DNA of 64,000 nt from Spisula solida (lineage: Eukaryota > Mollusca > Bivalvia > Venerida > Mactridae). Position 1 is the first letter of the stretch, and every line of letters begins with the position of its first letter. The position numbers and the translations under genes were made by a program. This document shows, piece by piece, positions 1-64,000 of the stretch. Where the stretch lies: contig OX365962.1 in assembly GCA_947247005.1 (NCBI GenBank), positions 9,459,201-9,523,200 on the forward strand. The letters run 5' to 3'. A model generated the notes under the pieces. It saw nothing but the letters and a program-made list of their open reading frames with translations, was not told the DNA's origin and did not search any database.

Positions 1-450
1 TATGCTGGCTAAAAGGCAACAGCACACACATCAATGTCCATAACAGAGCTAAATGGACCACCGACCGAGTACAGGTTTTGTATCGATCTGATCACATACC
101 CAGTCATGTACATACAATGGGTATACCCAGTCCTGTACATGCAATTGATGTGCGAAATGTTCTATGATATATTAAATCAAAAATGGTTTGATTTGTTATC
201 TATGCCACGTTATTTTCATTTCTTTATAATATTGTTCATATTCCAATTACTTTACTATGTACCTTATGGATATGCGCACTTAGGTTACATGGAAATGAAA
301 ATAAACACTGTCATAAAAGCAGCTTTAGTGTTTCCAATAGTGACCTTAGATATGTTAATTTTTCGGCAACTTCCCCACCCTAGATTTTTCTAGACTTTTG
401 ATATGTTATTTGTCAATGTTTTCTAATGCCAAAACAGTCAAATTTATTTC
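1..450. other. No supported gene
   Basis: An open frame of 119 codons starts at 34. It has no recognisable domain, is rich in Tyr, Phe and Ile as expected of AT-rich non-coding DNA, and has no supporting splice or regulatory context. I see nothing else here apart from the start of the dispersed repeat at 451. Confidence 0.5.
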
Positions 451-504
451 TTTTGCAATTTGTTTGAGGTTAAGCCTATTTTTACTGTAGAATGACTGGA
501 CTAG
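451..504 (+). repeat. Dispersed repeat family A, copy 1
   Basis: The segment runs from TTTTGCAATTTG through GGTTAAG to AGAATGACTGGACTAG. The same ordered blocks occur at 20447-20500 (plus) and 15747-15795 (minus), and the AGAATGACTGGACTAG block also lies inside the SINE at 12.1 kb. It is probably the conserved 3' part of a mollusc SINE or MITE. The copy abuts the 59-bp array directly. Confidence 0.5.
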
Positions 505-1233
505 TAGTCTATCAATCTGTCCCTCAGTGTTAGTCTATGGGTAAAACTATATTATGTTGTGGTTAGTCTATCACTCTGTCCCTCAGTGTTAGTCTATGGG
601 TAAAACTATATTATGTTGTGGGTAGTCTATCACTCTGTCCCTCAGTGTTAGTCTATGGGTAAAACTATGTTATTTTGTGGGTAGTCTATCACTCTGTCCC
701 TCAGTGTTAGTCTATGGGTAAAACTATATTATGTTGTGGTTAGTCTATCACTCTGTCCCTCAGTGATAGTCTATGGGTAAAACTATGTTATGTTGTGGTT
801 AGTCTATCAATCTGTCCCTCAGTGTTAGTCTATGGGTAAAACTATATTATGTTGTGGTTAGTCTATCAATCTGTCCCTCAGTGTTAGTCTATTGGTAAAA
901 CTATGTTATGTTGTGGTTAGTCTATCACTCTGTCCCTCAGTGTTAGTATATGGGTAAAACTATGTTATGTTGTGGTTAGTCTATCACTCTGTCCCTCAGT
1001 GTTAGTCTATGGGTAAAACTATATTATGTTGTGGTTAGTCTATCAATCTGTCCCTCAGTGTTAGTCTATGGGTAAAACTATGTTATGTTGTGGTTAGTCT
1101 ATCAATCTGTCCCTCAGTGTTAGTCTATGGGTAAAACTATGTTATGTTGTGGCTAGTCTATCACTCTGTCCCTCAGTGTTAGTCTATGGGTAAAACTATA
1201 TTATGCTGTGGGTAGTCTATCAATCTGTCCTGT
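503..1233. repeat. 59-bp tandem array, about 12 units
   Basis: The unit is 59 bp, counted between successive TAGTCTATCA blocks, and includes CTGTCCCTCAGTG and GGGTAAAACTAT. Copies differ by only a few substitutions (TATTATG/TGTTATG, CACTCTG/CAATCTG, GGTTAG/GGGTAG), so the array is young or homogenised. The last unit stops inside CTGTCC and runs straight into the 51-bp array with no spacer. Confidence 0.9.
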
Positions 1234-1926
1234 CAAGTCAATCACGTAAATAGATGATGGAACCCTATCATGATATATCCTGACAAGTCAATGACGTAAC
1301 ATGGATGATGGAACCCTAACATGATATATCCTGACAGGTCAATGACGTAACATAGATGACGGAACCCTAACATGATATATCCTGACAAGTCAATGACGTA
1401 ACATAGACGACGGAACCCAAACATGATATATCCTGACAAGTCAATGACGTAACATAGATGGTGGGACCCTAACATGATATATCCTGACAAGTCAATGACG
1501 TAACATAGATGGTGGAACCCTATCATGATATATCCTGACAAGTCAATGACGTAACATAGACGACGGAACCCAAAAAATGATATATCCTGACAAGTCAATG
1601 ACGTAACATAGATAACGGAAGCCAAACATGATATATGCTGACAAGTCAATGACGTAACATAGATGGTGGAACCCTATCATGATATATCCTGACAAGTCAA
1701 TGACGTAACATAGACGACGGAACCCAAAAAATGATATATCCTGACAAGTCAATGACGTAACATAGATGACGGAAGCCAAACATGATATATGCTGACAAGT
1801 CAATGACGTAACATAGATGACGGAAGCCAAACATGATATATGCTGACAAGTCAATGACGTAACATAGATGACTGAGGCCTAACATGATATATCCTGACAA
1901 GTCAAGGACGAAACATAGATACGGAA
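1226..1926. repeat. 51-bp tandem array with a CRE-like octamer, about 14 units
   Basis: The unit is 51 bp and contains GACAAGTCAATGACGTAACA followed by variable TAGATGACGGAACCC and CATGATATATCC. Nearly every unit keeps TGACGTAA, a CREB/ATF- or PAR-bZIP-like site. Because 51 is divisible by three, the minus strand is open for over 130 codons (CYVIDLSGYIM repeats). I regard that as a by-product: there is no start context, signal or domain, and several frames are open. A single unit of the same family lies at 53961-54000. Confidence 0.9.
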
Positions 1927-2640
1927 CATACAATTTCTCGACATGGTTGACGTTATGAACTTAACCTGATCATTGAACTGAACAACACATAGATTTGGAG
2001 TGTCCCTAACATTACGTAAAACGGCCACCTCCGATTAAAGGTATGGACAGTTGAGTTAAGGTAACAGTTCCGAAAATAGAAAAAAATATCTCCGTTCAAT
2101 AACGTCAGTTCGCAATGAGATATCATGATGAAACTTAATTATGATGGGACTTGCTGTGTATGTAGTTTTTGTGAAATGGTCGCCTGGGATTATAAAGTGG
2201 TGTCGGATGGGTCAAGGCCGCTTTATAACTTTAGTTAGGAATGAGAGAGCAGTATGAAATTTGCTGTGTATGCAGATTAAGTGTTACGGTTAAAGTTGAG
2301 GTCGAGATATAGATCATGGTCACCTGAAAAAAGAAAATGTTCAATATCGTTAAGTAGGAATGTAATGCCCTAAAGAAACTTCCTGTGTAGGTACCTTGTG
2401 TGACACTGCCTCTTTTGAATAAAAAGTTGGTTGGTGGGGTCTATGTGACTGTTACTGAAAATAGAAAAACACATAGTTTCGCTCAATATCTGCAGTTGAT
2501 ATTGAGATGTTGTGATGAAACTTGCCGTGAAGGTAGTTTGTGTGAACATATTGATAATTTCGTATCAGTGCTAAAAAAAGCACTATACCAATGTACGATA
2601 GTGATATTATGTTATAATATTTCCAATTGAACAGAAATTT
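1927..2640. repeat. Degenerate repeat of about 100 bp period
   Basis: Related blocks of the form GAAACTTGCTGTGTAGGTAG followed by TTGTGTGA recur at roughly 2100-2170, 2255-2290, 2370-2400 and 2515-2550. They look like an old, decayed tandem family. An open frame of 76 codons at 2400 falls within it and is not a credible gene. Confidence 0.4.
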
Positions 2641-2839
2641 CAGCGTGCAGGTTTTGGGGTCGACACAAATAGTTTTGATGTGTCATAGTGATCATACATG
2701 TACATGCATTATTACCGTTGTCATTGACCATAATTATTATGTTTAATCTTGTATATTGTAATGTAAATATTTGTATTATAATATTTGTATTATGTACTCA
2801 TAAACTGTAAAGTCTTATTTTTGGAAATCAACCATATAA

Positions 2840-3965
2840 ACCATTAACCTACAACGATTACATTTAAAGTGTTTTACAAAAATATAGTTTTTAACTTATG
2901 GAATGAAAAAAACTAAGGAGAGTTATTTTGTAAAATACATTTGATCGTTGTAGGTTCACGTGTCGACATCGTTTGTGTGAATGTACCTGTGCAATTTGAA
3001 GCAAAATCGTCAAACTTTAAATACGTAGTTTTATTGATCAATAAAGTTGTTATACAATATATGTTTACAATGTATTCAATATCAAAATTAAAGCAGTTCC
3101 TATTTATATTTCAAGGACACAGACACTCTTTATGATAAAGTGTACATTATAAACACCGGAAATGACGTATGCATCATGCGATCATGTTTCCATGACAAAC
3201 TGTCAATATTAAAACCGCGCTTTGGGAGAAGGAACGCCATGTTAGTAAAGGATGAATTCAAAACGGGAAATTTAACTCAATTTTAAGGTAATTATTAGAT
3301 ATTCTAGTTTTGATTTATACAAAGCCTCATCTTATAGCATATAGTGTATGTTTATAATGTGCTATAATTTCAATATATGATTCAATTCCTTGACGGCTTG
3401 CAAAACATAGTAATTTTTCTATTCGGATATTATTACTTACTGTAAATGAAATACATATTATGCAGGCCTAACATATACTTATTCGTACTTTTTTTATGTA
3501 CATGCATATTCGAAAATATTCAAGTCATAATAACTGTTGTATTAATTGACACACATAAATATGGTAAAACCTCACATAAGACACGATTCAATGATAATCA
3601 AATCCGACTCTTATAACTATTAATATTTTCGTATCTTCTTGTGAACAAGTATTGTTGACGTGCAAGTTGGAATGATAATACTGGTAACATGTAATACATT
3701 TGTTAAGCTTTCAATAACATTGTGAGACGGTATATGTAGGTTGTCCCAAGAAATCGCGAACAATTGTACATGTATTTAATCAAATATCGCATTGCAAAAT
3801 TGATAAATGTCTTAAAAAAGAACATGTCAATATATATATATAATATATTTCATATTGACAGGATACATGTAAAATTGCAAATATACTTACATACAACAGT
3901 CGCCGCACACAACTCAAAGGCAATAACGTCATATGCCGCTTATTTTCAAAATGTGTTATTTCTGT
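2840..3965 (+). repeat. Module copy 1 (CRE-like segment plus spacer)
   Basis: This is one of three paralogous segments in the window. Copy 2 (10258-10619, 13436-13935 and 15144-15360) matches it almost block by block, including TTCACGTGTC, TTTTATTGATCAATAAAG, CAAGGACACAGA, GACAAACTGTCAATATTA, GGAACGCCATGTTA and GGTAACATGTA. Copy 3 (6830-7698) is more diverged. The segment between about 3160 and 3290 resembles a promoter and 5' exon, with TGACGTAT, an AACGCCATG start-like context and a possible donor AAGGTAATT at 3287, but no coding continuation was found. It leads directly into the 41-bp array. Confidence 0.7.
3163..3170. promoter_or_regulatory. CRE-like site in module copy 1
   Basis: TGACGTAT lies in the most conserved block of the module. 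The equivalent is TGACGTAT at 10604 in copy 2 and a full palindromic TGACGTCA at 7120 in copy 3. Conservation across diverged copies suggests constraint, but no transcript start is demonstrated. Confidence 0.3.
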
Positions 3966-5285
3966 GTTCACATTTATCATGGTACATGATACATTTGTCT
4001 CATTCTTCCATACACAATCATTTGTCTCATTTTTCCATACACAATCATGGTACATGTTGCATTTGTCTCATTCTTCCATACACAATCATGGTACATATTA
4101 CATTTGTCTCATTCTTCCATACACAATCATGGTATATGCTACATTTGTCTCATTCTTCCATTCATAATCATGGTACATGCTACATGTGTCTCATTCTTCC
4201 ATACACAATCATGGTACATGCTACATGTGTCTCATTCTTCCATACACAATCATGGTACATGCTACATGTGTCTCATTCTTCCATACACAATCATGGTACA
4301 TGTGTCTCATTCTTCCATACACAATAATGGTACGTGTTACATGTGTCTCATTCTTCCATACACAATCATGGTGCATGCTACATTTGTCTCATTCTTCCAT
4401 ACACAATCATGGTACATATTACATTTGTCTCATTCTTCGATACACAATCATGGTACATGCTACATTTGTCTCATTCTTCCATTCACAATCATGGTACATG
4501 CTACATGTGTCTCATTCTTCCATACACAATCATGGTACATGCTACATGTGTCTCATTCTTCCATACACAATCGTGGTACATGTGTCTCATTCTTCCATAC
4601 ACAATAATGGTACGTGTTACATGTGTCTCATTCTTCCATACACAATCATGGTGCATGCTACATTTGTCTCATTCTTCCATACTGAATCGTGGTCCATGCT
4701 ACATTTGTCTCATTCTTCCATACACAATCGTTGTACATGCTACATGTGTCTCATACTTCCATACACAATCATGGTACATGCTACATTTGTCTCATACTTC
4801 CATACACAATCATGGTACATTTTACATTTGTCTCATTCTTCCATACACAATCATGGTACATGCTACATTTGACTCATTCTTCCATACACAAAAACATGTT
4901 ACATTTGTCTCATTCTTCTATACACAATCATGGTACATGGTACATGTGTCTCATTCTTCCATACACAATCATGGTACGTGTTACGTGTGTCTCATTCTTT
5001 CATACACAATCATGGTACATGCTACATTTGTCTCATTCTTCCATACTCAATCGTGGTACATGCTACATTTGTCTTATTCTTCCACACACAATCGTTGTGC
5101 ATGCTACATTTGTCTCATTCTTCCATACACAATCATGGTACACGTGTCTCATTCTTCCATACAAATCGTGGTACCTGGTACATGTGTCTCAGTCTTCCAT
5201 ACACAATCATAGTACATGCTACATGTGTCTTATTCTTCCATACACAATCATAGTACATGCTACATGTGTCTCATTCTTCAGATAT
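3966..5285. repeat. 41-bp tandem array, about 32 units
   Basis: The unit is 41 bp, with CATTCTTCCATACACAATCA, TGGTACATGC and TACATTTGTCT. Some units are shortened to about 29 bp by loss of the second CATG block. Since 41 is not divisible by three and the unit has no plus-strand stop, each frame cycles through the same 41-residue pattern, giving overlapping open frames of up to 292 codons. These carry no domain and are not genes. A smaller array of the same unit is at 15361-15668 in module copy 2. Confidence 0.92.
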
Positions 5286-6829
5286 ATTTACAGAAATTGA
5301 TATATAATTTAAGATATATAAATTTCACCATTTGTTTCATGTTTTAAAATCATTTTAAGTAATTCTCAATGATACAGTTACCTGTGATAGTACTAAGTAC
5401 ATTTAAAAATAACACTATTTATTTTCTGTCAGTTTGTGTTACTATAAATAGATTTAACTCACTACTATTTTACATTTGGTGCAGCAGGTACAATCATGTA
5501 TCCTGTATTTCATTGGAATTTACATGTTCTATTATAAGTGTTTGTTAGCATATATTTGGTGACGTCATGAAATAAAAATGTATTAAATGTTAAATTTATG
5601 TTCTCGATATCGACATTATACTTTCGACAAATTGAGAATGACGCCGAGTGTGTGTTTGGGACGCGATTAAGCCTCTCATTACTACCATTGCCCATTTCTT
5701 AATACAAAATTAACCGCCTTTAGGCTGCTATGTGAATCCGCATTCAAGTAGTTCCAGAAACTGTCAACATTCCCGATACTGCTACATATGTTTCTCCAAA
5801 TTTTGTAACTGATTTAAGCCAATCAGCAACATTTGTTTATTCTAAGATCAAAAATTATTGTGAAACTGTTCGTTAAATCGATATTTTGGCCAAAAAAATC
5901 ACTACACCGGCTGATACCGAACTTGTTCCATAGTACGTAAATGACGTGTTCATCAAATGTCCCGGCTGTAATGCTATTTTTAGAAACTTCAGACTACGGT
6001 CAAGTGATGGTTTTATCAATGAATCGTATACGGTCTGCACAGTTATGCAAATATATGGTGTCGCTGTACTAGCTAGCCGCTTTCTATAGACTGTCTCCCG
6101 CTGTGAGGGAAGTGATTACAAGACGGTACTGTAGAATCTGATAAAAAGGCGCGTAGTATTATTTTAAAGCCACTTTTGATATACGCATTCAATACACGTA
6201 TTACATATAAATTAATATGCACCTTTTAACAATTATTTAGATACCCAACATGCCTATATAGGCACATATGCCTATTTTGACATTCAAGACAAGATCGGCA
6301 GTAAGAAAACGAACATTAAACGGGTAAAGTCGGTTTAAGCTTTAGTAGCAGCAACCAGATCGCCTCCCAGTACTGAGTACAGTATTGTTGGACAATTTGA
6401 TCGGATTTTGCATAGAATAGAAGTAATGCCTGAGAAGTTAATAACAAAGCGTCAAGTGACAAACTGTTGCTAAACAAAAGTATATACTACGGCCTTTGAA
6501 TATTTAATCTCGATTCTAACACGATTTAAGCGCGTAATTATATATCAAGCCAGTGTTATAAGTAAATATCTAGGTTATGCATGTTATTGTACTTTAAACT
6601 GTGGACTAATTCGATTAGAGGTATACTAAATAAGCACGTTGGCTTTTACAATGGTGATATATACCCAGCATGAAAGCATGCCTCCCCTTTCCCGAAGACG
6701 AGTACGTGTTTGGATTACCAAAGTTAAATATATACCTATACTTTGTGAGAATATGTTGTTTATTTTACCTGTTGACCTGCATGACATGACATCTCTTTAA
6801 AATCGGTATAGCAAACGTTGTGCAACGGT
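5286..6829. other. No supported gene
   Basis: AT-rich unique-looking sequence. The 61-codon minus frame at 5510-5695 has no recognisable features. No RNA gene, long inverted repeat or tandem array was seen. Confidence 0.5.
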
Positions 6830-7698
6830 ATTTTGCTCATTCTCTATATGTAGGCAAAATTGCAGATTGGTGTTATACCTCCAATTCAACATAGTAGATT
6901 TAAAATATTACTAGTTCTCGAATAATTTGAAACCTTAACGACACACGCTCATAATCAATACGTAATTCTATTGATCAATGAGCCATAAGGATAAAGACGT
7001 TCATATATAATATAATTTACAATATTATTCAACATCGGGATTGAAGTGAACTGTTAACACATTGACTCTACAGTCCCACACTTAATGCAAGTATGATCAA
7101 TGAGAACAAAATACGCGGATGACGTCACACATTATGTGATTACGTCTCCATGACAACATGTCAATGTGGACAGTTCGCATTGAATGAGATACTCCCATGC
7201 TTAGAGTTGAGCTGAAATAAACCCCGTGAATATGAAACTCAACTCAAAGGTAATGATTTAATATTTATGCAAATTGCAATTTCATATAGCGCATTCAGTA
7301 TGTAACATTGTTTGTGAAATACTAATCTATTTCAAAAAAGCATATTTAACATATTGTTGATTGTTTTTGCCTTCATGATGACAAAGCGTGCAACTCGAAC
7401 TATTACATTATTAATTAAATTGAATAAATATGAAATATATCTAGCGTCTAATTTAGCCAAGACCAAAGATGTCAATTAATAATTTTGTATACATAGGTAA
7501 TTTTAAACGTATGCGATTTACAGTTGTGTATAACTGGGTGTACCATGTAAACAGTTTTACACAATACAATACAACAGCATAGTTTAAAATGCCACGTTTC
7601 TAACTGAATATATGAACAGTCATGTGAACAAAATGTATACAACTGTATTATAATAATTTGACACGATTAATCGAAAATCTCCCAGGTACAATCTGGCA
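6830..7698 (+). repeat. Module copy 3, diverged
   Basis: Blocks shared with copies 1 and 2 in the same order include ATTGATCAATGAG, GACGTTCATATA, GATGACGTCAC, TACGTCTCCATGACAAC, TGTCAATGT and AACTCAAAGGTAATGATT. It is the most diverged of the three and also leads into a minisatellite, though one with a different unit. Confidence 0.5.
7120..7127. promoter_or_regulatory. Consensus CRE in module copy 3
   Basis: A full palindromic TGACGTCA aligns with TGACGTAT in the other two modules. This is the best regulatory-looking site of the three, but the gene it might serve was not found. Confidence 0.3.
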
Positions 7699-8640
7699 TC
7701 AGATCGATAATGTCCTATGTACCATATGTTGACTGATCAATAATTTCCCATGTACCATAAAATTATGTTGACTGATCAATAATTTCCTATGTACCATAAA
7801 ATTATGTTGACTGATGTAATAATTTCCCATGTACCATAAAATTATGTTGACTGATCAATAATTTCCTATGTACCATATGTTGACTGATCAATAATTTCCT
7901 ATGTACCATATGTTGACTGATCAATAATTTCCTATGTACCATATGTTGACTGATCAATAATGTCCTATGTACCATATGTTGACTGATCAATAATTTCCCA
8001 TGTACCATAAAGTTATGTTGACTGATCAATAATTTCCTATGTTCCATATGTTGACTGATCAATAATTTCCTATGTACCATATGTTGACTGATCAATAATG
8101 TCCTATGTACCATATGTTGACTGATCAATAATTTCCCATGTACCATAAAATTATGTTGACTGATCAATAATTTCCCATGTACCATAAAATTATGTTGACT
8201 GATCAATAATTTCCCATGTACCATAAAATTATGTTGACTGATCAATAATTTCCTATGTACCATAAAATTATGTTGACTGATCAATAATTTCCTATGTACC
8301 ATATGTTGACTGATCAATAATTTCCCATGTACCATATGTTGACTAATCAATAATTTCCCATGTACCATAAAATTATGTTGACTGATCAATAATTTCCTAT
8401 GTACCATAAAATTATGTTGACTGATCAATAATTTCCCATGTACCATATGTTGTATGATCACTAATTTCCCATGTTCTATATGTTGTCTGATCAATAATTT
8501 CCTATGTACCATATGTTGTCTGATCACTAATTTCCCATGTACCATATGTTGACTTATTAATAATTTCCTATGTACCATATGTTGACTAATCAATAATTTC
8601 CCATGTACCATTTGTTGACGGACGAGTGTTCGATTATTTA
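7699..8640. repeat. 33/39-bp tandem array, about 27 units
   Basis: The basic unit is 33 bp (TGTTGACTGATCAATAATTT then CCTATGTACCATA). A second form carries AAAATT between ACCATA and ATGTTG and is 39 bp. Both lengths are multiples of three, so the minus strand stays open for 294 codons (7802-8686) with repeats of MVHGKLLISQH, optionally preceded by NF. The composition is simple and no domain or signal is present, so I treat the frame as a by-product. Confidence 0.9.
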
Positions 8641-9368
8641 CCATATGCACCATTTGTAAGCTGACGACCGGTCGATTATTTCCCATGTACCATTTGTTGA
8701 CTGGCGACCGGTCGATTATTTCCCGTGTACCATTTGTTGACTGACGACCAGACGATTATTTCTTATGTATCATTTGCTGACTGGCGATCGGTCGATTATT
8801 TCCAATGTACCATTTGTTGACTGGCGATCGGTCGATTATTTCCCTTGTACCATTTGTTGACTGACGACCGGTCGATTAATTTTCATGTATCATTTGTTGA
8901 CTGACGACCGGACAATTATTTCCCTTGTATCATTTGCTGACTGACGACCGGTCGATTATTTCTCATGTATCATTTGTTGACTGACGACCGGTCGATTATT
9001 TCTCATGTTTCATTTGTTGACTGACAACCGGACAATTATTTCCCTTGTATCATTTGCTGACTGACGACCGGACAATTATTTCCCTTGTATCATTTGTTGA
9101 CTGACGACCGGACAATTATTTCCCTTGTATCATTTGCTGACTGACGACCGGTCGATTATTTCTCATGTATCATTTGTTGACTGACGACCGGACAATTATT
9201 TCCCTTGTATCATTTGCTGACTGACGACCGGTCGATTATTTCTCATGTATCATTTGTTGACTGACGACCGGACAATTATTTCCCTTGTATCATTTGCTGA
9301 CTGACGACTGGACAATTATTTCCGTTGTATCATTTGTTGACTGACGACCGGTCAATAATTTCCCATTA
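8641..9368. repeat. 40-bp tandem array, about 18 units, partly dimeric
   Basis: The unit is 40 bp: TTGTTGACTGACGACCGGTC then GATTATTTCTCATGTATCAT. It clearly derives from the neighbouring 33-bp unit (shared GTTGACTGA and ATTTCCCATGTACCAT) with GTTGACTGATCAATA replaced by a longer stretch containing the palindrome GACCGGTC. From about 8900 the units alternate between GACCGGTCGATTATTTCTC and GACCGGACAATTATTTCCC, and between TTGTTG and TTGCTG, giving an 80-bp dimer. Confidence 0.88.
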
Positions 9369-9890
9369 TTTACAATATAGTTTATTGATAATTATTAAAT
9401 TGTAAATTGAAGTTGAACAATGATACATCTGCTTTAAAGCTGTATTATATAACTATATTTAATTAATACAGACGTTTACCGAAACGTAGATCGTTTAAAT
9501 GTACATTATAGCATAAAAACGGTGATTTTGCTTATACGTTAACGGGACGAAAACCATGCGTAAACATAACGATTCACGCGCTGTTAACGTCCAGTTTTTA
9601 CGTTTGCTTATTTCAGGGCCGCGTCGGCGACAATAAACGTTATACAGCGTCAAATGAACAGTAATTCCATTTTATTTCTAACTTTTAATTAGTTTACTAT
9701 AATATTTAAACTAAAAATTCAAACAAACCCGCAGTATCCATGTTTTCTTTGTATTTGCCGATCCCGGAAGTCGACGTGCATAACAATAACTGATATGACG
9801 TTACGTTAGTTTTCGCGACGTCGCCACAAGATCTCCCGCCAAAACATCATTATTTTCAAATCCAATGCATTAATTGATGTTTTGTATGCT
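9369..9890. other. No supported gene
   Basis: Non-repetitive AT-rich sequence. GTTAACGGGACG (9539) and GCTGTTAACGTCC (9581) form a short loose inverted repeat. Nothing else was recognised. Confidence 0.4.
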
Positions 9891-9894
9891 ATAA

Positions 9895-10017
9895 TAGCGT
9901 TTACGCATGTATTTTCGCGTTATAACATATGCAGAGTCCCTCGGGAGCGGGCTTGGGCACCAACTGTCCCTCGGGACTCTGCAGATGTTATAGCCCAAAA
10001 AAGCATGCGTTAACCCT
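9895..10017. mobile_element. Foldback (hairpin) MITE
   Basis: The arms 9895-9946 and 9967-10017 are inverted repeats of each other, with TATAACAT, TGCAGAGTCCC and GTT-ACGCATG in each, about 80% matched, around a 20-bp loop. The size and structure fit a short foldback or MITE. No terminal duplication could be identified with certainty. The 63-codon minus frame across it is spurious. Confidence 0.6.
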
Positions 10018-10257
10018 ACAGACGTACCACATGTAAACATTTTTAGTTTTCTTTTAGTCATTGCAGTGGGCGTTTGCTTTAAACTTTAATGCAATGTCGA
10101 CAGTTTATTTACATGTACAAATTTTGTTCAATATTGATAATGTCATATTCAGTGCCAAAAACCAATTTAGGCTTCGTCAGTGATATTGGGTTATTATACG
10201 AAGTCTTCCAATTCAGAAACACTGAATTAAATGTCATTTTGTAAGCAAATAGATCAC

Positions 10258-10619
10258 CACATTAACCTTCAGCGATTAAATTTAACTTCTATGTACGTAT
10301 TTCTCACAAATATGGCTACTAGCTTATGAAATAAACAAGATGAAGTCATTAGATTTCTTTTGGACAACTTATAATAAAATTTGTTTGAGTAAGTTCACGT
10401 GTCTACCTCATGTGTGTGAATGTACCTGTGTAATTGGAAGCTTAATCGTCAAACATTTTAAAATACGAAGTTTTATTGATCAATAAAGACGTTATACAAT
10501 ATGCGTTTACAAAGTATTCGATGTCAAAATTGAAGTAGTTTCCGTTTATATTTCAAGGACACAGATACTCTTTATGATAATTTGTACATGTAAACACTGG
10601 AAATGACGTATGCATCATG
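10258..10619 (+). repeat. Module copy 2, first part
   Basis: It aligns closely with 2845-3175 of module copy 1, through AAGTTCACGTGTC, TTTTATTGATCAATAAAG and GACGTATGCATCATG, then stops abruptly at 10619. The homology resumes at 13436, so the sequence in between is an insertion. Confidence 0.75.
10604..10611. promoter_or_regulatory. CRE-like site in module copy 2
   Basis: TGACGTAT is at the same place as in copy 1. The 2.8 kb insertion begins only 8 bp downstream, so any promoter here has been separated from its former downstream sequence. Confidence 0.25.
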
Positions 10620-12067
10620 TCGAGTGGTTACAGCCAAAACCTTCTATCTGATAAACTTGGCCAAATTGACTTTTTTAGTTAAATGAGTTCCGTATCACCA
10701 TTGTTATTTATTCTCAAAATTATTTCAAAATATCTAACTCAATTAATTAAATATTGATAATAGTCATTTTGAGCTATCGTGTATCTACAGAACTGACTGG
10801 AGGCAAAACCAGTTTTAAATCAAAGGCCTCTTAATATTTTCGTAGATGTAACATTAACATCTGTTAGAATGAATCAAATCTGTATATCAATCTCTACCAA
10901 TAACATTTGTGTGTCTTAATATAATATTTGTCCCGCTCAACTGTTCCATATAAAACAATGACATTTTGGTTAAATGACATCAGCCTTGATTTACCAATTT
11001 ATATAAGTCAACAACAAGGCACCGGGTGCTGGTCTGTAGTACATACAATTTCATCGCTGTAAGTTAAATGTCAAACCACAGTTGTTGTTTATATTGCTGT
11101 ATAATAATAGCAGCTTCACTCGAATAAGATGTCAAAGTGTGACTAAAATGGATTGTATACATTTAGCTATGTGTGATTGAAACAGGAATACCTTATACAG
11201 AGAGAAAAATGTAGTTTTGGCGAAAATTATTTTGACTACTAGTATTCCTTATGAATTTAAATGTTGTGCGTTTAGAAACACATTAAATTGCTTTCATTTA
11301 TTTAATCTTTTTGTAAATGAGAAGCTCTTCTAATAATCTTAAATAAAGAACATAAAGCTAGCTAATTCTTAATTATAACAGTAAGTATAACTTACTTAGT
11401 AAACGCGTATGTGCTTGAATTTGTTAATTTTGTAACAGCTAATATGAATTATTTTTTGGAACGGTGCATGTATTATTTAAACGAATAAACTAAATAGCTG
11501 TGTAATGTTTGATTATAAAGGTGTATAAAGTAAGAATTGTAATACATGAAAAACAGAAAAAAAACTTTTAAACACTTGAATTTGTATTAAGACATTCAGT
11601 TAAAATACTGTTTAGCCACTACGTAAGCAAACTTAAGGAAGGTGCTAGTATGCATTAACTTGGCATCAAGTAGTGGTCAAGCGTTATTAATTAACTTTCC
11701 TAAGGCAGAACAGAAATGACCACAATCACAGCGTACAAACCTAATCACTGTATGACTTATTGGGATATTATACAATGCAAAGTATGTGCCTTATTGTGAG
11801 TAAAAGCACTTGTGATTTCCCGTCACTGTGTGATTCATTGGTAGACAATACAATTCAACGTGTATGACTTATTGCGATAACTGGAAGTTGATTCATTTAT
11901 ACTCTTAGACAAATACGTGTATCAGGAAAATATACATCTCTTATGACAATATCTTTCAACACTACTGTATATGCAAAAGATTGTTATAGCTTTATGTATT
12001 ATCTCAATAAAAAATACCACATGGAATGACACGTGGTCCAGTTGTTGCAAGTGATATATATTATATA

Positions 12068-12310
12068 TCATAGTGGAACGGTGGTCGAGTGCTTAGCTCG
12101 CTCAACTACTAATCTGGAATTTCAAGGTTTGAATCTCTGTCTGGACACAGGAAGTCTAGTCAGAATGACTGGACTAGGACATCCCGTCTGAATTCCCTGT
12201 ATCACGCAAGCATCAACCTATCTCTTCTCCTTGAGGTCATTTGCCAATTAGGCAGAGATAAAACAGCACTACAACTGTCTGTCGAAAGCAAAAAAGATAA
12301 ATCATACATT
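12068..12310 (+). mobile_element. tRNA-derived SINE
   Basis: A pol III A-box-like TGGTCGAGTGCTTAGCTCGC is followed about 45 bp on by the B-box-like GGTTTGAATCT. Downstream come the family A block AGAATGACTGGACTAG, then GGCAGAGATAAAACAGCAC and an A-rich tail. This order (tRNA head, conserved core, 3' tail) fits bivalve SINE families; the exact family needs a repeat library. It is an insertion inside the 2.8-kb element. Confidence 0.6.
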
Positions 12311-12491
12311 TCAAAGATATTGAAGTTTTCAATTTCTGTAGTACATATCTAAGTTGCTGTGTCAATCCTAAAACATATTTTCATTTTAAACATATTCTGT
12401 ATCTTATTACCCAGTTAATACATTGTATTTTAAATGTTCATACCTGCTTGTAATTCAAACATACCAACACATTTTAAATTTTAATTTACAA

Positions 12492-12592
12492 GCCGTAAAT
12501 ATTAAAGTTTTTAATGAATTTATAAATTTATGAAAAACTGTATTAATTACGACATGACATTTATAAATTCATTAAAAACTATTAATTACGGC
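12492..12592. repeat. Hairpin, AT-rich inverted repeat
   Basis: The arms 12492-12527 (GCCGTAAATATTAAAG then TTTTTAATGAATTTATAAAT) and 12559-12592 are near-perfect inverted repeats around a loop of about 31 bp. It could be a small MITE. Confidence 0.6.
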
Positions 12593-13435
12593 ATGTAATT
12601 CTAATTGTATATGAATACAGTGATGGATATCACACTGACTTTCGTAATTAATTTTAAAGGTTTCGTAGCTTGTGGCCATGGTGAACTGCAATTATAGTAC
12701 ATAACCGTATTGGTCATTATCCTATATACGTGTATTTACAATCGCAATTGCATAATTTTTATGTTTTCAAGTCACATTTCCTTTACATTTTATATGCCAA
12801 AATGCTACATCTGTTACGGAAGCAATTTGAGCATTGGATGATATTCTGATTTACACTGACATTTAAGCTTAATCAGACCATGAACCATATAATATTTTCT
12901 TGATGTTTTTTGTTAGTCCACAAACATCAATTCATATGATACCAGAGGATTTCATCACTGAATATGATAAAAAGTTTCTAAAATTTTCATCACATGGACG
13001 TTTATCGTAAACTTCATATACATATATATGACAATAATATGGTTTGACATTTTAAATGTTTTGGTATCAGGAGGAAAGTGGATTTGCCTACCGGTCTAGT
13101 GTAAATAAGCGTGGTTTAGTGTGGATAGGTTTCCCATTATTTTATCATCAGCTGCTTGCCACATATATATATCGTATTACATTTGGATCTGGCAAATGTC
13201 AAATTGTATCATTGAGTGAGGGTTTGAAATCCCAAAAATATTTTGGCATTTAAATCACATTATTCCTAACAATGTTCACAAATATTTCATATTAGGGTTT
13301 AAAGTATTCAACTGTCTACATAATTTAATAGTTTAACTTTAAAAATAACCACATCTTAACAAATGGTTATTAAAAACTGCTCTGCTGAAAACATAAGGAA
13401 ATAGCACATAGCAGGATTTGGCTCTAACCCCTCGA

Positions 13436-13935
13436 TGTGATCACGTCTCCATGACAAACTGTCAATATTAGAACCGCGCATTGGGGAGAAGGAACGCCAT
13501 GTTAAAATTGATGAAATGAAAAGGGAATTTTAACTCAATTTTAAGGTAATTCTTAGATATTCATGTTTTTATTTCTGCAAAGCCTCATCTTCAAACATAT
13601 ATTGTATGCTTGTTGTATGGTATGATTTCAATATATTATTTGTAGATCTACCAGCGGTTTAATTCCTTAATGGCTGGCGAAACATGGTATTATTGTACAC
13701 GGATATTATTACTAACTGTAAATGAAATAAATATTATACAGGCCTGAAATATACTTTATCGTACTTCTTAAGTTTAACATATCCGAAAATATTCAAGTCA
13801 TCATTACTGTATGACTAGTTGAACCTCACATGCTACTCAACTCAATGCTATTTAAATCCCACTCGCATACGTATTCATATTTTCGTTTCATCGTGTATCA
13901 AGCATTATTGAAGTGCAAGTCTGAATTATAATACT
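13436..13935 (+). repeat. Module copy 2, middle part
   Basis: Homology to module copy 1 (3177-3690) resumes with TGATCACGTCTCCATGACAA and continues through GGAACGCCATGTTA, AAGCCTCATCTT and ACTGTAAATGAAATA, up to ATAATACT, where two transposons are inserted. Confidence 0.75.
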
Positions 13936-14811
13936 GAATGCCAGCTTATTCAACCCCAGGCTCATTCAACCCCAAAAAAGTGCAGACTATTCAACCCCAA
14001 CCATTAGCTCATTCAACCCTACGGCTCATTCAACCCCAGAGATTTTGAGGCTCATTTAACCCCAATTATTTTTTTTATAATTAAGTTAATTTATTTTATT
14101 TTTTAGTTAATTGGTTGTTTGTTAAGTATTTTCATGAAATGCGTTTTTGATATTAATATGTGTAGAAACTTGAAAAAAAATTTTTTTCAAAAGAAGTAAA
14201 AAAATCACAGACATTGTTATATATGTATTTTATAGTTTAAATTCCCGAACCTATATATTTACCTATATCTTTATAGTGTCGTGTTACTAAATGCATATTG
14301 ATTATAACCTTATTTATATCTGCCAGATGTATACAAACACTAAATTAATAATGTATATTAATTTTAATGAATAAGTCAGTTTCTTTTGATTCTGATTTTC
14401 AAAGTCTTTCTATAATTGTATATAATTATCTTTAATTATTAACAATTTAACCCAACTTATGTTTGTTTTAGTATGTATTCAAGCACGCACGTTAATTACC
14501 TTCAGGATTCAAGGTAAAACATACTGTTTCCAAGTATTTCTAATAATAATAAATTCTATAATTATTGATTTTGTCAATAACTATCTATATAACTATCTAT
14601 GAAAACACATTTATCTTTTAACATATTTATAAACTAAAAACACAAAATTAAAGAATACCCTTGCCTAACATTGTTTTTCATTGGGGTTGAATGAGCCTTA
14701 CGTATCTGGGGTTGAATGAGCCCTGGTTTGGGGTTGAATGGGCTTAGGGTTGAATAATACTTAAAAATCGCTTGGGGTTGAATAACCTCGGGGTTGAATA
14801 AGCCTGCTTCC
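13936..14811. mobile_element. 876-bp DNA transposon with 8-bp target duplication
   Basis: It is flanked by ATAATACT at 13928-13935 and 14812-14819, an 8-bp target-site duplication. Its ends are inverted (GCTTATTCAACCCC left, GGGGTTGAATAAGC right). Both subterminal regions carry several further copies of GGCTCATTCAACCCC, inverted between the two ends, as transposase-binding subterminal repeats often are. An 8-bp duplication suggests the hAT superfamily. There is no transposase, so it is non-autonomous. Confidence 0.85.
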
Positions 14812-14819
14812 ATAATACT

Positions 14820-15143
14820 CAAGAGCGGATACAGGATTTGGTGGTAGGGGACGTAAATGTTGACATACCATTGAGGAAAATTTATGCGAGCGAAACATAA
14901 ATCATTGTTTATCCGAAAAACATGGCTACATACTTGTTCTTTACTTGATTAGATTCATTTTCAACCGAGTTTGGGCGAGCGAAGCGAGGTAAAAAAAAAC
15001 TGCAACTAGGTGATATGTTGTCCGGGGCGAAACATGCATATTTTATGTTATTTTCACCAATAATAAAAGACAAAATATCCATGTCTCCGATGATTTTAGG
15101 GGGAAGCGTACGCCCTCTTCCACCCCCTCTAAATCCTCACTTG
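14820..15143. mobile_element. 324-bp MITE inserted in the neighbour's target duplication
   Basis: It starts CAAGAGCGGATACAGGATTT and ends AAATCCTCACTTG, with imperfect terminal inverted repeats (CAAG, GGATTT, AGGGG). It is flanked by ATACT at 14815-14819 and 15144-15148, a 5-bp duplication. The left copy is part of the 8-bp duplication of the adjacent transposon, so one of the two elements inserted exactly beside the other. Confidence 0.75.
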
Positions 15144-15360
15144 ATACTGGTAACATGTACTACATTTGTTAAGCTTCCAATAGCATTGTGACACGGTATA
15201 CGTGGATTGTTCCAAAAAATGGCGAACAATTGTATATAATCAAGTATCGCTTTGTAATTCCAAATTTCCTTGGATAAACGCTTACGCAATGTCTTAAGAA
15301 AGAACATGTCAAATATAAAGAAACTATAGTTTATATTGACAGGAACCATGTAAAATTGTC
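15144..15360 (+). repeat. Module copy 2, last part
   Basis: It aligns with 3680-3885 of module copy 1 (GGTAACATGTA, TTTGTTAAGCTT, GCGAACAATTGTA, AAGAACATGTCAA, ATGTAAAATTG) and then enters the 41-bp array, as copy 1 does. Confidence 0.75.
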
Positions 15361-15668
15361 AATTTGTCTCATTCTTCCATACACAATCATGGTACATGCT
15401 ACATTTGTATCGTTCTTCCATACACAATTATGGTACATGCTATACTTGTCTCATTCTGCCATACACAATCGTGATACATGCTACATTTGTCTCATTCTTC
15501 CATACACAATGGTGGTACATGCTTCATTTGTCTCATTCTTCCATACACAATCGTGGTACATGCTATATTTGTCTCATTCTTCCATACACAATCGTGGTAC
15601 ATGCTACATTTGTCTCATTCTTCCATACACAATCGTGGTACATGCTACACTTGTCTCATTCTACCATA
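15361..15668. repeat. 41-bp tandem array, about 7.5 units
   Basis: Same unit as 3966-5285, at the equivalent position of module copy 2. Most units here read AATCGTGGTACATGC where the larger array mostly reads AATCATGGTACATGC. Open frames of 81-109 codons are by-products. Confidence 0.9.
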
Positions 15669-15746
15669 CACCACCATTTATGTGATGGCTCATTTAAGGT
15701 ATATCGTGTCTAAAATGCTCTGAATCTCAAACATCTCGACAATACT

Positions 15747-15795
15747 ACTAGTCCAGTCATTCTAGGTTTTAACCTAGACAAAATTGCAAAAGAAT
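15747..15795 (-). repeat. Dispersed repeat family A, copy on minus strand
   Basis: The reverse complement reads TTTTGCAATTTTGTCTAGG, then AGAATGACTGGACTAGTAG. See the copies at 451 and 20447. Confidence 0.5.
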
Positions 15796-16129
15796 TTCTT
15801 TGTACATATTTGTGAAGAGTGTTGTCCCATATAGTCACAGAAAAAAATCCCCATTGATAGACATCGCCGTTTTCTTGCATTTGATGAAGACAGTTTTTCG
15901 GATAATGCGCAAAGTAATTCATGTAAAACGGCGTCCCATACTTGTGTTTATGACGACATGAAATGTTTCATATTAACAAATTCAAATTTCACACAATGCA
16001 AACTATAGTAAAACATCGAAATTCTCCATATAAACAAATTAAAACATTTTAAAGGCATATTCAAACAAGGTCACGTGAGATTTTTTTCTGACTATGGGAA
16101 GCCGTGTGTCGAACAAATTAAAATTTATA

Positions 16130-17320
16130 CTTGGATCTACTATTTGCACTAATTTTGACGTACAGGAACAGGTATTCTCTTATATTTTCAAAGTCCTTTG
16201 CCATGTTGTTTTGATACTTTGTATACTTGTTCACCATCATGACCCCAACTCTTACACAGGAGTAGGTAACTCTATCAAGCATTTTGTTGAAATTATGCCC
16301 CTTTGTTCAACTTAATACAAATGCTAAAGTATAGGTTCAATTTCTTAAAACTCGAATATCTTCAAGGTTTCTTTGATACTTTGCATACTTGCTCAACATT
16401 ATAACACCAACTCATACACACGGGTAGGGAACTTTATCCAGTCACTTCCGGCAAAATCTGCAAGTTAACGTGGTGCCGATTAAACTTAGCTATACTCGGT
16501 CACCTCGTCATGTGACTAGTGATAATCCGTCACCTTACCATGTGATCTGACGGACTTCTTCTTATATGAGAGTCGCAGGTTGCATTTCCGTGACCGAGGG
16601 TGAGGTTTTCCTATCCTAAATGAGCTGGTGGTTGATCGGTTATTTTCTTCGACTTCCCTGCGTCTACACGACGTCTATCAATATGTCAGACGTCGTTGTT
16701 TATCGTGACGTCACGGAACGAACGTGACGTTGTGCGCTAGTTAATAAAGAGTAACAGTATAGTCCCGAGTTTGATCCCCTTACTGAGTAGATTAGGCGAC
16801 AGGATAAATAGTATAATAGGTTAGTGCCGTGAATGAAGTAAAAGTTTATCCAGCTCACCCGATAAATTCCTCCGTCTTGCCAGATAAACTTATTCATCCA
16901 CGGCACTAACCTATTATTCTCTATCTATCAAGCTTTTTGTTGAAATTATACCGCCTTTTGGACAAAGAAATGCAAATGTTAAAGTTTAGGTACAAGTATT
17001 AGCATCAAATATTTTCAAAGCGGGGTGACATATTGCTTTTGTACTTTGTATACTTGTTCACCATCATGTACACTAACCCATACACAGAGGTAGGTAACTT
17101 TATCAAGCATTTTGTTGAAAGTATACCCCATTTTGGGCTTAGAAATGCAAATCTTAAAGTCTAGATAAAAGGTTTGTAACCTGTAATATATTCAAAGTGC
17201 ATTGACATACTAGTACTGCTTTGATACTTTGCATACTTGTTCATCATCATGACACCATGACATACACATGAGTAGGTAACTCTGTCAAGCATTTTGATCA
17301 AGTGATCTGCCATTTTAGAC
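16130..17320. repeat. Degenerate satellite of about 170 bp, four units, interrupted
   Basis: Recurring blocks are TTTGATACTTTG, ATACTTGTTCACCATCATGA, CACAGGAGTAGGTAACT and ATCAAGCATTTTGTTGAA. Such units are widespread in mollusc genomes. The array is split between about 16440 and 16920 by unrelated sequence that carries a strong hairpin. Short open frames within are not genes. Confidence 0.65.
16441..16920. mobile_element. Probable insertion in the satellite, with hairpin
   Basis: The satellite is broken between AACTTTATCC (about 16439) and TCTATCAAGC (about 16922). Within the insert, 16811-16850 and 16883-16919 form a near-perfect inverted repeat (AATAGGTTAGTGCCGTG and its complement, plus AGTTTATC) with a 32-bp loop. 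No coding region was recognised. Confidence 0.5.
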
Positions 17321-18025
17321 TTAGAAAAAAGATAGTATTAAGTCGGACAGGGAAGGCAGCACTCAACTTAACCAGCCGAGCACAGAAAACATTAAAAACA
17401 CACAAGGCACGATGCCCAACTGAACCAACCGAGCACAGAAAACATAAAATACGTACAAGGCAGTGATTTTTTTCCTTATTTGTTTGCTGCTGGTAAACGG
17501 TACCTTCCCAATTTGAAAAAGGCTACTATTTTCCCAAATTTGAAGTGAGAAATTCCCAATGAACATTTAAAAAAAAAATCAAAATCGGACATAAAATGAA
17601 GAAGTTAATGAACATTTTTGACAAAAGATCAAGCATAAAAATTTACAGAAACCAGTAAGCAGTCACATGTAATAACTTTTTTCTGTTTTATTGGGCCTTT
17701 CTGCTTCAAAAAATTTCCCAATTTCAAGTTGTCACGACGCGAAAATTCCCAATCTGAACGGACACGGACCGTTTCCCAAAGAGGCCAAAAAATCACTGCA
17801 AGGCACAACCTCTATACAGAAGAGGGAAATGTTGCATCTATGAAGAATTTTGTTTTGAATATATAATGATTATACTACCCTAGCATGCCACTGAGAATAA
17901 AGGAGCGCGCTGTTCGTGGACAGCTCTTGTTTATACCTTTGAAACGCTAAACAACACTGGTGCTAAGGTTTAATGTGTGAGCCCACACTTTTTTAACTAA
18001 AATGTTATCCAGGTGTGACAGTTAA
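17321..18025. other. No supported gene
   Basis: It contains a near-repeat of about 50 bp around 17360-17450 (ACCAGCCGAGCACAGAAAAC / ACCAACCGAGCACAGAAAAC) and several TTCCCAATTTGA-like blocks between 17500 and 17760. The element type was not recognised. Confidence 0.4.
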
Positions 18026-18029
18026 AGCC

Positions 18030-18530
18030 CCTAGGCTTTTTTGCGTCGGCGATGTACTCCCGATAGAAACAAATTAGCTTCGGTAGACATCGAAAGCATG
18101 ATCCTCGTGGTCTTTGGGAAGCTTCGGGGCAGTCTCGAAACAATTTGTGAATCGGGAGGCATCAGACGAACTCCCGATGTATTCCCGACTTTATGCGTTG
18201 GTCTAACTGCTTCGGGATGTATTGCCGACTGGCATCAGGAGGTTCACCGATGTCTGATGGAAGCTCCCCGAAGTCTTGAGACATTTAGTCAGATCGCAAG
18301 TACATCGGGAAATTTCAATGTATGTATTGAATTTTACCCGATGTACTCACGATGTCATGTCGGGAACATCTCGGGGAGGCATCCCCGAAATTCGGGAATA
18401 TCCCGGGGAGGCATTCCCGAGGTATCCAGAACCTCGGGGAATGATCGGGGATGCTTCCGCGATAAAACTAATTCTTCGAGGCATCCCAGATGTTTCCCGA
18501 CACATCGCGGTTGTTGTTGGTAGATGCGAT
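18030..18530. repeat. GC-richer cluster of TCCCGA/TCGGGA motifs
   Basis: More than a dozen CCCGA/TCGGG words in both orientations are packed here (CCCGATGTA, TCGGGAGGCAT, TCGGGGAGGCATCCCCGA, TATCCCGGGGAGGCATTCCC). Base composition differs sharply from the AT-rich flanks. Several frames on both strands are open up to 160 codons, typical of quasi-palindromic repeats. I read it as the inside of a foldback-type element or a decayed array, not a gene. Confidence 0.45.
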
Positions 18531-18599
18531 CCTGTTCTTGATGAATTAGGCATTTCGCACACCCTGTGTCAATGGCATACATGTTTTGGTTGAACGCAG

Positions 18600-20440
18600 A
18601 CCTGCCTTAAATGTTAGTCCCGACAAACGCATCATTTTCAAAAATTGTCTGCTATACATCCAAACAAATCTACAGATACGGTCAGTTTTGTACTAAAGCA
18701 TAACTGATCAATTTGTTTTACTGATTCAAAACATAGAAATTTCTGTACCGGTCTTTAAATGTTGTTGCGGGGTTACCAAGGAAACCAACTGCCTGACTAT
18801 AGCCATACCCCCTGTAGACTAGTATCAGTTAACCATGTGGTTTTTATAGCTCAAACGTAGACTTTGCTTTGTCCAACTTCATAATGTCATAATTTGCTAA
18901 CATAACCTTATTATGATATTAATAAAACGCCAGATACATTCAATCTACTTTGGTGTTTATATATTACTGGTATATTTATTATGACATAAATGAACTTCAT
19001 TGCAAAAGGAACTCCGACTTGTGATTGCACTTCATAAGTTCCATACCAAACTATTTTCATCATTCGTCAAGGCTCATAACTCTGCATTTTCTTTTATTAA
19101 GCCGATTCATACGTTGGAGTTTTGTCCCCTGCTGACCCTAATCAGCGTTCATATTTAGGACTTCTATCTGTTTTATTATAAGACTGCAGATTATGGGCAG
19201 AGATAAGCATACCATACACATATCACACAGTTGTAATTAATTAAGTGTGTCTGATTACCGTGTACATGGACAGAGCTTATATTATGTGTTGAATGTTGTG
19301 GCAACTTGACTCTATCATAACGCAGACATCACCATAGACTTATCAATTTACACTGTTTTGGGTGGTTAATATTTGCTAATACTGGTCCGAACCCAGTTAC
19401 CCATATTTCACGCACATGGTTGTTTCTTCTTTCGTGCACATTTAAATGATAATTGTTTACAAACAATTTTAAGGTTAGAGTTTGTATGTGCAAGGTATCA
19501 CAAACATAAATTACATTATAATTGACCTGGATTGTCCGGAAATCACCTACGTGACGATACATTAAACGAATCGAATATAAAGCTTAAACAGTGAAATAGA
19601 AGTTCATGCTACCATATCAGCAAAATAGTCAGTGAAATTCAAACAATACAATGATGTGCATTATTCCTACATGGTCGTGAAGTTGGCAGGCTAGCGGCCT
19701 AGCTCTGTTAATACTCCAGTTCTCATAAACCTTACAATCAAAATTTCGATTTATGCAAGAAAATGTGACGTTTTCACCATTTTCGTTTCCATAGCAACCG
19801 GGATTGTTGTCATAATATAAATATGAAATGTTATTCATTATCTCATGACAAGCCCCTTATAAGCCCCTCTCCACATACTAAGTTTAATAACGACACCATG
19901 AAAATTATTTTACTTAATCATACAATAAAGATTTCTTCACGGATGAGCATGCATGACTGACCGACGCACTTACAGACAAACGGATGGACACACGTATGTA
20001 GGTCAAATTAAGATCCTGATGCATGTTTATCAGTTGATGACTTATAAAACACTCTCATTTAGATATGTTTACCCAAAATAAAGAAATTAATTCATGTTTT
20101 ATGGTACAAAAATAATTATCATATTTTCTGAAAAGTGGGTGGGGTAAATCTACCCCTTCATTTTCACATGATTTGCTTAAAAAATTGAAATAAATGGTTT
20201 ATTGAAACTATTTTGCTTGTAAATTCCTTTTATCAACAACATGGTTGGATATTTTAACCTGCTAGTGTGTATAACATTAAACTACTGATAAACTGTTATA
20301 CCCAAATTTTCATGGAATAAAATTATGAAAAGTATAGTGACCTTCTTAAAATCGCTTTTTAAGGTACTTCCGCAACTTTCTGAACAGGGGATTTTTTCCT
20401 GGTAGTAGTTTAGACATTAAAAAACTTAAAAATACTCAAA
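18600..20440. other. No supported gene
   Basis: AT-rich unique-looking sequence. Frames of 69-77 codons at 19329-19838 (minus) have no features. No repeat or RNA gene was recognised. Confidence 0.5.
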
Positions 20441-20446
20441 ACAAAA

Positions 20447-20500
20447 CTTTTGCAATTTTGTCTAGGTTAAGGCCATTTTTGGGCTAGAATGACTGGCCTA
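20447..20500 (+). repeat. Dispersed repeat family A, copy 3
   Basis: CTTTTGCAATTTTGTCTAGG, GTTAAGGCC and AGAATGACTGGCCTA appear in the same order as at 451. Confidence 0.5.
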
Positions 20501-21185
20501 TACAAGACAGCCACCAGCAAACAGTCGGACATCGATCTTCATCAATGACATTTTTCAATTGTGGTGACCATAGGCTATCATGGTTGTCTTTCTTTGGCAT
20601 CCATTTTCCTCTATCCCGCTCACCTTTTCGCCAAGTGTAGACAAACGTTCCATTGACTGCCTAATAATATATCACGGTTCAGATCCCGGTTTTTACTCGA
20701 CAGTCATAAGTAATGCGCTTGATTTTAATAACAGATATTTGCGCCGCATTTATAAGCGTCATCATTGTATGTTCAGTCAAATGAAGATCACACTGACAAA
20801 TTTGTTATTACGGCATGACTCATGACATCGGCAATAAGAGTGTCCACACACAAAAACGCTCATCTTGTAACTTGGTTATGAACACTTTTGCTAACCCCAA
20901 AATATTTTATGTTTGAATGCAGACAACCAAGTAGAAAATGTCAAGTATTTTATGTTTGCCAACCAGCACTACTAAACAGTATTAAAATGATTCTGGTTGT
21001 GATATGAGCATGTTACCATTGCATAATCTATGGGAAGTACTGAAGGAATTGTGTATTATAACTCATAATGATATTGTCACTGAAATCTGACTGTACAAAT
21101 AAAACGTATTCAAAATGTTCGCGCTTTTCTGAAACAACCCACGTACTATTGAAATTAAATGAAGTTAAACATAATAGCATGATTA
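20501..21185. other. No supported gene
   Basis: Nothing recognised. The 81-codon plus frame at 20580 lacks any domain. Confidence 0.5.
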
Positions 21186-21187
21186 TA

Positions 21188-21433
21188 AGTGGAACTCTCT
21201 TATAACGAAAAGTCGGTTATAGCGATATAAAAAATCCCCGACTACGTCATTCTTTATTTCAATGTACCACTCGCTTATAAGTAAATCGGATATAATGATA
21301 TACATTGTGTAACGATATACGTTATATCCGAACTTATATAACGAAATTGCGTTGTACGAATATAGCGAAATTCGGATATAGCAAACGAAATTTCTGGGTC
21401 CCTAGGATATCATTATAACTGAGTTCCACTGTA
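21188..21433. mobile_element. MITE with AGTGGAACTC ends
   Basis: The left end reads AGTGGAACTCTCTTATAACG and the right end, reverse-complemented, AGTGGAACTCAGTTATAATG. Internal GATATA and CGGATATA words recur in both orientations. Length is about 245 bp, without coding capacity. Confidence 0.65.
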
Positions 21434-21917
21434 TTCTTTATCTTCAGACTACAGTTTAACTATACTTTAACAGACCTTTCTTCCCTCAGTCGTATAATGG
21501 TTCGAATTACCTCGTCAGTTGAATTATCATTGTAGATCGAACCGCGTTCTGGCTTGGGAAGGGCAACAAAGTAATCTAAAAACTGATCTTTACTAATTGT
21601 TACAATCACAAAAGCAGAAATATCAAATTACATATCGTCGTTTTATTCTTTTTGAAACGATTGCACATTCATTAAGAAATATTAGCCTATTATGAAATAT
21701 TTGCCTATTATGAAATATTTGCCTCAACATCGTCCTGGTAAAATATAATTATTATATTCAGAAGAATTCAAAGTCTGTAGAAAGTTATCGATTTTTAGTC
21801 TTAGAAAACCGAAACGAAGTACTTTATAAATGATTCATATTTCCCCCCAAATGTTTTTCCCTATAATACTTCATACTTATATTGTCTTAATTTTCTTCAA
21901 ATTATAGTCCCTATATT

Positions 21918-22260
21918 CAGGGTAGCAATACCACGTGGTTTTTGGCTACAGTTACAAGAAGAAATTTGTAAACATTGGAAAAGAAAATACAGTAAAGTTC
22001 CGCTAATAAGACCACTTTGATTATTTTGAAATCATGCAGATTTTTGCCAGTTTTAGGTCCCAAAGTATTAAATTTAGAACAAAAAAGGTCCGCTAATGAG
22101 ACCGATTCGCTATTAAGACCACCTTTTTTACTGGTCTTATTAGCGGAACTTCACTGTAGCTATATGTATTTTATTCCTTCATCGATGTCCATGAAATATA
22201 CGCCACGCAATGGAGACAATTACATACACAACAGTTTCGCTTATCGGATAAAACCAATCG
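21918..22260 (+). repeat. Dispersed repeat related to 32630-32750
   Basis: TAGCAATACCACGTGGTTTT, TACAGTTACAAGA, ATTCCTTCATCGATGTCCAT and GAAATATACGCCACGC match the reverse complement of 32750-32630 in order. The copy here is interrupted by the MITE at 21991-22158, which is absent from the copy at 32.7 kb. Confidence 0.6.
21991..22158. mobile_element. 168-bp pogo/Tigger-like MITE
   Basis: The ends are TACAGTAAAGTTCCGCTAAT and, reverse-complemented, TACAGTGAAGTTCCGCTAAT, with AAGACCA following in both arms; TA at each edge fits the TA duplication of the Tc1-mariner/pogo group. Inferred from the end sequence only; there is no transposase. Confidence 0.75.
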
Positions 22261-23141
22261 ATTCAGATCGCTATCGACAGATGATACAGTATGTGCTTTA
22301 TTGCCGGTCGGCTATTACCGTTAGTGGTCGTAAATATACCGATAGTCACCGATTGATAACGGTAAGCAACATAACTCGTAACCTCACACTGTATCGGCAA
22401 AACGCAATGGAGCCGGTTTAACGACGCGGGTTCGGCTAACGTAGCGAAAATGATCCGGCTAAAAATGGTTGATATCAACAATAATACGCTGGTGAGTATA
22501 ACATTTTTGCGTATTTTGTATGGTTATTCTTGAATTCTGAAGACAGGAATACTCTTACGGAATGCCAACGTTTGTCCTGCATGCTCGTAGCTACTTGGTT
22601 TTGTCTTGCATCAATGCATATGCACGTAATACACGTTGAAAGTTATGATTAAATCGTAAACAATGCAAAACAGACATGAAATGCGGACATTTTAGACAAA
22701 TTAGACAAAGTAAGAGCTTACCGAGTCTAAACTATGTACTTGCATGTATTGCAGGGTTGCATTTCTTTCCCAGATACTCATCTTTTATTAATAATGTATT
22801 TATATAGGCCAAAATCTAACATTTTCAAAGTTGTACGAATCATGGTCCGGTTGTCGATAGAACGAAAATGATCCGGCTCGTGTTTTACTCGCCATAACAA
22901 CTATTGCAATGTCATTTTCTTGTATTACTCTGACTAATTTTAACATCTTTTTCTACTTTTTGTTGCTTGTGTATAACTGAATAATTTACATGCCCTCTCA
23001 TGTTGCACTTACTGCTGAATTATGGGTTCGAACCCCGGTCTGGTTGCACATTTATAGATGAAGAATATATTGTCATTAATGAATCTTTAAAGTTGACTTG
23101 AATATTTGTCTAGATGTGTCAAGATATTTTGACATGCAGAC

Positions 23142-23476
23142 ATATGTGACGTAATTGTTGGCTAGGAACGCAAGTAAAAATCTAAAAAAGCAATCGTAGG
23201 TACTTTATTCTTTCATCGAATTTGAAGACACTCTTGGTGCTCAACCCCAGAATAGGTGCTATCCATGCCAATTAATATTCCGAAAACCAACACAACGGCT
23301 ATCAAGTCGATTTCGACAGAAGTCCTTTCGAAGAAAAATATTACGTTGCATGGACAGTACTCAAATTTGGCTTGAGTTTCGAGTAAATATCATTAAATCG
23401 GTCTAAGAATAAAATAGTTACGTTACTTGCGTTAAATTCTGAACCCCCAACATTATGCCACATACCACATGGTATG
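23142..23476. mobile_element. MITE-like inverted-repeat block within T1 copy 1
   Basis: The left edge TATGTGACGTAATTG, then GGCTAGGAACGCAAGTA, is inverted against TTACTTGCGTTAAATTC and GCCACATACCACATGG on the right. The equivalent block in copy 2 (59922-60260) is complete and starts CCACGTGGTATGTGACG. A more diverged relative is at 48650-48985. Confidence 0.5.
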
Positions 23477-23827
23477 ACCACATTTTTCCTGGGATAAACT
23501 TGTCGAAAAAACAATCACACCCAGAACATATTATAATATTCAGATTATTGAAAAGAATAATGCACAAATCGAACATTACCAGTTTACAGTTTATTTGAAA
23601 TACATCAGGCATTATGCCGATGAGTAAACAAAGATACAAAATGTACGGGAAAAAATAATTACATATAAATACATGGTCAACAGTCAATTAATATTCTAAT
23701 TATGTAACATATACACCTATTAAAACCCCATCACACTAGACTTGGTCTTGTTTTGTTCTATGTTCCTTATTTTTATTATTTTATGAGTATAGCGCTCTAT
23801 CCACTTATCAATGTTTTCACTAATAGA

Positions 23828-23838
23828 GGGGGGGGGGG
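23828..23838. repeat. Poly-G tract
   Basis: Eleven G in a row. The equivalent tract in T1 copy 2 (60603-60617) has fifteen, so it is length-variable. Confidence 0.8.
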
Positions 23839-24989
23839 TTATATAATTATGAGAATTATACGGTCCGAATTATACTTGGATTTATTGAATTTTGGAAATT
23901 GGTCGTCAATTTCCCTGCCATGTGCAGATAGTCCTGTCTAATTCCTTGTGGTGTGCTTGTTTTTCCTATAGTAGATTTTCACTACTAAACATACATGGGG
24001 AAAACATTGCATTGCACTACGACTTATTGTTGCGACAGTAAAAAAACTGTTAGCAAATTATATTCATTCAAAACTCTTGAAGAGTACTATGAATGCATTG
24101 GATATTTTGTTCGTTAAAATTGCTAAAATATAAGAACTTCGGGAACGTTTTAAATGAAGGTTTGAAAGGCTCATGCAATCTCATTTACGTCGAATAGTTT
24201 TGTTATATCACCATTGTACTTGGTTCGCACGTATAATGGAATTATAGTATGTCAATATATAATTATGAAATATGTGCAGTGGTTTTAAAAATAGAAGTCC
24301 CAACGCATGTCACATAAGCCATGCCCCTCTGACAGTTGTAGGCGTTGTTACGGAAATTACCGTAACCTACGTTATATATGATTGTCTCGGCTGTATGGAT
24401 GCCGCTTAGCGATTACCGCCATGAGTCCTAAACATGGCAGCTGCGCAACCTTCTTTCTGTATAGGGACCCTTTGTATTAGACAAACGTTCTTGTGTAGAA
24501 ACGATATTTTAGCAGGAATTACAAACATGAACCGTTTGTTAACATACTAGTATGTTATTATATTTTATCTACAGTGGAGAAGTGTTTATTTTACTGTGAT
24601 TCTGATGTATAGTATTTAACAACTGAAGCAAGAAATGCAAAATAAATAATATGCATATTCCAACTTTGTGTTAACTAGTAGTATCCATACAGTACATGCA
24701 CTTTGTACGTGGTTTCTAAGTTGAAATCCTGCTCGTTTTAACTATTAAAATATTTTTTTCCACACGGGGCTTCATCCAAATTCCTGTTCACTGTTCCAGT
24801 CATTCTGTGTGGTTTAGTCATTCTTTTATTACACTAACCGAAGCTGCGATCCCTACAAAATATAAACAAAAACAGGTAGAGCATTTAGCTCAATATCTCG
24901 TAAAAATGTCAATACGTGTATGTATTTGTTATTATCCATGGGGTTTTGAAAGACGTTTTTATAAAAAAAAACTATCAGAGGTGTCCTTT

Positions 24990-25445
24990 AAATAAACTAA
25001 ATAAATATAGTAGATTTATATAGCGCCCTTTTCATGCGAACCCACGTACAAGGCGCTTCATATAGAGTGTTGCAGTCACTAGGGCGCACGTACATCCCGG
25101 GGCCTACCGGTGCAGATACAGCATGCTCGGACCAGAGGGACAGACTGAGAGAAAGCACCCGAAAGGAAAGAGAGAGACATCAGATAAAGGCATGTCCGGT
25201 GCTGCAGACATGCGCCTAGCTCTTATTTCGAACAGACAGTCTGGTTCTTTAATGTGTCCTGTGTATAGCACCGATACACAGCTTACTAGCACTTTTCACA
25301 AGATAATGTGCAGTCAATATGGTCCGATATAGCGGGAAATTACTACGAGTAGAAGTTCAGAAATGTCAAGTTCAAATGCCGGGAATTGAACCCACACGAC
25401 CTCTGGATAGACAGTCCAGTGTGTTACCACTGAGCTAAGTCCTTT
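24990..25445 (-). mobile_element. tRNA-Asp-like SINE within T1 copy 1
   Basis: Read on the minus strand it begins with a tRNA-like head: GGACTTAGCTCAGTGGTAAC (A box), an anticodon arm CTGGA-CTGTCTA-TCCAG with GTC at the anticodon position, and GGGTTCAATTCC (B box). Acceptor and T-stem pairing is incomplete, so this is not a functional tRNA. A GC-richer body and the tail TATATAAATCTACTATATTT follow. T1 copy 2 carries the same SINE (61722-62188), so it inserted before T1 was duplicated. Confidence 0.65.
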
Positions 25446-25990
25446 GAGAAGACGTTTAGTTCAAAATAATCCTACTACGTGAGAAATGAAGTATTATACG
25501 TGTATTTAAAAAATTGCTAAAATATTAATGTCCGTATCTGTACATAATGCCGATGCAAATATAATTGTAAAAGCGAACCGGATCATTTGCGCTGTATCGA
25601 CAACCGGACCCTGATTCGTTCATCTTTGAAAACGTTAGATTTTGGCCTATATAAATACATTATTAATAAAAGAGGATTAGTGGAAAAGAAATGTAACCCT
25701 ACAATACATGCAAGTACATAGTTTAGACTCGGTAAGCTCTTACTTTGTCTAATTTGTCTAAAATGTCCGCATTTCATGTCTGTTTTGCATTGTTTACGAT
25801 TGAATCATAACTTTCAACGTACATTACGTGCATATGCATTGATGCAAGACAAAACCAAATAGCTACGAGCATGCAGGACAAACGTGGGCATTCCGTAAGA
25901 GTATTCCTGTCTTAAGAATTCAAGAATAACCATACAAAATACGCAAAAATGTTACACTCACCAGCGTATTATTGTTGATGTCCACCATTT

Positions 25991-28525
25991 GTATCGTAAA
26001 GATTTTGCAACGTTTTACACAGAATGTTGTGTTAATAAATAAGTTTAAGTACATTAAACTGCTGCAATCAAGTATACAATTATTACGATGTAATGAAAAT
26101 AGGCAAAATTATAACAGAATATTTATATTCATAATAAGTCAAACAAACGTATTAAAAGTTAAACCGCTCTAGTACAATACTACTTGTTCACAGTTATCTA
26201 TGCAATTTATATAAATTAAATATAATTACGGTTAAGTTTTTCGAAACAATACATTTCCTACCAAAAAATAAGACGCTCAGGTCTGTATAGAGAATTATGG
26301 TTTTGTTTAATTGTACATCTTTCAAACAGTCATAATTTGGAAACACTTTCCTTTAAAAAGTTTTTCATTACCACTATCATGCATATGGAATAAAGAAGGA
26401 ATGAGAAATAGTCGTTACATTGTCAATTCATTTACTATTTTAATCCCTTTTTGATGGTTTTGTCAAAAAAATGTAATTTGATTAATCAAAACATTCGCAC
26501 TGTACAATAACGAAAACACACGAAGATAAACTCGTATATGTATGTCAATTGTGCCCAACTATATGTTTTGATGCAGTTTTTATGAATCTACGCCTATATA
26601 CAAAGACACCGGGGGAAGCAGTGACATTGATTTTCGATAAACCCACTAATAGGATAATAAATTAACATTATCTGAATAATATTATTTAAAAAATGAACAA
26701 CTAAATGGCTATCCACGGATAGCCCTTGCAGAAACTTGAGGTTGTGTGTAAATGATGGTAATGGTGGAACCGGAATTATCTAATCGAGTTAACCGACATT
26801 ATACACCTGCATGTGATGTAGTGAAACTGTTTTATTTGGATATGTTTAGATTTTGTCCTAAATACGAAAGTGAAAGTAGGGTCGGGAAAAGTCCGAATTG
26901 AACAATACATAAAAGTGTCGATATCATAGTTAAAATAAGTGTAAAGTTGTCAAAACACAAACCAAATAGAACATAACTGAGCTGAACTTTTAACTGAATA
27001 TAGATTATCTTACATATACCTGAATGTGTGACTTACCCACCACATATTCTACTTAATAAGAATAAGTATGTAATGTTTACGGGTTTAAAATTCTATATAA
27101 AGAATATACAATCGGAAGTGCTGTTTAATGAAAGCGGATTTATCAGCTCTATTGATTTGTGTAAAAATTCTGTATTTTCTTGCGATAAAAGCTTCTTCAA
27201 GAATAATGTGTCACAGAGCATTTCTATTGAACATGGTAATGCCTGGGTACTGAAATTTTTCTGACCAATTATTTTTCGAAGGAAGAGGTCAGACCAGAAA
27301 AGTGGGTTCAATGACCTATTAATTGTTTTTATAGACAGATGTACTAATCATTACTATTAACCCTGTCAAACTGGTGTACATATACAGTACTTTAAAATGT
27401 CGAGGGATGCTCGGACCCACCTCAGGATTTGTGCATTCCAGCATGTTTTAATACAGTTTTTGTCAACAGATATAGATCTTGACAAAATTAGTCATATTTA
27501 TTAAATAACACTGGTTATTCCTCGAATTTGCTGTATTTCCATGGGCAATACTCCGTAGAGCAGTGAGCAGCACTAAAGCCGTACTCTGTACACTAACATT
27601 TTCATTTATTCTTAAACCAACCGTTATTTATTATTTCTTTCCTGGTAAACATAAATATGGTCACTGGGATGTCATTTTGCTCGATTCAAGTTGTGAAATT
27701 TAATGAAGAAAATAAACAAAGCAGCTTTATTTGAGAGATCGAGCTTATTATTTGCGAGAGTATCGATAGGAGTTTGGTCTTAAAATTACCCTTCTAAGTA
27801 ATTCCCGGCCGTTTGCCGGTTTCCAGGTATTAGGAAAATTATTGAAGTAGATTCTTTTGAATAAAAGTTATATTAAATACACTCAGAAAGACAAGGCAGC
27901 GTATCTTAGTACCTTAGCGTACACTTGAAGGTCGCGAAAATGAATAACACTACTCGCCTTACTAGCAATATCCGGTGTACTGTTTACCGCAGTGATATTG
28001 ACCGGGTACAAAGCATGTTTTCACTAATGTTTTCACTGAAGGCATATCGAGATTATTCGCAAATAAAATATAGACAATTACAATCCATGAGTACACAAAT
28101 GTTCCATAACAGCTATATGTGAGTGGTCATACATATATAATTATGCTGTTCAAGATGCAGAAGCTTTTGTTCTACTCATGCAAATTGATAGTCGGCTAAA
28201 CAATGTGTGCAGTATATGTATTCGTAGCATCGATCCTACATTGCTGTTATTAAAGTTACGCATTTCTTGATTAGGTATCGGGGTAGAGAATTGTGGAATA
28301 TTCAAGGTAGTTCCCCGTATACAGTTTATTCTTAGGTTGTTTAACGAGACAGCATCGACGTTCAAGCCGATAATGAGTTCTAGTTCTTAATACTGTTCTT
28401 CAAATGTCATAGTTTTTGCCCGAAATCCCTCACCTGATATCAATTGCGCGGACAAATACACATTTGCAACCTGGGTGTAATTATTCTTCTGTTATTGCGT
28501 TTCATAAACGGTTCGATTAGAATTC
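25991..28525. other. No supported gene
   Basis: AT-rich sequence with several unrelated open frames of 65-78 codons. No domain, RNA gene or strong repeat was recognised. Confidence 0.5.
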
Positions 28526-29025
28526 ACTATGTCCGACTACGTTGATATCATCTCTACCGTAATTTGGGACTACGAGGTTATCTTTGTTTCATCATCAGCG
28601 GACTACGAGGTAAACCAAAATATTGCACCATGTCAAGTTTATACTCGAATATCTCAGCGAAAAAAGGAATACTAGGGTGGGATTTTGCATACAGACGGAG
28701 AATGGATTATTTTTTGTTATGGACTAAGTAAATGGGCTCGGTTTTGTTTAAAAATGCCTTTTTGGGGTGGAAGTTTCAAACAACGCGTTTTTCTTGAAAA
28801 ATCGCACACATTTTCCGTGATTTCTCCCTCAATATAACACGGTTTTGCTCAGAAGTTTGTGTATTGATACCTCTTTCAACAGCGATTAGATGTGCACACT
28901 TCGTTTTGTTCGAAACCTGCAAAATGAATATAAATACAAGAACTACTTACTTCCGCCTCAAAGTCGCGTGACGTTCGATGTGATCCGACTACATGATATC
29001 AACCGACTACACGTTATCGGGTTGA
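28526..29025. other. Region with recurring GACTACGAGGT/GACTAC motif
   Basis: TCCGACTACGTTGATATCAT, GGACTACGAGGTTATC and GGACTACGAGGTAAACC near 28530-28615 are echoed by ATCCGACTACATGATATCAA and CCGACTACACGTTATCGGG near 28980-29020. The pattern suggests the two ends of an old element, but I cannot define its limits. Confidence 0.3.
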
Positions 29026-29734
29026 ACGGTGTGACTTTGTAAAGTAGAAAATTAAATGTCAATTAAATCAACTCTTTGCGCTGATTAGCGAATTCATACC
29101 GCGGTATGGATTTCTGGCGTAACACTACTCCAAACTGTACCGCCAATTTCTTTGATGTGGGGCGCGTTTGAAGTCAGTCGAAAGACCGCCGCGCTTTTGA
29201 TGTCCCCACTTGTCGCGCGCGTTTCAACTGAAAACCACAGGGATATAACTCATTCAGCTAAACATCATGCCCTTAATAAATTATCATATATAATACAGTG
29301 CATGTTTTTTACTCAATGAGCTGTATCCCTGTGCTGTAAACTTGATCGACTTTGCATCCGGGTTTTATTTTATCACGTCATCTGATCTGATCGATTTAAA
29401 TAAATGGGTTAGAAGTTTAAGATGATTTTTGTGCGTGGGTGTTTGTTTACACATTGTAGGATCTATCGTGCGCTTTGGGTAATGTTATCTTTTTGCCGAT
29501 ATGAACTTTTATTACAACCGTTAAATGGAGTTGGATATTTTACGTACAGTATTCATTACGACTTTCATATGCAATTTGTTGAATTCAGCAAATGTCCACA
29601 CGATTCAAATTGCGTATGAACTTGATAAACATTGAAAATATTCTTAGTTACAACTAAATACATGTATCAAACGCATTTTCATTATAAACACAGTTACACT
29701 TAGTCATAACAACAATTCATCATAGACTTCGGAT
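29026..29734. other. No supported gene
   Basis: Nothing recognised besides a short palindrome ATACCGCGGTAT at 29096. Confidence 0.5.
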
Positions 29735-29815
29735 ATTTCGAGCACCTGGCTTAACTCGATTATTTGGCTTGTCCTGGTGGGTCCTCGAGATAACGAGGTT
29801 TTACTGTATACTAAA
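29735..29815 (-). mobile_element. End of a pogo-like MITE
   Basis: The reverse complement begins TACAGTAAAACCTCGTTATC, then TCGAGGACCCACCAGGAC. The start resembles the ends at 21991 and 48116. The opposite end was not found, so this is a fragment. Confidence 0.45.
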
Positions 29816-30477
29816 TACTCAAAGAATAAAAACGACTTAATTAATAAAAGAGTTATATAATAACGTGTTATAAAATTATATCATCATATAAATTATCTCT
29901 TCATATTTAAGTTTTATCAAATTAATTACAAATATAACCATTTATAATTAAATCGTTCAACAAACACCAGTTCTCTATATAATTTTCACAAAAAGTCGTC
30001 ATAAGTTTAATGTACATGCGTAAATAGTTTGTTGAATCATTTATTTCTTTATTCGAGCATGAGACTATGCGAGACTGTGTGTTAAATACAGATTAAAAAA
30101 GCCTCGACTCAGCCAATTTATATTGAAATTTATGTTTTCATTTTAGGATCAACACTATTTAGTAAAATGTTTTTTGGGCTTATGATTGCACATTTGAATC
30201 AGAAAGTCACATTCCAAGAACCTTAATTGATTTCAGGTTGCTGAGAAATATTGAAAGAGGCAGCTTCAGTCATGTAAATCACGAATAACTTGAGCCACGT
30301 ACTGCACAATGTAATGCGAGTATATAAGTTATACATAAATTTATATGACAATGCAATATTTTCAGAAATCCTCTTATAATTTGGAAACAATATATGTTGA
30401 AAGAAAATGATCACATCATTTTTACTTTTTTAGACTCTCCTGGTATCAATTCAATAGGAGATATCATGTTTGTACAC
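29816..30477. other. No supported gene
   Basis: Strongly AT-rich; nothing recognised. Confidence 0.5.
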
Positions 30478-30573
30478 AAAGGTATTCATACCACCAGCTA
30501 GCTATTGGTGAATGGCAGGTTTTTATTGTCCATTCATCCAATAGATTGCTGGTGGGCATTTTGCATATGAATA
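30478..30573. repeat. Foldback hairpin
   Basis: GGTATTCATACCACCAGC, then TATTGGTGAATGG (left), is inverted against CCATTCATCCAATAG and GCTGGTGG, then ATATGAATAC (right), with a loop of about 15 bp. Likely a small MITE. Confidence 0.6.
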
Positions 30574-31028
30574 CAGTGACTCTCATATACAATATTCTTT
30601 ATTTGGTCAGATTACGTTTGTACCAGCATACAATATCAACTGTGCTTGTAATGTGGTGTCATTGCGTTTTTATTTCAAATTTTAACAATAAAATATAACA
30701 TGTATCTCATACAACCAAGTTTGACATTTCACACCTTTTTCATTTTTGATGATGTTTCTAGCAAGATATTGTACCTTATAACGTCTGGTAAATTGAAACA
30801 ATGCGTTTTTTCACACCTTTATCAAATATACACCATTTTATGACATGTATGTAAAACACTAATGTCAAATTAGAATATAACCTACATTATGAGCCAATGC
30901 AAACGCTGAATTTTGGCGGTTAAATGAAAATTTAATCATTAAAATTTTCTCTTAACAGATTTGACGTCATGCGTTGGCGCGAATTTTTTAGCGGCCAATC
31001 AGAATGCAGAATGTTATATTTTAAGCCA
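30574..31028. other. No supported gene
   Basis: AT-rich; nothing recognised with confidence. AATTTAATCATTAAAATTTT near 30929 is a short inverted repeat. Confidence 0.4.
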
Positions 31029-31878
31029 GTTAGAACATATTAAGTAAATTTTATTACTAAAAAGGACTCGCTTCGCTCGCTCCGCCCTTTTTGTGCCCCA
31101 ACACTTATTTATAACTGGGGGCATATAGCTTTGGTGCTGTCCGTCCGTCCGTCCTCACGTACGTACGTACGTACGTCTGTACGTAACACAAATATTGTGT
31201 GTTCAACTCCTCATAAACTACTGGGTGGAATTTCTTCAAACGTTTACAGATGAACAACCTCAATGTATAGATGATCGTTAAGGATGGAATTTTCGCTGCG
31301 TTAATTCTGACCAGAGTTATGGCCCTTTGTTACTTCAACTATATACCCTATAGTGAAAATCTTGTGTATTCAACTCCTCATAAACAACTGGGTGGAATTT
31401 CTTCAAACTTTCACAGATGAACAACCTCAATGTATAGATGACCGTAAAGGATGGGATTTTCGCTGTGTCAATTTTGACTAGAGTTTATAGTTCTTTGTTA
31501 CTTTTACTATATACCATATAGTAAAAAAGCATGTGTGTTGAACTCCTAATAAACTACTCAGGGGGGGAATTTCTTCAAACTTTCACAGATGAACAAGCTC
31601 AATGTATAGGTGACCGTAAAGGATGGATTTTTTGTTGTATCGATTTTTACCAGAATTATGGCCCGTCGTTACTTTTAATTTTATTATGATGGCCTTTGAT
31701 ATTTTTAATAGAATTATAGTCCACAAGGCTAAAGAAAGTGAATAATGATGTTACCTCAAACTGCTATTCCCCTCACCTTCCTCATTTTAAGGGATATGTG
31801 CTATAATGGGGGCACCCGTGTCTCATGGACACAATTCTAGTTGATCATTAAAATTTACTTAATATGTTCTAACTATAA
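31029..31878. mobile_element. Composite TIR element carrying a 167-bp tandem triplet
   Basis: The outer ends TTAGAACATATTAAGTAAAT (left) and its complement at 31850-31878 are nearly perfect inverted repeats of about 27 bp. Inside are a GGGGGCATATAGC end at 31117, CCGTCCGTCCGT and (ACGT)n simple repeats, and three units of about 167 bp starting near 31199, 31367 and 31534 (TTCAACTCCTCATAAAC, TGGAATTTCTTCAAAC, ACAGATGAACAA), then GGGGGCACCCGTG. This internal family is common in molluscs. No coding region was seen. Confidence 0.6.
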
Positions 31879-32491
31879 CATGAAGTGACTTGAGTATTTC
31901 ATCTATCTAAAGTCAGTCAAACCGATCATCTTTTCTAATATACAACATTATACAATCTCCATCCGCCAGGTGTAATCCGATAGTGGACGGAACGAATCGA
32001 TAATTTCCGTAAATTTCCGTAAAAATGCCGAACGCGGTAAAACAATTATAGTGCCTTTATGTAACTCCTAATTTCCCCGCTTTAATATAATTTATTATTT
32101 TATTGAAAAGTATCATTCAAACCATAATATATTTTTCTTATCAATTCTTGCTGGAGAAATATGTTGGTTTCAAGCATATTATTTAAAATACAAGTTAAAC
32201 TGGAAAGATTTGATATTTTTTTATCCAATTGCACTATATTCAATGTAAAAACGGGTGGTTATTTGTTAACGATAATTCCCCTGCCCTAAACCACAAAATA
32301 ATCTAAATATTCATGCATTAATAAGAGAAGAATAAACTGCAGTTTTTAAATCACCCTATAGAAATTAAATCGTTTAAACAATAAAAAGTAATGACAAAAT
32401 AACTTCACTGGTCCCTCTGTATTCGATAGTGTCGACGATGGCCATTTTGAGCGATTTTGCGCTAATCGGATAAGCGATGTTGTTGTACATG
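31879..32491. other. Upstream region of the NLR-like gene, no other gene
   Basis: AT-rich. A TTTCCGTAAATTTCCGTAAA direct repeat lies at 32006. No clear promoter was identified; a 5' non-coding exon of the gene at 32822 could lie here, because a splice acceptor-like TATATTTTCAG precedes its ATG. Confidence 0.35.
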
Positions 32492-32642
32492 ATTTGCTTT
32501 CAATAAAATATAAAATCTTTTTTCAGCCGCTGTGCCGTTTTGTCCATTACCCTGTGAAACCGTGGAAAGTGTAGGTTTCACAGGGTAATGGAAAAAGCGG
32601 TAAAATCGCTGAAAACGATTATATATTTCATGGAAAGCAAAT
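32492..32642. repeat. Large foldback 180 bp upstream of the NLR-like start codon
   Basis: The arms 32492-32561 and 32574-32642 are inverted repeats. The inner stretch is the closest match, with TCCATTACCCTGTGAAACC in one arm and its exact complement in the other, around a 12-bp loop; ATTTGCTTTC pairs with its near complement at the outer edge. In RNA this would give a long hairpin in the promoter or 5' intron of the downstream gene. Confidence 0.75.
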
Positions 32643-32750
32643 AATTGTCTCCAGAGCGTGGCGTATATTTCATAGAAATCGATGAAGATATAAAATACCT
32701 AATCTTGTTACTGTGACCAAAATCACCTGGTATTGCTACACTGTAAAATA
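32630..32750 (-). repeat. Dispersed repeat related to 21918-22260
   Basis: The reverse complement reads GTAGCAATACCAGGTGATTT, CAGTAACAAGAT, TCTTCATCGATTTC and GAAATATACGCCACGC, the same order as near 22 kb but without the MITE found there. Confidence 0.6.
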
Positions 32751-32821
32751 CTACATTTGTTATGAAAGAGTATTGATTTGCAGCAATCAATGAGCAATTA
32801 ATTATATTTTCAGCAAAAAGT

Positions 32822-32993
32822 ATGGCAGACGATATGCATATAGAGATGTTGAGTACTAGATTATTCGTCTACAGTCAGTTTACCAGTGCAATACCGAGGT
32901 CATTTCCAATTGAAGTCTGCTCTGCAGGTGCTGTTAGTTTTGTGCGAATGTTGTTAGTGATGTCAGGTATTGAACAAAATCCGGGACCGACAG
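32822..32993 (+). CDS. NLR-like gene, exon 1: leader with 2A-like motif
   Basis: It encodes 57 residues plus one nucleotide. The leader ends MLLVMSGIEQNPGP-T, which matches the 2A ribosome-skipping pattern ExNPGP preceded by hydrophobic residues. The usual D three residues before N (DxExNPGP counts D as first) is G here. If active, translation would release a 55-residue peptide and restart at Pro56. 2A-like leaders on NLR proteins are known from sea urchins and 2A-like motifs also occur in non-LTR retrotransposons, so an origin from a captured retroelement exon is possible. ATG context is AAAGTATGG. The donor is CAG/GTAGGA. Confidence 0.7.
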
Positions 32994-35900
32994 GTAGGAT
33001 AGTAGTTCCATTTATTCTTTAAGGATCATATCTTACTTTTCTGTTCATGTTTTTTTTAAATACATAGGCCTCCAGTCCATACACAATGTTGGATGTCGGG
33101 CGTGCTTTAACATTTTAGTTGTCCCTAAATGCTGTACCTGAATCGACAAATTCAACTTTGAATTGAAGTGACATTGTATAAAATAATTATGATGTGTGTA
33201 ATAGGTACACTGTGTGATGTAATGTGTAATTGTTTGTTTTATTTTCAGAAAAGTTTATATTCCGGTATCAGTTTCTTCTGATCGAGATTGGTACCGGAGT
33301 TTTGAGGACCTTGTTCGATATTCTTGTCAACAATGACTTTATGCAATATCTCAATGCAAATCCTACCCAGCATACTCAACTACAGTTTCTGATGAATAGA
33401 GATATAATAACTGATGCACAGAAGCAGTTCTTACCACCCCTTGATACAAAGCCGAATTCTGCAAACTTCGATGTCACCCTGCTGGCTTGCCTCCTCAGAA
33501 ATGTGTGTGGTCTTCGTGGTCCGAAAGATCTTGTTTGGAAGAACCCTCTTTCTACAGATTTATCAATAGAGGCAGATATTGTCCGACTAAGGGAATGTAG
33601 AAATAATGTATGTACCAATTATGTTTACAAATAGTTAGTTGTCCATCGGTCGTTTTTCAGTTTATTATGATTATTTTGTTTGAAATGTTACAAACGTGTT
33701 GGCAAAGTAATTTAGCATGTATGCAAGCATAGTCAAAATAAAAGGATACTACTACATCTATTGATTACCCGTGTAATTTTGAAAATCACTTGTTTTCGAT
33801 TATGCAATCATAAGATGTCGTGTTTAACTTGGGGCGCTTTTGTTTGCAACAAACCTGGTTTAGTTTCTATCTGGTTTGTCAAACTGTCCGTTTGTTCAGT
33901 AAAACTGTTTTGCCATTTGTTAAAAAAAAACATCTCGAACCGGTTTGTCAAACCTTCCAAACTACCCCCGGAGGCTATTTGATCGGTTTGATGCATCTGA
34001 AATTACATGCAGTTAAGCGCGGGAAAATGGCCGAGCATGTTTACCATTACTGAATCTCTTAGTACACACTTTATTATTTGATCTGATTAGCTATGGTCAG
34101 ATTTTTACGTTATACATGTAATTATGAATTGACAATGTTTTAATCTAACGTAAAGAGAGCAATTTAAATTATATACCATCCTAGTATTCAATATATCAAC
34201 CAAATTTCCAAATATGACAGCCTTAATCAGGGAATAACAAAAGAAATGAGATAAAACTTCATTCTTTTTTATTGTTGTTCTTTATATAAGCGTGTGTTCC
34301 TGTTAATATATCAAGACCATAGTAAAGCTCTTTTCTGTCGCCTTGGTGATCAAAATGTTTCTTCAAACTACCCGTTTGTTCGCCACTCAGTTTAAATCGA
34401 AACCAATTTGAGTTTACTGTCAATCGTTTCACCAAACCTAAAACCCAAGCTGAAACCGGATATTTTCAACAAAAGCGCCCTTGCATATTGCCTATCAATC
34501 CATATTCTATACTCACTTTAAGACGAATGTCGTAGTTGTTTAAGGGCATAATTCTGAAACCATAATTTAGTCTGTTTATGATAATAACTTGTGCATATGT
34601 ATCATAAAGTAATATTTATCTGTTGCTCGTTAAAGAACAAAATAATTTAAAAATTAGACCAAACTCTGTTTGTTTCTGCAGACACTGTCAAAATCCGATA
34701 ACTAAGAAACTAATAAAGTTGTGTAATATTTGTAGTATTTAAAGTAGTTTGGCGAAATATACTTTATTTGTTTGACTAAAAGTTATATCTTTAATTTAAA
34801 AATTTTTTAAAAAGTTCCAGTTTCGGTGTAAATATATGGTGATTGAGGACATTGCATCTTGGTTATTGCTAGATACAGTTACTTTTCGGTGTATTTAAAA
34901 TACTTCAGCGTCTAAGACTTCCATTTTACGAATTACTCAATTGTGCATGTCTTAAACTAATACTGGTTGTCCTTCCTTAAAGTATAGATACGGTAAAGTT
35001 GAAAAATATATCTCTGTGGGACATAACTGTGACATATGTTCTTAAGTGCTGCTACTATAATTATCATATATGAAACATGACATTAAGGTACAAGGTAAAG
35101 TTGTACACTGTTTACTGTCTAATTCTTACCGAATGCAGAAATTCTTACTTTAACAAATCATAAATGATAAAATATCACATGGTGTTGCATGCTTTCTTTT
35201 ACAGCTTTTACACAGTGGTACAGTGTACATAAGTGAAACAGTTTTGACCACAAAATGGAATGAACTATGCACAGTAAGCAGTTTTACATACTAGTACTAC
35301 TTATAAATGATCAATGTAAAATGTGTATTTACATACATTTGTACATGGCTGATTCTTTGAAATTCTTTATTAGCATATGTATAACTTAGTATGTGTATAG
35401 TGGCCATCAATGACTTAGCGGTAATCTGATAAATGTCTAGACATTCTTCACCCAAGTACAGATGTGGCAGTCAAAAGTCTCAGTCTAAAAAATTACCGGG
35501 TTGTTACAATCTTGGTACTGTAACGAAATAATATTTAAATGTTACTACGCTAAAACCTCAAAGAAGTGTACATGTATTACACAATACATGTACATATGTT
35601 TGTATAGTTGTGTGGCTAACATTGGTATTACCCACCCACGCCACTGACTGAATTTTGTAATCTTGCTTATTATCAATTAATATTAGCAGTATAAATCTCA
35701 ATATAATACCAATATCTCAAAGGTCAAGGTCACACTTGGAGTTCAAATGTCAAAAGTGGCCATAGTTTAGCTTGTCCAGAGCATAACTAATCGTTTATTG
35801 TGGGATTTGAAAATAATGAGGCACACATTTTCACTTCTGCCGGGCAATGTCTCATGCAAAACAATTACACAAATATCTCAATGGTCAACGTTGAAATTTG

Positions 35901-38900
35901 AGTTCAAAGGTCAAAAATGGCCAAAACGTAGCTAGTGCAGTACCTAACTTAGTCATTTATTGTGGTATTAAAAGGTAATGTGGCACAAATGTTCACTATA
36001 ATCAGGCGGTGAGTCATTCGGAACAATTACGTCAATATATCAAAGGCCAAGGTCACACTTTGGGGTAAAAAATAACCAATATTTAGGTTGTCTGGACCAT
36101 AACTTTGCCATATATTGTTGAATTTAAATAAAGTTCAATTTGTGTACATCATGATTGTTCTTATTGATGTCATCATGTGGTTTGCCATACGCCAGGTTTC
36201 ATTAGTCACTCTGTGACAGTTCTAGTTATAAAATCGGGTTTCCACGTGTGTCTCTGTAACATATTGGCCAATCTTTAAACTTGGTCATTAGGAGTCATAT
36301 ACATGTACTACACACTATGGTGTGTATCAAAGCAAAAGCTTGTTTAAAATCAATGCGTCACTGTTTTGACCTTATATGTAAGAAAGCCTGGACACAATGT
36401 TTGTCCGCTATTAAATTCACAACATAATCATATACCCTGTTTACAATATAGATATATCACAGAAACACACATCACAGAAACGAAAATTGTCATTATTTAG
36501 CTACTTAATTTGTACATTGTAGATTGTCGTTATGATTAAAGCACAATATATGTACTCCCCACGATAAAAGCCTTGTAAGTGGCTTTCACTTTATTGAACG
36601 TTACACTGTGCTGTTGAATTCTAATGTACTCATATTGATAATGTGTGACTGACTTACACTAATTTACCTGCAGATTCTAAACAGACTCAATACCACTTGT
36701 AAAATTGCTGACTTGCCAAAACAAATGGTGGATGCAGAGAAGATGGATGTGGACGAGGAAATGAAAAAGCGTCATAATGATATAATTAAGCTGTGGGTGG
36801 AAATGGATCGTTCCCTTGATCATGGTATTGCAGAATTGAGAACGGAACTGGAAAAAGGACATGGTGAGCTGAAAACAGGACAAACTGAGCTGAAAACACG
36901 ACAAGCTGGCCTGATAAAAGGACAAGCTGAACTGAAAGCGGGACAAACCGGCCTGATGAAAGGGCAAGCTGAACTGAAAACAGGACAAACTAAACTGAAA
37001 ACGGGACAAGCTGGCCTGATAAAGGGGCAAGCTGAGATGTTAACAGGACAAACTGAGCTGAAAACACGACAGGCTGGCCTGATAAAAGGGCAAGTTGAAC
37101 TGAAAGCGGGACAAACTGGCCTGATGAAGGGGCAAGCTGAGCTGAAAACTGGACAAACTAAACTGAAAACGGGACAAGCTGGCCTGATAAAGGGGCAAGC
37201 TGAGATGTTAACAGGACAAACTGAGCTGAAAACACGACAAGCTGGCCTGATAAAAGGACAAGCTGAACTGAAAACAGGACAAACTGAACTGAAAACGGGA
37301 CAAACTGGCCTGATAACTGGGCAAGCTGAGATGTTAACAGGACAAACTGAGCTGAAAACACGACAAGCTGGCATGATGAAAGGGCAAGCTGAACTGAAAA
37401 CAGGACAAACTGAACTGAAAACAGGACAAACTGAACTGAAAACGGGACAAGCTGAGCTGAAAACAGGACAAGCTGAACTGAAAACGGGACAAGCTGAGCT
37501 GAAAACAGGACAAACTGAACTGAAAACAGGACAAACTGAACTGAAAACGGGACAAGCTGAACTGATAACGGGACAAACTGAAGTCAGATCAGGCCAAGCT
37601 GAGCTGAAAACTGGACAAACTAAACTGAAAACGGGACAAGCTGGCCTGATAAAGGGGCAAGCTGAGATGTTAACAGGACAAACTGAGCTGAAAACACGAC
37701 AAGCTGGCCTGATAAAAGGACAAGCTGAACTGAAAACAGGACAAACTGAACTGAAAACGGGACAAACTGGCCTGATAACTGGGCAAGCTGAGATGTTAAC
37801 AGGACAAACTGAGCTGAAAACACGACAAGCTGGCATGATGAAAGGGCAAGCTGAACTGAAAACAGGACAAACTGAACTGAAAACAGGACAAACTGAACTG
37901 AAAACGGGACAAGCTGAGCTGAAAACAGGACAAGCTGAACTGAAAACGGGACAAGCTGAGCTGAAAACAGGACAAACTGAACTGAAAACAGGACAAACTG
38001 AACTGAAAACGGGACAAGCTGAACTGATAACGGGACAAACTGAAGTCAGATCAGGCCAAGCTGAGCTGAAAACTGGACAAACTAAACTGAAAACGGGACA
38101 AGCTGGCCTGATAAAGGGGCAAGCTGAGATGTTAACAGGACAAACTGAGCTGAAAACACGACAAGCTGGCCTGATAAAAGGACAAGCTGAACTGAAAACA
38201 GGACAAACTGAACTGAAAACGGGACAAACTGGCCTGATAACTGGGCAAGCTGAGATGTTAACAGGACAAACTGAGCTGAAAACACGACAAGCTGGCATGA
38301 TGAAAGGGCAAGCTGAACTGAAAACAGGACAAACTGAACTGAAAACAGGACAAACTGAACTGAAAACGGGACAAGCTGAGCTGAAAACAGGACAAGCTGA
38401 ACTGAAAACGGGACAAGCTGAGCTGAAAACAGGACAAACTGAACTGAAAACAGGACAAACTGAACTGAAAACGGGACAAGCTGAACTGATAACGGGACAA
38501 ACTGAAGTCAGATCAGGCCAAGCTGAGCTGAAAACTGGACAAACTAAACTGAAAACGGGACAAGCTGGCCTGATAAAGGGGCAAGCTGAGATGTTAACAG
38601 GACAAACTGAGCTGAAAACACGACAAGCTGGCCTGATAAAAGGACAAGCTGAACTGAAAACAGGACAAACTGAACTGAAAACGGGACAAACTGGCCTGAT
38701 AACTGGGCAAGCTGAGATGTTAACAGGACAAACTGAGCTGAAAACACGACAAGCTGGCATGATGAAAGGGCAAGCTGAACTGAAAACAGGACAAACTGAA
38801 CTGAAAACAGGACAAACTGAACTGAAAACGGGACAAGCTGAGCTGAAAACAGGACAAGCTGAACTGAAAACGGGACAAGCTGAGCTGAAAACAGGACAAA

Positions 38901-41900
38901 CTGAACTGAAAACAGGACAAACTGAACTGAAAACGGGACAAGCTGAACTGATAACGGGACAAACTGAAGTCAGATCAGGCCAAGCTGAACTGAAAGGGGA
39001 ATTGTTGGAAATAAAGAAACGTTTAGATGGAACAGTTCCAACCGGAGCATATGGCTATGACAATGTGGACCCGGTGACAGGTATGTCGTGCTCTGTTATT
39101 TCTGACCAGTGCTGTATTCCCTGTCCTATCACAATAGTTTTGCAGATGGTTGTTCCTGCTTCATAAAAAATCTCCAGATGAAGCTGATTGATTTATTTCT
39201 TCTGTTAAGTTTTATTTAATAGAGGATCTTGCATAAGTGCTCATTACATACGAGTTTTATTAAACGAGTGGACAAAATGATATGACACGAGACTGTGCCG
39301 AATGTCATATTGTTTTTGTCGACGAGTTTAATAAATGTAATGAGCACGAATGTAAGATTCTATTTAAGACATAACCTTAGAAAACGCTCATGATTGTTCA
39401 AAAGGATGATGTACGCTGCATTTGTTTCAGCCAAAATTCAGCGGTACATTGAGCGCGACGTCATGGCGACATTGATATTATCCTGACGTCATTGATGGAT
39501 CAATGCGTGGATTGTCTAACGTCACGTCAATCTAATTAAAATATATATTGCACAGTCTGGGAGTGCCAAACGATATTTACGGCACAGCTTTACGGCACTC
39601 CTGGACCGCAGGTTATGTGATAATACAGTTTCTGCTTCAGTTTTAAAATTTACCACTCATTGACTTAGACATGAATGTGTAATGCAGGTCGTATTTCACA
39701 TTCAATCATTGATCTCATGTAATTAGCTAAGTGACTTCAATGCTTCATTGCATATAAATATACGTTACTAAACGTCACTCATTTTCCTGCGAATCTTATG
39801 CCCTGAAACCAATTAATAACTTAAATGTTTGATCCCATCTGTAAGCCAATTTGGATTGATGTTCATCATTACTCGCGGTCTTGAGGCCGTTGGTATTATT
39901 GGAAGCATTAAGCGATTTGACCAAGGATGAACCCGTGACCGAATATCAATGCCTGATTGGCTAATGTGTTAATCTGGCTTACGAATTCAAATCAAAGGAA
40001 GGAATTGTAAGAATGTCTTGAACCAGACTTTTTCAATTACCATCCAGACAATACTGCACAGAGTCACTGGATCAATTTAGCTTTTATGAATAAACGATGT
40101 TAACGACTGTTTGGACTGTTACGTAAACTGTTCTCGTTTATTCGTATTCGAAATGACGCTAAGGGGTTTGCGTCATTACAATTATTGTCTTATACCACTG
40201 TTAATTAATTATAACATACGATGGGTGTCCCAGTAAATCGTGTACTTTGCTAATGCAATTATGATTTTTTGTAGTAACCTTTATATGTTTTATTTGTATA
40301 AGAATCAGACATTGTAAATATTCTGATATGCCAATGATACATATTATCCGCGATTGACCAACCACATGTACACGCATGCGGCGCAACCTATATAACGCAT
40401 CGGGATTTGGTCAATGTTTGTCCGATAGACTTGTAATTCTCAAGTTTTTATTTCATCGTGATTCAAAATTTTCACATATGCATGTACGTATTACTGTGTT
40501 TATGCTGTCATCACAGTAAATTTCAAAGGAAATCCATCAACGGCGCGAATAATGCATATGTTTGAAGGGTCTCATTGAAAAAATAAACGACCGAAAAATG
40601 CGACGTCAGAAGAGGAAAACCCCCAATAGAACATGAGCACAGTTTTCATGTTTAAAATAACATCGATATTTATTTTAAGACGCTAAACTACACTGACAAA
40701 TTTGATGTAATGTCTATAGAACATTTTCGTAATAAGACACCGAATATGAAGTGATGCTAAGGACATTACTGGCTTGTGTATCCACCATACCTACTGTGTC
40801 ATGCACCTATGGAGTTTCATTCTTCTCGCAGTTGAAGGCAAATTCTGGGTTAGGTGATTTCCAGATTGAGGGTCAAATGTTTGGGTATGCAACTATATTA
40901 TGGTGCATAATGACAGTGACTGGTTCGCAAATTTGTTTCAGAAATTGGTAAAACTGGACAATAATTCAAGTAGGTTGAAACAGCGTTACGCAGTATGACG
41001 TTCTAATCATGACGTCACTTGCGCCGCACATGCTTACCATGTGTTATGATTAGAAAAATTATACCATGGCACCTTGATATCTGCTCGGAACATATTTATT
41101 AAATATCAATGCAAAATTTAAGCTTATGCTTGAAACACATTTTGTGCAATAAGCAAGGTACACGATTTACTGGGACATCCCTCGTACACGTTGATTAGGT
41201 TAGATTAACCGGTTATAAAGTCGATAATACTGATCAGTCAATTATCTGGCAGAGGAAAACTAATTGACTTGTGTACCTTGGATAGTTTCACGACTTGATG
41301 TCCCAGTGTGGCTTGTTTGTCTTTAAACAGTTTACAGTTTTACAGTTTATTTCAGAATTTAAGGCATAATGCCCATGGATCATGATATAAATGATTGATA
41401 TAGTTACTAGGTATTTTGATCATAAAAATACTTATGATATACTATTTGATACAAGAATGCACATTTATTCATATTAAACAAAGCGGACATTACATTCAGT
41501 CGTGTGCCACGACCCGCTTTTTATACGTCCGATTTCTTTAATGTGAACAACTTTAGGGAGCGCACATGCGTGTGGCGGCGTCCAGTAATTTGAATGTACT
41601 CTAATTAAAACAGTGTTCATCTGATCGCATTCAAAATTGGAGACAGTGATTATCAGCATACTATCTAGAACATGTTCGATAATAGGCACAATCGACTCAG
41701 ACCTTCTTAGATAATGGCCACCACTCGGCACTGTTTTATCAAAGCACTTACGAAAATCTTAAAGTTTCGCTCGAATTTTAAACAAAATAAAACGAATTTC
41801 AATCTGATCGTAAGTTACGATTTGCGTAAGTGCTTTGATAAAACAGTACCTCATTCAAACAGTTTTCACTCGATTGTCTTCAAACTTGCTGACACTGTTA

Positions 41901-44900
41901 ACAGGCATTCCATTTAAGGCCCAATCGACCAAGACATTCTTGGATACTGATCCGTGTAAACTGGCCTTGTCTGTACTGTAATCCAAACAGTTGTATCTGA
42001 TCGTCTTTAAACTTGCTAAGGGTTTGATTTCAAGCCTCATCGGCCTAGGCTTTCTAGGATTACGGCACTTAAATTTACAAAGGAAATGTAAAATATGCCA
42101 TGTTTGTACTCTATTTCAAACAGTTTTCATTAGACCGTTTTCAATCTTAGTGACAATGAATATTGGCTTAGGCCAAGTTCAATTATAGGCCCAATTGACC
42201 GGCCTTCTTAGATGATGGCCCTTGAAATAACAAAAATGTGAAATTGGTCTTGTCCGTACTCTATTTCAAAGAGTTTTCATTAGATCATTTTCAATCTTAG
42301 TGACAATGAATATGGGCTTAGACTAAGTTTGATTGTAGGCCTAATCGACCCCGGCCTTCTTGGATGATGGCCTTTGAAATACCAAAAATGTGAAGTTTGT
42401 CTTTTCTATATTCTAGTTTTCAATATACTCTAACAGATTTTACCTAGTCATCTTCAAACTTACAGATAATGTTTATGGGCGTAATATCTTGACCAAGTTC
42501 CATTATAAGACTATTAAGCCATGGCTTTCTCCGATAATGGACCTCGAATAATCACATAATGCGAAATCATCCAAGTTGAATTACTTTATTTTCATTCACA
42601 ATGCCTGAAAGACGGGCGTATTTTTGTGATATTTTTGCTCTTGTATGTGTGTGCTTTACAAACTGGGGTACCTTTTCACGTTTACATTTATCTATAACCT
42701 TTTAACGAATGCAAATTGTGGTAAAGATGTCAGCAATATATCTGAATAAGTTTTGACTTAAGCAACGGTCACTGCCTGGCGTACTTGAAAGTACGCACTG
42801 TCTACCTGACAACATTTCTAAATCCGCCCAAGATTTATACCGCCTCCGCACGAATTTGGGAGCAAGCAGACACGAAATAGCATGTTTCGTGTATTAGGTA
42901 CTTTCGGTGTGTTTCAGCTGCGTTCGGGCTACGGATTCACCTCCAATTACATAGTCGCTTTCTTCTGTCAACTAACAACGTAAGGACAACATATGTGATC
43001 AGCACATGTAAGTACGGTCTCCGTACAATAACGTGACAATCGCACGGCGATCGTAAAATGTACGCACGTACAACTCACCTATGTGGGGAGCGAATCACGC
43101 CAACATCGATCTGCGGCGCCCAGGACTAATGAACATATACAGTCACAGCCCTCACATGTACCAATTCACACCATGGTCGAGTGGAGTATGTGGGTTATTC
43201 TTGCTCCGAGAAATTAAGCAGTGGTCCAGATTGCGGTTGAACCCGGGACCTCTCGATCTCGAAACGCGCGCGCTCTTCCTATGGGACACCGCTCCCCAAC
43301 CTGTGCGCAACATACGAGGCTTACAGTCACTCACGGTCAGTGGAACCCGTGTGTGTCAAGTGCGTCGACGTACTCTCTCCGTACTAAGTTCCCACGTTTT
43401 TTAAAAAAACGCGTAGCGACCGTAGCCTCCCAAAGTGCCAAAAGCACGCACGTTTGGTTGTTACCGTCTTTTAGGAACTACAACAAAATTTGCGGTCGTT
43501 ACACTTTTAAAGAATTTAAATTTAAGCGTAAGTTTAAGATTTTCATTAGAGCTTTTATTAAACAAATATGATGATTTTTATGGAAGATATTTTCTAATAT
43601 TCAACACTTCAATGTATATGTTCTAGTTTCAGATCTAAAACAACACCTGGTAGAAACTTACAATCGAGATTGTTGCACTTTGCCACTATCACCCTTGTAT
43701 CAAGAGGAAGAAGAGGATTTTTTCCAAGTTTATCAACCTCCGACCATGCATCAAGTAGACTATCACAGTTCTGAGAGAACGACAGCAAACACCAGTATTT
43801 CATCATACAGGGATATATTTGTTCAGAACGAGCAATATTTTCAAAATATCTATGTCACGGGTGATGCTGGTGTTGGAAAGACATCACTGTGTAAATGTTT
43901 ATGTTTGTTATGGTGCAAATCACAAACTGGAAGTAAAAAGGACGATCATCCAGATATTAAAATCTTAGCCCGATTTGAATTCGTATTTTGTATATCACTC
44001 AGAGATACTGAATGTAGAGATGTAGTTAGCATGATTGCTGATCAGTTTTTTGACTCGGGGAGTAAGGAGCAACACGCAACCATTAAATATGTGTTAAAGC
44101 ATCATAAATGTTTAATTATTTTAGATGCCTTTGACGAGTGGTCGCCAAAGGTACGGGGTAAAAATGAATGTAAACTCCCACTCAGAGTACATTCTGACAA
44201 TTGTGTGTACCTTACAACATGTCGACCGTACAAAATTGAGAATGTTCGGCTGTCACGTCGAGAAATTGATCAGCATGTTCGTGTCAGTGGCATCCATGGA
44301 AAGTCTTCAGAGCGTTTCATTATAGAGGTAGTAAAACATATGAACAAGGAAAATAAAGTTGACAAGAACGCTGAAGATTTCATGAGAGAAGTAGAGGAAT
44401 GCGGTATAAGTGAACAATTGTGTATACCTATGATTGCCTCGCACTTGGTAGTGGTGTGGTTCGCACAAACACTCACTAAAATGTCCAAAGCAGCTTTGTA
44501 TGGAAAAATTGTAGAGCTGCTTTTTGTTCGGGCAAAACAGAGAAATGTCAAATCACCAGCATCGACAACTTCTGAATTACAACTTCCTGTTGTTCTATCA
44601 AATCTTAGATATCTAAATGAGCATGTGTCTTTGTTGCAGAAGGTATGCTTACTGTCTTTCAGATCATTGTTTGAACAAGACGAAAACGTGTTTAGTCTCG
44701 TTTTTACAAGACATCAATTAATGTCGGAACCATATTTATTGTGTGATGAAGAAATGGACTTCTTGTGCAAGATTGGCATTTTGTCCAAAAATAAATTTAT
44801 TGGTTGCTATGAAGAGCGCAAACAAAAGTTGTCATTCTTGCACAAGAGTTACATGGAATTTTTCGCTGCATTGTTTGTATCTTCATTTGACACAGAGCAT

Positions 44901-46256
44901 GTATTTAACAATGTAGTTACAGAATGGACATCAGTCAATGATGTTATTCAATTTCAAAATGTTCTCATTTTGCTAGCTTGTTTCTCATACCAAAGAGTTA
45001 AACGCTTGTTCGACACTATTTACCCGACCATATCAAATGATTTGGTATTGTGTAGAACTTATGCTATATTTCTCTTTGATCAATGTCTCTACATGGAACA
45101 AATCAAATTACTACAGCTTATTGTAACCAATTGTTGGAAAGAAGGCGGTAGATGTAATTATCCAATTAGTGCACTACAGCTTCAAGATTATGTTTTTGAT
45201 GACAACTCAAATGTTGAAACATTGAACCAGCTACTGTTATCAAATGCATCTGTTGTAAAATCATTATATTCAGTAAATGGAAGATATAATTTCAAGTTTG
45301 GTCAGATAAAAAATCTCCAGTGTTTAAATATTGGTAGAATTGTTCCTGGTGATTATACACATTTCAATGAGTGCATGTTACAGAATCAAGCAACATTGCA
45401 TACTGTATGTATTGCGGGTGGTTTTGATACACACCCATTGTTATCAGAACTACCCGTCGGAAATCTTCCACATCTGACATCATTGTCTCTGACTGGTATC
45501 AAAATGGAACACAACAGTCTGCATCATCTGGTGAACTATCTGTCCAATAACGTCCTTATTGAAAATATACGATTGGTGTCTGTACTGTGTGATAATCACC
45601 AGAAGGATGATGATGGAGACTGTACAATGTTGTTAAATCTTCACAATCATTCACATCTCACTTATTTAGATCTGTGGAATGTTAACATTTTATGTCGTGA
45701 TGTTAACATTACTTGTTTAAAGTACCTCGCATTGTTGCCATCATCTGAGAAGATTGTGAGTTGTTATATGGATGTATTGAAGTGTATAACGGGATCACAA
45801 CTTGAATGTCTTGCCATTCATGGACGTAACATGTTAGATTACAATACAATCAATACAATAATATCAACAATTAAAACTCTCTCTGATATCAAACATCTAG
45901 TACTGACTGGCATGATCTTACTTGGTGATGAATTGTTACATCTACACCCTCATGTTACACAAGTAGAGGAGGTATGGCTGCATGATGTCACGTGGAGTTG
46001 TAAATGCTTCCATTCTTTCGTTCACAGTGTTATACATGTAGATAGTAGATCTGTGAAAGATGTTTCGTTATATCAATGTAAAGTTCTGTCAGTTCATGGA
46101 AACACTCGAAGACAAATGTCAGAGCTAGAATCATTTGATTATATGTTCAAACATCTAGAACAGCAACCAACTGTTAACATATTGTACAAAGGTAGACTTA
46201 AAGGTCACCGTTTCGATGGAGATGTGTTATTATTTAACACAACAAGTAGGGAATAA
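32822..46256 (+). CDS. NLR-like protein: 2A-like leader, DZIP3-type HEPN, heptad repeat, NACHT, LRR-like (5 exons)
   Basis: Model: join of 32822-32993, 33249-33607, 35205-35273, 36674-39080 and 43633-46256. Phases match at all four junctions (1, 0, 0, 1), every intron is GT/AG, and the result is 5,631 nt, 1,876 residues plus stop. Domains in order: 2A-like motif 48-56; HEPN about 59-205 with RNNLLH at 175-180; heptad repeats about 264-973; NACHT with Walker A GDAGVGKTS (1079-1087), Walker B LIILDAFDEW (to 1172) and sensor-1-like YLTTCRPYKI (about 1195-1204); the conserved FLHKSYMEFFAALFV (about 1404-1418); leucine-rich-like repeats about 1563-1790. By family this is a cytosolic STAND/NLR-type innate sensor: NTP-driven oligomerisation through NACHT, with HEPN as a putative RNase or interaction effector. 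That role is inference. A leaderless start further 5' or a non-coding first exon is possible because an acceptor-like TTTTCAG ends 8 nt before the ATG. Confidence 0.8.
33249..33607 (+). CDS. NLR-like gene, exon 2: DZIP3-type HEPN domain, first part
   Basis: The acceptor is TTTTATTTTCAG. It encodes residues 58-177, starting EKFIFRYQFLLIEIGTGVLR and including NPTQHTQLQFLMNRDIITDA, FDVTLLACLLRNVCGL and ADIVRLRECRNN. These blocks match the pattern of DZIP3-like HEPN domains frequent in bivalve NACHT proteins. It ends at phase 0 with AAT/GTATGT directly after RNN, the first half of the RNxxxH motif. Confidence 0.75.
33608..35204 (+). other. Intron 2
   Basis: 1,597 bp, donor GTATGT, acceptor TTTCTTTTACAG. 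It contains the MITE at 33831-34480. The remainder is AT-rich and I see no exon in it. Confidence 0.65.
33831..34480. mobile_element. 650-bp MITE in intron 2
   Basis: The ends GGGGCGCTTTTGTT and AACAAAAGCGCCC are inverted repeats; GGTTTGTCAAAC-like words recur inside in both orientations. No coding capacity. Open frames of 62-77 codons at 33761-34053 lie within and are spurious. Confidence 0.65.
35205..35273 (+). CDS. NLR-like gene, exon 3: HEPN motif completion (23 codons)
   Basis: This short exon was found by frame and splice sites: acceptor TTTCTTTTACAG, donor ACA/GTAAGC, phase 0 at both ends, exactly 69 nt. It encodes LLHSGTVYISETVLTTKWNE plus LCT. Joined to exon 2 it gives RNNLLH, the RNxxxH signature of HEPN domains, then the helix typical of DZIP3-like HEPN (TxxxWxE). 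Its fit to the family is the main support. Confidence 0.7.
35274..36673 (+). other. Intron 3
   Basis: 1,400 bp, donor GTAAGC, acceptor TTTACCTGCAG. Its second half holds the degenerate 168-bp satellite listed separately. No exon was recognised. Confidence 0.65.
35700..36230. repeat. Degenerate 168-bp satellite, three units, in intron 3
   Basis: Repeated blocks are ATATCTCAAAGGTCAAGGTC, GGTCAAAAATGGCC, CATAACT and TTTATTGTGG. This family of tandem units is common in mollusc introns. It ends with CACTCTGTGACAGTTCTAG. Confidence 0.65.
36674..39080 (+). CDS. NLR-like gene, exon 4: heptad-repeat region
   Basis: It encodes residues 201-1002. It opens with ILNRLNTTCKIADLPKQMVD, then an acidic/basic helix and, from about residue 264, some 100 heptads of the type GQAELKT, GQTELKT, GQAGLIK or GQAEMLT. 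The DNA is a 21-bp minisatellite. Leu recurs every seven residues but G or Q sits where a second core position would be, so a canonical coiled coil is not certain; an extended amphipathic spacer is equally possible. It closes with GELLEIKKRLDG, VPTGAYGYDNVDPVT and the donor ACAG/GTATGT. The 646-codon antisense frame here is a by-product of the stop-free repeat. Confidence 0.75.
36863..38990. repeat. Coding 21-bp minisatellite with 462-bp higher-order repeat
   Basis: The basic unit is 21 bp (GGACAAACTGAACTGAAAAC plus one base). Twenty-two units form a 462-bp higher-order repeat that starts at 37133 and recurs at 37595, 38057 and 38519, four consecutive copies that look identical at both DNA and protein level. 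Upstream units (36863-37132) are related but less regular. Since 21 and 462 are both multiples of three, expansion or loss never breaks the frame. Confidence 0.92.
39218..39620. mobile_element. Foldback element in intron 4
   Basis: GTGCTCATTACATACGAGTT, TTTATTAAACGAGT and ATGATATGACACGAG are inverted against AATGTCATATTG, CGACGAGTTTAATAAA and GTAATGAGCAC within 39235-39350. Further out, GACATAACC and GGTTATGTGATAA, and repeated GGCACAGC/GGAGTGCC, suggest a larger element. Limits are approximate. Confidence 0.45.
40217..41186. mobile_element. 970-bp mariner-like element in intron 4
   Basis: The termini are TACGATGGGTGTCCCAGTAA (left) and, reverse-complemented, TACGAGGGATGTCCCAGTAA (right), each followed by ATCGTGTAC; together about 31 of 34 bp match. 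TA at both edges fits the Tc1-mariner target duplication. A 66-codon frame inside is not a transposase, so this is a non-autonomous or gutted copy. Confidence 0.7.
41690..42560. repeat. Degenerate 165-bp satellite, about five units, in intron 4
   Basis: Recurring blocks are CTTGTCCGTACTCTATTTCA, AACAGTTTTCATTAGA, TTCAATCTTAGTGACAATGA, AGGCCCAATTGACC and CTTCTTAGATGATGGCC. Unit length is about 165 bp and units are well diverged. Confidence 0.7.
41730..41847. mobile_element. 118-bp MITE with perfect 23-bp inverted ends
   Basis: ACTGTTTTATCAAAGCACTT-ACG at 41730-41752 is exactly inverted at 41825-41847. The interior is AT-rich. It sits inside the first units of the 165-bp satellite. Confidence 0.75.
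43165..43275 (+). mobile_element. tRNA-like sequence, probable SINE head, in intron 4
   Basis: ATGGTCGAGTGGAGTATG resembles a type 2 (Leu/Ser) tRNA A-box region and GCGGTTGAACCCGGG about 65 bp downstream resembles a B box. The cloverleaf does not close well, so a tRNA-derived SINE is more likely than a tRNA gene. Confidence 0.35.
43633..46256 (+). CDS. NLR-like gene, exon 5: NACHT domain and LRR-like C-terminus
   Basis: It encodes residues 1003-1876. It begins DLKQHLVETYNRDCCTLPLS, the linker seen before NACHT in this bivalve family, then YQPP and the nucleotide-binding core: NIYVTGDAGVGKTSLCKCL (Walker A with GKT/S), CLIILDAFDEW (Walker B with the D..DE pattern), YLTTCRPYKI (sensor 1). The winged-helix segment ends with SFLHKSYMEFFAALFVSS, a hallmark of NACHT proteins. 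The C-terminal third has spaced LxxLxL motifs (LQCLNIGRIV, LPHLTSLSLTG, HLTYLDLWNV) compatible with irregular LRRs. All key NTPase residues are present, so the domain looks intact. It stops at TAA with no frameshift. Confidence 0.88.
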
Positions 46257-46449
46257 ATGTTTGCTTCTGTTTGTGAAAAACAAGTCATACTAAAAGTGAT
46301 TTTAGTATTAAGTATGATATTCTATGAAACATGAACCATTGTGTGAATGTTGAGAGAAAAAAAATGAACATATTGTGTTTGTATTCCTAAAGGGGAAACC
46401 TGTCATGTGACCAAGTCTTCTATTAGTTAGAACACCACTGTACTTACAT

Positions 46450-46455
46450 AATAAA
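46450..46455 (+). terminator. Candidate polyadenylation signal of the NLR-like gene
   Basis: AATAAA about 195 nt after the stop codon. Another AATAAA overlaps the stop itself (46252) and one lies at 46699. Which is used cannot be told from sequence. Confidence 0.35.
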
Positions 46456-48115
46456 TCATTTTTAATGTAACCATGCATACTATTGGTTAGGATATTACTA
46501 TCATGTTTTGATGTTTATGTAATGTTTTAATTGTTCAGTGTGGACATGCCACGTGATATTTTACGTAACTTTTGGCTATGAAGTAAAATTATATCAACAA
46601 AAAGTTAATCAAAGTACTTAAGTTATTGTTATTGAGGTGATCGCATTTCTTAGTAATATAAGATTTCATAGTTCGTCGGGGATAATCTAGACTTATCAAT
46701 AAACACACGTGCATACTATACATTATGCTCGGTCGACTGACATGTTATCAGTGTGGATTTAAATAGTACATCATTGAAATTCAGTATGCACAAGATTGAT
46801 GAAAATGAACATCGGAAATGCATTTAATTGTCATTTTTATTTGTGACCAAACGCTAGTGCTATCTCCGGCGCACTATACATTGTAAAGGATTAAAAATTT
46901 GTAAACAAAATGACAACGTTTTAGAAATGTCGATGAAAGGTGAACGATTCAAATCTGAGCACAACGGATCCAAAACAATACTAAAGCTCGTGAAGGCAAT
47001 ACACCTACTGTAGTCTTAAGTACATGTAATATGTCACATTGTATGTTTGATTCCAAGTTTCAATGTGTTTTCCGAGGTTCACGCATGAGTGACGTCAATG
47101 TTTACACATCAAACGCATTTTCGCGCGGAAAAGCGCTTTTTCACTTTGGGAGTATATCATAAAAGGAATATCACTACAGTTGTGTTGAGACTTCGGACCG
47201 TATTGCCTCTTAATCTTGTTGCTTGCGTTTAACTGCATCTCGCTCGACATAACGGTCTAGCGAGTTACGGCATAACATCAGCAACTCTAGGTAATACAAC
47301 CAAACGTATCAACACACTGCAGTCGTAAACCTGGGGTAGTTATATGTATATTTTGTATGAGAAACAAAACGTTTTTCTAACCATTTGCTGCAATATTTAT
47401 ATCATACCTCAAGAAACATGTGATTTGTTATTGGCACCAGTCTGCATCCGTCAGTCAGACCTTTCATTAAATGTTGTACCTGTGTGTATTTGTACTAGAC
47501 TTGTACATGTAATAAATGATGATATATTATCGATATACGTCTTGCTGTTCTGATTGTCTAGTATATTTAACATAATAAAGTAGACATACAGTCAATCCTG
47601 TCTGTAAAGACCACCCATGGAAATATCAAAACAATATTGATGACTGTTGGTTGTCTCTTTGTGGGAAAAACGTCCATGAAAATGTCATATTTGTTGGTCT
47701 CCCATAGAAGGATAAAAGTTATTGAAAATTGTTTCATAGGAAAAACTGTGCATGTAAGTCTTGCACGACTGGTATGTGATTGCAAGAGGTCATAACACAC
47801 GGTGGATTGTATATCTATTCCACGTATATACCACGTACGGTGAGTAAAAGTATCCTCTATGTGCTGGTACAGGACACTTTATGCAAAACGATGGTTTCCA
47901 GTTGGCGCAGAGCCACATGGGTCAACAAACACTGGTTTCTGTATAAAGACATATATACCACAGGGATCTACAATTGCCTTTTTTATCGTTTAATAATACA
48001 AGTTGAACCTGAGACGGAACATAGACCGGGGTGCTTGCTCAGATGAACATCGAGTCGTGTTTATGAAGCTTACGACTTTTCTTGAATACAGCAACATCCA
48101 TCTCGTATTAGCTTA
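46456..48115. other. 3' flank, no supported gene
   Basis: AT-rich. Frames of 69-88 codons at 47344 and 47780 have no features. From 47591, CAGTCAATCCTGTCTGTAAA resembles one end of a pogo-like MITE, but no matching opposite end was seen. Confidence 0.45.
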
Positions 48116-48515
48116 TACAGTAGAACCTGTACGAACGACCACCTCTATCAAGCGACTTCTCTATTAAACGACCACTTAAGATACCGCCCGTGAATTTTCA
48201 CTATATAAAGTGATTCTATTAAGCGACTTTTCAGTTATCCGACCAGCGACCGCCTTAAACCAGTCCCGCGAGTTAAAATTTAATCCATTCAACGACCACA
48301 TACACATGTTCACCATCGTAATATAAAAGTCCATATCAGTGCATATAACATTGCAACTGTACTGTATTAGATAGTAGCAGTACTGAATAAAGATATGAAA
48401 ACACAGCATTGTACTTAAACTAATAATTTCGGCCTGATCTATTAAGAGACTACTTACTTAAGCGACCGTTTTATCCCGGTCCCAAGGGTGGTCGCCCAAT
48501 GCAGGTTCTACTGTA
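48116..48515. mobile_element. 400-bp pogo/Tigger-like MITE
   Basis: The ends are TACAGTAGAACCTGTACGAA and, reverse-complemented, TACAGTAGAACCTGCATTGG, both followed by CGACCACC. TA lies at each edge. Internal GCGAC and CGACCAC words recur. No transposase, so non-autonomous. Confidence 0.75.
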
Positions 48516-48644
48516 TTGTAACTTAATGAAAACAGTGAACACTGGTGTTACACATGTTGCACTTCAGACACATGATTTTAGTTTTCCCTATGACCCGTTA
48601 CAATAACGTTACAATATACTATATAGTAGGCAAAAAGACGAGAT

Positions 48645-48985
48645 GTTCAAATACCGATGCGGACATACTTTTTGGCTAAGAACGCAAGTACAAATCTTTC
48701 AACAAGAAATTAAAAACAACCGTGATAGTTTTATTCTTTTACGGATTGTAACTAGACATCTTCCACGCTCAAGCTTAGAGTGAGTATTGTCCATGCAACT
48801 TAATATTGTTGTGCAGTAAGTCACAGTTTGTTACCAAAACAGACTCAACTGCTATACACGCAGTTCAGTCGATTGCGGGCAAAAGATGTGACCTTTTGTT
48901 GAAACATATTTAACTGTATGGACCGTACTCGTTCTCGGCTTGAGCGTCGAGGATGTCTTGTTAAATCGGCAAAAGAATACAATAC
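48645..48985. repeat. Diverged relative of the inverted-repeat block in T1
   Basis: TTTTTGGCTAAGAACGCAAG, TTTTATTCTTTTACG, TCCATGCAACTTAATATT and GGCTTGAGCGTCGAGGA, then TTAAATCGG, follow the order of 23155-23400 and 59940-60190 with many differences. It runs up to the GAT-rich array. Confidence 0.5.
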
Positions 48986-48987
48986 TT

Positions 48988-51255
48988 ACGGTTGATGATG
49001 ATGGTGGATAGGTTAATAATGATGCTGAATGGTTGATGGTAATGATGATGATGGCTTGACTGATGATGATGGCCTGACTGATGATGATAGTGGCTAGGTT
49101 ATTAATGATGATGTGTTGATGATGATGATGGCTTGGTTGATGAGATGATGATGGCCTGACTGATGACGATGGCTTGACTGATGATGATGGCCTGACTGAT
49201 GATGATAGTGGCTAGGTTAATAATGATGATGGCTAGGTTGGTGTGATGATAATGATGGCTTGGCTGATGATGATAATGGCTTAGTTGATGTTGATGCTGG
49301 CTTTACTGATGATGATGGCCTGACTGATGATGGTAGGTGGCTAGGTTAATAATGATGATGGCTAGGTTGATGTGATGATAATGATGGCGTGGCTGATGAT
49401 GATAATGGCTTAGTTGATGTTGATGCTGGCTTGACTAATGATGATGATGGCTTGGTTCATGATGATGATGGCTTGGTTGATGATGATGATGGCTTGGTTA
49501 ATGATGATGATGGCTTGGTTGATGATGATGATGGCTTGGTTAATCATTATGATGGCTTGGTTGATGATGCAGATGTCTTGGCTGATGATGAGGATGACTT
49601 GGTTGATAATGATGATGACGGCTTGGTTGATGATAATGATGGCTTGACTGATGATGATGGCCTGACTGATGATGATAGTGGCTATGTTAATAATGAAGAT
49701 GGCTATGTTGATGTGATGATAATGATGGCTTGGCTGATGATGATAATGGCTTAGTTGATGTTGATGCTGGCTTGACTAATGATGATGATGGCTTTGTTAA
49801 TGATGATGATGGCATGGTTGATAATGATGATGTCTTGGCTGATGATGATGGCTTGGTTGATAATGATGATGCTGGCTTGGTTAAAGATTATGATGGCTTG
49901 GTTGATAATGATGATGGCTTGATTGATAATGATGACGGCTTGGCTGATGATGAAGATGGCTTGGTTGATAATGATGATGACGGCTTGGTTGATGATGATG
50001 ATGGCTTTGTTAATGATGACGATGGCTTGGTTGATGATGATGATGGCTTTGTTAATGATGATGATGGCATGGTTGATGATTATGATGGCCTGGTTGATGG
50101 TGATGACGGTTTGGTTAATAATGATGATGTCTTGGCTGATAATGATGATGGCTTGGTTGATGATGATGATGGCTTGGTTGTTAATGATTATGGCTTGGTT
50201 TATAATGATGATGACGGCTCGGTTGATGATGATGATGGCTTTGTTAATGATGATGATGGCTTGGTTGATAATGATGATGTCTTGGCTGATGATGATAATG
50301 ATGGCTTAGTTTATAATGATGATGATGGCTTGGTTGATGATGATGATGATTGCTTGGTTGATAATGATGATGGCTTGGCTGATAATGATGATGGCTTGGC
50401 TGATGATGATGATGATGGCTTGGTTGATAATGATGATGGATTGGTTGATGATGATGATGATGTCTTGGATGATTAACATGATTGCTTTGTTGATAATGAT
50501 GATGGCTTGGTTGATGATGATGATGGCTAGGCTGATGATGATGCTGGCTTGACAAATATTGCTGGCTTGACTGATGATGATGCTGTCTTGGTTGATAATA
50601 ATGATGGCTTAGTTGATGATGATGATGGCTTGGTTTATAATGATGATGGCAGGATTGATAATGATGATAATGTCTTGGTTGATGATGATGATGGCTTGGT
50701 TGATAGTGATGATGATGGCTTGGTTGATGATGATGATGTCTTGTCTGATAATGATGCTGGCTTGACTAATGATGCTGGCTTGAATGATGATGATGAACGC
50801 TTGACTGATGATGAAGCTAGCTTTGCAAATGATGATGGCTTGATTGATAATGATGATGGCTTGGTTGATGATGATGATGGCTTGGTTGATAATGATGATG
50901 TCTTGACTAACGATGATGCTGTCTTGACTGTTTATGACCCTGGCTTGACTGATGATGATGCTGGCTTGACTGTTGGTGATGCTGGCTTGACTAATGATGA
51001 CGATAGCTTGACTGGTGATGATGCTGTCTTGGCTAATGATGATGATGGCTTGACTGATGATGATGTTGGCTTGACTAATGATGATGATGGCTCGACTGAT
51101 GATGGCTTGACTGATGATGCTGCTGGCTGAGCTTGATTGATGATGATGATGGCTAGGCTAATAAAGATCATGAAGGCTAAGCTGATGATGATGGCTTGGC
51201 TGATGATGATGATGGCTTGGCTGATGATGGTGATGGCTTGGCTGATGATGATGCG
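48988..51255. repeat. GAT-rich 21-bp minisatellite, about 2.3 kb
   Basis: The unit is GATGATGATGGCTTGGTTGA plus one base, with frequent 3-bp gains and losses of GAT and variants GCTGGCTTGACTAAT, AATGATGATGTCTTGGCT. Because lengths stay multiples of three, plus frames of 121, 248 and 193 codons (49389-49754, 49730-50476, 50549-51130) read as DDDGLVD repeats, other frames as MMMMAWL and the minus strand as HHHQPS or SSSTKPS. There is no signal peptide or unique flanking domain, so I do not call a gene, although acidic repeat proteins do exist in mollusc shell matrices. Confidence 0.85.
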
Positions 51256-51713
51256 GCAACCTTACGATCCCACGAGGAAAACTATACTCTGAATCCGAGT
51301 TACAAGTAAATACAATACGAAAAGATTCAGAGCCCCATTCACAGTAGATATTACTTATTTTTCAATTTGAATGTCCACAATAAGTATGAAAGAAACTTAC
51401 ATCTACTACTCAAGGTATATTAATGAACTAAGGAAAACTGGCAACATAATTTGACATACAGGGAATATATGTCGGTATACGTAGGGTCTTATTTATAGGA
51501 CGTTTGTGTATTAATGTACATGTATTTAATTCGATCATACGGATAGTAATTGAGTGAATTGAAAGGTGCGATCAATTTCCTTAATATTAGTGTGTGCGTT
51601 TGAAAGGAATATTAGTATTTCTTAAATTCTGCTCGGAAATGGCTGGTCGTTAATAAGGGTATGTGATGTTACTTGAATAAACACGGTGATATACTTATAT
51701 TGAATAGTAAATA
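51256..51713. other. No supported gene
   Basis: AT-rich; nothing recognised. Confidence 0.5.
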
Positions 51714-51850
51714 ATGTCCTACAACGATGCAGTCGATGACTCCATTGACGTTATAATGATGTCAAACAACGATGCAGTCGATGACTCCATTGACGTTATA
51801 ATGATGTCATTCAACTATGCAGTCGATGACTCCATTGACGTCATAATAAT
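51714..51850. repeat. 45-bp tandem repeat, three units, CRE-containing
   Basis: CAACGATGCAGTCGATGACT, CCATTGACGTTATAATGATG repeats every 45 bp. The third unit has a full CRE (TGACGTCA) where the others have TGACGTTA. A 74-codon plus frame over it is probably fortuitous. Confidence 0.85.
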
Positions 51851-52212
51851 GCCATTGTCAACGCACATTCTAAAATATCTGAATATGCACAAAATGTTGT
51901 ATTGTACTGTGAAATGGGTAAATGTATTGCTTTCGTGAAAAGAATAATTCATTTATGATAATAAATGTTCATTGGACCCAACAATACACCCCCACAACAC
52001 ATAAGAAACGAAAATATTGTGCGGGTAAGTTTGAAAAAAGAAGGGTAACATTTAAGAGAAGAAACACAACAACAATATGGAACGAAAAATGACGTTTATT
52101 ATATGTTCCCTAAGAATTAAATACTTAGGTGCTTATCTCCATAACTTATTGTTGTATGACTGAATTAATAACATACCAAGGGACACAACACTGTTACATC
52201 AGAAATATTATT
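51851..52212. other. No supported gene
   Basis: AT-rich; nothing recognised. Confidence 0.5.
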
Positions 52213-53895
52213 ATTACATGAGTTACTGTTACATGTACTGTCTGATATAATAGACATGTTTCATTGTCACACAGTATCGTTATATTGAACACTGTCCTTG
52301 TACATGTACTGGTATATTACATGAATTACTGCTACTGTCTGATATAATAGACATGTTTCATTGTCTCACAGAATCGTTATATTGAACACTGTCCTTGTAC
52401 ATGTACTAGTATATTACATGAATTACTGCTACTGTCTGATATAATAGACATGTTGCATTGTCTCACAGTATCGTTATATTGAACACTGTCCTTGTACTAG
52501 TGTATTACACGCATTACATGAGTAACTGTTACTGTCTGATATAATAGACATGTTTCATTGTCACACAGTATCGTTATATTGAACACTGTCCTTGTACTAG
52601 TGTATTACACGCATTACATGAGGAACTGTTACTGTCTGATATAATAGACATGTTTCATTGTCACACAGTATCGTTATATTGAACACTGTCCTTGTACTAG
52701 TGTATTACACGCATTACATGAGTAACTGTTACTGTCTGATATAATAGACATGTTTCATTGTCACACAGTATCGTTATATTGAACACTGTCCTTGTACTAG
52801 TGTATTACACGCATTACATGAGTAATGTTACTGTCTGATATAATAGACATGTTTCATTGTCACACAGTATCGTTATATTGAACACTGTCCTTGTACTAGT
52901 ATATTACATGAATTACTGCTACTGTCTGATATAATAGACATGTTGCATTGTCTCACAGTATCGTTATACTGACCACTGTCCTTGTATCATAATATTACAT
53001 GAGTTACTGTCTGATATAATAGACATGTTTCATTGTCACACAGTATCGTTATATTGAACACTGTCCTTGTACTAGTATATTGCATGAGTTACTGTTACTG
53101 TCTGATATAATAGACATGTTTCATTGTCACACAGTATCGTTATATTGAACACTGTCCTTGTACTAGTATATTGCATGAGTTACTGTTACTGTCTGATATA
53201 ATAGATATGTTTCATTGTCACACAGTATCGTTATATTGAACACTGTCCTTGTACTAGTATATTGCATGAGTTACTGTTACTGTCTGATATAATAGATATG
53301 TTTCATTGTCACACAGTATCGTTATATTGAACACTGTCCTTGTACTAGTATATTGCATGAGTTACTGTTACTGTCTGATATAATAGATATGTTTCATTGT
53401 CACACAGTATCGTTATATTGAACACTGTCCTTGTACTAGTATATTGCATGAGTTACTGTTACTGTCTGATATAATAGATATGTTTCATTGTCACACAGTA
53501 TCGTTATATTGAACACTGTCCTTGTACTAGTATATTGCATGAGTTACTGTTACTGTCTGATATAATAGATATGTTTCATTGTCACACAGTATCGTTATAT
53601 TGAACACTGTCCTTGTACTAGTATATTGCATGAGTTACTGTTACTGTCTGATATAATAGATATGTTTCATTGTCACACTGTATCGTTATATTGAACACTG
53701 TCCTTGTACTAGTATATTGCATGAGTTACTGTTACTGTCTGATATAATAGATATGTTTCATTGTCACACAGTATCGTTATATTAAACACTGTCCTTGTAC
53801 TAGTATATTGCATGAGTTACTGTTACTGTCTGATATAATAGATATGTTTCATTGTCACACTGTATCGTTATATTGAATTCTGTCCCTGTATATGT
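52213..53895. repeat. 91-bp tandem array, about 18 units
   Basis: The unit in the right half is 91 bp and contains TACTGTCTGATATAATAGAT, ATGTTTCATTGTCACACAGT, ATCGTTATATTGAACACTGT and CCTTGTACTAGTATATTGCA. The left half has TAGACATG instead of TAGATATG and some longer units with TGTATTACACGCATTACATG. The right half is nearly uniform, so homogenisation has been local. Confidence 0.92.
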
Positions 53896-53960
53896 ATCAT
53901 GTAGATGGAAAAGTAGTAAACCATCCTATTGATATTCTGTTTAGGAAACAAACCTTTTAA

Positions 53961-54000
53961 ACATGATACATTCTGACAAGCCAATGACGTAACATAGATC
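53961..54000. repeat. Solitary unit of the 51-bp family
   Basis: ACATGATACATTCTGACAAG, CCAATGACGTAACATAGATC matches the 51-bp unit at 1226-1926 over 40 bp with only a few differences, including the TGACGTAA octamer. It is about 52 kb from that array. Confidence 0.75.
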
Positions 54001-54467
54001 ATATGCTACTAAAATGCACAAATACCAACTATTTCAACTGATTTATATTGTCAGCAGTTAGTTATTACGTGATTACAATTTTTTTTATTATTACATAAGA
54101 CCTATGAAAATGGGTAGGTCTATCAGGGTGATGCCGATGCCATATGGATCTTAAACATACAGTCCAGTTAGGATATTGTGGCAGTGACGTTGCAGTTTAT
54201 GTGTACACAAAATAAAACAACCATTGTCTGAACAGGTGGTGAAAATACATATAAGTTTAACACTGAACTTGTCTTTTGTACAGTATAAGCCTTTATAATA
54301 GGTTTTACACCGTTATTGACGACTCGACCATTGCGTCACTTGATGTTAACACTGACTGGACTGTACGTTTTTGATAGTATATTTTATGCTAACAAGTTCA
54401 GTTAAAGGAAATTTATATAATTCAAAATTTATCACGAACAACGTAATGGTGCCTTTCTTTGAAATTC
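54001..54467. other. No supported gene
   Basis: AT-rich spacer between two arrays; nothing recognised. Confidence 0.5.
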
Positions 54468-56730
54468 GTGGTATACCACGTGATAGATTTGAAACCGAAG
54501 CCGAGCGTCATACTATTTGATAGACTTGGAACCGAAGCCGAGTGCCATACTATGTGATAGATTTGAAACCGAAGCCGAGCGCCATACTATGCGATAGACT
54601 TGGAACCGAAGCCGAGCGCCATACTATGTGATAGATGAGCGCCATACTATGTGATAGATTTGGAACCGAAGCCGAGCACGATACTATGTGATAGATTTGG
54701 AACCGAAGCCGAGCGCCATACCACGTGATAGACTTGGAACCGAAGCCGAGCGCCATACCACGTGATAGATTTGGAACCGAAGCCGAGCACGATACTATGT
54801 GATAGACTTGGAACCGAAGCCGTGCGCCATACCACGTGATAGACTTGGAACCGAAGCCGTGCGCCATACCACGTGATAGACTTGGAACCGAAGCCGTGCG
54901 CCATACCACGTGATAGACTTGGAACCGAAGCCGAGCACGATACTATGTGATAGACTTGGAACCGAAGCCGTGCGCCATGCCACGTGATAGACTTGGAACC
55001 GAAGCCGAGCGCCATACCACGTGATAGACTTGGAACCGAAGCCGAGCACGATACTATGTGATAGACTTGGAACCGAAGCCGAGCGCGATACTATGTGATA
55101 GATTTGGAACCGAAGCCGAGCACGATACTATGTAATAGACTTGGAACCGAAGCCGTGCGCCATACTATGTGATAGATTTGGAACCGAAGCCGAGCGCCAT
55201 ACTATGTGATAGATTTGGAACCGAAGCCGAGCACGATACTATGTGATAGACTTGGAACCGAAGCCGTGCGCCATACTATGTGATAGACTTGGAACCGTAG
55301 CCGACCGCCATACTATATGATAGACTTGAAACCGAAGCCGAGGGCCATACTTTTTGATAGACTTGAAACCGTAGCCGAGCGCCATACTATGTGATAGACT
55401 TGGAACCGTAGCCGAGCGCCATACTATATGATAGACTTGGAACCGTAGCCGAGCGCCATACTATATGATAGATTTGGAACCGTAGCCGAGCGCCATACTA
55501 TATGATAGACTTGAAACCGAAGCCGAGGGCCATACTTTTTGATAGACTTGGAACCGTAGCCGAGCGCCATACTATGTGATAGACTTGGAACCGAAGCCGA
55601 GCGCCATACTATATGATATACTTGGAACCGAAGCCGAGTGCCATACTATGCGATAGACTTGGAACCGAAGCCGAGCGCCATACTATGTGATAGACTTGGA
55701 ACCGAAGCCGAGTGCCATACTATGTGATAGACTTGGAACCGAAGCCGTGCGCCATACCACGTGATAGACTTGGAACCGAAGCCGTGCGCCATACCACGTG
55801 ATAGACTTGGAACCGAAGCCGAGCGCCATACTATGTGATAGATTTGGAACCGAAGCCGAGCACGATACTATGTGATAGACTTGGAACCGAAGCCGTGCGC
55901 CATACCACGTGATAGACTTGGAACCGAAGCCGAGCGCCATACTATGTGATAGATTTGGAACCGAAGCCGAGCACGATACTATGTGATAGACTTGGAACCG
56001 AAGCCGTGCGCCATACCACGTGATAGACTTGGAACCGAAGCCGTGCGCCATACCACGTGATAGACTTGGAACCGAAGCCGAGCGCCATACTATGTGATAG
56101 ACTTGGAACCGTAGCCGACCGCCATACTATATGATAGACTTGAAACCGAAGCCGAGGGCCATACTTTTTGATAGACTTGGAACCGTAGCCGAGCGCCATA
56201 CTATGTGATAGACTTGGAACCGTAGCCGAGCGCCATACTATATGATAGACTTGGAACCGTAGCCGAGCGCCATACTATATGATAGACTTGAAACCGAAGC
56301 CGAGGGCCATACTTTTTAATAGACTTGGAACCGTAGCCGAGCGCCATACTATGTGATAGACTTGGGACCGAAGCCGAGCGCCATACTATGTGATAGACTT
56401 GGAACCGAAGCCGAGTGCCATACTATGTGATAGACTTGGAACCGAAGCCGAGTGCCATACTATATGATAGACTTGGAACCGAAGCCGAGTGCCATACTAT
56501 GTGATAGACTTGGAACCGAAGCCGAGTGCCATACTATATGATAGACTTGGAACCGAAGCCGAGTGCCATACTATATGATAGACTTGGAACCGAAGCCGAG
56601 TGCCATACTATGTGATAGACTTCGAGCCGAAATCGAGTGCCATACTATATGATAGACTTGGAACCAAAGCCGAGCGCGACTTGCAACCGATGCCAAGCGC
56701 ACATTGGAACGAGCCGAGCGTCATACTATG
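54468..56730. repeat. 37-bp tandem array, about 60 units, many with an E-box
   Basis: The unit is GATAGACTTGGAACCGAAGC, CGAGCGCCATACTATGT (37 bp). Variants of the last block are CTATGTGATAG, CTATATGATAG, CTTTTTGATAG and CCACGTGATAG; the last creates a palindromic CACGTG E-box in at least a dozen units. Blocks of several units recur as higher-order repeats (compare 55330-55590 with 56130-56360). As 37 is not a multiple of three, minus-strand frames of 84-122 codons cycle through one 37-residue pattern and are not genes. Confidence 0.92.
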
Positions 56731-57027
56731 TACTTAACATACTTAAAATTATATTCTTTACTTGCTTTGGTTTTTAAAATGGAACATATAAATATTTAAT
56801 GAGATCATTGGTGTGTGTTTGCTAAATAGCTTAGTGGGTGTTTGGAAATCTCATTACAGGCAATCCTGATTATAAATAATCCCAGATTTACCTATACATC
56901 ATATTTTAGCGAAAGTGACATGGTTTTTTGAGAAAAATATAATTTGGAGAAGTTTCACAAAAAACTAGAAAAACATGAACTACACACCATCGAGTAACAG
57001 CGCCGTCGGGAATTGTCCGTTCACCAG
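56731..57027. other. Spacer, no supported feature
   Basis: AT-rich; nothing recognised up to the candidate gene at 57028. Confidence 0.5.
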
Positions 57028-57503
57028 ATGGACACCAAAAGATGGCGGACGTATCAAAACGTGAAAAGGTATGTGCTGTGTGCTTATTATTTTGTTAACT
57101 TCTTAAATAAGAATTAAGAGCTATTATGTTCATATTTTCATTGTCTAGTACTAGTGCACAAACGGTAGATAACTCGTAATGTTTAAACTGTTACCTACCA
57201 TTTTCCCCTCTATATATTGTACCTACATTGTTAAGACGAGGAAAATAACCTACCCCTCCAAAACACCAATATCAGTTTGATTTTTCGGGCATTCCATTAA
57301 AAACCTCTGAATAGTAAATCGTTCTGTTATTTATAGTTTACAGGATAGAAGTTTTGCCCTTCAATCCTACGCAGTGGACAACATTCTCTGAAGTTTCTGG
57401 ACCCTTCTATAGGCCAAACATGTGTCAGAACCGTTTCATGTCCTCGTGCATACAACCGAGGAACATAGTGCGTCACCACGTTCGTCTTCCTAAAGACCTT
57501 TAA
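57028..57503 (+). CDS. Candidate small two-exon gene, 66 residues, unknown function
   Basis: Model: join of 57028-57068 and 57344-57503. Exon 1 reads MDTKRWRTYQNVK and ends AAAAG/GTATGT; exon 2 follows TTATAGTTTACAG and continues RIEVLPFNPTQWTTFSEVSG, then PFYRPNMCQNRF and ends KDL-stop. The phase-2 junction is open throughout, and this second frame is the only long one in exon 2. The ATG has weak context (CAGATGG). A better context, AAGATGGCGG at 57042, gives another frame that ends 15 codons into exon 2; the two starts could compete. No domain is recognised. The product is small and the support is splice consistency only. Confidence 0.3.
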
Positions 57504-58751
57504 TGAAGCGCTTTAAACGGAATATATTGCTTAATTAGTAGATGCCCATACGAGCTTCACATTTTAATTTTTTTACATAACTCAGTTTATGACAATAAGA
57601 TGAAGTGGAAGAAATGTTCGAAAATTTAAAATGTCTTAAATACTAGCCAAGCAAATCTGTTACGAATGTATAGATTTCCACAAATATTATAATGAATGTG
57701 TTCTTTATAAATAACATACATTTGTCACCCCTTGTACAGCAAAATAAAAAAAAATGATTTTAAAAATAATGTTTTGTTTCTTCATACCTAACTATATTAA
57801 GGAGCGTAATCTATATTGGGATAGTGCATGTTTCTTTTAACAAATAATTTATTTTTTCAAACTGAAATGCACTGAGCACAAAAGAACGCAATGAACACAC
57901 ATGTACACATTTGTAACATTTTTACCTAGGGTTACATGTTAAAGCCGATCAGTTTGGTCAGCCTATTGCATTTTTCGAGGGCTACACATTACCATGAAGT
58001 TGGTATATTTGATTATTAACACACGAAAGTTGTTTTGGTAATCTGTTTCAAAACCTTTTCAAACAACAATTCTAAGAAGAAATTGCTGAATGTGTCATTT
58101 CCGAGAAAATGCACTTATATTTAAGGATATCTGCATCCTACATAACTGGGTATTATAATTTAGTTATAACTCCAACGCGATAAATTGCAGTACAAAAACA
58201 AACACCATTCTGCCTATATTTTTGTTATGGATTAAAATCATCAAGAACCAATGAAAGCATTCAAACATTTGTCACAACATATAAAGTTTTCATGCTCCTA
58301 AATATTCAGAAACGATAATAGCGGATTTTGTGTTTGTTTTTGTATTGCAATTTATCGTGCTAGTGGTATATAATATATATATGCACGTGTTGCAAACATC
58401 AACATACATGACCCATATTTTATTTTCGGAAAATCTAATTCGTTTACAAAAAAACACTGCTTGACTTTCGGTTCGTAACAAGTTTTAATATCGTCTACAC
58501 TTAGGTGATTAATCGTGGAATTTATAGTAAGTATTTGTTGCTTGTATACACCTATATACAACAATATAAATTTCTGAATATGTATTGGCGTAATGTCAAT
58601 ATGTGTACTGGTGACAGGGGGTGGCCTTTGTCTAATCATGTGACTAAAAATAGTTCAATATGGCGCCTTGTTGTGTCCGAGGTCTATTGCAATGCATAAA
58701 GGCCGAGCTGATCAGAATGCAGACTTTCAAGAAAGTAAAGACCGGGAACCG
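57504..58751. other. No supported gene
   Basis: AT-rich. An AATAAA run at 57741 could serve the candidate gene upstream. The 95-codon minus frame at 58352-58639 is unrecognised and overlaps another open frame. Confidence 0.45.
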
Positions 58752-59533
58752 TATAACACACTGTTTAGCCAAAACGCAATGGGTCCGGTTTAACGACGCG
58801 GGTTCAGCTAAAGTAACGAAAATGATCCGGCTAAAAAATGGTGGATATCAACAAAAATCAGCAGGTGAGTGTAACATTTTTACATATTTTGTACGGTTTT
58901 TCTTGAATTCTGAAGACAGGAATACTCTTACGGAATTCCCAAGTTTGTCCTGCATGCTCGTAGCTACTTGGTTTTGTCTTGCATCAATGCATATTCACGT
59001 AATGCACGTTGAAAGTTGTGATTCGATCGTAAACAATGCAAAAACAGACATGAAATGCGGACATTTTAGACAAATTAGACAAAGTAAGAGCTTACCGAGT
59101 CTAAACTTTGTACTTGCATGTATTGTAGGGTTACATTTCTTTCCCAGATACTCATCTTTTATTAATAACGTATTTATATAGGCCAAAATCTAACGTTTTC
59201 AAAGTTGAACGAATCATGGTCCGCTTGTCGATACAACGAAAATAGTCCGGCTCGTGTTTTACTCGCCATAACAACTATTGCAATGACTATATTTTAACAT
59301 TTTCTACTTTTTGTTGCTTGTGTTTAACTGAATAATTTACATGCCCTCTCATATTGCACTTACTGCTGAATTATGGGTTCGAGCCCCGGTCTGGTTGCAC
59401 ATTTATAGATGAAGAATCTTTTAAGTTGACTTGAATATTTGTCTAGATGTGTCAATATATTTTGACATGCAGACATCGATCTAAACGTGTATGTATTACC
59501 AATCATCTGATTCTTCTTTTTATTTATTTTCAG

Positions 59534-59685
59534 GAAAAAAACAAGGATCCAATGTGACCTATGTGCAAAGACATTCATATTTATTTCGACCATAGTCGTG
59601 GACAACATTTTGAAAGACGTTAATGTACCCAGTGTGGCAAAAGTTTTACCGCAAAGTCGTCTTCTTTTCCAATGTTTCACATGGT
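59534..59685 (+). pseudogene. Degenerate C2H2 zinc-finger exon within T1 copy 2
   Basis: After an acceptor-like TTTATTTTCAG (ending 59533), one frame reads KKTRIQCDLCAKTF, a CxxC half of a C2H2 finger; after about 45 nt another frame reads HSRGQHFERR, a stop, then CTQCGKSFTAKSSS and MFHM, a second finger with CxxC and an eroded HxxxH part. The linker sequence and spacing are typical of the zf-C2H2 family. The frame change and the in-frame stop show it is broken. It is absent from T1 copy 1, where this block is deleted. I give no repaired version. Confidence 0.45.
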
Positions 59686-59921
59686 GCTAGAGAAAACGGC
59701 CCTGCTGCTGATAGGGATGCTACTTTTCAAGGAAATGTTCCTTTTCCCTCAGACTTGCGAATGCTACATAGAAACTGGTATATAATAAAATACCGCTATT
59801 TTTGCTTCCGAAGCGAAACAAAGTCGGTCTTGGATTGGTAGCAGTTGGTGATGTCAAAGTTACATTGTATTGCTACACTGTTATTGTGTGTAACTAGTTC
59901 ATCGTCATCAAAGTAGACATT

Positions 59922-60260
59922 CCACGTGGTATGTGACGTAATTGTTGGCTAGGAACGCAAGTAAATATCTAAAAAAAATCGTAGGTACTTTATTCTTTGA
60001 TCGAATTTGAAGACACTCTTGATGCTCAATCCCAGAATAGGTGCTATCCATGCAAATTAATATTCCGAAAACCAACACAACTGCTATCAAGTCGATTTCG
60101 ACAGAAGTCCTTTCGAAGAAAAATATTACGTCGCATGGACAGTACTCAAATTTGGCTTGAGTTTCGAGTAAATATCGTTAAATCGGTCTAAGAATAAAGT
60201 AGTTACGTTACTTGCGTTAAATTCTGAACCCCCAAAGTTATGCCACATACCACATGGTAT
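59922..60260. mobile_element. MITE-like inverted-repeat block within T1 copy 2
   Basis: CCACGTGGTATGTGACGTAA, TTGGCTAGGAACGCAAGTAA on the left is inverted, imperfectly, against TTACTTGCGTTAAATTCTG and GCCACATACCACATGG on the right. It is the complete form of the block in copy 1 and of the diverged relative at 48.65 kb, so this is a separate mobile family nested in T1. Confidence 0.55.
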
Positions 60261-60602
60261 GACCACATTTTGCCTGGGATAAACGTGTCGAAAAAACAAT
60301 CGTATCCAGAACATATTATATATTCAGATTATTGAAAAGAATAATGCACAAATCGAACATTAACAGTTTACAGTTTATTTGAAATACATTAGGCATTATG
60401 CCGATGAGTAAACAAAAATACAAAATGTACAGGAACAAATAATTACATATAAATACATGGTCAACAGTCAATTAATATTCTTATTATGTAACATATACAC
60501 CTATTAAAACACCATCACACTAAACTTGGTCTTGTTTTGTTCTATGTTCCTTATTTTTATTATTTTATGAGTATAGCACTTTATCAACTTCTTTCACTAA
60601 TA

Positions 60603-60617
60603 GGGGGGGGGGGGGGG
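60603..60617. repeat. Poly-G tract
   Basis: Fifteen G in a row; eleven in the equivalent place of copy 1. Confidence 0.8.
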
Positions 60618-61721
60618 TATATATGAGAATTATACGGTCCGAATTATACTTGGATTGATTAAATTTTTGAAATTGGTTGTCACTTTTCCTCCCATGTGCA
60701 GAAAGTCCTGTCTAATGCCTTGGGATGTGGTTGTTTCCCTATAGTAGGTTTTTAACTACTAAATATACTTGGGGGAAAACATTGCATTGCACTACGACTT
60801 ATTGTGGCGACGGTTAGCAAATTATATTTACTCTTAACTCTTGAAGAATAATATGAATGCATTGGATATTTTGTTCGTTAAAGTTGCTGAAATATAGGAA
60901 CTTCGGGAACGTTTTAAATGAAGGTTTGAAAGGCTCATGTAATCTCATTTATGTCGAATATTTTTGTTATATCACCATTGTACTTGATTCGCACGTATAA
61001 TGGAATTATAGTATGTCAATATATAATTATGAAATATGTGCAGTGGTTTTAAACCTAGGATTCCCAACGCATGTCACATAAGCCATGCCCCTCTGACAGT
61101 TGTAGGCGGTGTTACGGAAATTACAGTAACCTACGTTATATATGGTTATCTCGGCTATATGGATGCCGTTTAGCGATTACCGCCATAGGTCCTAAATATG
61201 ACAGCTGTGCAACCTTCTTTCTATATAGGGACCCTTTGTATTAGACAAACGTTTTTGTGTCGAAACGATATTTTAGCAGGAATTACAAACATGTACCGTT
61301 TGTTAACATACTAGTATGTTATTATATTTTATCTTCAGTGGAGAAGTGTTTATTTTACTGGGATTCTGATGTATAGTAGCAAGAAATGCAAAAAACTAGT
61401 AGCCATACAGTACATGCACTTTGCACGTGATTTCTAAGTTGATATCCTGCTAGTTTTAACTAGCGGGTCAATTTTGGATTCATCACATTTAAAATATTTT
61501 TCATCCAAGCTTCATCCAAATTCCTGTTCACTGTTCCAGTCTTTCTGTGTGGTTTAGTCATTCTTTTATTACACTAGCCGAAGCTGCGATCCCTACAAAA
61601 TATAAACAAAAACAGGTAGAGCATTTAATTTAGTTCAATATCTCGTAAAAATGTGAATACGTGTATGTATTTGTTATTATCCATGGGGTTTTGAAAGACG
61701 TTTTTATAAAAAAAACTATCA

Positions 61722-62188
61722 GAGGTGTCCTTTAAATAAAATAAATAAATATAGTAGATTTATATAGCGCCCTTTTAATGCGAACGCACGTACAAAGGCG
61801 CATCACATAGAGTGTTGCAGTCACTAGGGCGCAGGTGCATCCCGGGGCCTACCGGTGCAGATACAGCATGATCGGACCAGGGGACAGACTGAGAGAAAGC
61901 ATCCGAAGGGAGAGAGAGAGATATCAGATACAGGCATGTCCGGTGCTGTAGACATGCGCCTAGCTCTTATTTCGAACAGACAGTCTGGTTCTTTAATGTG
62001 CCCGGTGTATAGCACCAATACACAGCTTACTGGCACTTTTCACTAGATAATGTGAAGTCAATATGGTCCAATATAGCGGGAAATTACTACGAATAGAAGT
62101 TCAGAAATGTCAAGTTCAAATGCCGGGGATTGAAGCCACGACCTCTGGATAAACAGTCCAGTGTGTTACCACTGAGCTGTGTCCTTTG
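61722..62188 (-). mobile_element. tRNA-Asp-like SINE within T1 copy 2
   Basis: Minus-strand order as in copy 1: ACACAGCTCAGTGGTAACAC (A box), GACTGTTTATCCAGAGGTCG, GGCTTCAATCCCCGGC (B box, mutated), body and TATATAAATCTACTATATTT tail. The anticodon loop is changed relative to copy 1 (GTT for GTC). Confidence 0.6.
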
Positions 62189-62919
62189 AGAAGACGTTTA
62201 GTTCAAACAAATCTTACTACGTGAAAAATGAAGTGATATACGTGTATTTCAAAAATTGCAAAAATAGCAATGTCCATATCTGTACATAATGCGGATGCAA
62301 ATATAATTGTAAAAGCGAACCGGATCATTTGCGTTATATTGACAACCGGACCCTGATTCGTTCAACTTTGAAAACGTTAGATTTTGGCCAATATAAATAC
62401 ATTATTGATAAAAGATGAGTATCTGGGAAAGAAATGTAACCCTACAATACATGCAAGTACATAGTTTAGACTCAGTAAGCTCTTACTTTGTCTAATTTGT
62501 CTGAAATGTCCATATTTCATGTCTGTTTTGCATTGTTTACGATTGAATCATAACTTTCAACGTGCATTACGTGAATATGCATTGATGCAAGACAAAACCA
62601 AGTAGCTACGAGCATGCAGGACAAACGTGGGCATTCCGTAAGAGTATTCCTGTCTTCAGAATTCAAGAATAACCATACAAAATACGCAAAAATGTTACAT
62701 TCACCAGCGTATCATTGTTGATATCCACCTTTTTTAGCCGGGTCATTTTTGCTACGTTATCCGAACTCGCGTCGTTAAACCGGACCCATTGCGTTTTGCC
62801 GATACGGTGTGGTATAATAAGCGGACTATTTCCCATACTGATAACTGACTAGGTGGCGCTATTATATTCGTACGCAACTAACGGTGATTTATATTTGAGA
62901 TATCTATGAGTTAATAGTT

Positions 62920-62943
62920 TTTGTGTGGCGTAACGCCACACAA
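62920..62943. repeat. Short near-perfect palindrome
   Basis: TTGTGTGGCG and CGCCACACAA are exact inverted repeats around TAA. It lies just outside T1 copy 2. It may be a remnant end of a small element. Confidence 0.6.
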
Positions 62944-64000
62944 TGCTATTACCACTTTTCAGCTTACGACCAATTTAACGCATTAGGCCTCGGCAAATAA
63001 ATAGTTCTATGATTTGACCAATATTACAAGCATGCAACACAGGTTACACGTATCATTGGACCTGATTTGTTTACATTACCAACATTTACTTATATTTAGA
63101 CCAACAGTTATATCAGACTTTTATTTTTAGAGGATATTTATAGCAAATCATTCCGCAACGGACTATATTTTTACTACCAAAGAATGTTCTCACTGGTGGC
63201 GGGAATCTAAAATAGTTCCCACGGTTTTCAATCGTATACTGTAACGTATGTAAACCACTCCGCCGCTGCACATTGCAGACGATGACCTAATTATGTTGTA
63301 TACAAACATTGATGCTATATATAGCTGGTGGGGGGAACTGAAATATCGATCGGCCGATTAACAATGTTACCGCGGTAAGCGTTAAACGCACTAGTCAATT
63401 TCTACCCTGCTTTATATAAGACCTCATAATTTTCGTATCTATTATCCGATTTTGAATATTTAAAGCTTGTAATGAAGCAGAGATATATGTCTCTCTTTTA
63501 GACAACAATCAACACGATACCCTAATTATTAAATCCACGGCGACGAGTAAGAATCCGTTCCGCGTAAAAGTAAGTTTAAAATACATTTTGTATCCCGTTT
63601 TATACCAAATAAAAATTCAATCAACGGTCGAAAATCATCAATTATTAATTTAATATTCGATCGATTTTGTTCATTAAAGCTTGTTTTAAAAGCTAATACT
63701 TTAAGGTTTTATAAAATGTAAAACTTGTTTTTAAAGCATTAATCGGCCGATCGATATGTATGAGCGACATGTTTACCCCTTTTACATACGTTAATATAGA
63801 GTGTCATATACATTTAATTAACATGCGTGGTCATACGAAGAATAAACAGTCACTTATCTTGACACTGGTCGAATTCTCCAAGTTGTTAAAAATGGTATTT
63901 GTAAATATCCCTTCATTGATGCTCAGCATAGTTAATTAAGTAAGTTCCAGGTAACTGCTGGTTCTCTTGGTGTCTTTAGCAGCACAAATGTTTGAGTAAG
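62944..64000. other. No supported gene; possible promoter region near 63.4 kb
   Basis: No coding region was recognised. A TATATAAG box at 63413 is followed by sequence ending CCGCGTAAAAGTAAGTTT near 63570, where AAAA/GTAAGT could be a donor of a non-coding first exon belonging to a gene beyond the window. This is a weak suggestion. CGATCGGCCGATTAA at 63346 and ATCGGCCGATCGAT at 63743 are short related palindromes. Confidence 0.25.

Follow-up and report, generated by a model that had tools for sequence, protein, structure and literature searches.

The locus at positions 32822-46256 of C20:9459201-9523200 in the 932-Mb Spisula solida assembly, a stretch of 64,000 nucleotides referred to here as the window, raises the question of whether a leader, an effector, a repeat-encoded spacer and a sensor form one NLR-like gene, and what such a gene would do. 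Five exons on the + strand, the strand of all parts of the gene given below, give a single 1,876-residue frame with one terminal stop and without internal stops or frameshifts in its 1,876 codons. The exon borders are all GT/AG with compatible phases, and the five-exon model of the earlier note proved exact. From N- to C-terminus, a StopGo/2A-like leader is followed by a DZIP3-type HEPN that carries an Rx4H motif, by 101 heptads and by NACHT and LRR.

Exon 1 (32822..32993; residues 1-58), defined by the frame, a GT donor and hydropathy, encodes a leader with a hydrophobic stretch, GAVSFVRMLLVM, and homologous leaders occur in Mactra proteins and in paralogs within the same genome. Exon 2 (33249..33607; residues 58-177) carries the bulk of the DZIP3-type HEPN, with an E-value for PF18738 (HEPN_DZIP3) of 1.8e-20 that improves to 4e-26 (92 bits against a gathering score of 27, profile positions 8-141 of 144) in the spliced protein, a gain that independently supports junctions 2 and 3. 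Exon 3 (35205..35273; residues 178-200), in phase 0 at both ends, supplies the LLH of the Rx4H motif and the next HEPN residues, and 8-16 of its 23 residues are identical across five Mactra proteins. Exon 4 (36674..39080; residues 201-1003) comprises the HEPN end, linker head, heptad array and linker tail. Exon 5 (43633..46256; residues 1003-1876 and the stop) encodes NACHT (PF05729, 45.1 bits against a cut-off of 26.7, E 1.3e-11), a winged-helix/HD2-like part and the LRR, assigned with the help of an AlphaFold2 model and structure matches. The open frame of the repeat was rejected as proof of coding by itself, as the minus strand is also open. A Pfam scan of ten other ORFs in the window gave a single weak match below the cut-off, and no tRNA or Rfam match was found in the window.

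The closest proteins come from clams. A query in which most heptads of the window protein were omitted retrieved six proteins, and five of these, from Mactra antiquata, have HEPN and NACHT and align over 95-97% coverage at 36-39% identity; these and the other Mactra sequences come from database models. When the five are aligned with the gene model, all are homologous across junctions 2-4 and four across junction 1, P0002 having no leader. A division into a leader-HEPN gene and a separate NACHT-LRR gene, without splicing between them, would accord with the 46 of 81 HEPN matches in the genome that have no NACHT match within 30 kb downstream (among the matches listed), but it is highly improbable in view of this homology and of the recurrence of the exon order in own-genome paralogs. 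Borders, phases and homology over the junctions thus confirm the earlier proposal of five exons with GT/AG introns and matching phases, and profiles, fold and paralogs bear out its parts and their order, from 2A-like leader through HEPN and heptad spacer to NACHT-LRR. The architecture looks like that of a genuine clam immune-receptor gene.

Two further searches brought the homolog list to 48, of which 23 have PF18738: 13 from Mactra (12 also with a NACHT Pfam match) and 10 others, including Mercenaria, Ruditapes and Mytilus. The RNxxxH motif that the earlier note linked to possible RNase activity is intact in the window protein as the Rx4-6H motif RNNLLH (residues 175-180), which intron 2 cuts between RNN (33599..33607) and the LLH of exon 3; R-N-x3-H is kept in 22 of the 23 PF18738 homologs. 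The profile search suggested earlier likewise places both HEPN_DZIP3 and NACHT above their cut-offs. In the pearl oyster Pinctada study, Rx4-6H is given for 194 of 202 HEPN proteins (PMC9646362).

The P-loop GDAGVGKT lies at 43860..43883 and the LRR part at 45165..46253 (exon-5 residues 511-873, border approximate). The LRR call of the earlier note stands by fold, the exon-5 model aligning with NLRC4 (1-866) and with LRR proteins, but not by profile, as no Pfam LRR profile matches the window protein. Exon 5 resembles human NLRC4 (PDB 4kxf, 8fvu) in its NACHT-to-LRR fold, with 14-17% identity in the aligned structure matches; compared with the PDB by sequence, exon 5 gave one match, with an E-value of 0.19. 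The full-length model of the Mactra homolog P0005 has a mean pLDDT of 68.2, which falls below 50 in stretches that include residues 1-53 and 235-298. Its 50 listed structure matches are mostly LRR proteins and none reaches the HEPN, which says nothing against a HEPN fold. Human NLRC4 carries a CARD where the clam protein has HEPN, and is not known to have a 2A leader.

The leader contains the core GIEQNPGP (32966..32989), preceded by the hydrophobic stretch; G occupies position 12 in 2A numbering and the predicted break falls between G and the last P. It fits the expanded core (D/G/C/N)(V/I)ExNPGP as defined in PMC12846837, whereas the original strict core has D at position 12, a residue found in one paralog, C20_189k. 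According to PMC12846837, RNA viruses have G at this position as often as D and the G form functions, motif 5 upstream of 2A ends in (A/G/S)G at position 12, and D12A abolishes F2A, so a G12 core needs the right context. LLVMSG of the window leader agrees with the wording given for motif 5, which is outside the four upstream motifs described there as assayed (PMC12846837). The 2A-like leader of the earlier note can be placed, from its core, in a G12 form published as active, and belongs to a published functional StopGo class, with splitting of the product predicted.

Fifteen leaders were selected by their core motif; G is at position 12 in 14 of them and D in one. Adding p1301 and p1347, whose cores are broken, gives 17 recognised leaders, 15 of them with an intact core. 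Invariance of the core in the 15 was rejected as a sign of selection because the core was the picking rule, and NPGP at 43240 was rejected as a 2A as it has no core. Three residues outside the picking rule are invariant too: in the aligned stretch, position 2 is always G (4 codons) and positions 10 and 11 are always L (5 codons each). This argues against the leader being a plain signal anchor or a fossil retrotransposon 2A rather than a StopGo element, an interpretation that we consider distinctly unlikely even though a hydrophobic stretch lies ahead of the core, two paralogs have lost the core, and four retrotransposon-like ORFs of the same genome have similar G12 cores near their start.

The leader core is present in 11 of the 13 Mactra PF18738 proteins (P0002 is without it and that of P0014 is degenerate) and in none of the deposited models of the 10 non-Mactra PF18738 homologs. 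It is also found in two Mercenaria NACHT proteins without HEPN_DZIP3, P0034 (DUF4559) and P0043; DUF4559 is the CXorf38 family, which Anantharaman 2013 reportedly counts as HEPN. A stretch MG(V/I)D...YR.RIG.F upstream of the core is common to Mactra P0003, P0004 and P0008 and to Mercenaria P0034 and P0043, which differ in their effector domains, and may mark a longer shared 5' module.

The Spisula solida genome has at least 57 NACHT and at least 81 HEPN_DZIP3 profile matches, and 35 of the HEPN matches were detected with a same-strand NACHT match ≤30 kb downstream (among the matches listed). Ten NACHT places were read over ~20 kb upstream: the full series of leader, HEPN, linker head and NACHT appeared in order at five, all but an intact leader at two, and NACHT alone at three. 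The G12 core pattern has 73 matches in the genome vs one for a reversed control: 17 before a HEPN-NACHT pair, 4 before HEPN alone, 2 before NACHT alone and 50 before neither. Of the 35 pairs, 18 have an intact core upstream (17 G12, ≤20 kb, and the D12 core of C20_189k), against ~0.03 expected from random placement; the other 17, p1301 and p1347 with their broken cores among them, showed none. A narrower look at 1.5 kb upstream of 27 pairs found nine cores.

Reading was extended to eight more core sites, six of which belong to the 50 near neither domain. Four (L062-L065) are G12 cores near the start of retrotransposon-like ORFs, before a putative PHD-like motif, and these ORFs are a possible source of the gene leaders; at L061 the core is in a short, unlike ORF. 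Sites on contigs 13, 16 and 20 resemble gene leaders, with GGTAAG shortly past the core on contigs 13 and 20 and GTGAGT slightly later on contig 16. The contig 16 site was the one read from nine tandem G12 cores at C16:2463863-2854859, 31-64 kb apart. No HEPN_DZIP3 or NACHT match is found at this cluster among the matches listed, and another gene family may use the leader there.

The minisatellite at 36863..38992 (TRF and heptad count) encodes 101 heptads, mostly AELKTGQ or TELKTGQ, in a 462-bp higher-order unit of which three copies are exactly identical. Q is invariant at one heptad position, with L, M or V three residues later in 101 of 101; given a single fully conserved hydrophobic residue per heptad, a stable coiled coil is uncertain. 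Hydrophobic residues in the six linkers tested recur with a period of 3.50 (heptads) or 3.60 (18-mers), as in helical rods, and 710 residues in one continuous coiled-coil helix would span ~105 nm. Pfam matches to the repeat (ice-binding, vault, ATG16) were rejected as meaningless. The distance from Rx4H to P-loop is 904 residues in the window protein vs 184-310 in the 13 Mactra proteins and 101-300 in the nine non-Mactra homologs having both marks.

Paralog p9579, ~80 kb away, has no heptads where the window copy has 101, and the two copies are near-identical on either side, with 97.8% identity over the 5' half of the gene (31084-36839, introns included) and 96.4% over 43576-47236. Between these blocks a single 65-column piece aligns, in intron 4 (low-complexity filter on), so the two copies share almost nothing in intron 4 or in the linker past its head, and the length-variable spacer of the earlier note is borne out. 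Paralog p9108 has 18 heptads of the same kind as the window, p1301 and p1347 have an 18-residue unit 11 and 5 times, respectively, C2_64455k has QSEIKDA-like heptads, and C20_189k and C20_532k have short linkers without such an array; IGEVKSD-like heptads occur in Mactra P0003 and P0004. Linker length and sequence change much faster than the joined domains; as the repeat unit comprises a whole number of codons, the reading frame survives each change in length. For this reason, and because no stop or frameshift has arisen in 1,876 codons, it is rather improbable that the window copy is a recent and possibly unexpressed duplicate, its linker run away by slippage while other members work, as might be supposed from the identical 462-bp units and from a spacing so far above the Mactra range.

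Values of dN/dS against paralogs were obtained for HEPN exon 2 over three copies and for NACHT and LRR over four, with approximate domain borders. HEPN exon 2 is conserved (0.118 with p1301, 0.124 with p1347 and 0.242 with p9108; no change with p9579), the linker head gives 0.53-0.72, the pre-NACHT part 0.13-0.22, NACHT 0.21-0.44 and WHD/HD2 0.30-0.88, and the LRR is fastest-changing at 0.46-1.79. For p1301, nonsynonymous change differs between HEPN and LRR at p 8e-11. Positive selection on the LRR of p9579 (dN/dS >1) was rejected as non-significant (Fisher p 0.24). A conserved effector with a faster sensor fits an immune receptor. With p9579, there are no synonymous changes in ~132 sites of exons 1-3 vs 25.5 in 547 sites of exon 5 (p 0.005), the pattern that gene conversion, or a 5' half exchanged recently, would leave; gene conversion with p9579 over this half is possible.

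The low values for exon 2, 0.12-0.24, and the retention of R-N-x3-H in 22 of 23 homologs also bear on whether the HEPN might be an RNA-binding or protein-protein signalling module with no nuclease activity, the NLR instead recruiting partners. This is unlikely, although a table passage of PMC3710099 describes Rx4-6H as just 'mostly conserved' in the DZIP3-type family, and the HEPN is a probable RNA-cutting domain.

From the anatomy, conservation, linker turnover and pattern of selection observed, we infer, as the probable reading, that the gene is functional and belongs to an expanded family of clam NLRs, with a StopGo-split leader, sensing by LRR and HEPN dimers that cut RNA. On exon 1, ribosomes would in most cases leave the final Gly-Pro bond of the leader unformed, so that HEPN-linker-NACHT-LRR is set free as a presumably cytosolic protein with an N-terminal proline, and a minority product would keep the hydrophobic leader and may go to membranes. 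The LRR would sense a trigger and NACHT oligomerise, and the long helical linker could then bring HEPN domains together as RNA-cutting dimers. A broader and more tentative proposal, possible but doubtful, is that one portable StopGo leader exon serves several clam gene families (the DZIP3-HEPN NLRs, the Mercenaria DUF4559-NACHT and NACHT proteins and the tandem cluster on contig 16), dividing each product between two cell compartments, and that a minisatellite rod, gained, lost and replaced between near-identical copies and reaching at most ~105 nm if fully helical, tunes HEPN-NLR activation.

The interpretation in the earlier note is partly supported, and the novelty claimed there was overstated. 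Passages of PMC3710099 (Anantharaman 2013) describe DZIP3-type HEPN fused to NACHT, DEATH and LRR in animals, with an oyster expansion, and parts of PMC9646362 report >50 pearl oyster (Pinctada) NACHT proteins with N-terminal DZIP3-HEPN in 2022, so HEPN-NACHT-LRR was already in print. These DZIP3/hRUL138-like proteins, as presented there, share HEPN family, NACHT, LRR, Rx4H and bivalve expansion with the window gene. Unlike that gene, the pearl oyster proteins are described in a main text that is without '2A-like', 'StopGo', 'minisatellite', 'coiled' or 'linker' (PMC9646362). Its methods passage states that tandem repeats were masked before genes were predicted, a step that could conceal linkers of this kind, and the window gene is a case where masking may have such an effect on gene models. 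Prokaryotic HEPN-STAND defence proteins, likened here by a description in PMC3710099, also have an N-terminal HEPN and a STAND NTPase.

For the sea urchin, Roulston 2016 (PMC4981915) gives 2A-like sequences at or near the N-terminus in 85 of 241 NLRs, and a 26-residue N-terminal 2A form in 14 of 87 current NCBI entries. One 2A had ~80% activity in vitro, and a mutant unable to split was found chiefly at the Golgi, which makes the cytosolic location proposed in the earlier note uncertain. As in the window gene, a StopGo core follows a hydrophobic leader ahead of an NLR, but the sea urchin proteins carry DEATH and the core D(V/I)ExNPGP, and the clam gene HEPN and G(V/I)ExNPGP (sea urchin features from PMC4981915). 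If active, StopGo leaders on immune receptors would extend from sea urchins to bivalves with a G12 core. Searches of open-licence literature, partly loose, found neither a 2A leader nor a minisatellite linker described for a bivalve NLR, and an existing survey of eukaryotic 2A sequences may list such leaders. Each part is known on its own, and what surprises is how fast the linker changes. One animal NLR family here unites a recoding signal of viral style with a candidate RNA-cutting effector, and the differing linkers of its paralogs provide a natural series of effector-sensor distances.

Elsewhere in the genome, C14:828891-2682307 has eleven near-equal-scoring HEPN_DZIP3 matches with no NACHT match nearby (among the matches listed), possibly a recent amplification. 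Many more minisatellites flank the gene in the window, at 505-9366 and 49042-56700, with periods of, for example, 21, 33, 37, 40, 41, 51, 59, 91 and 100 bp.
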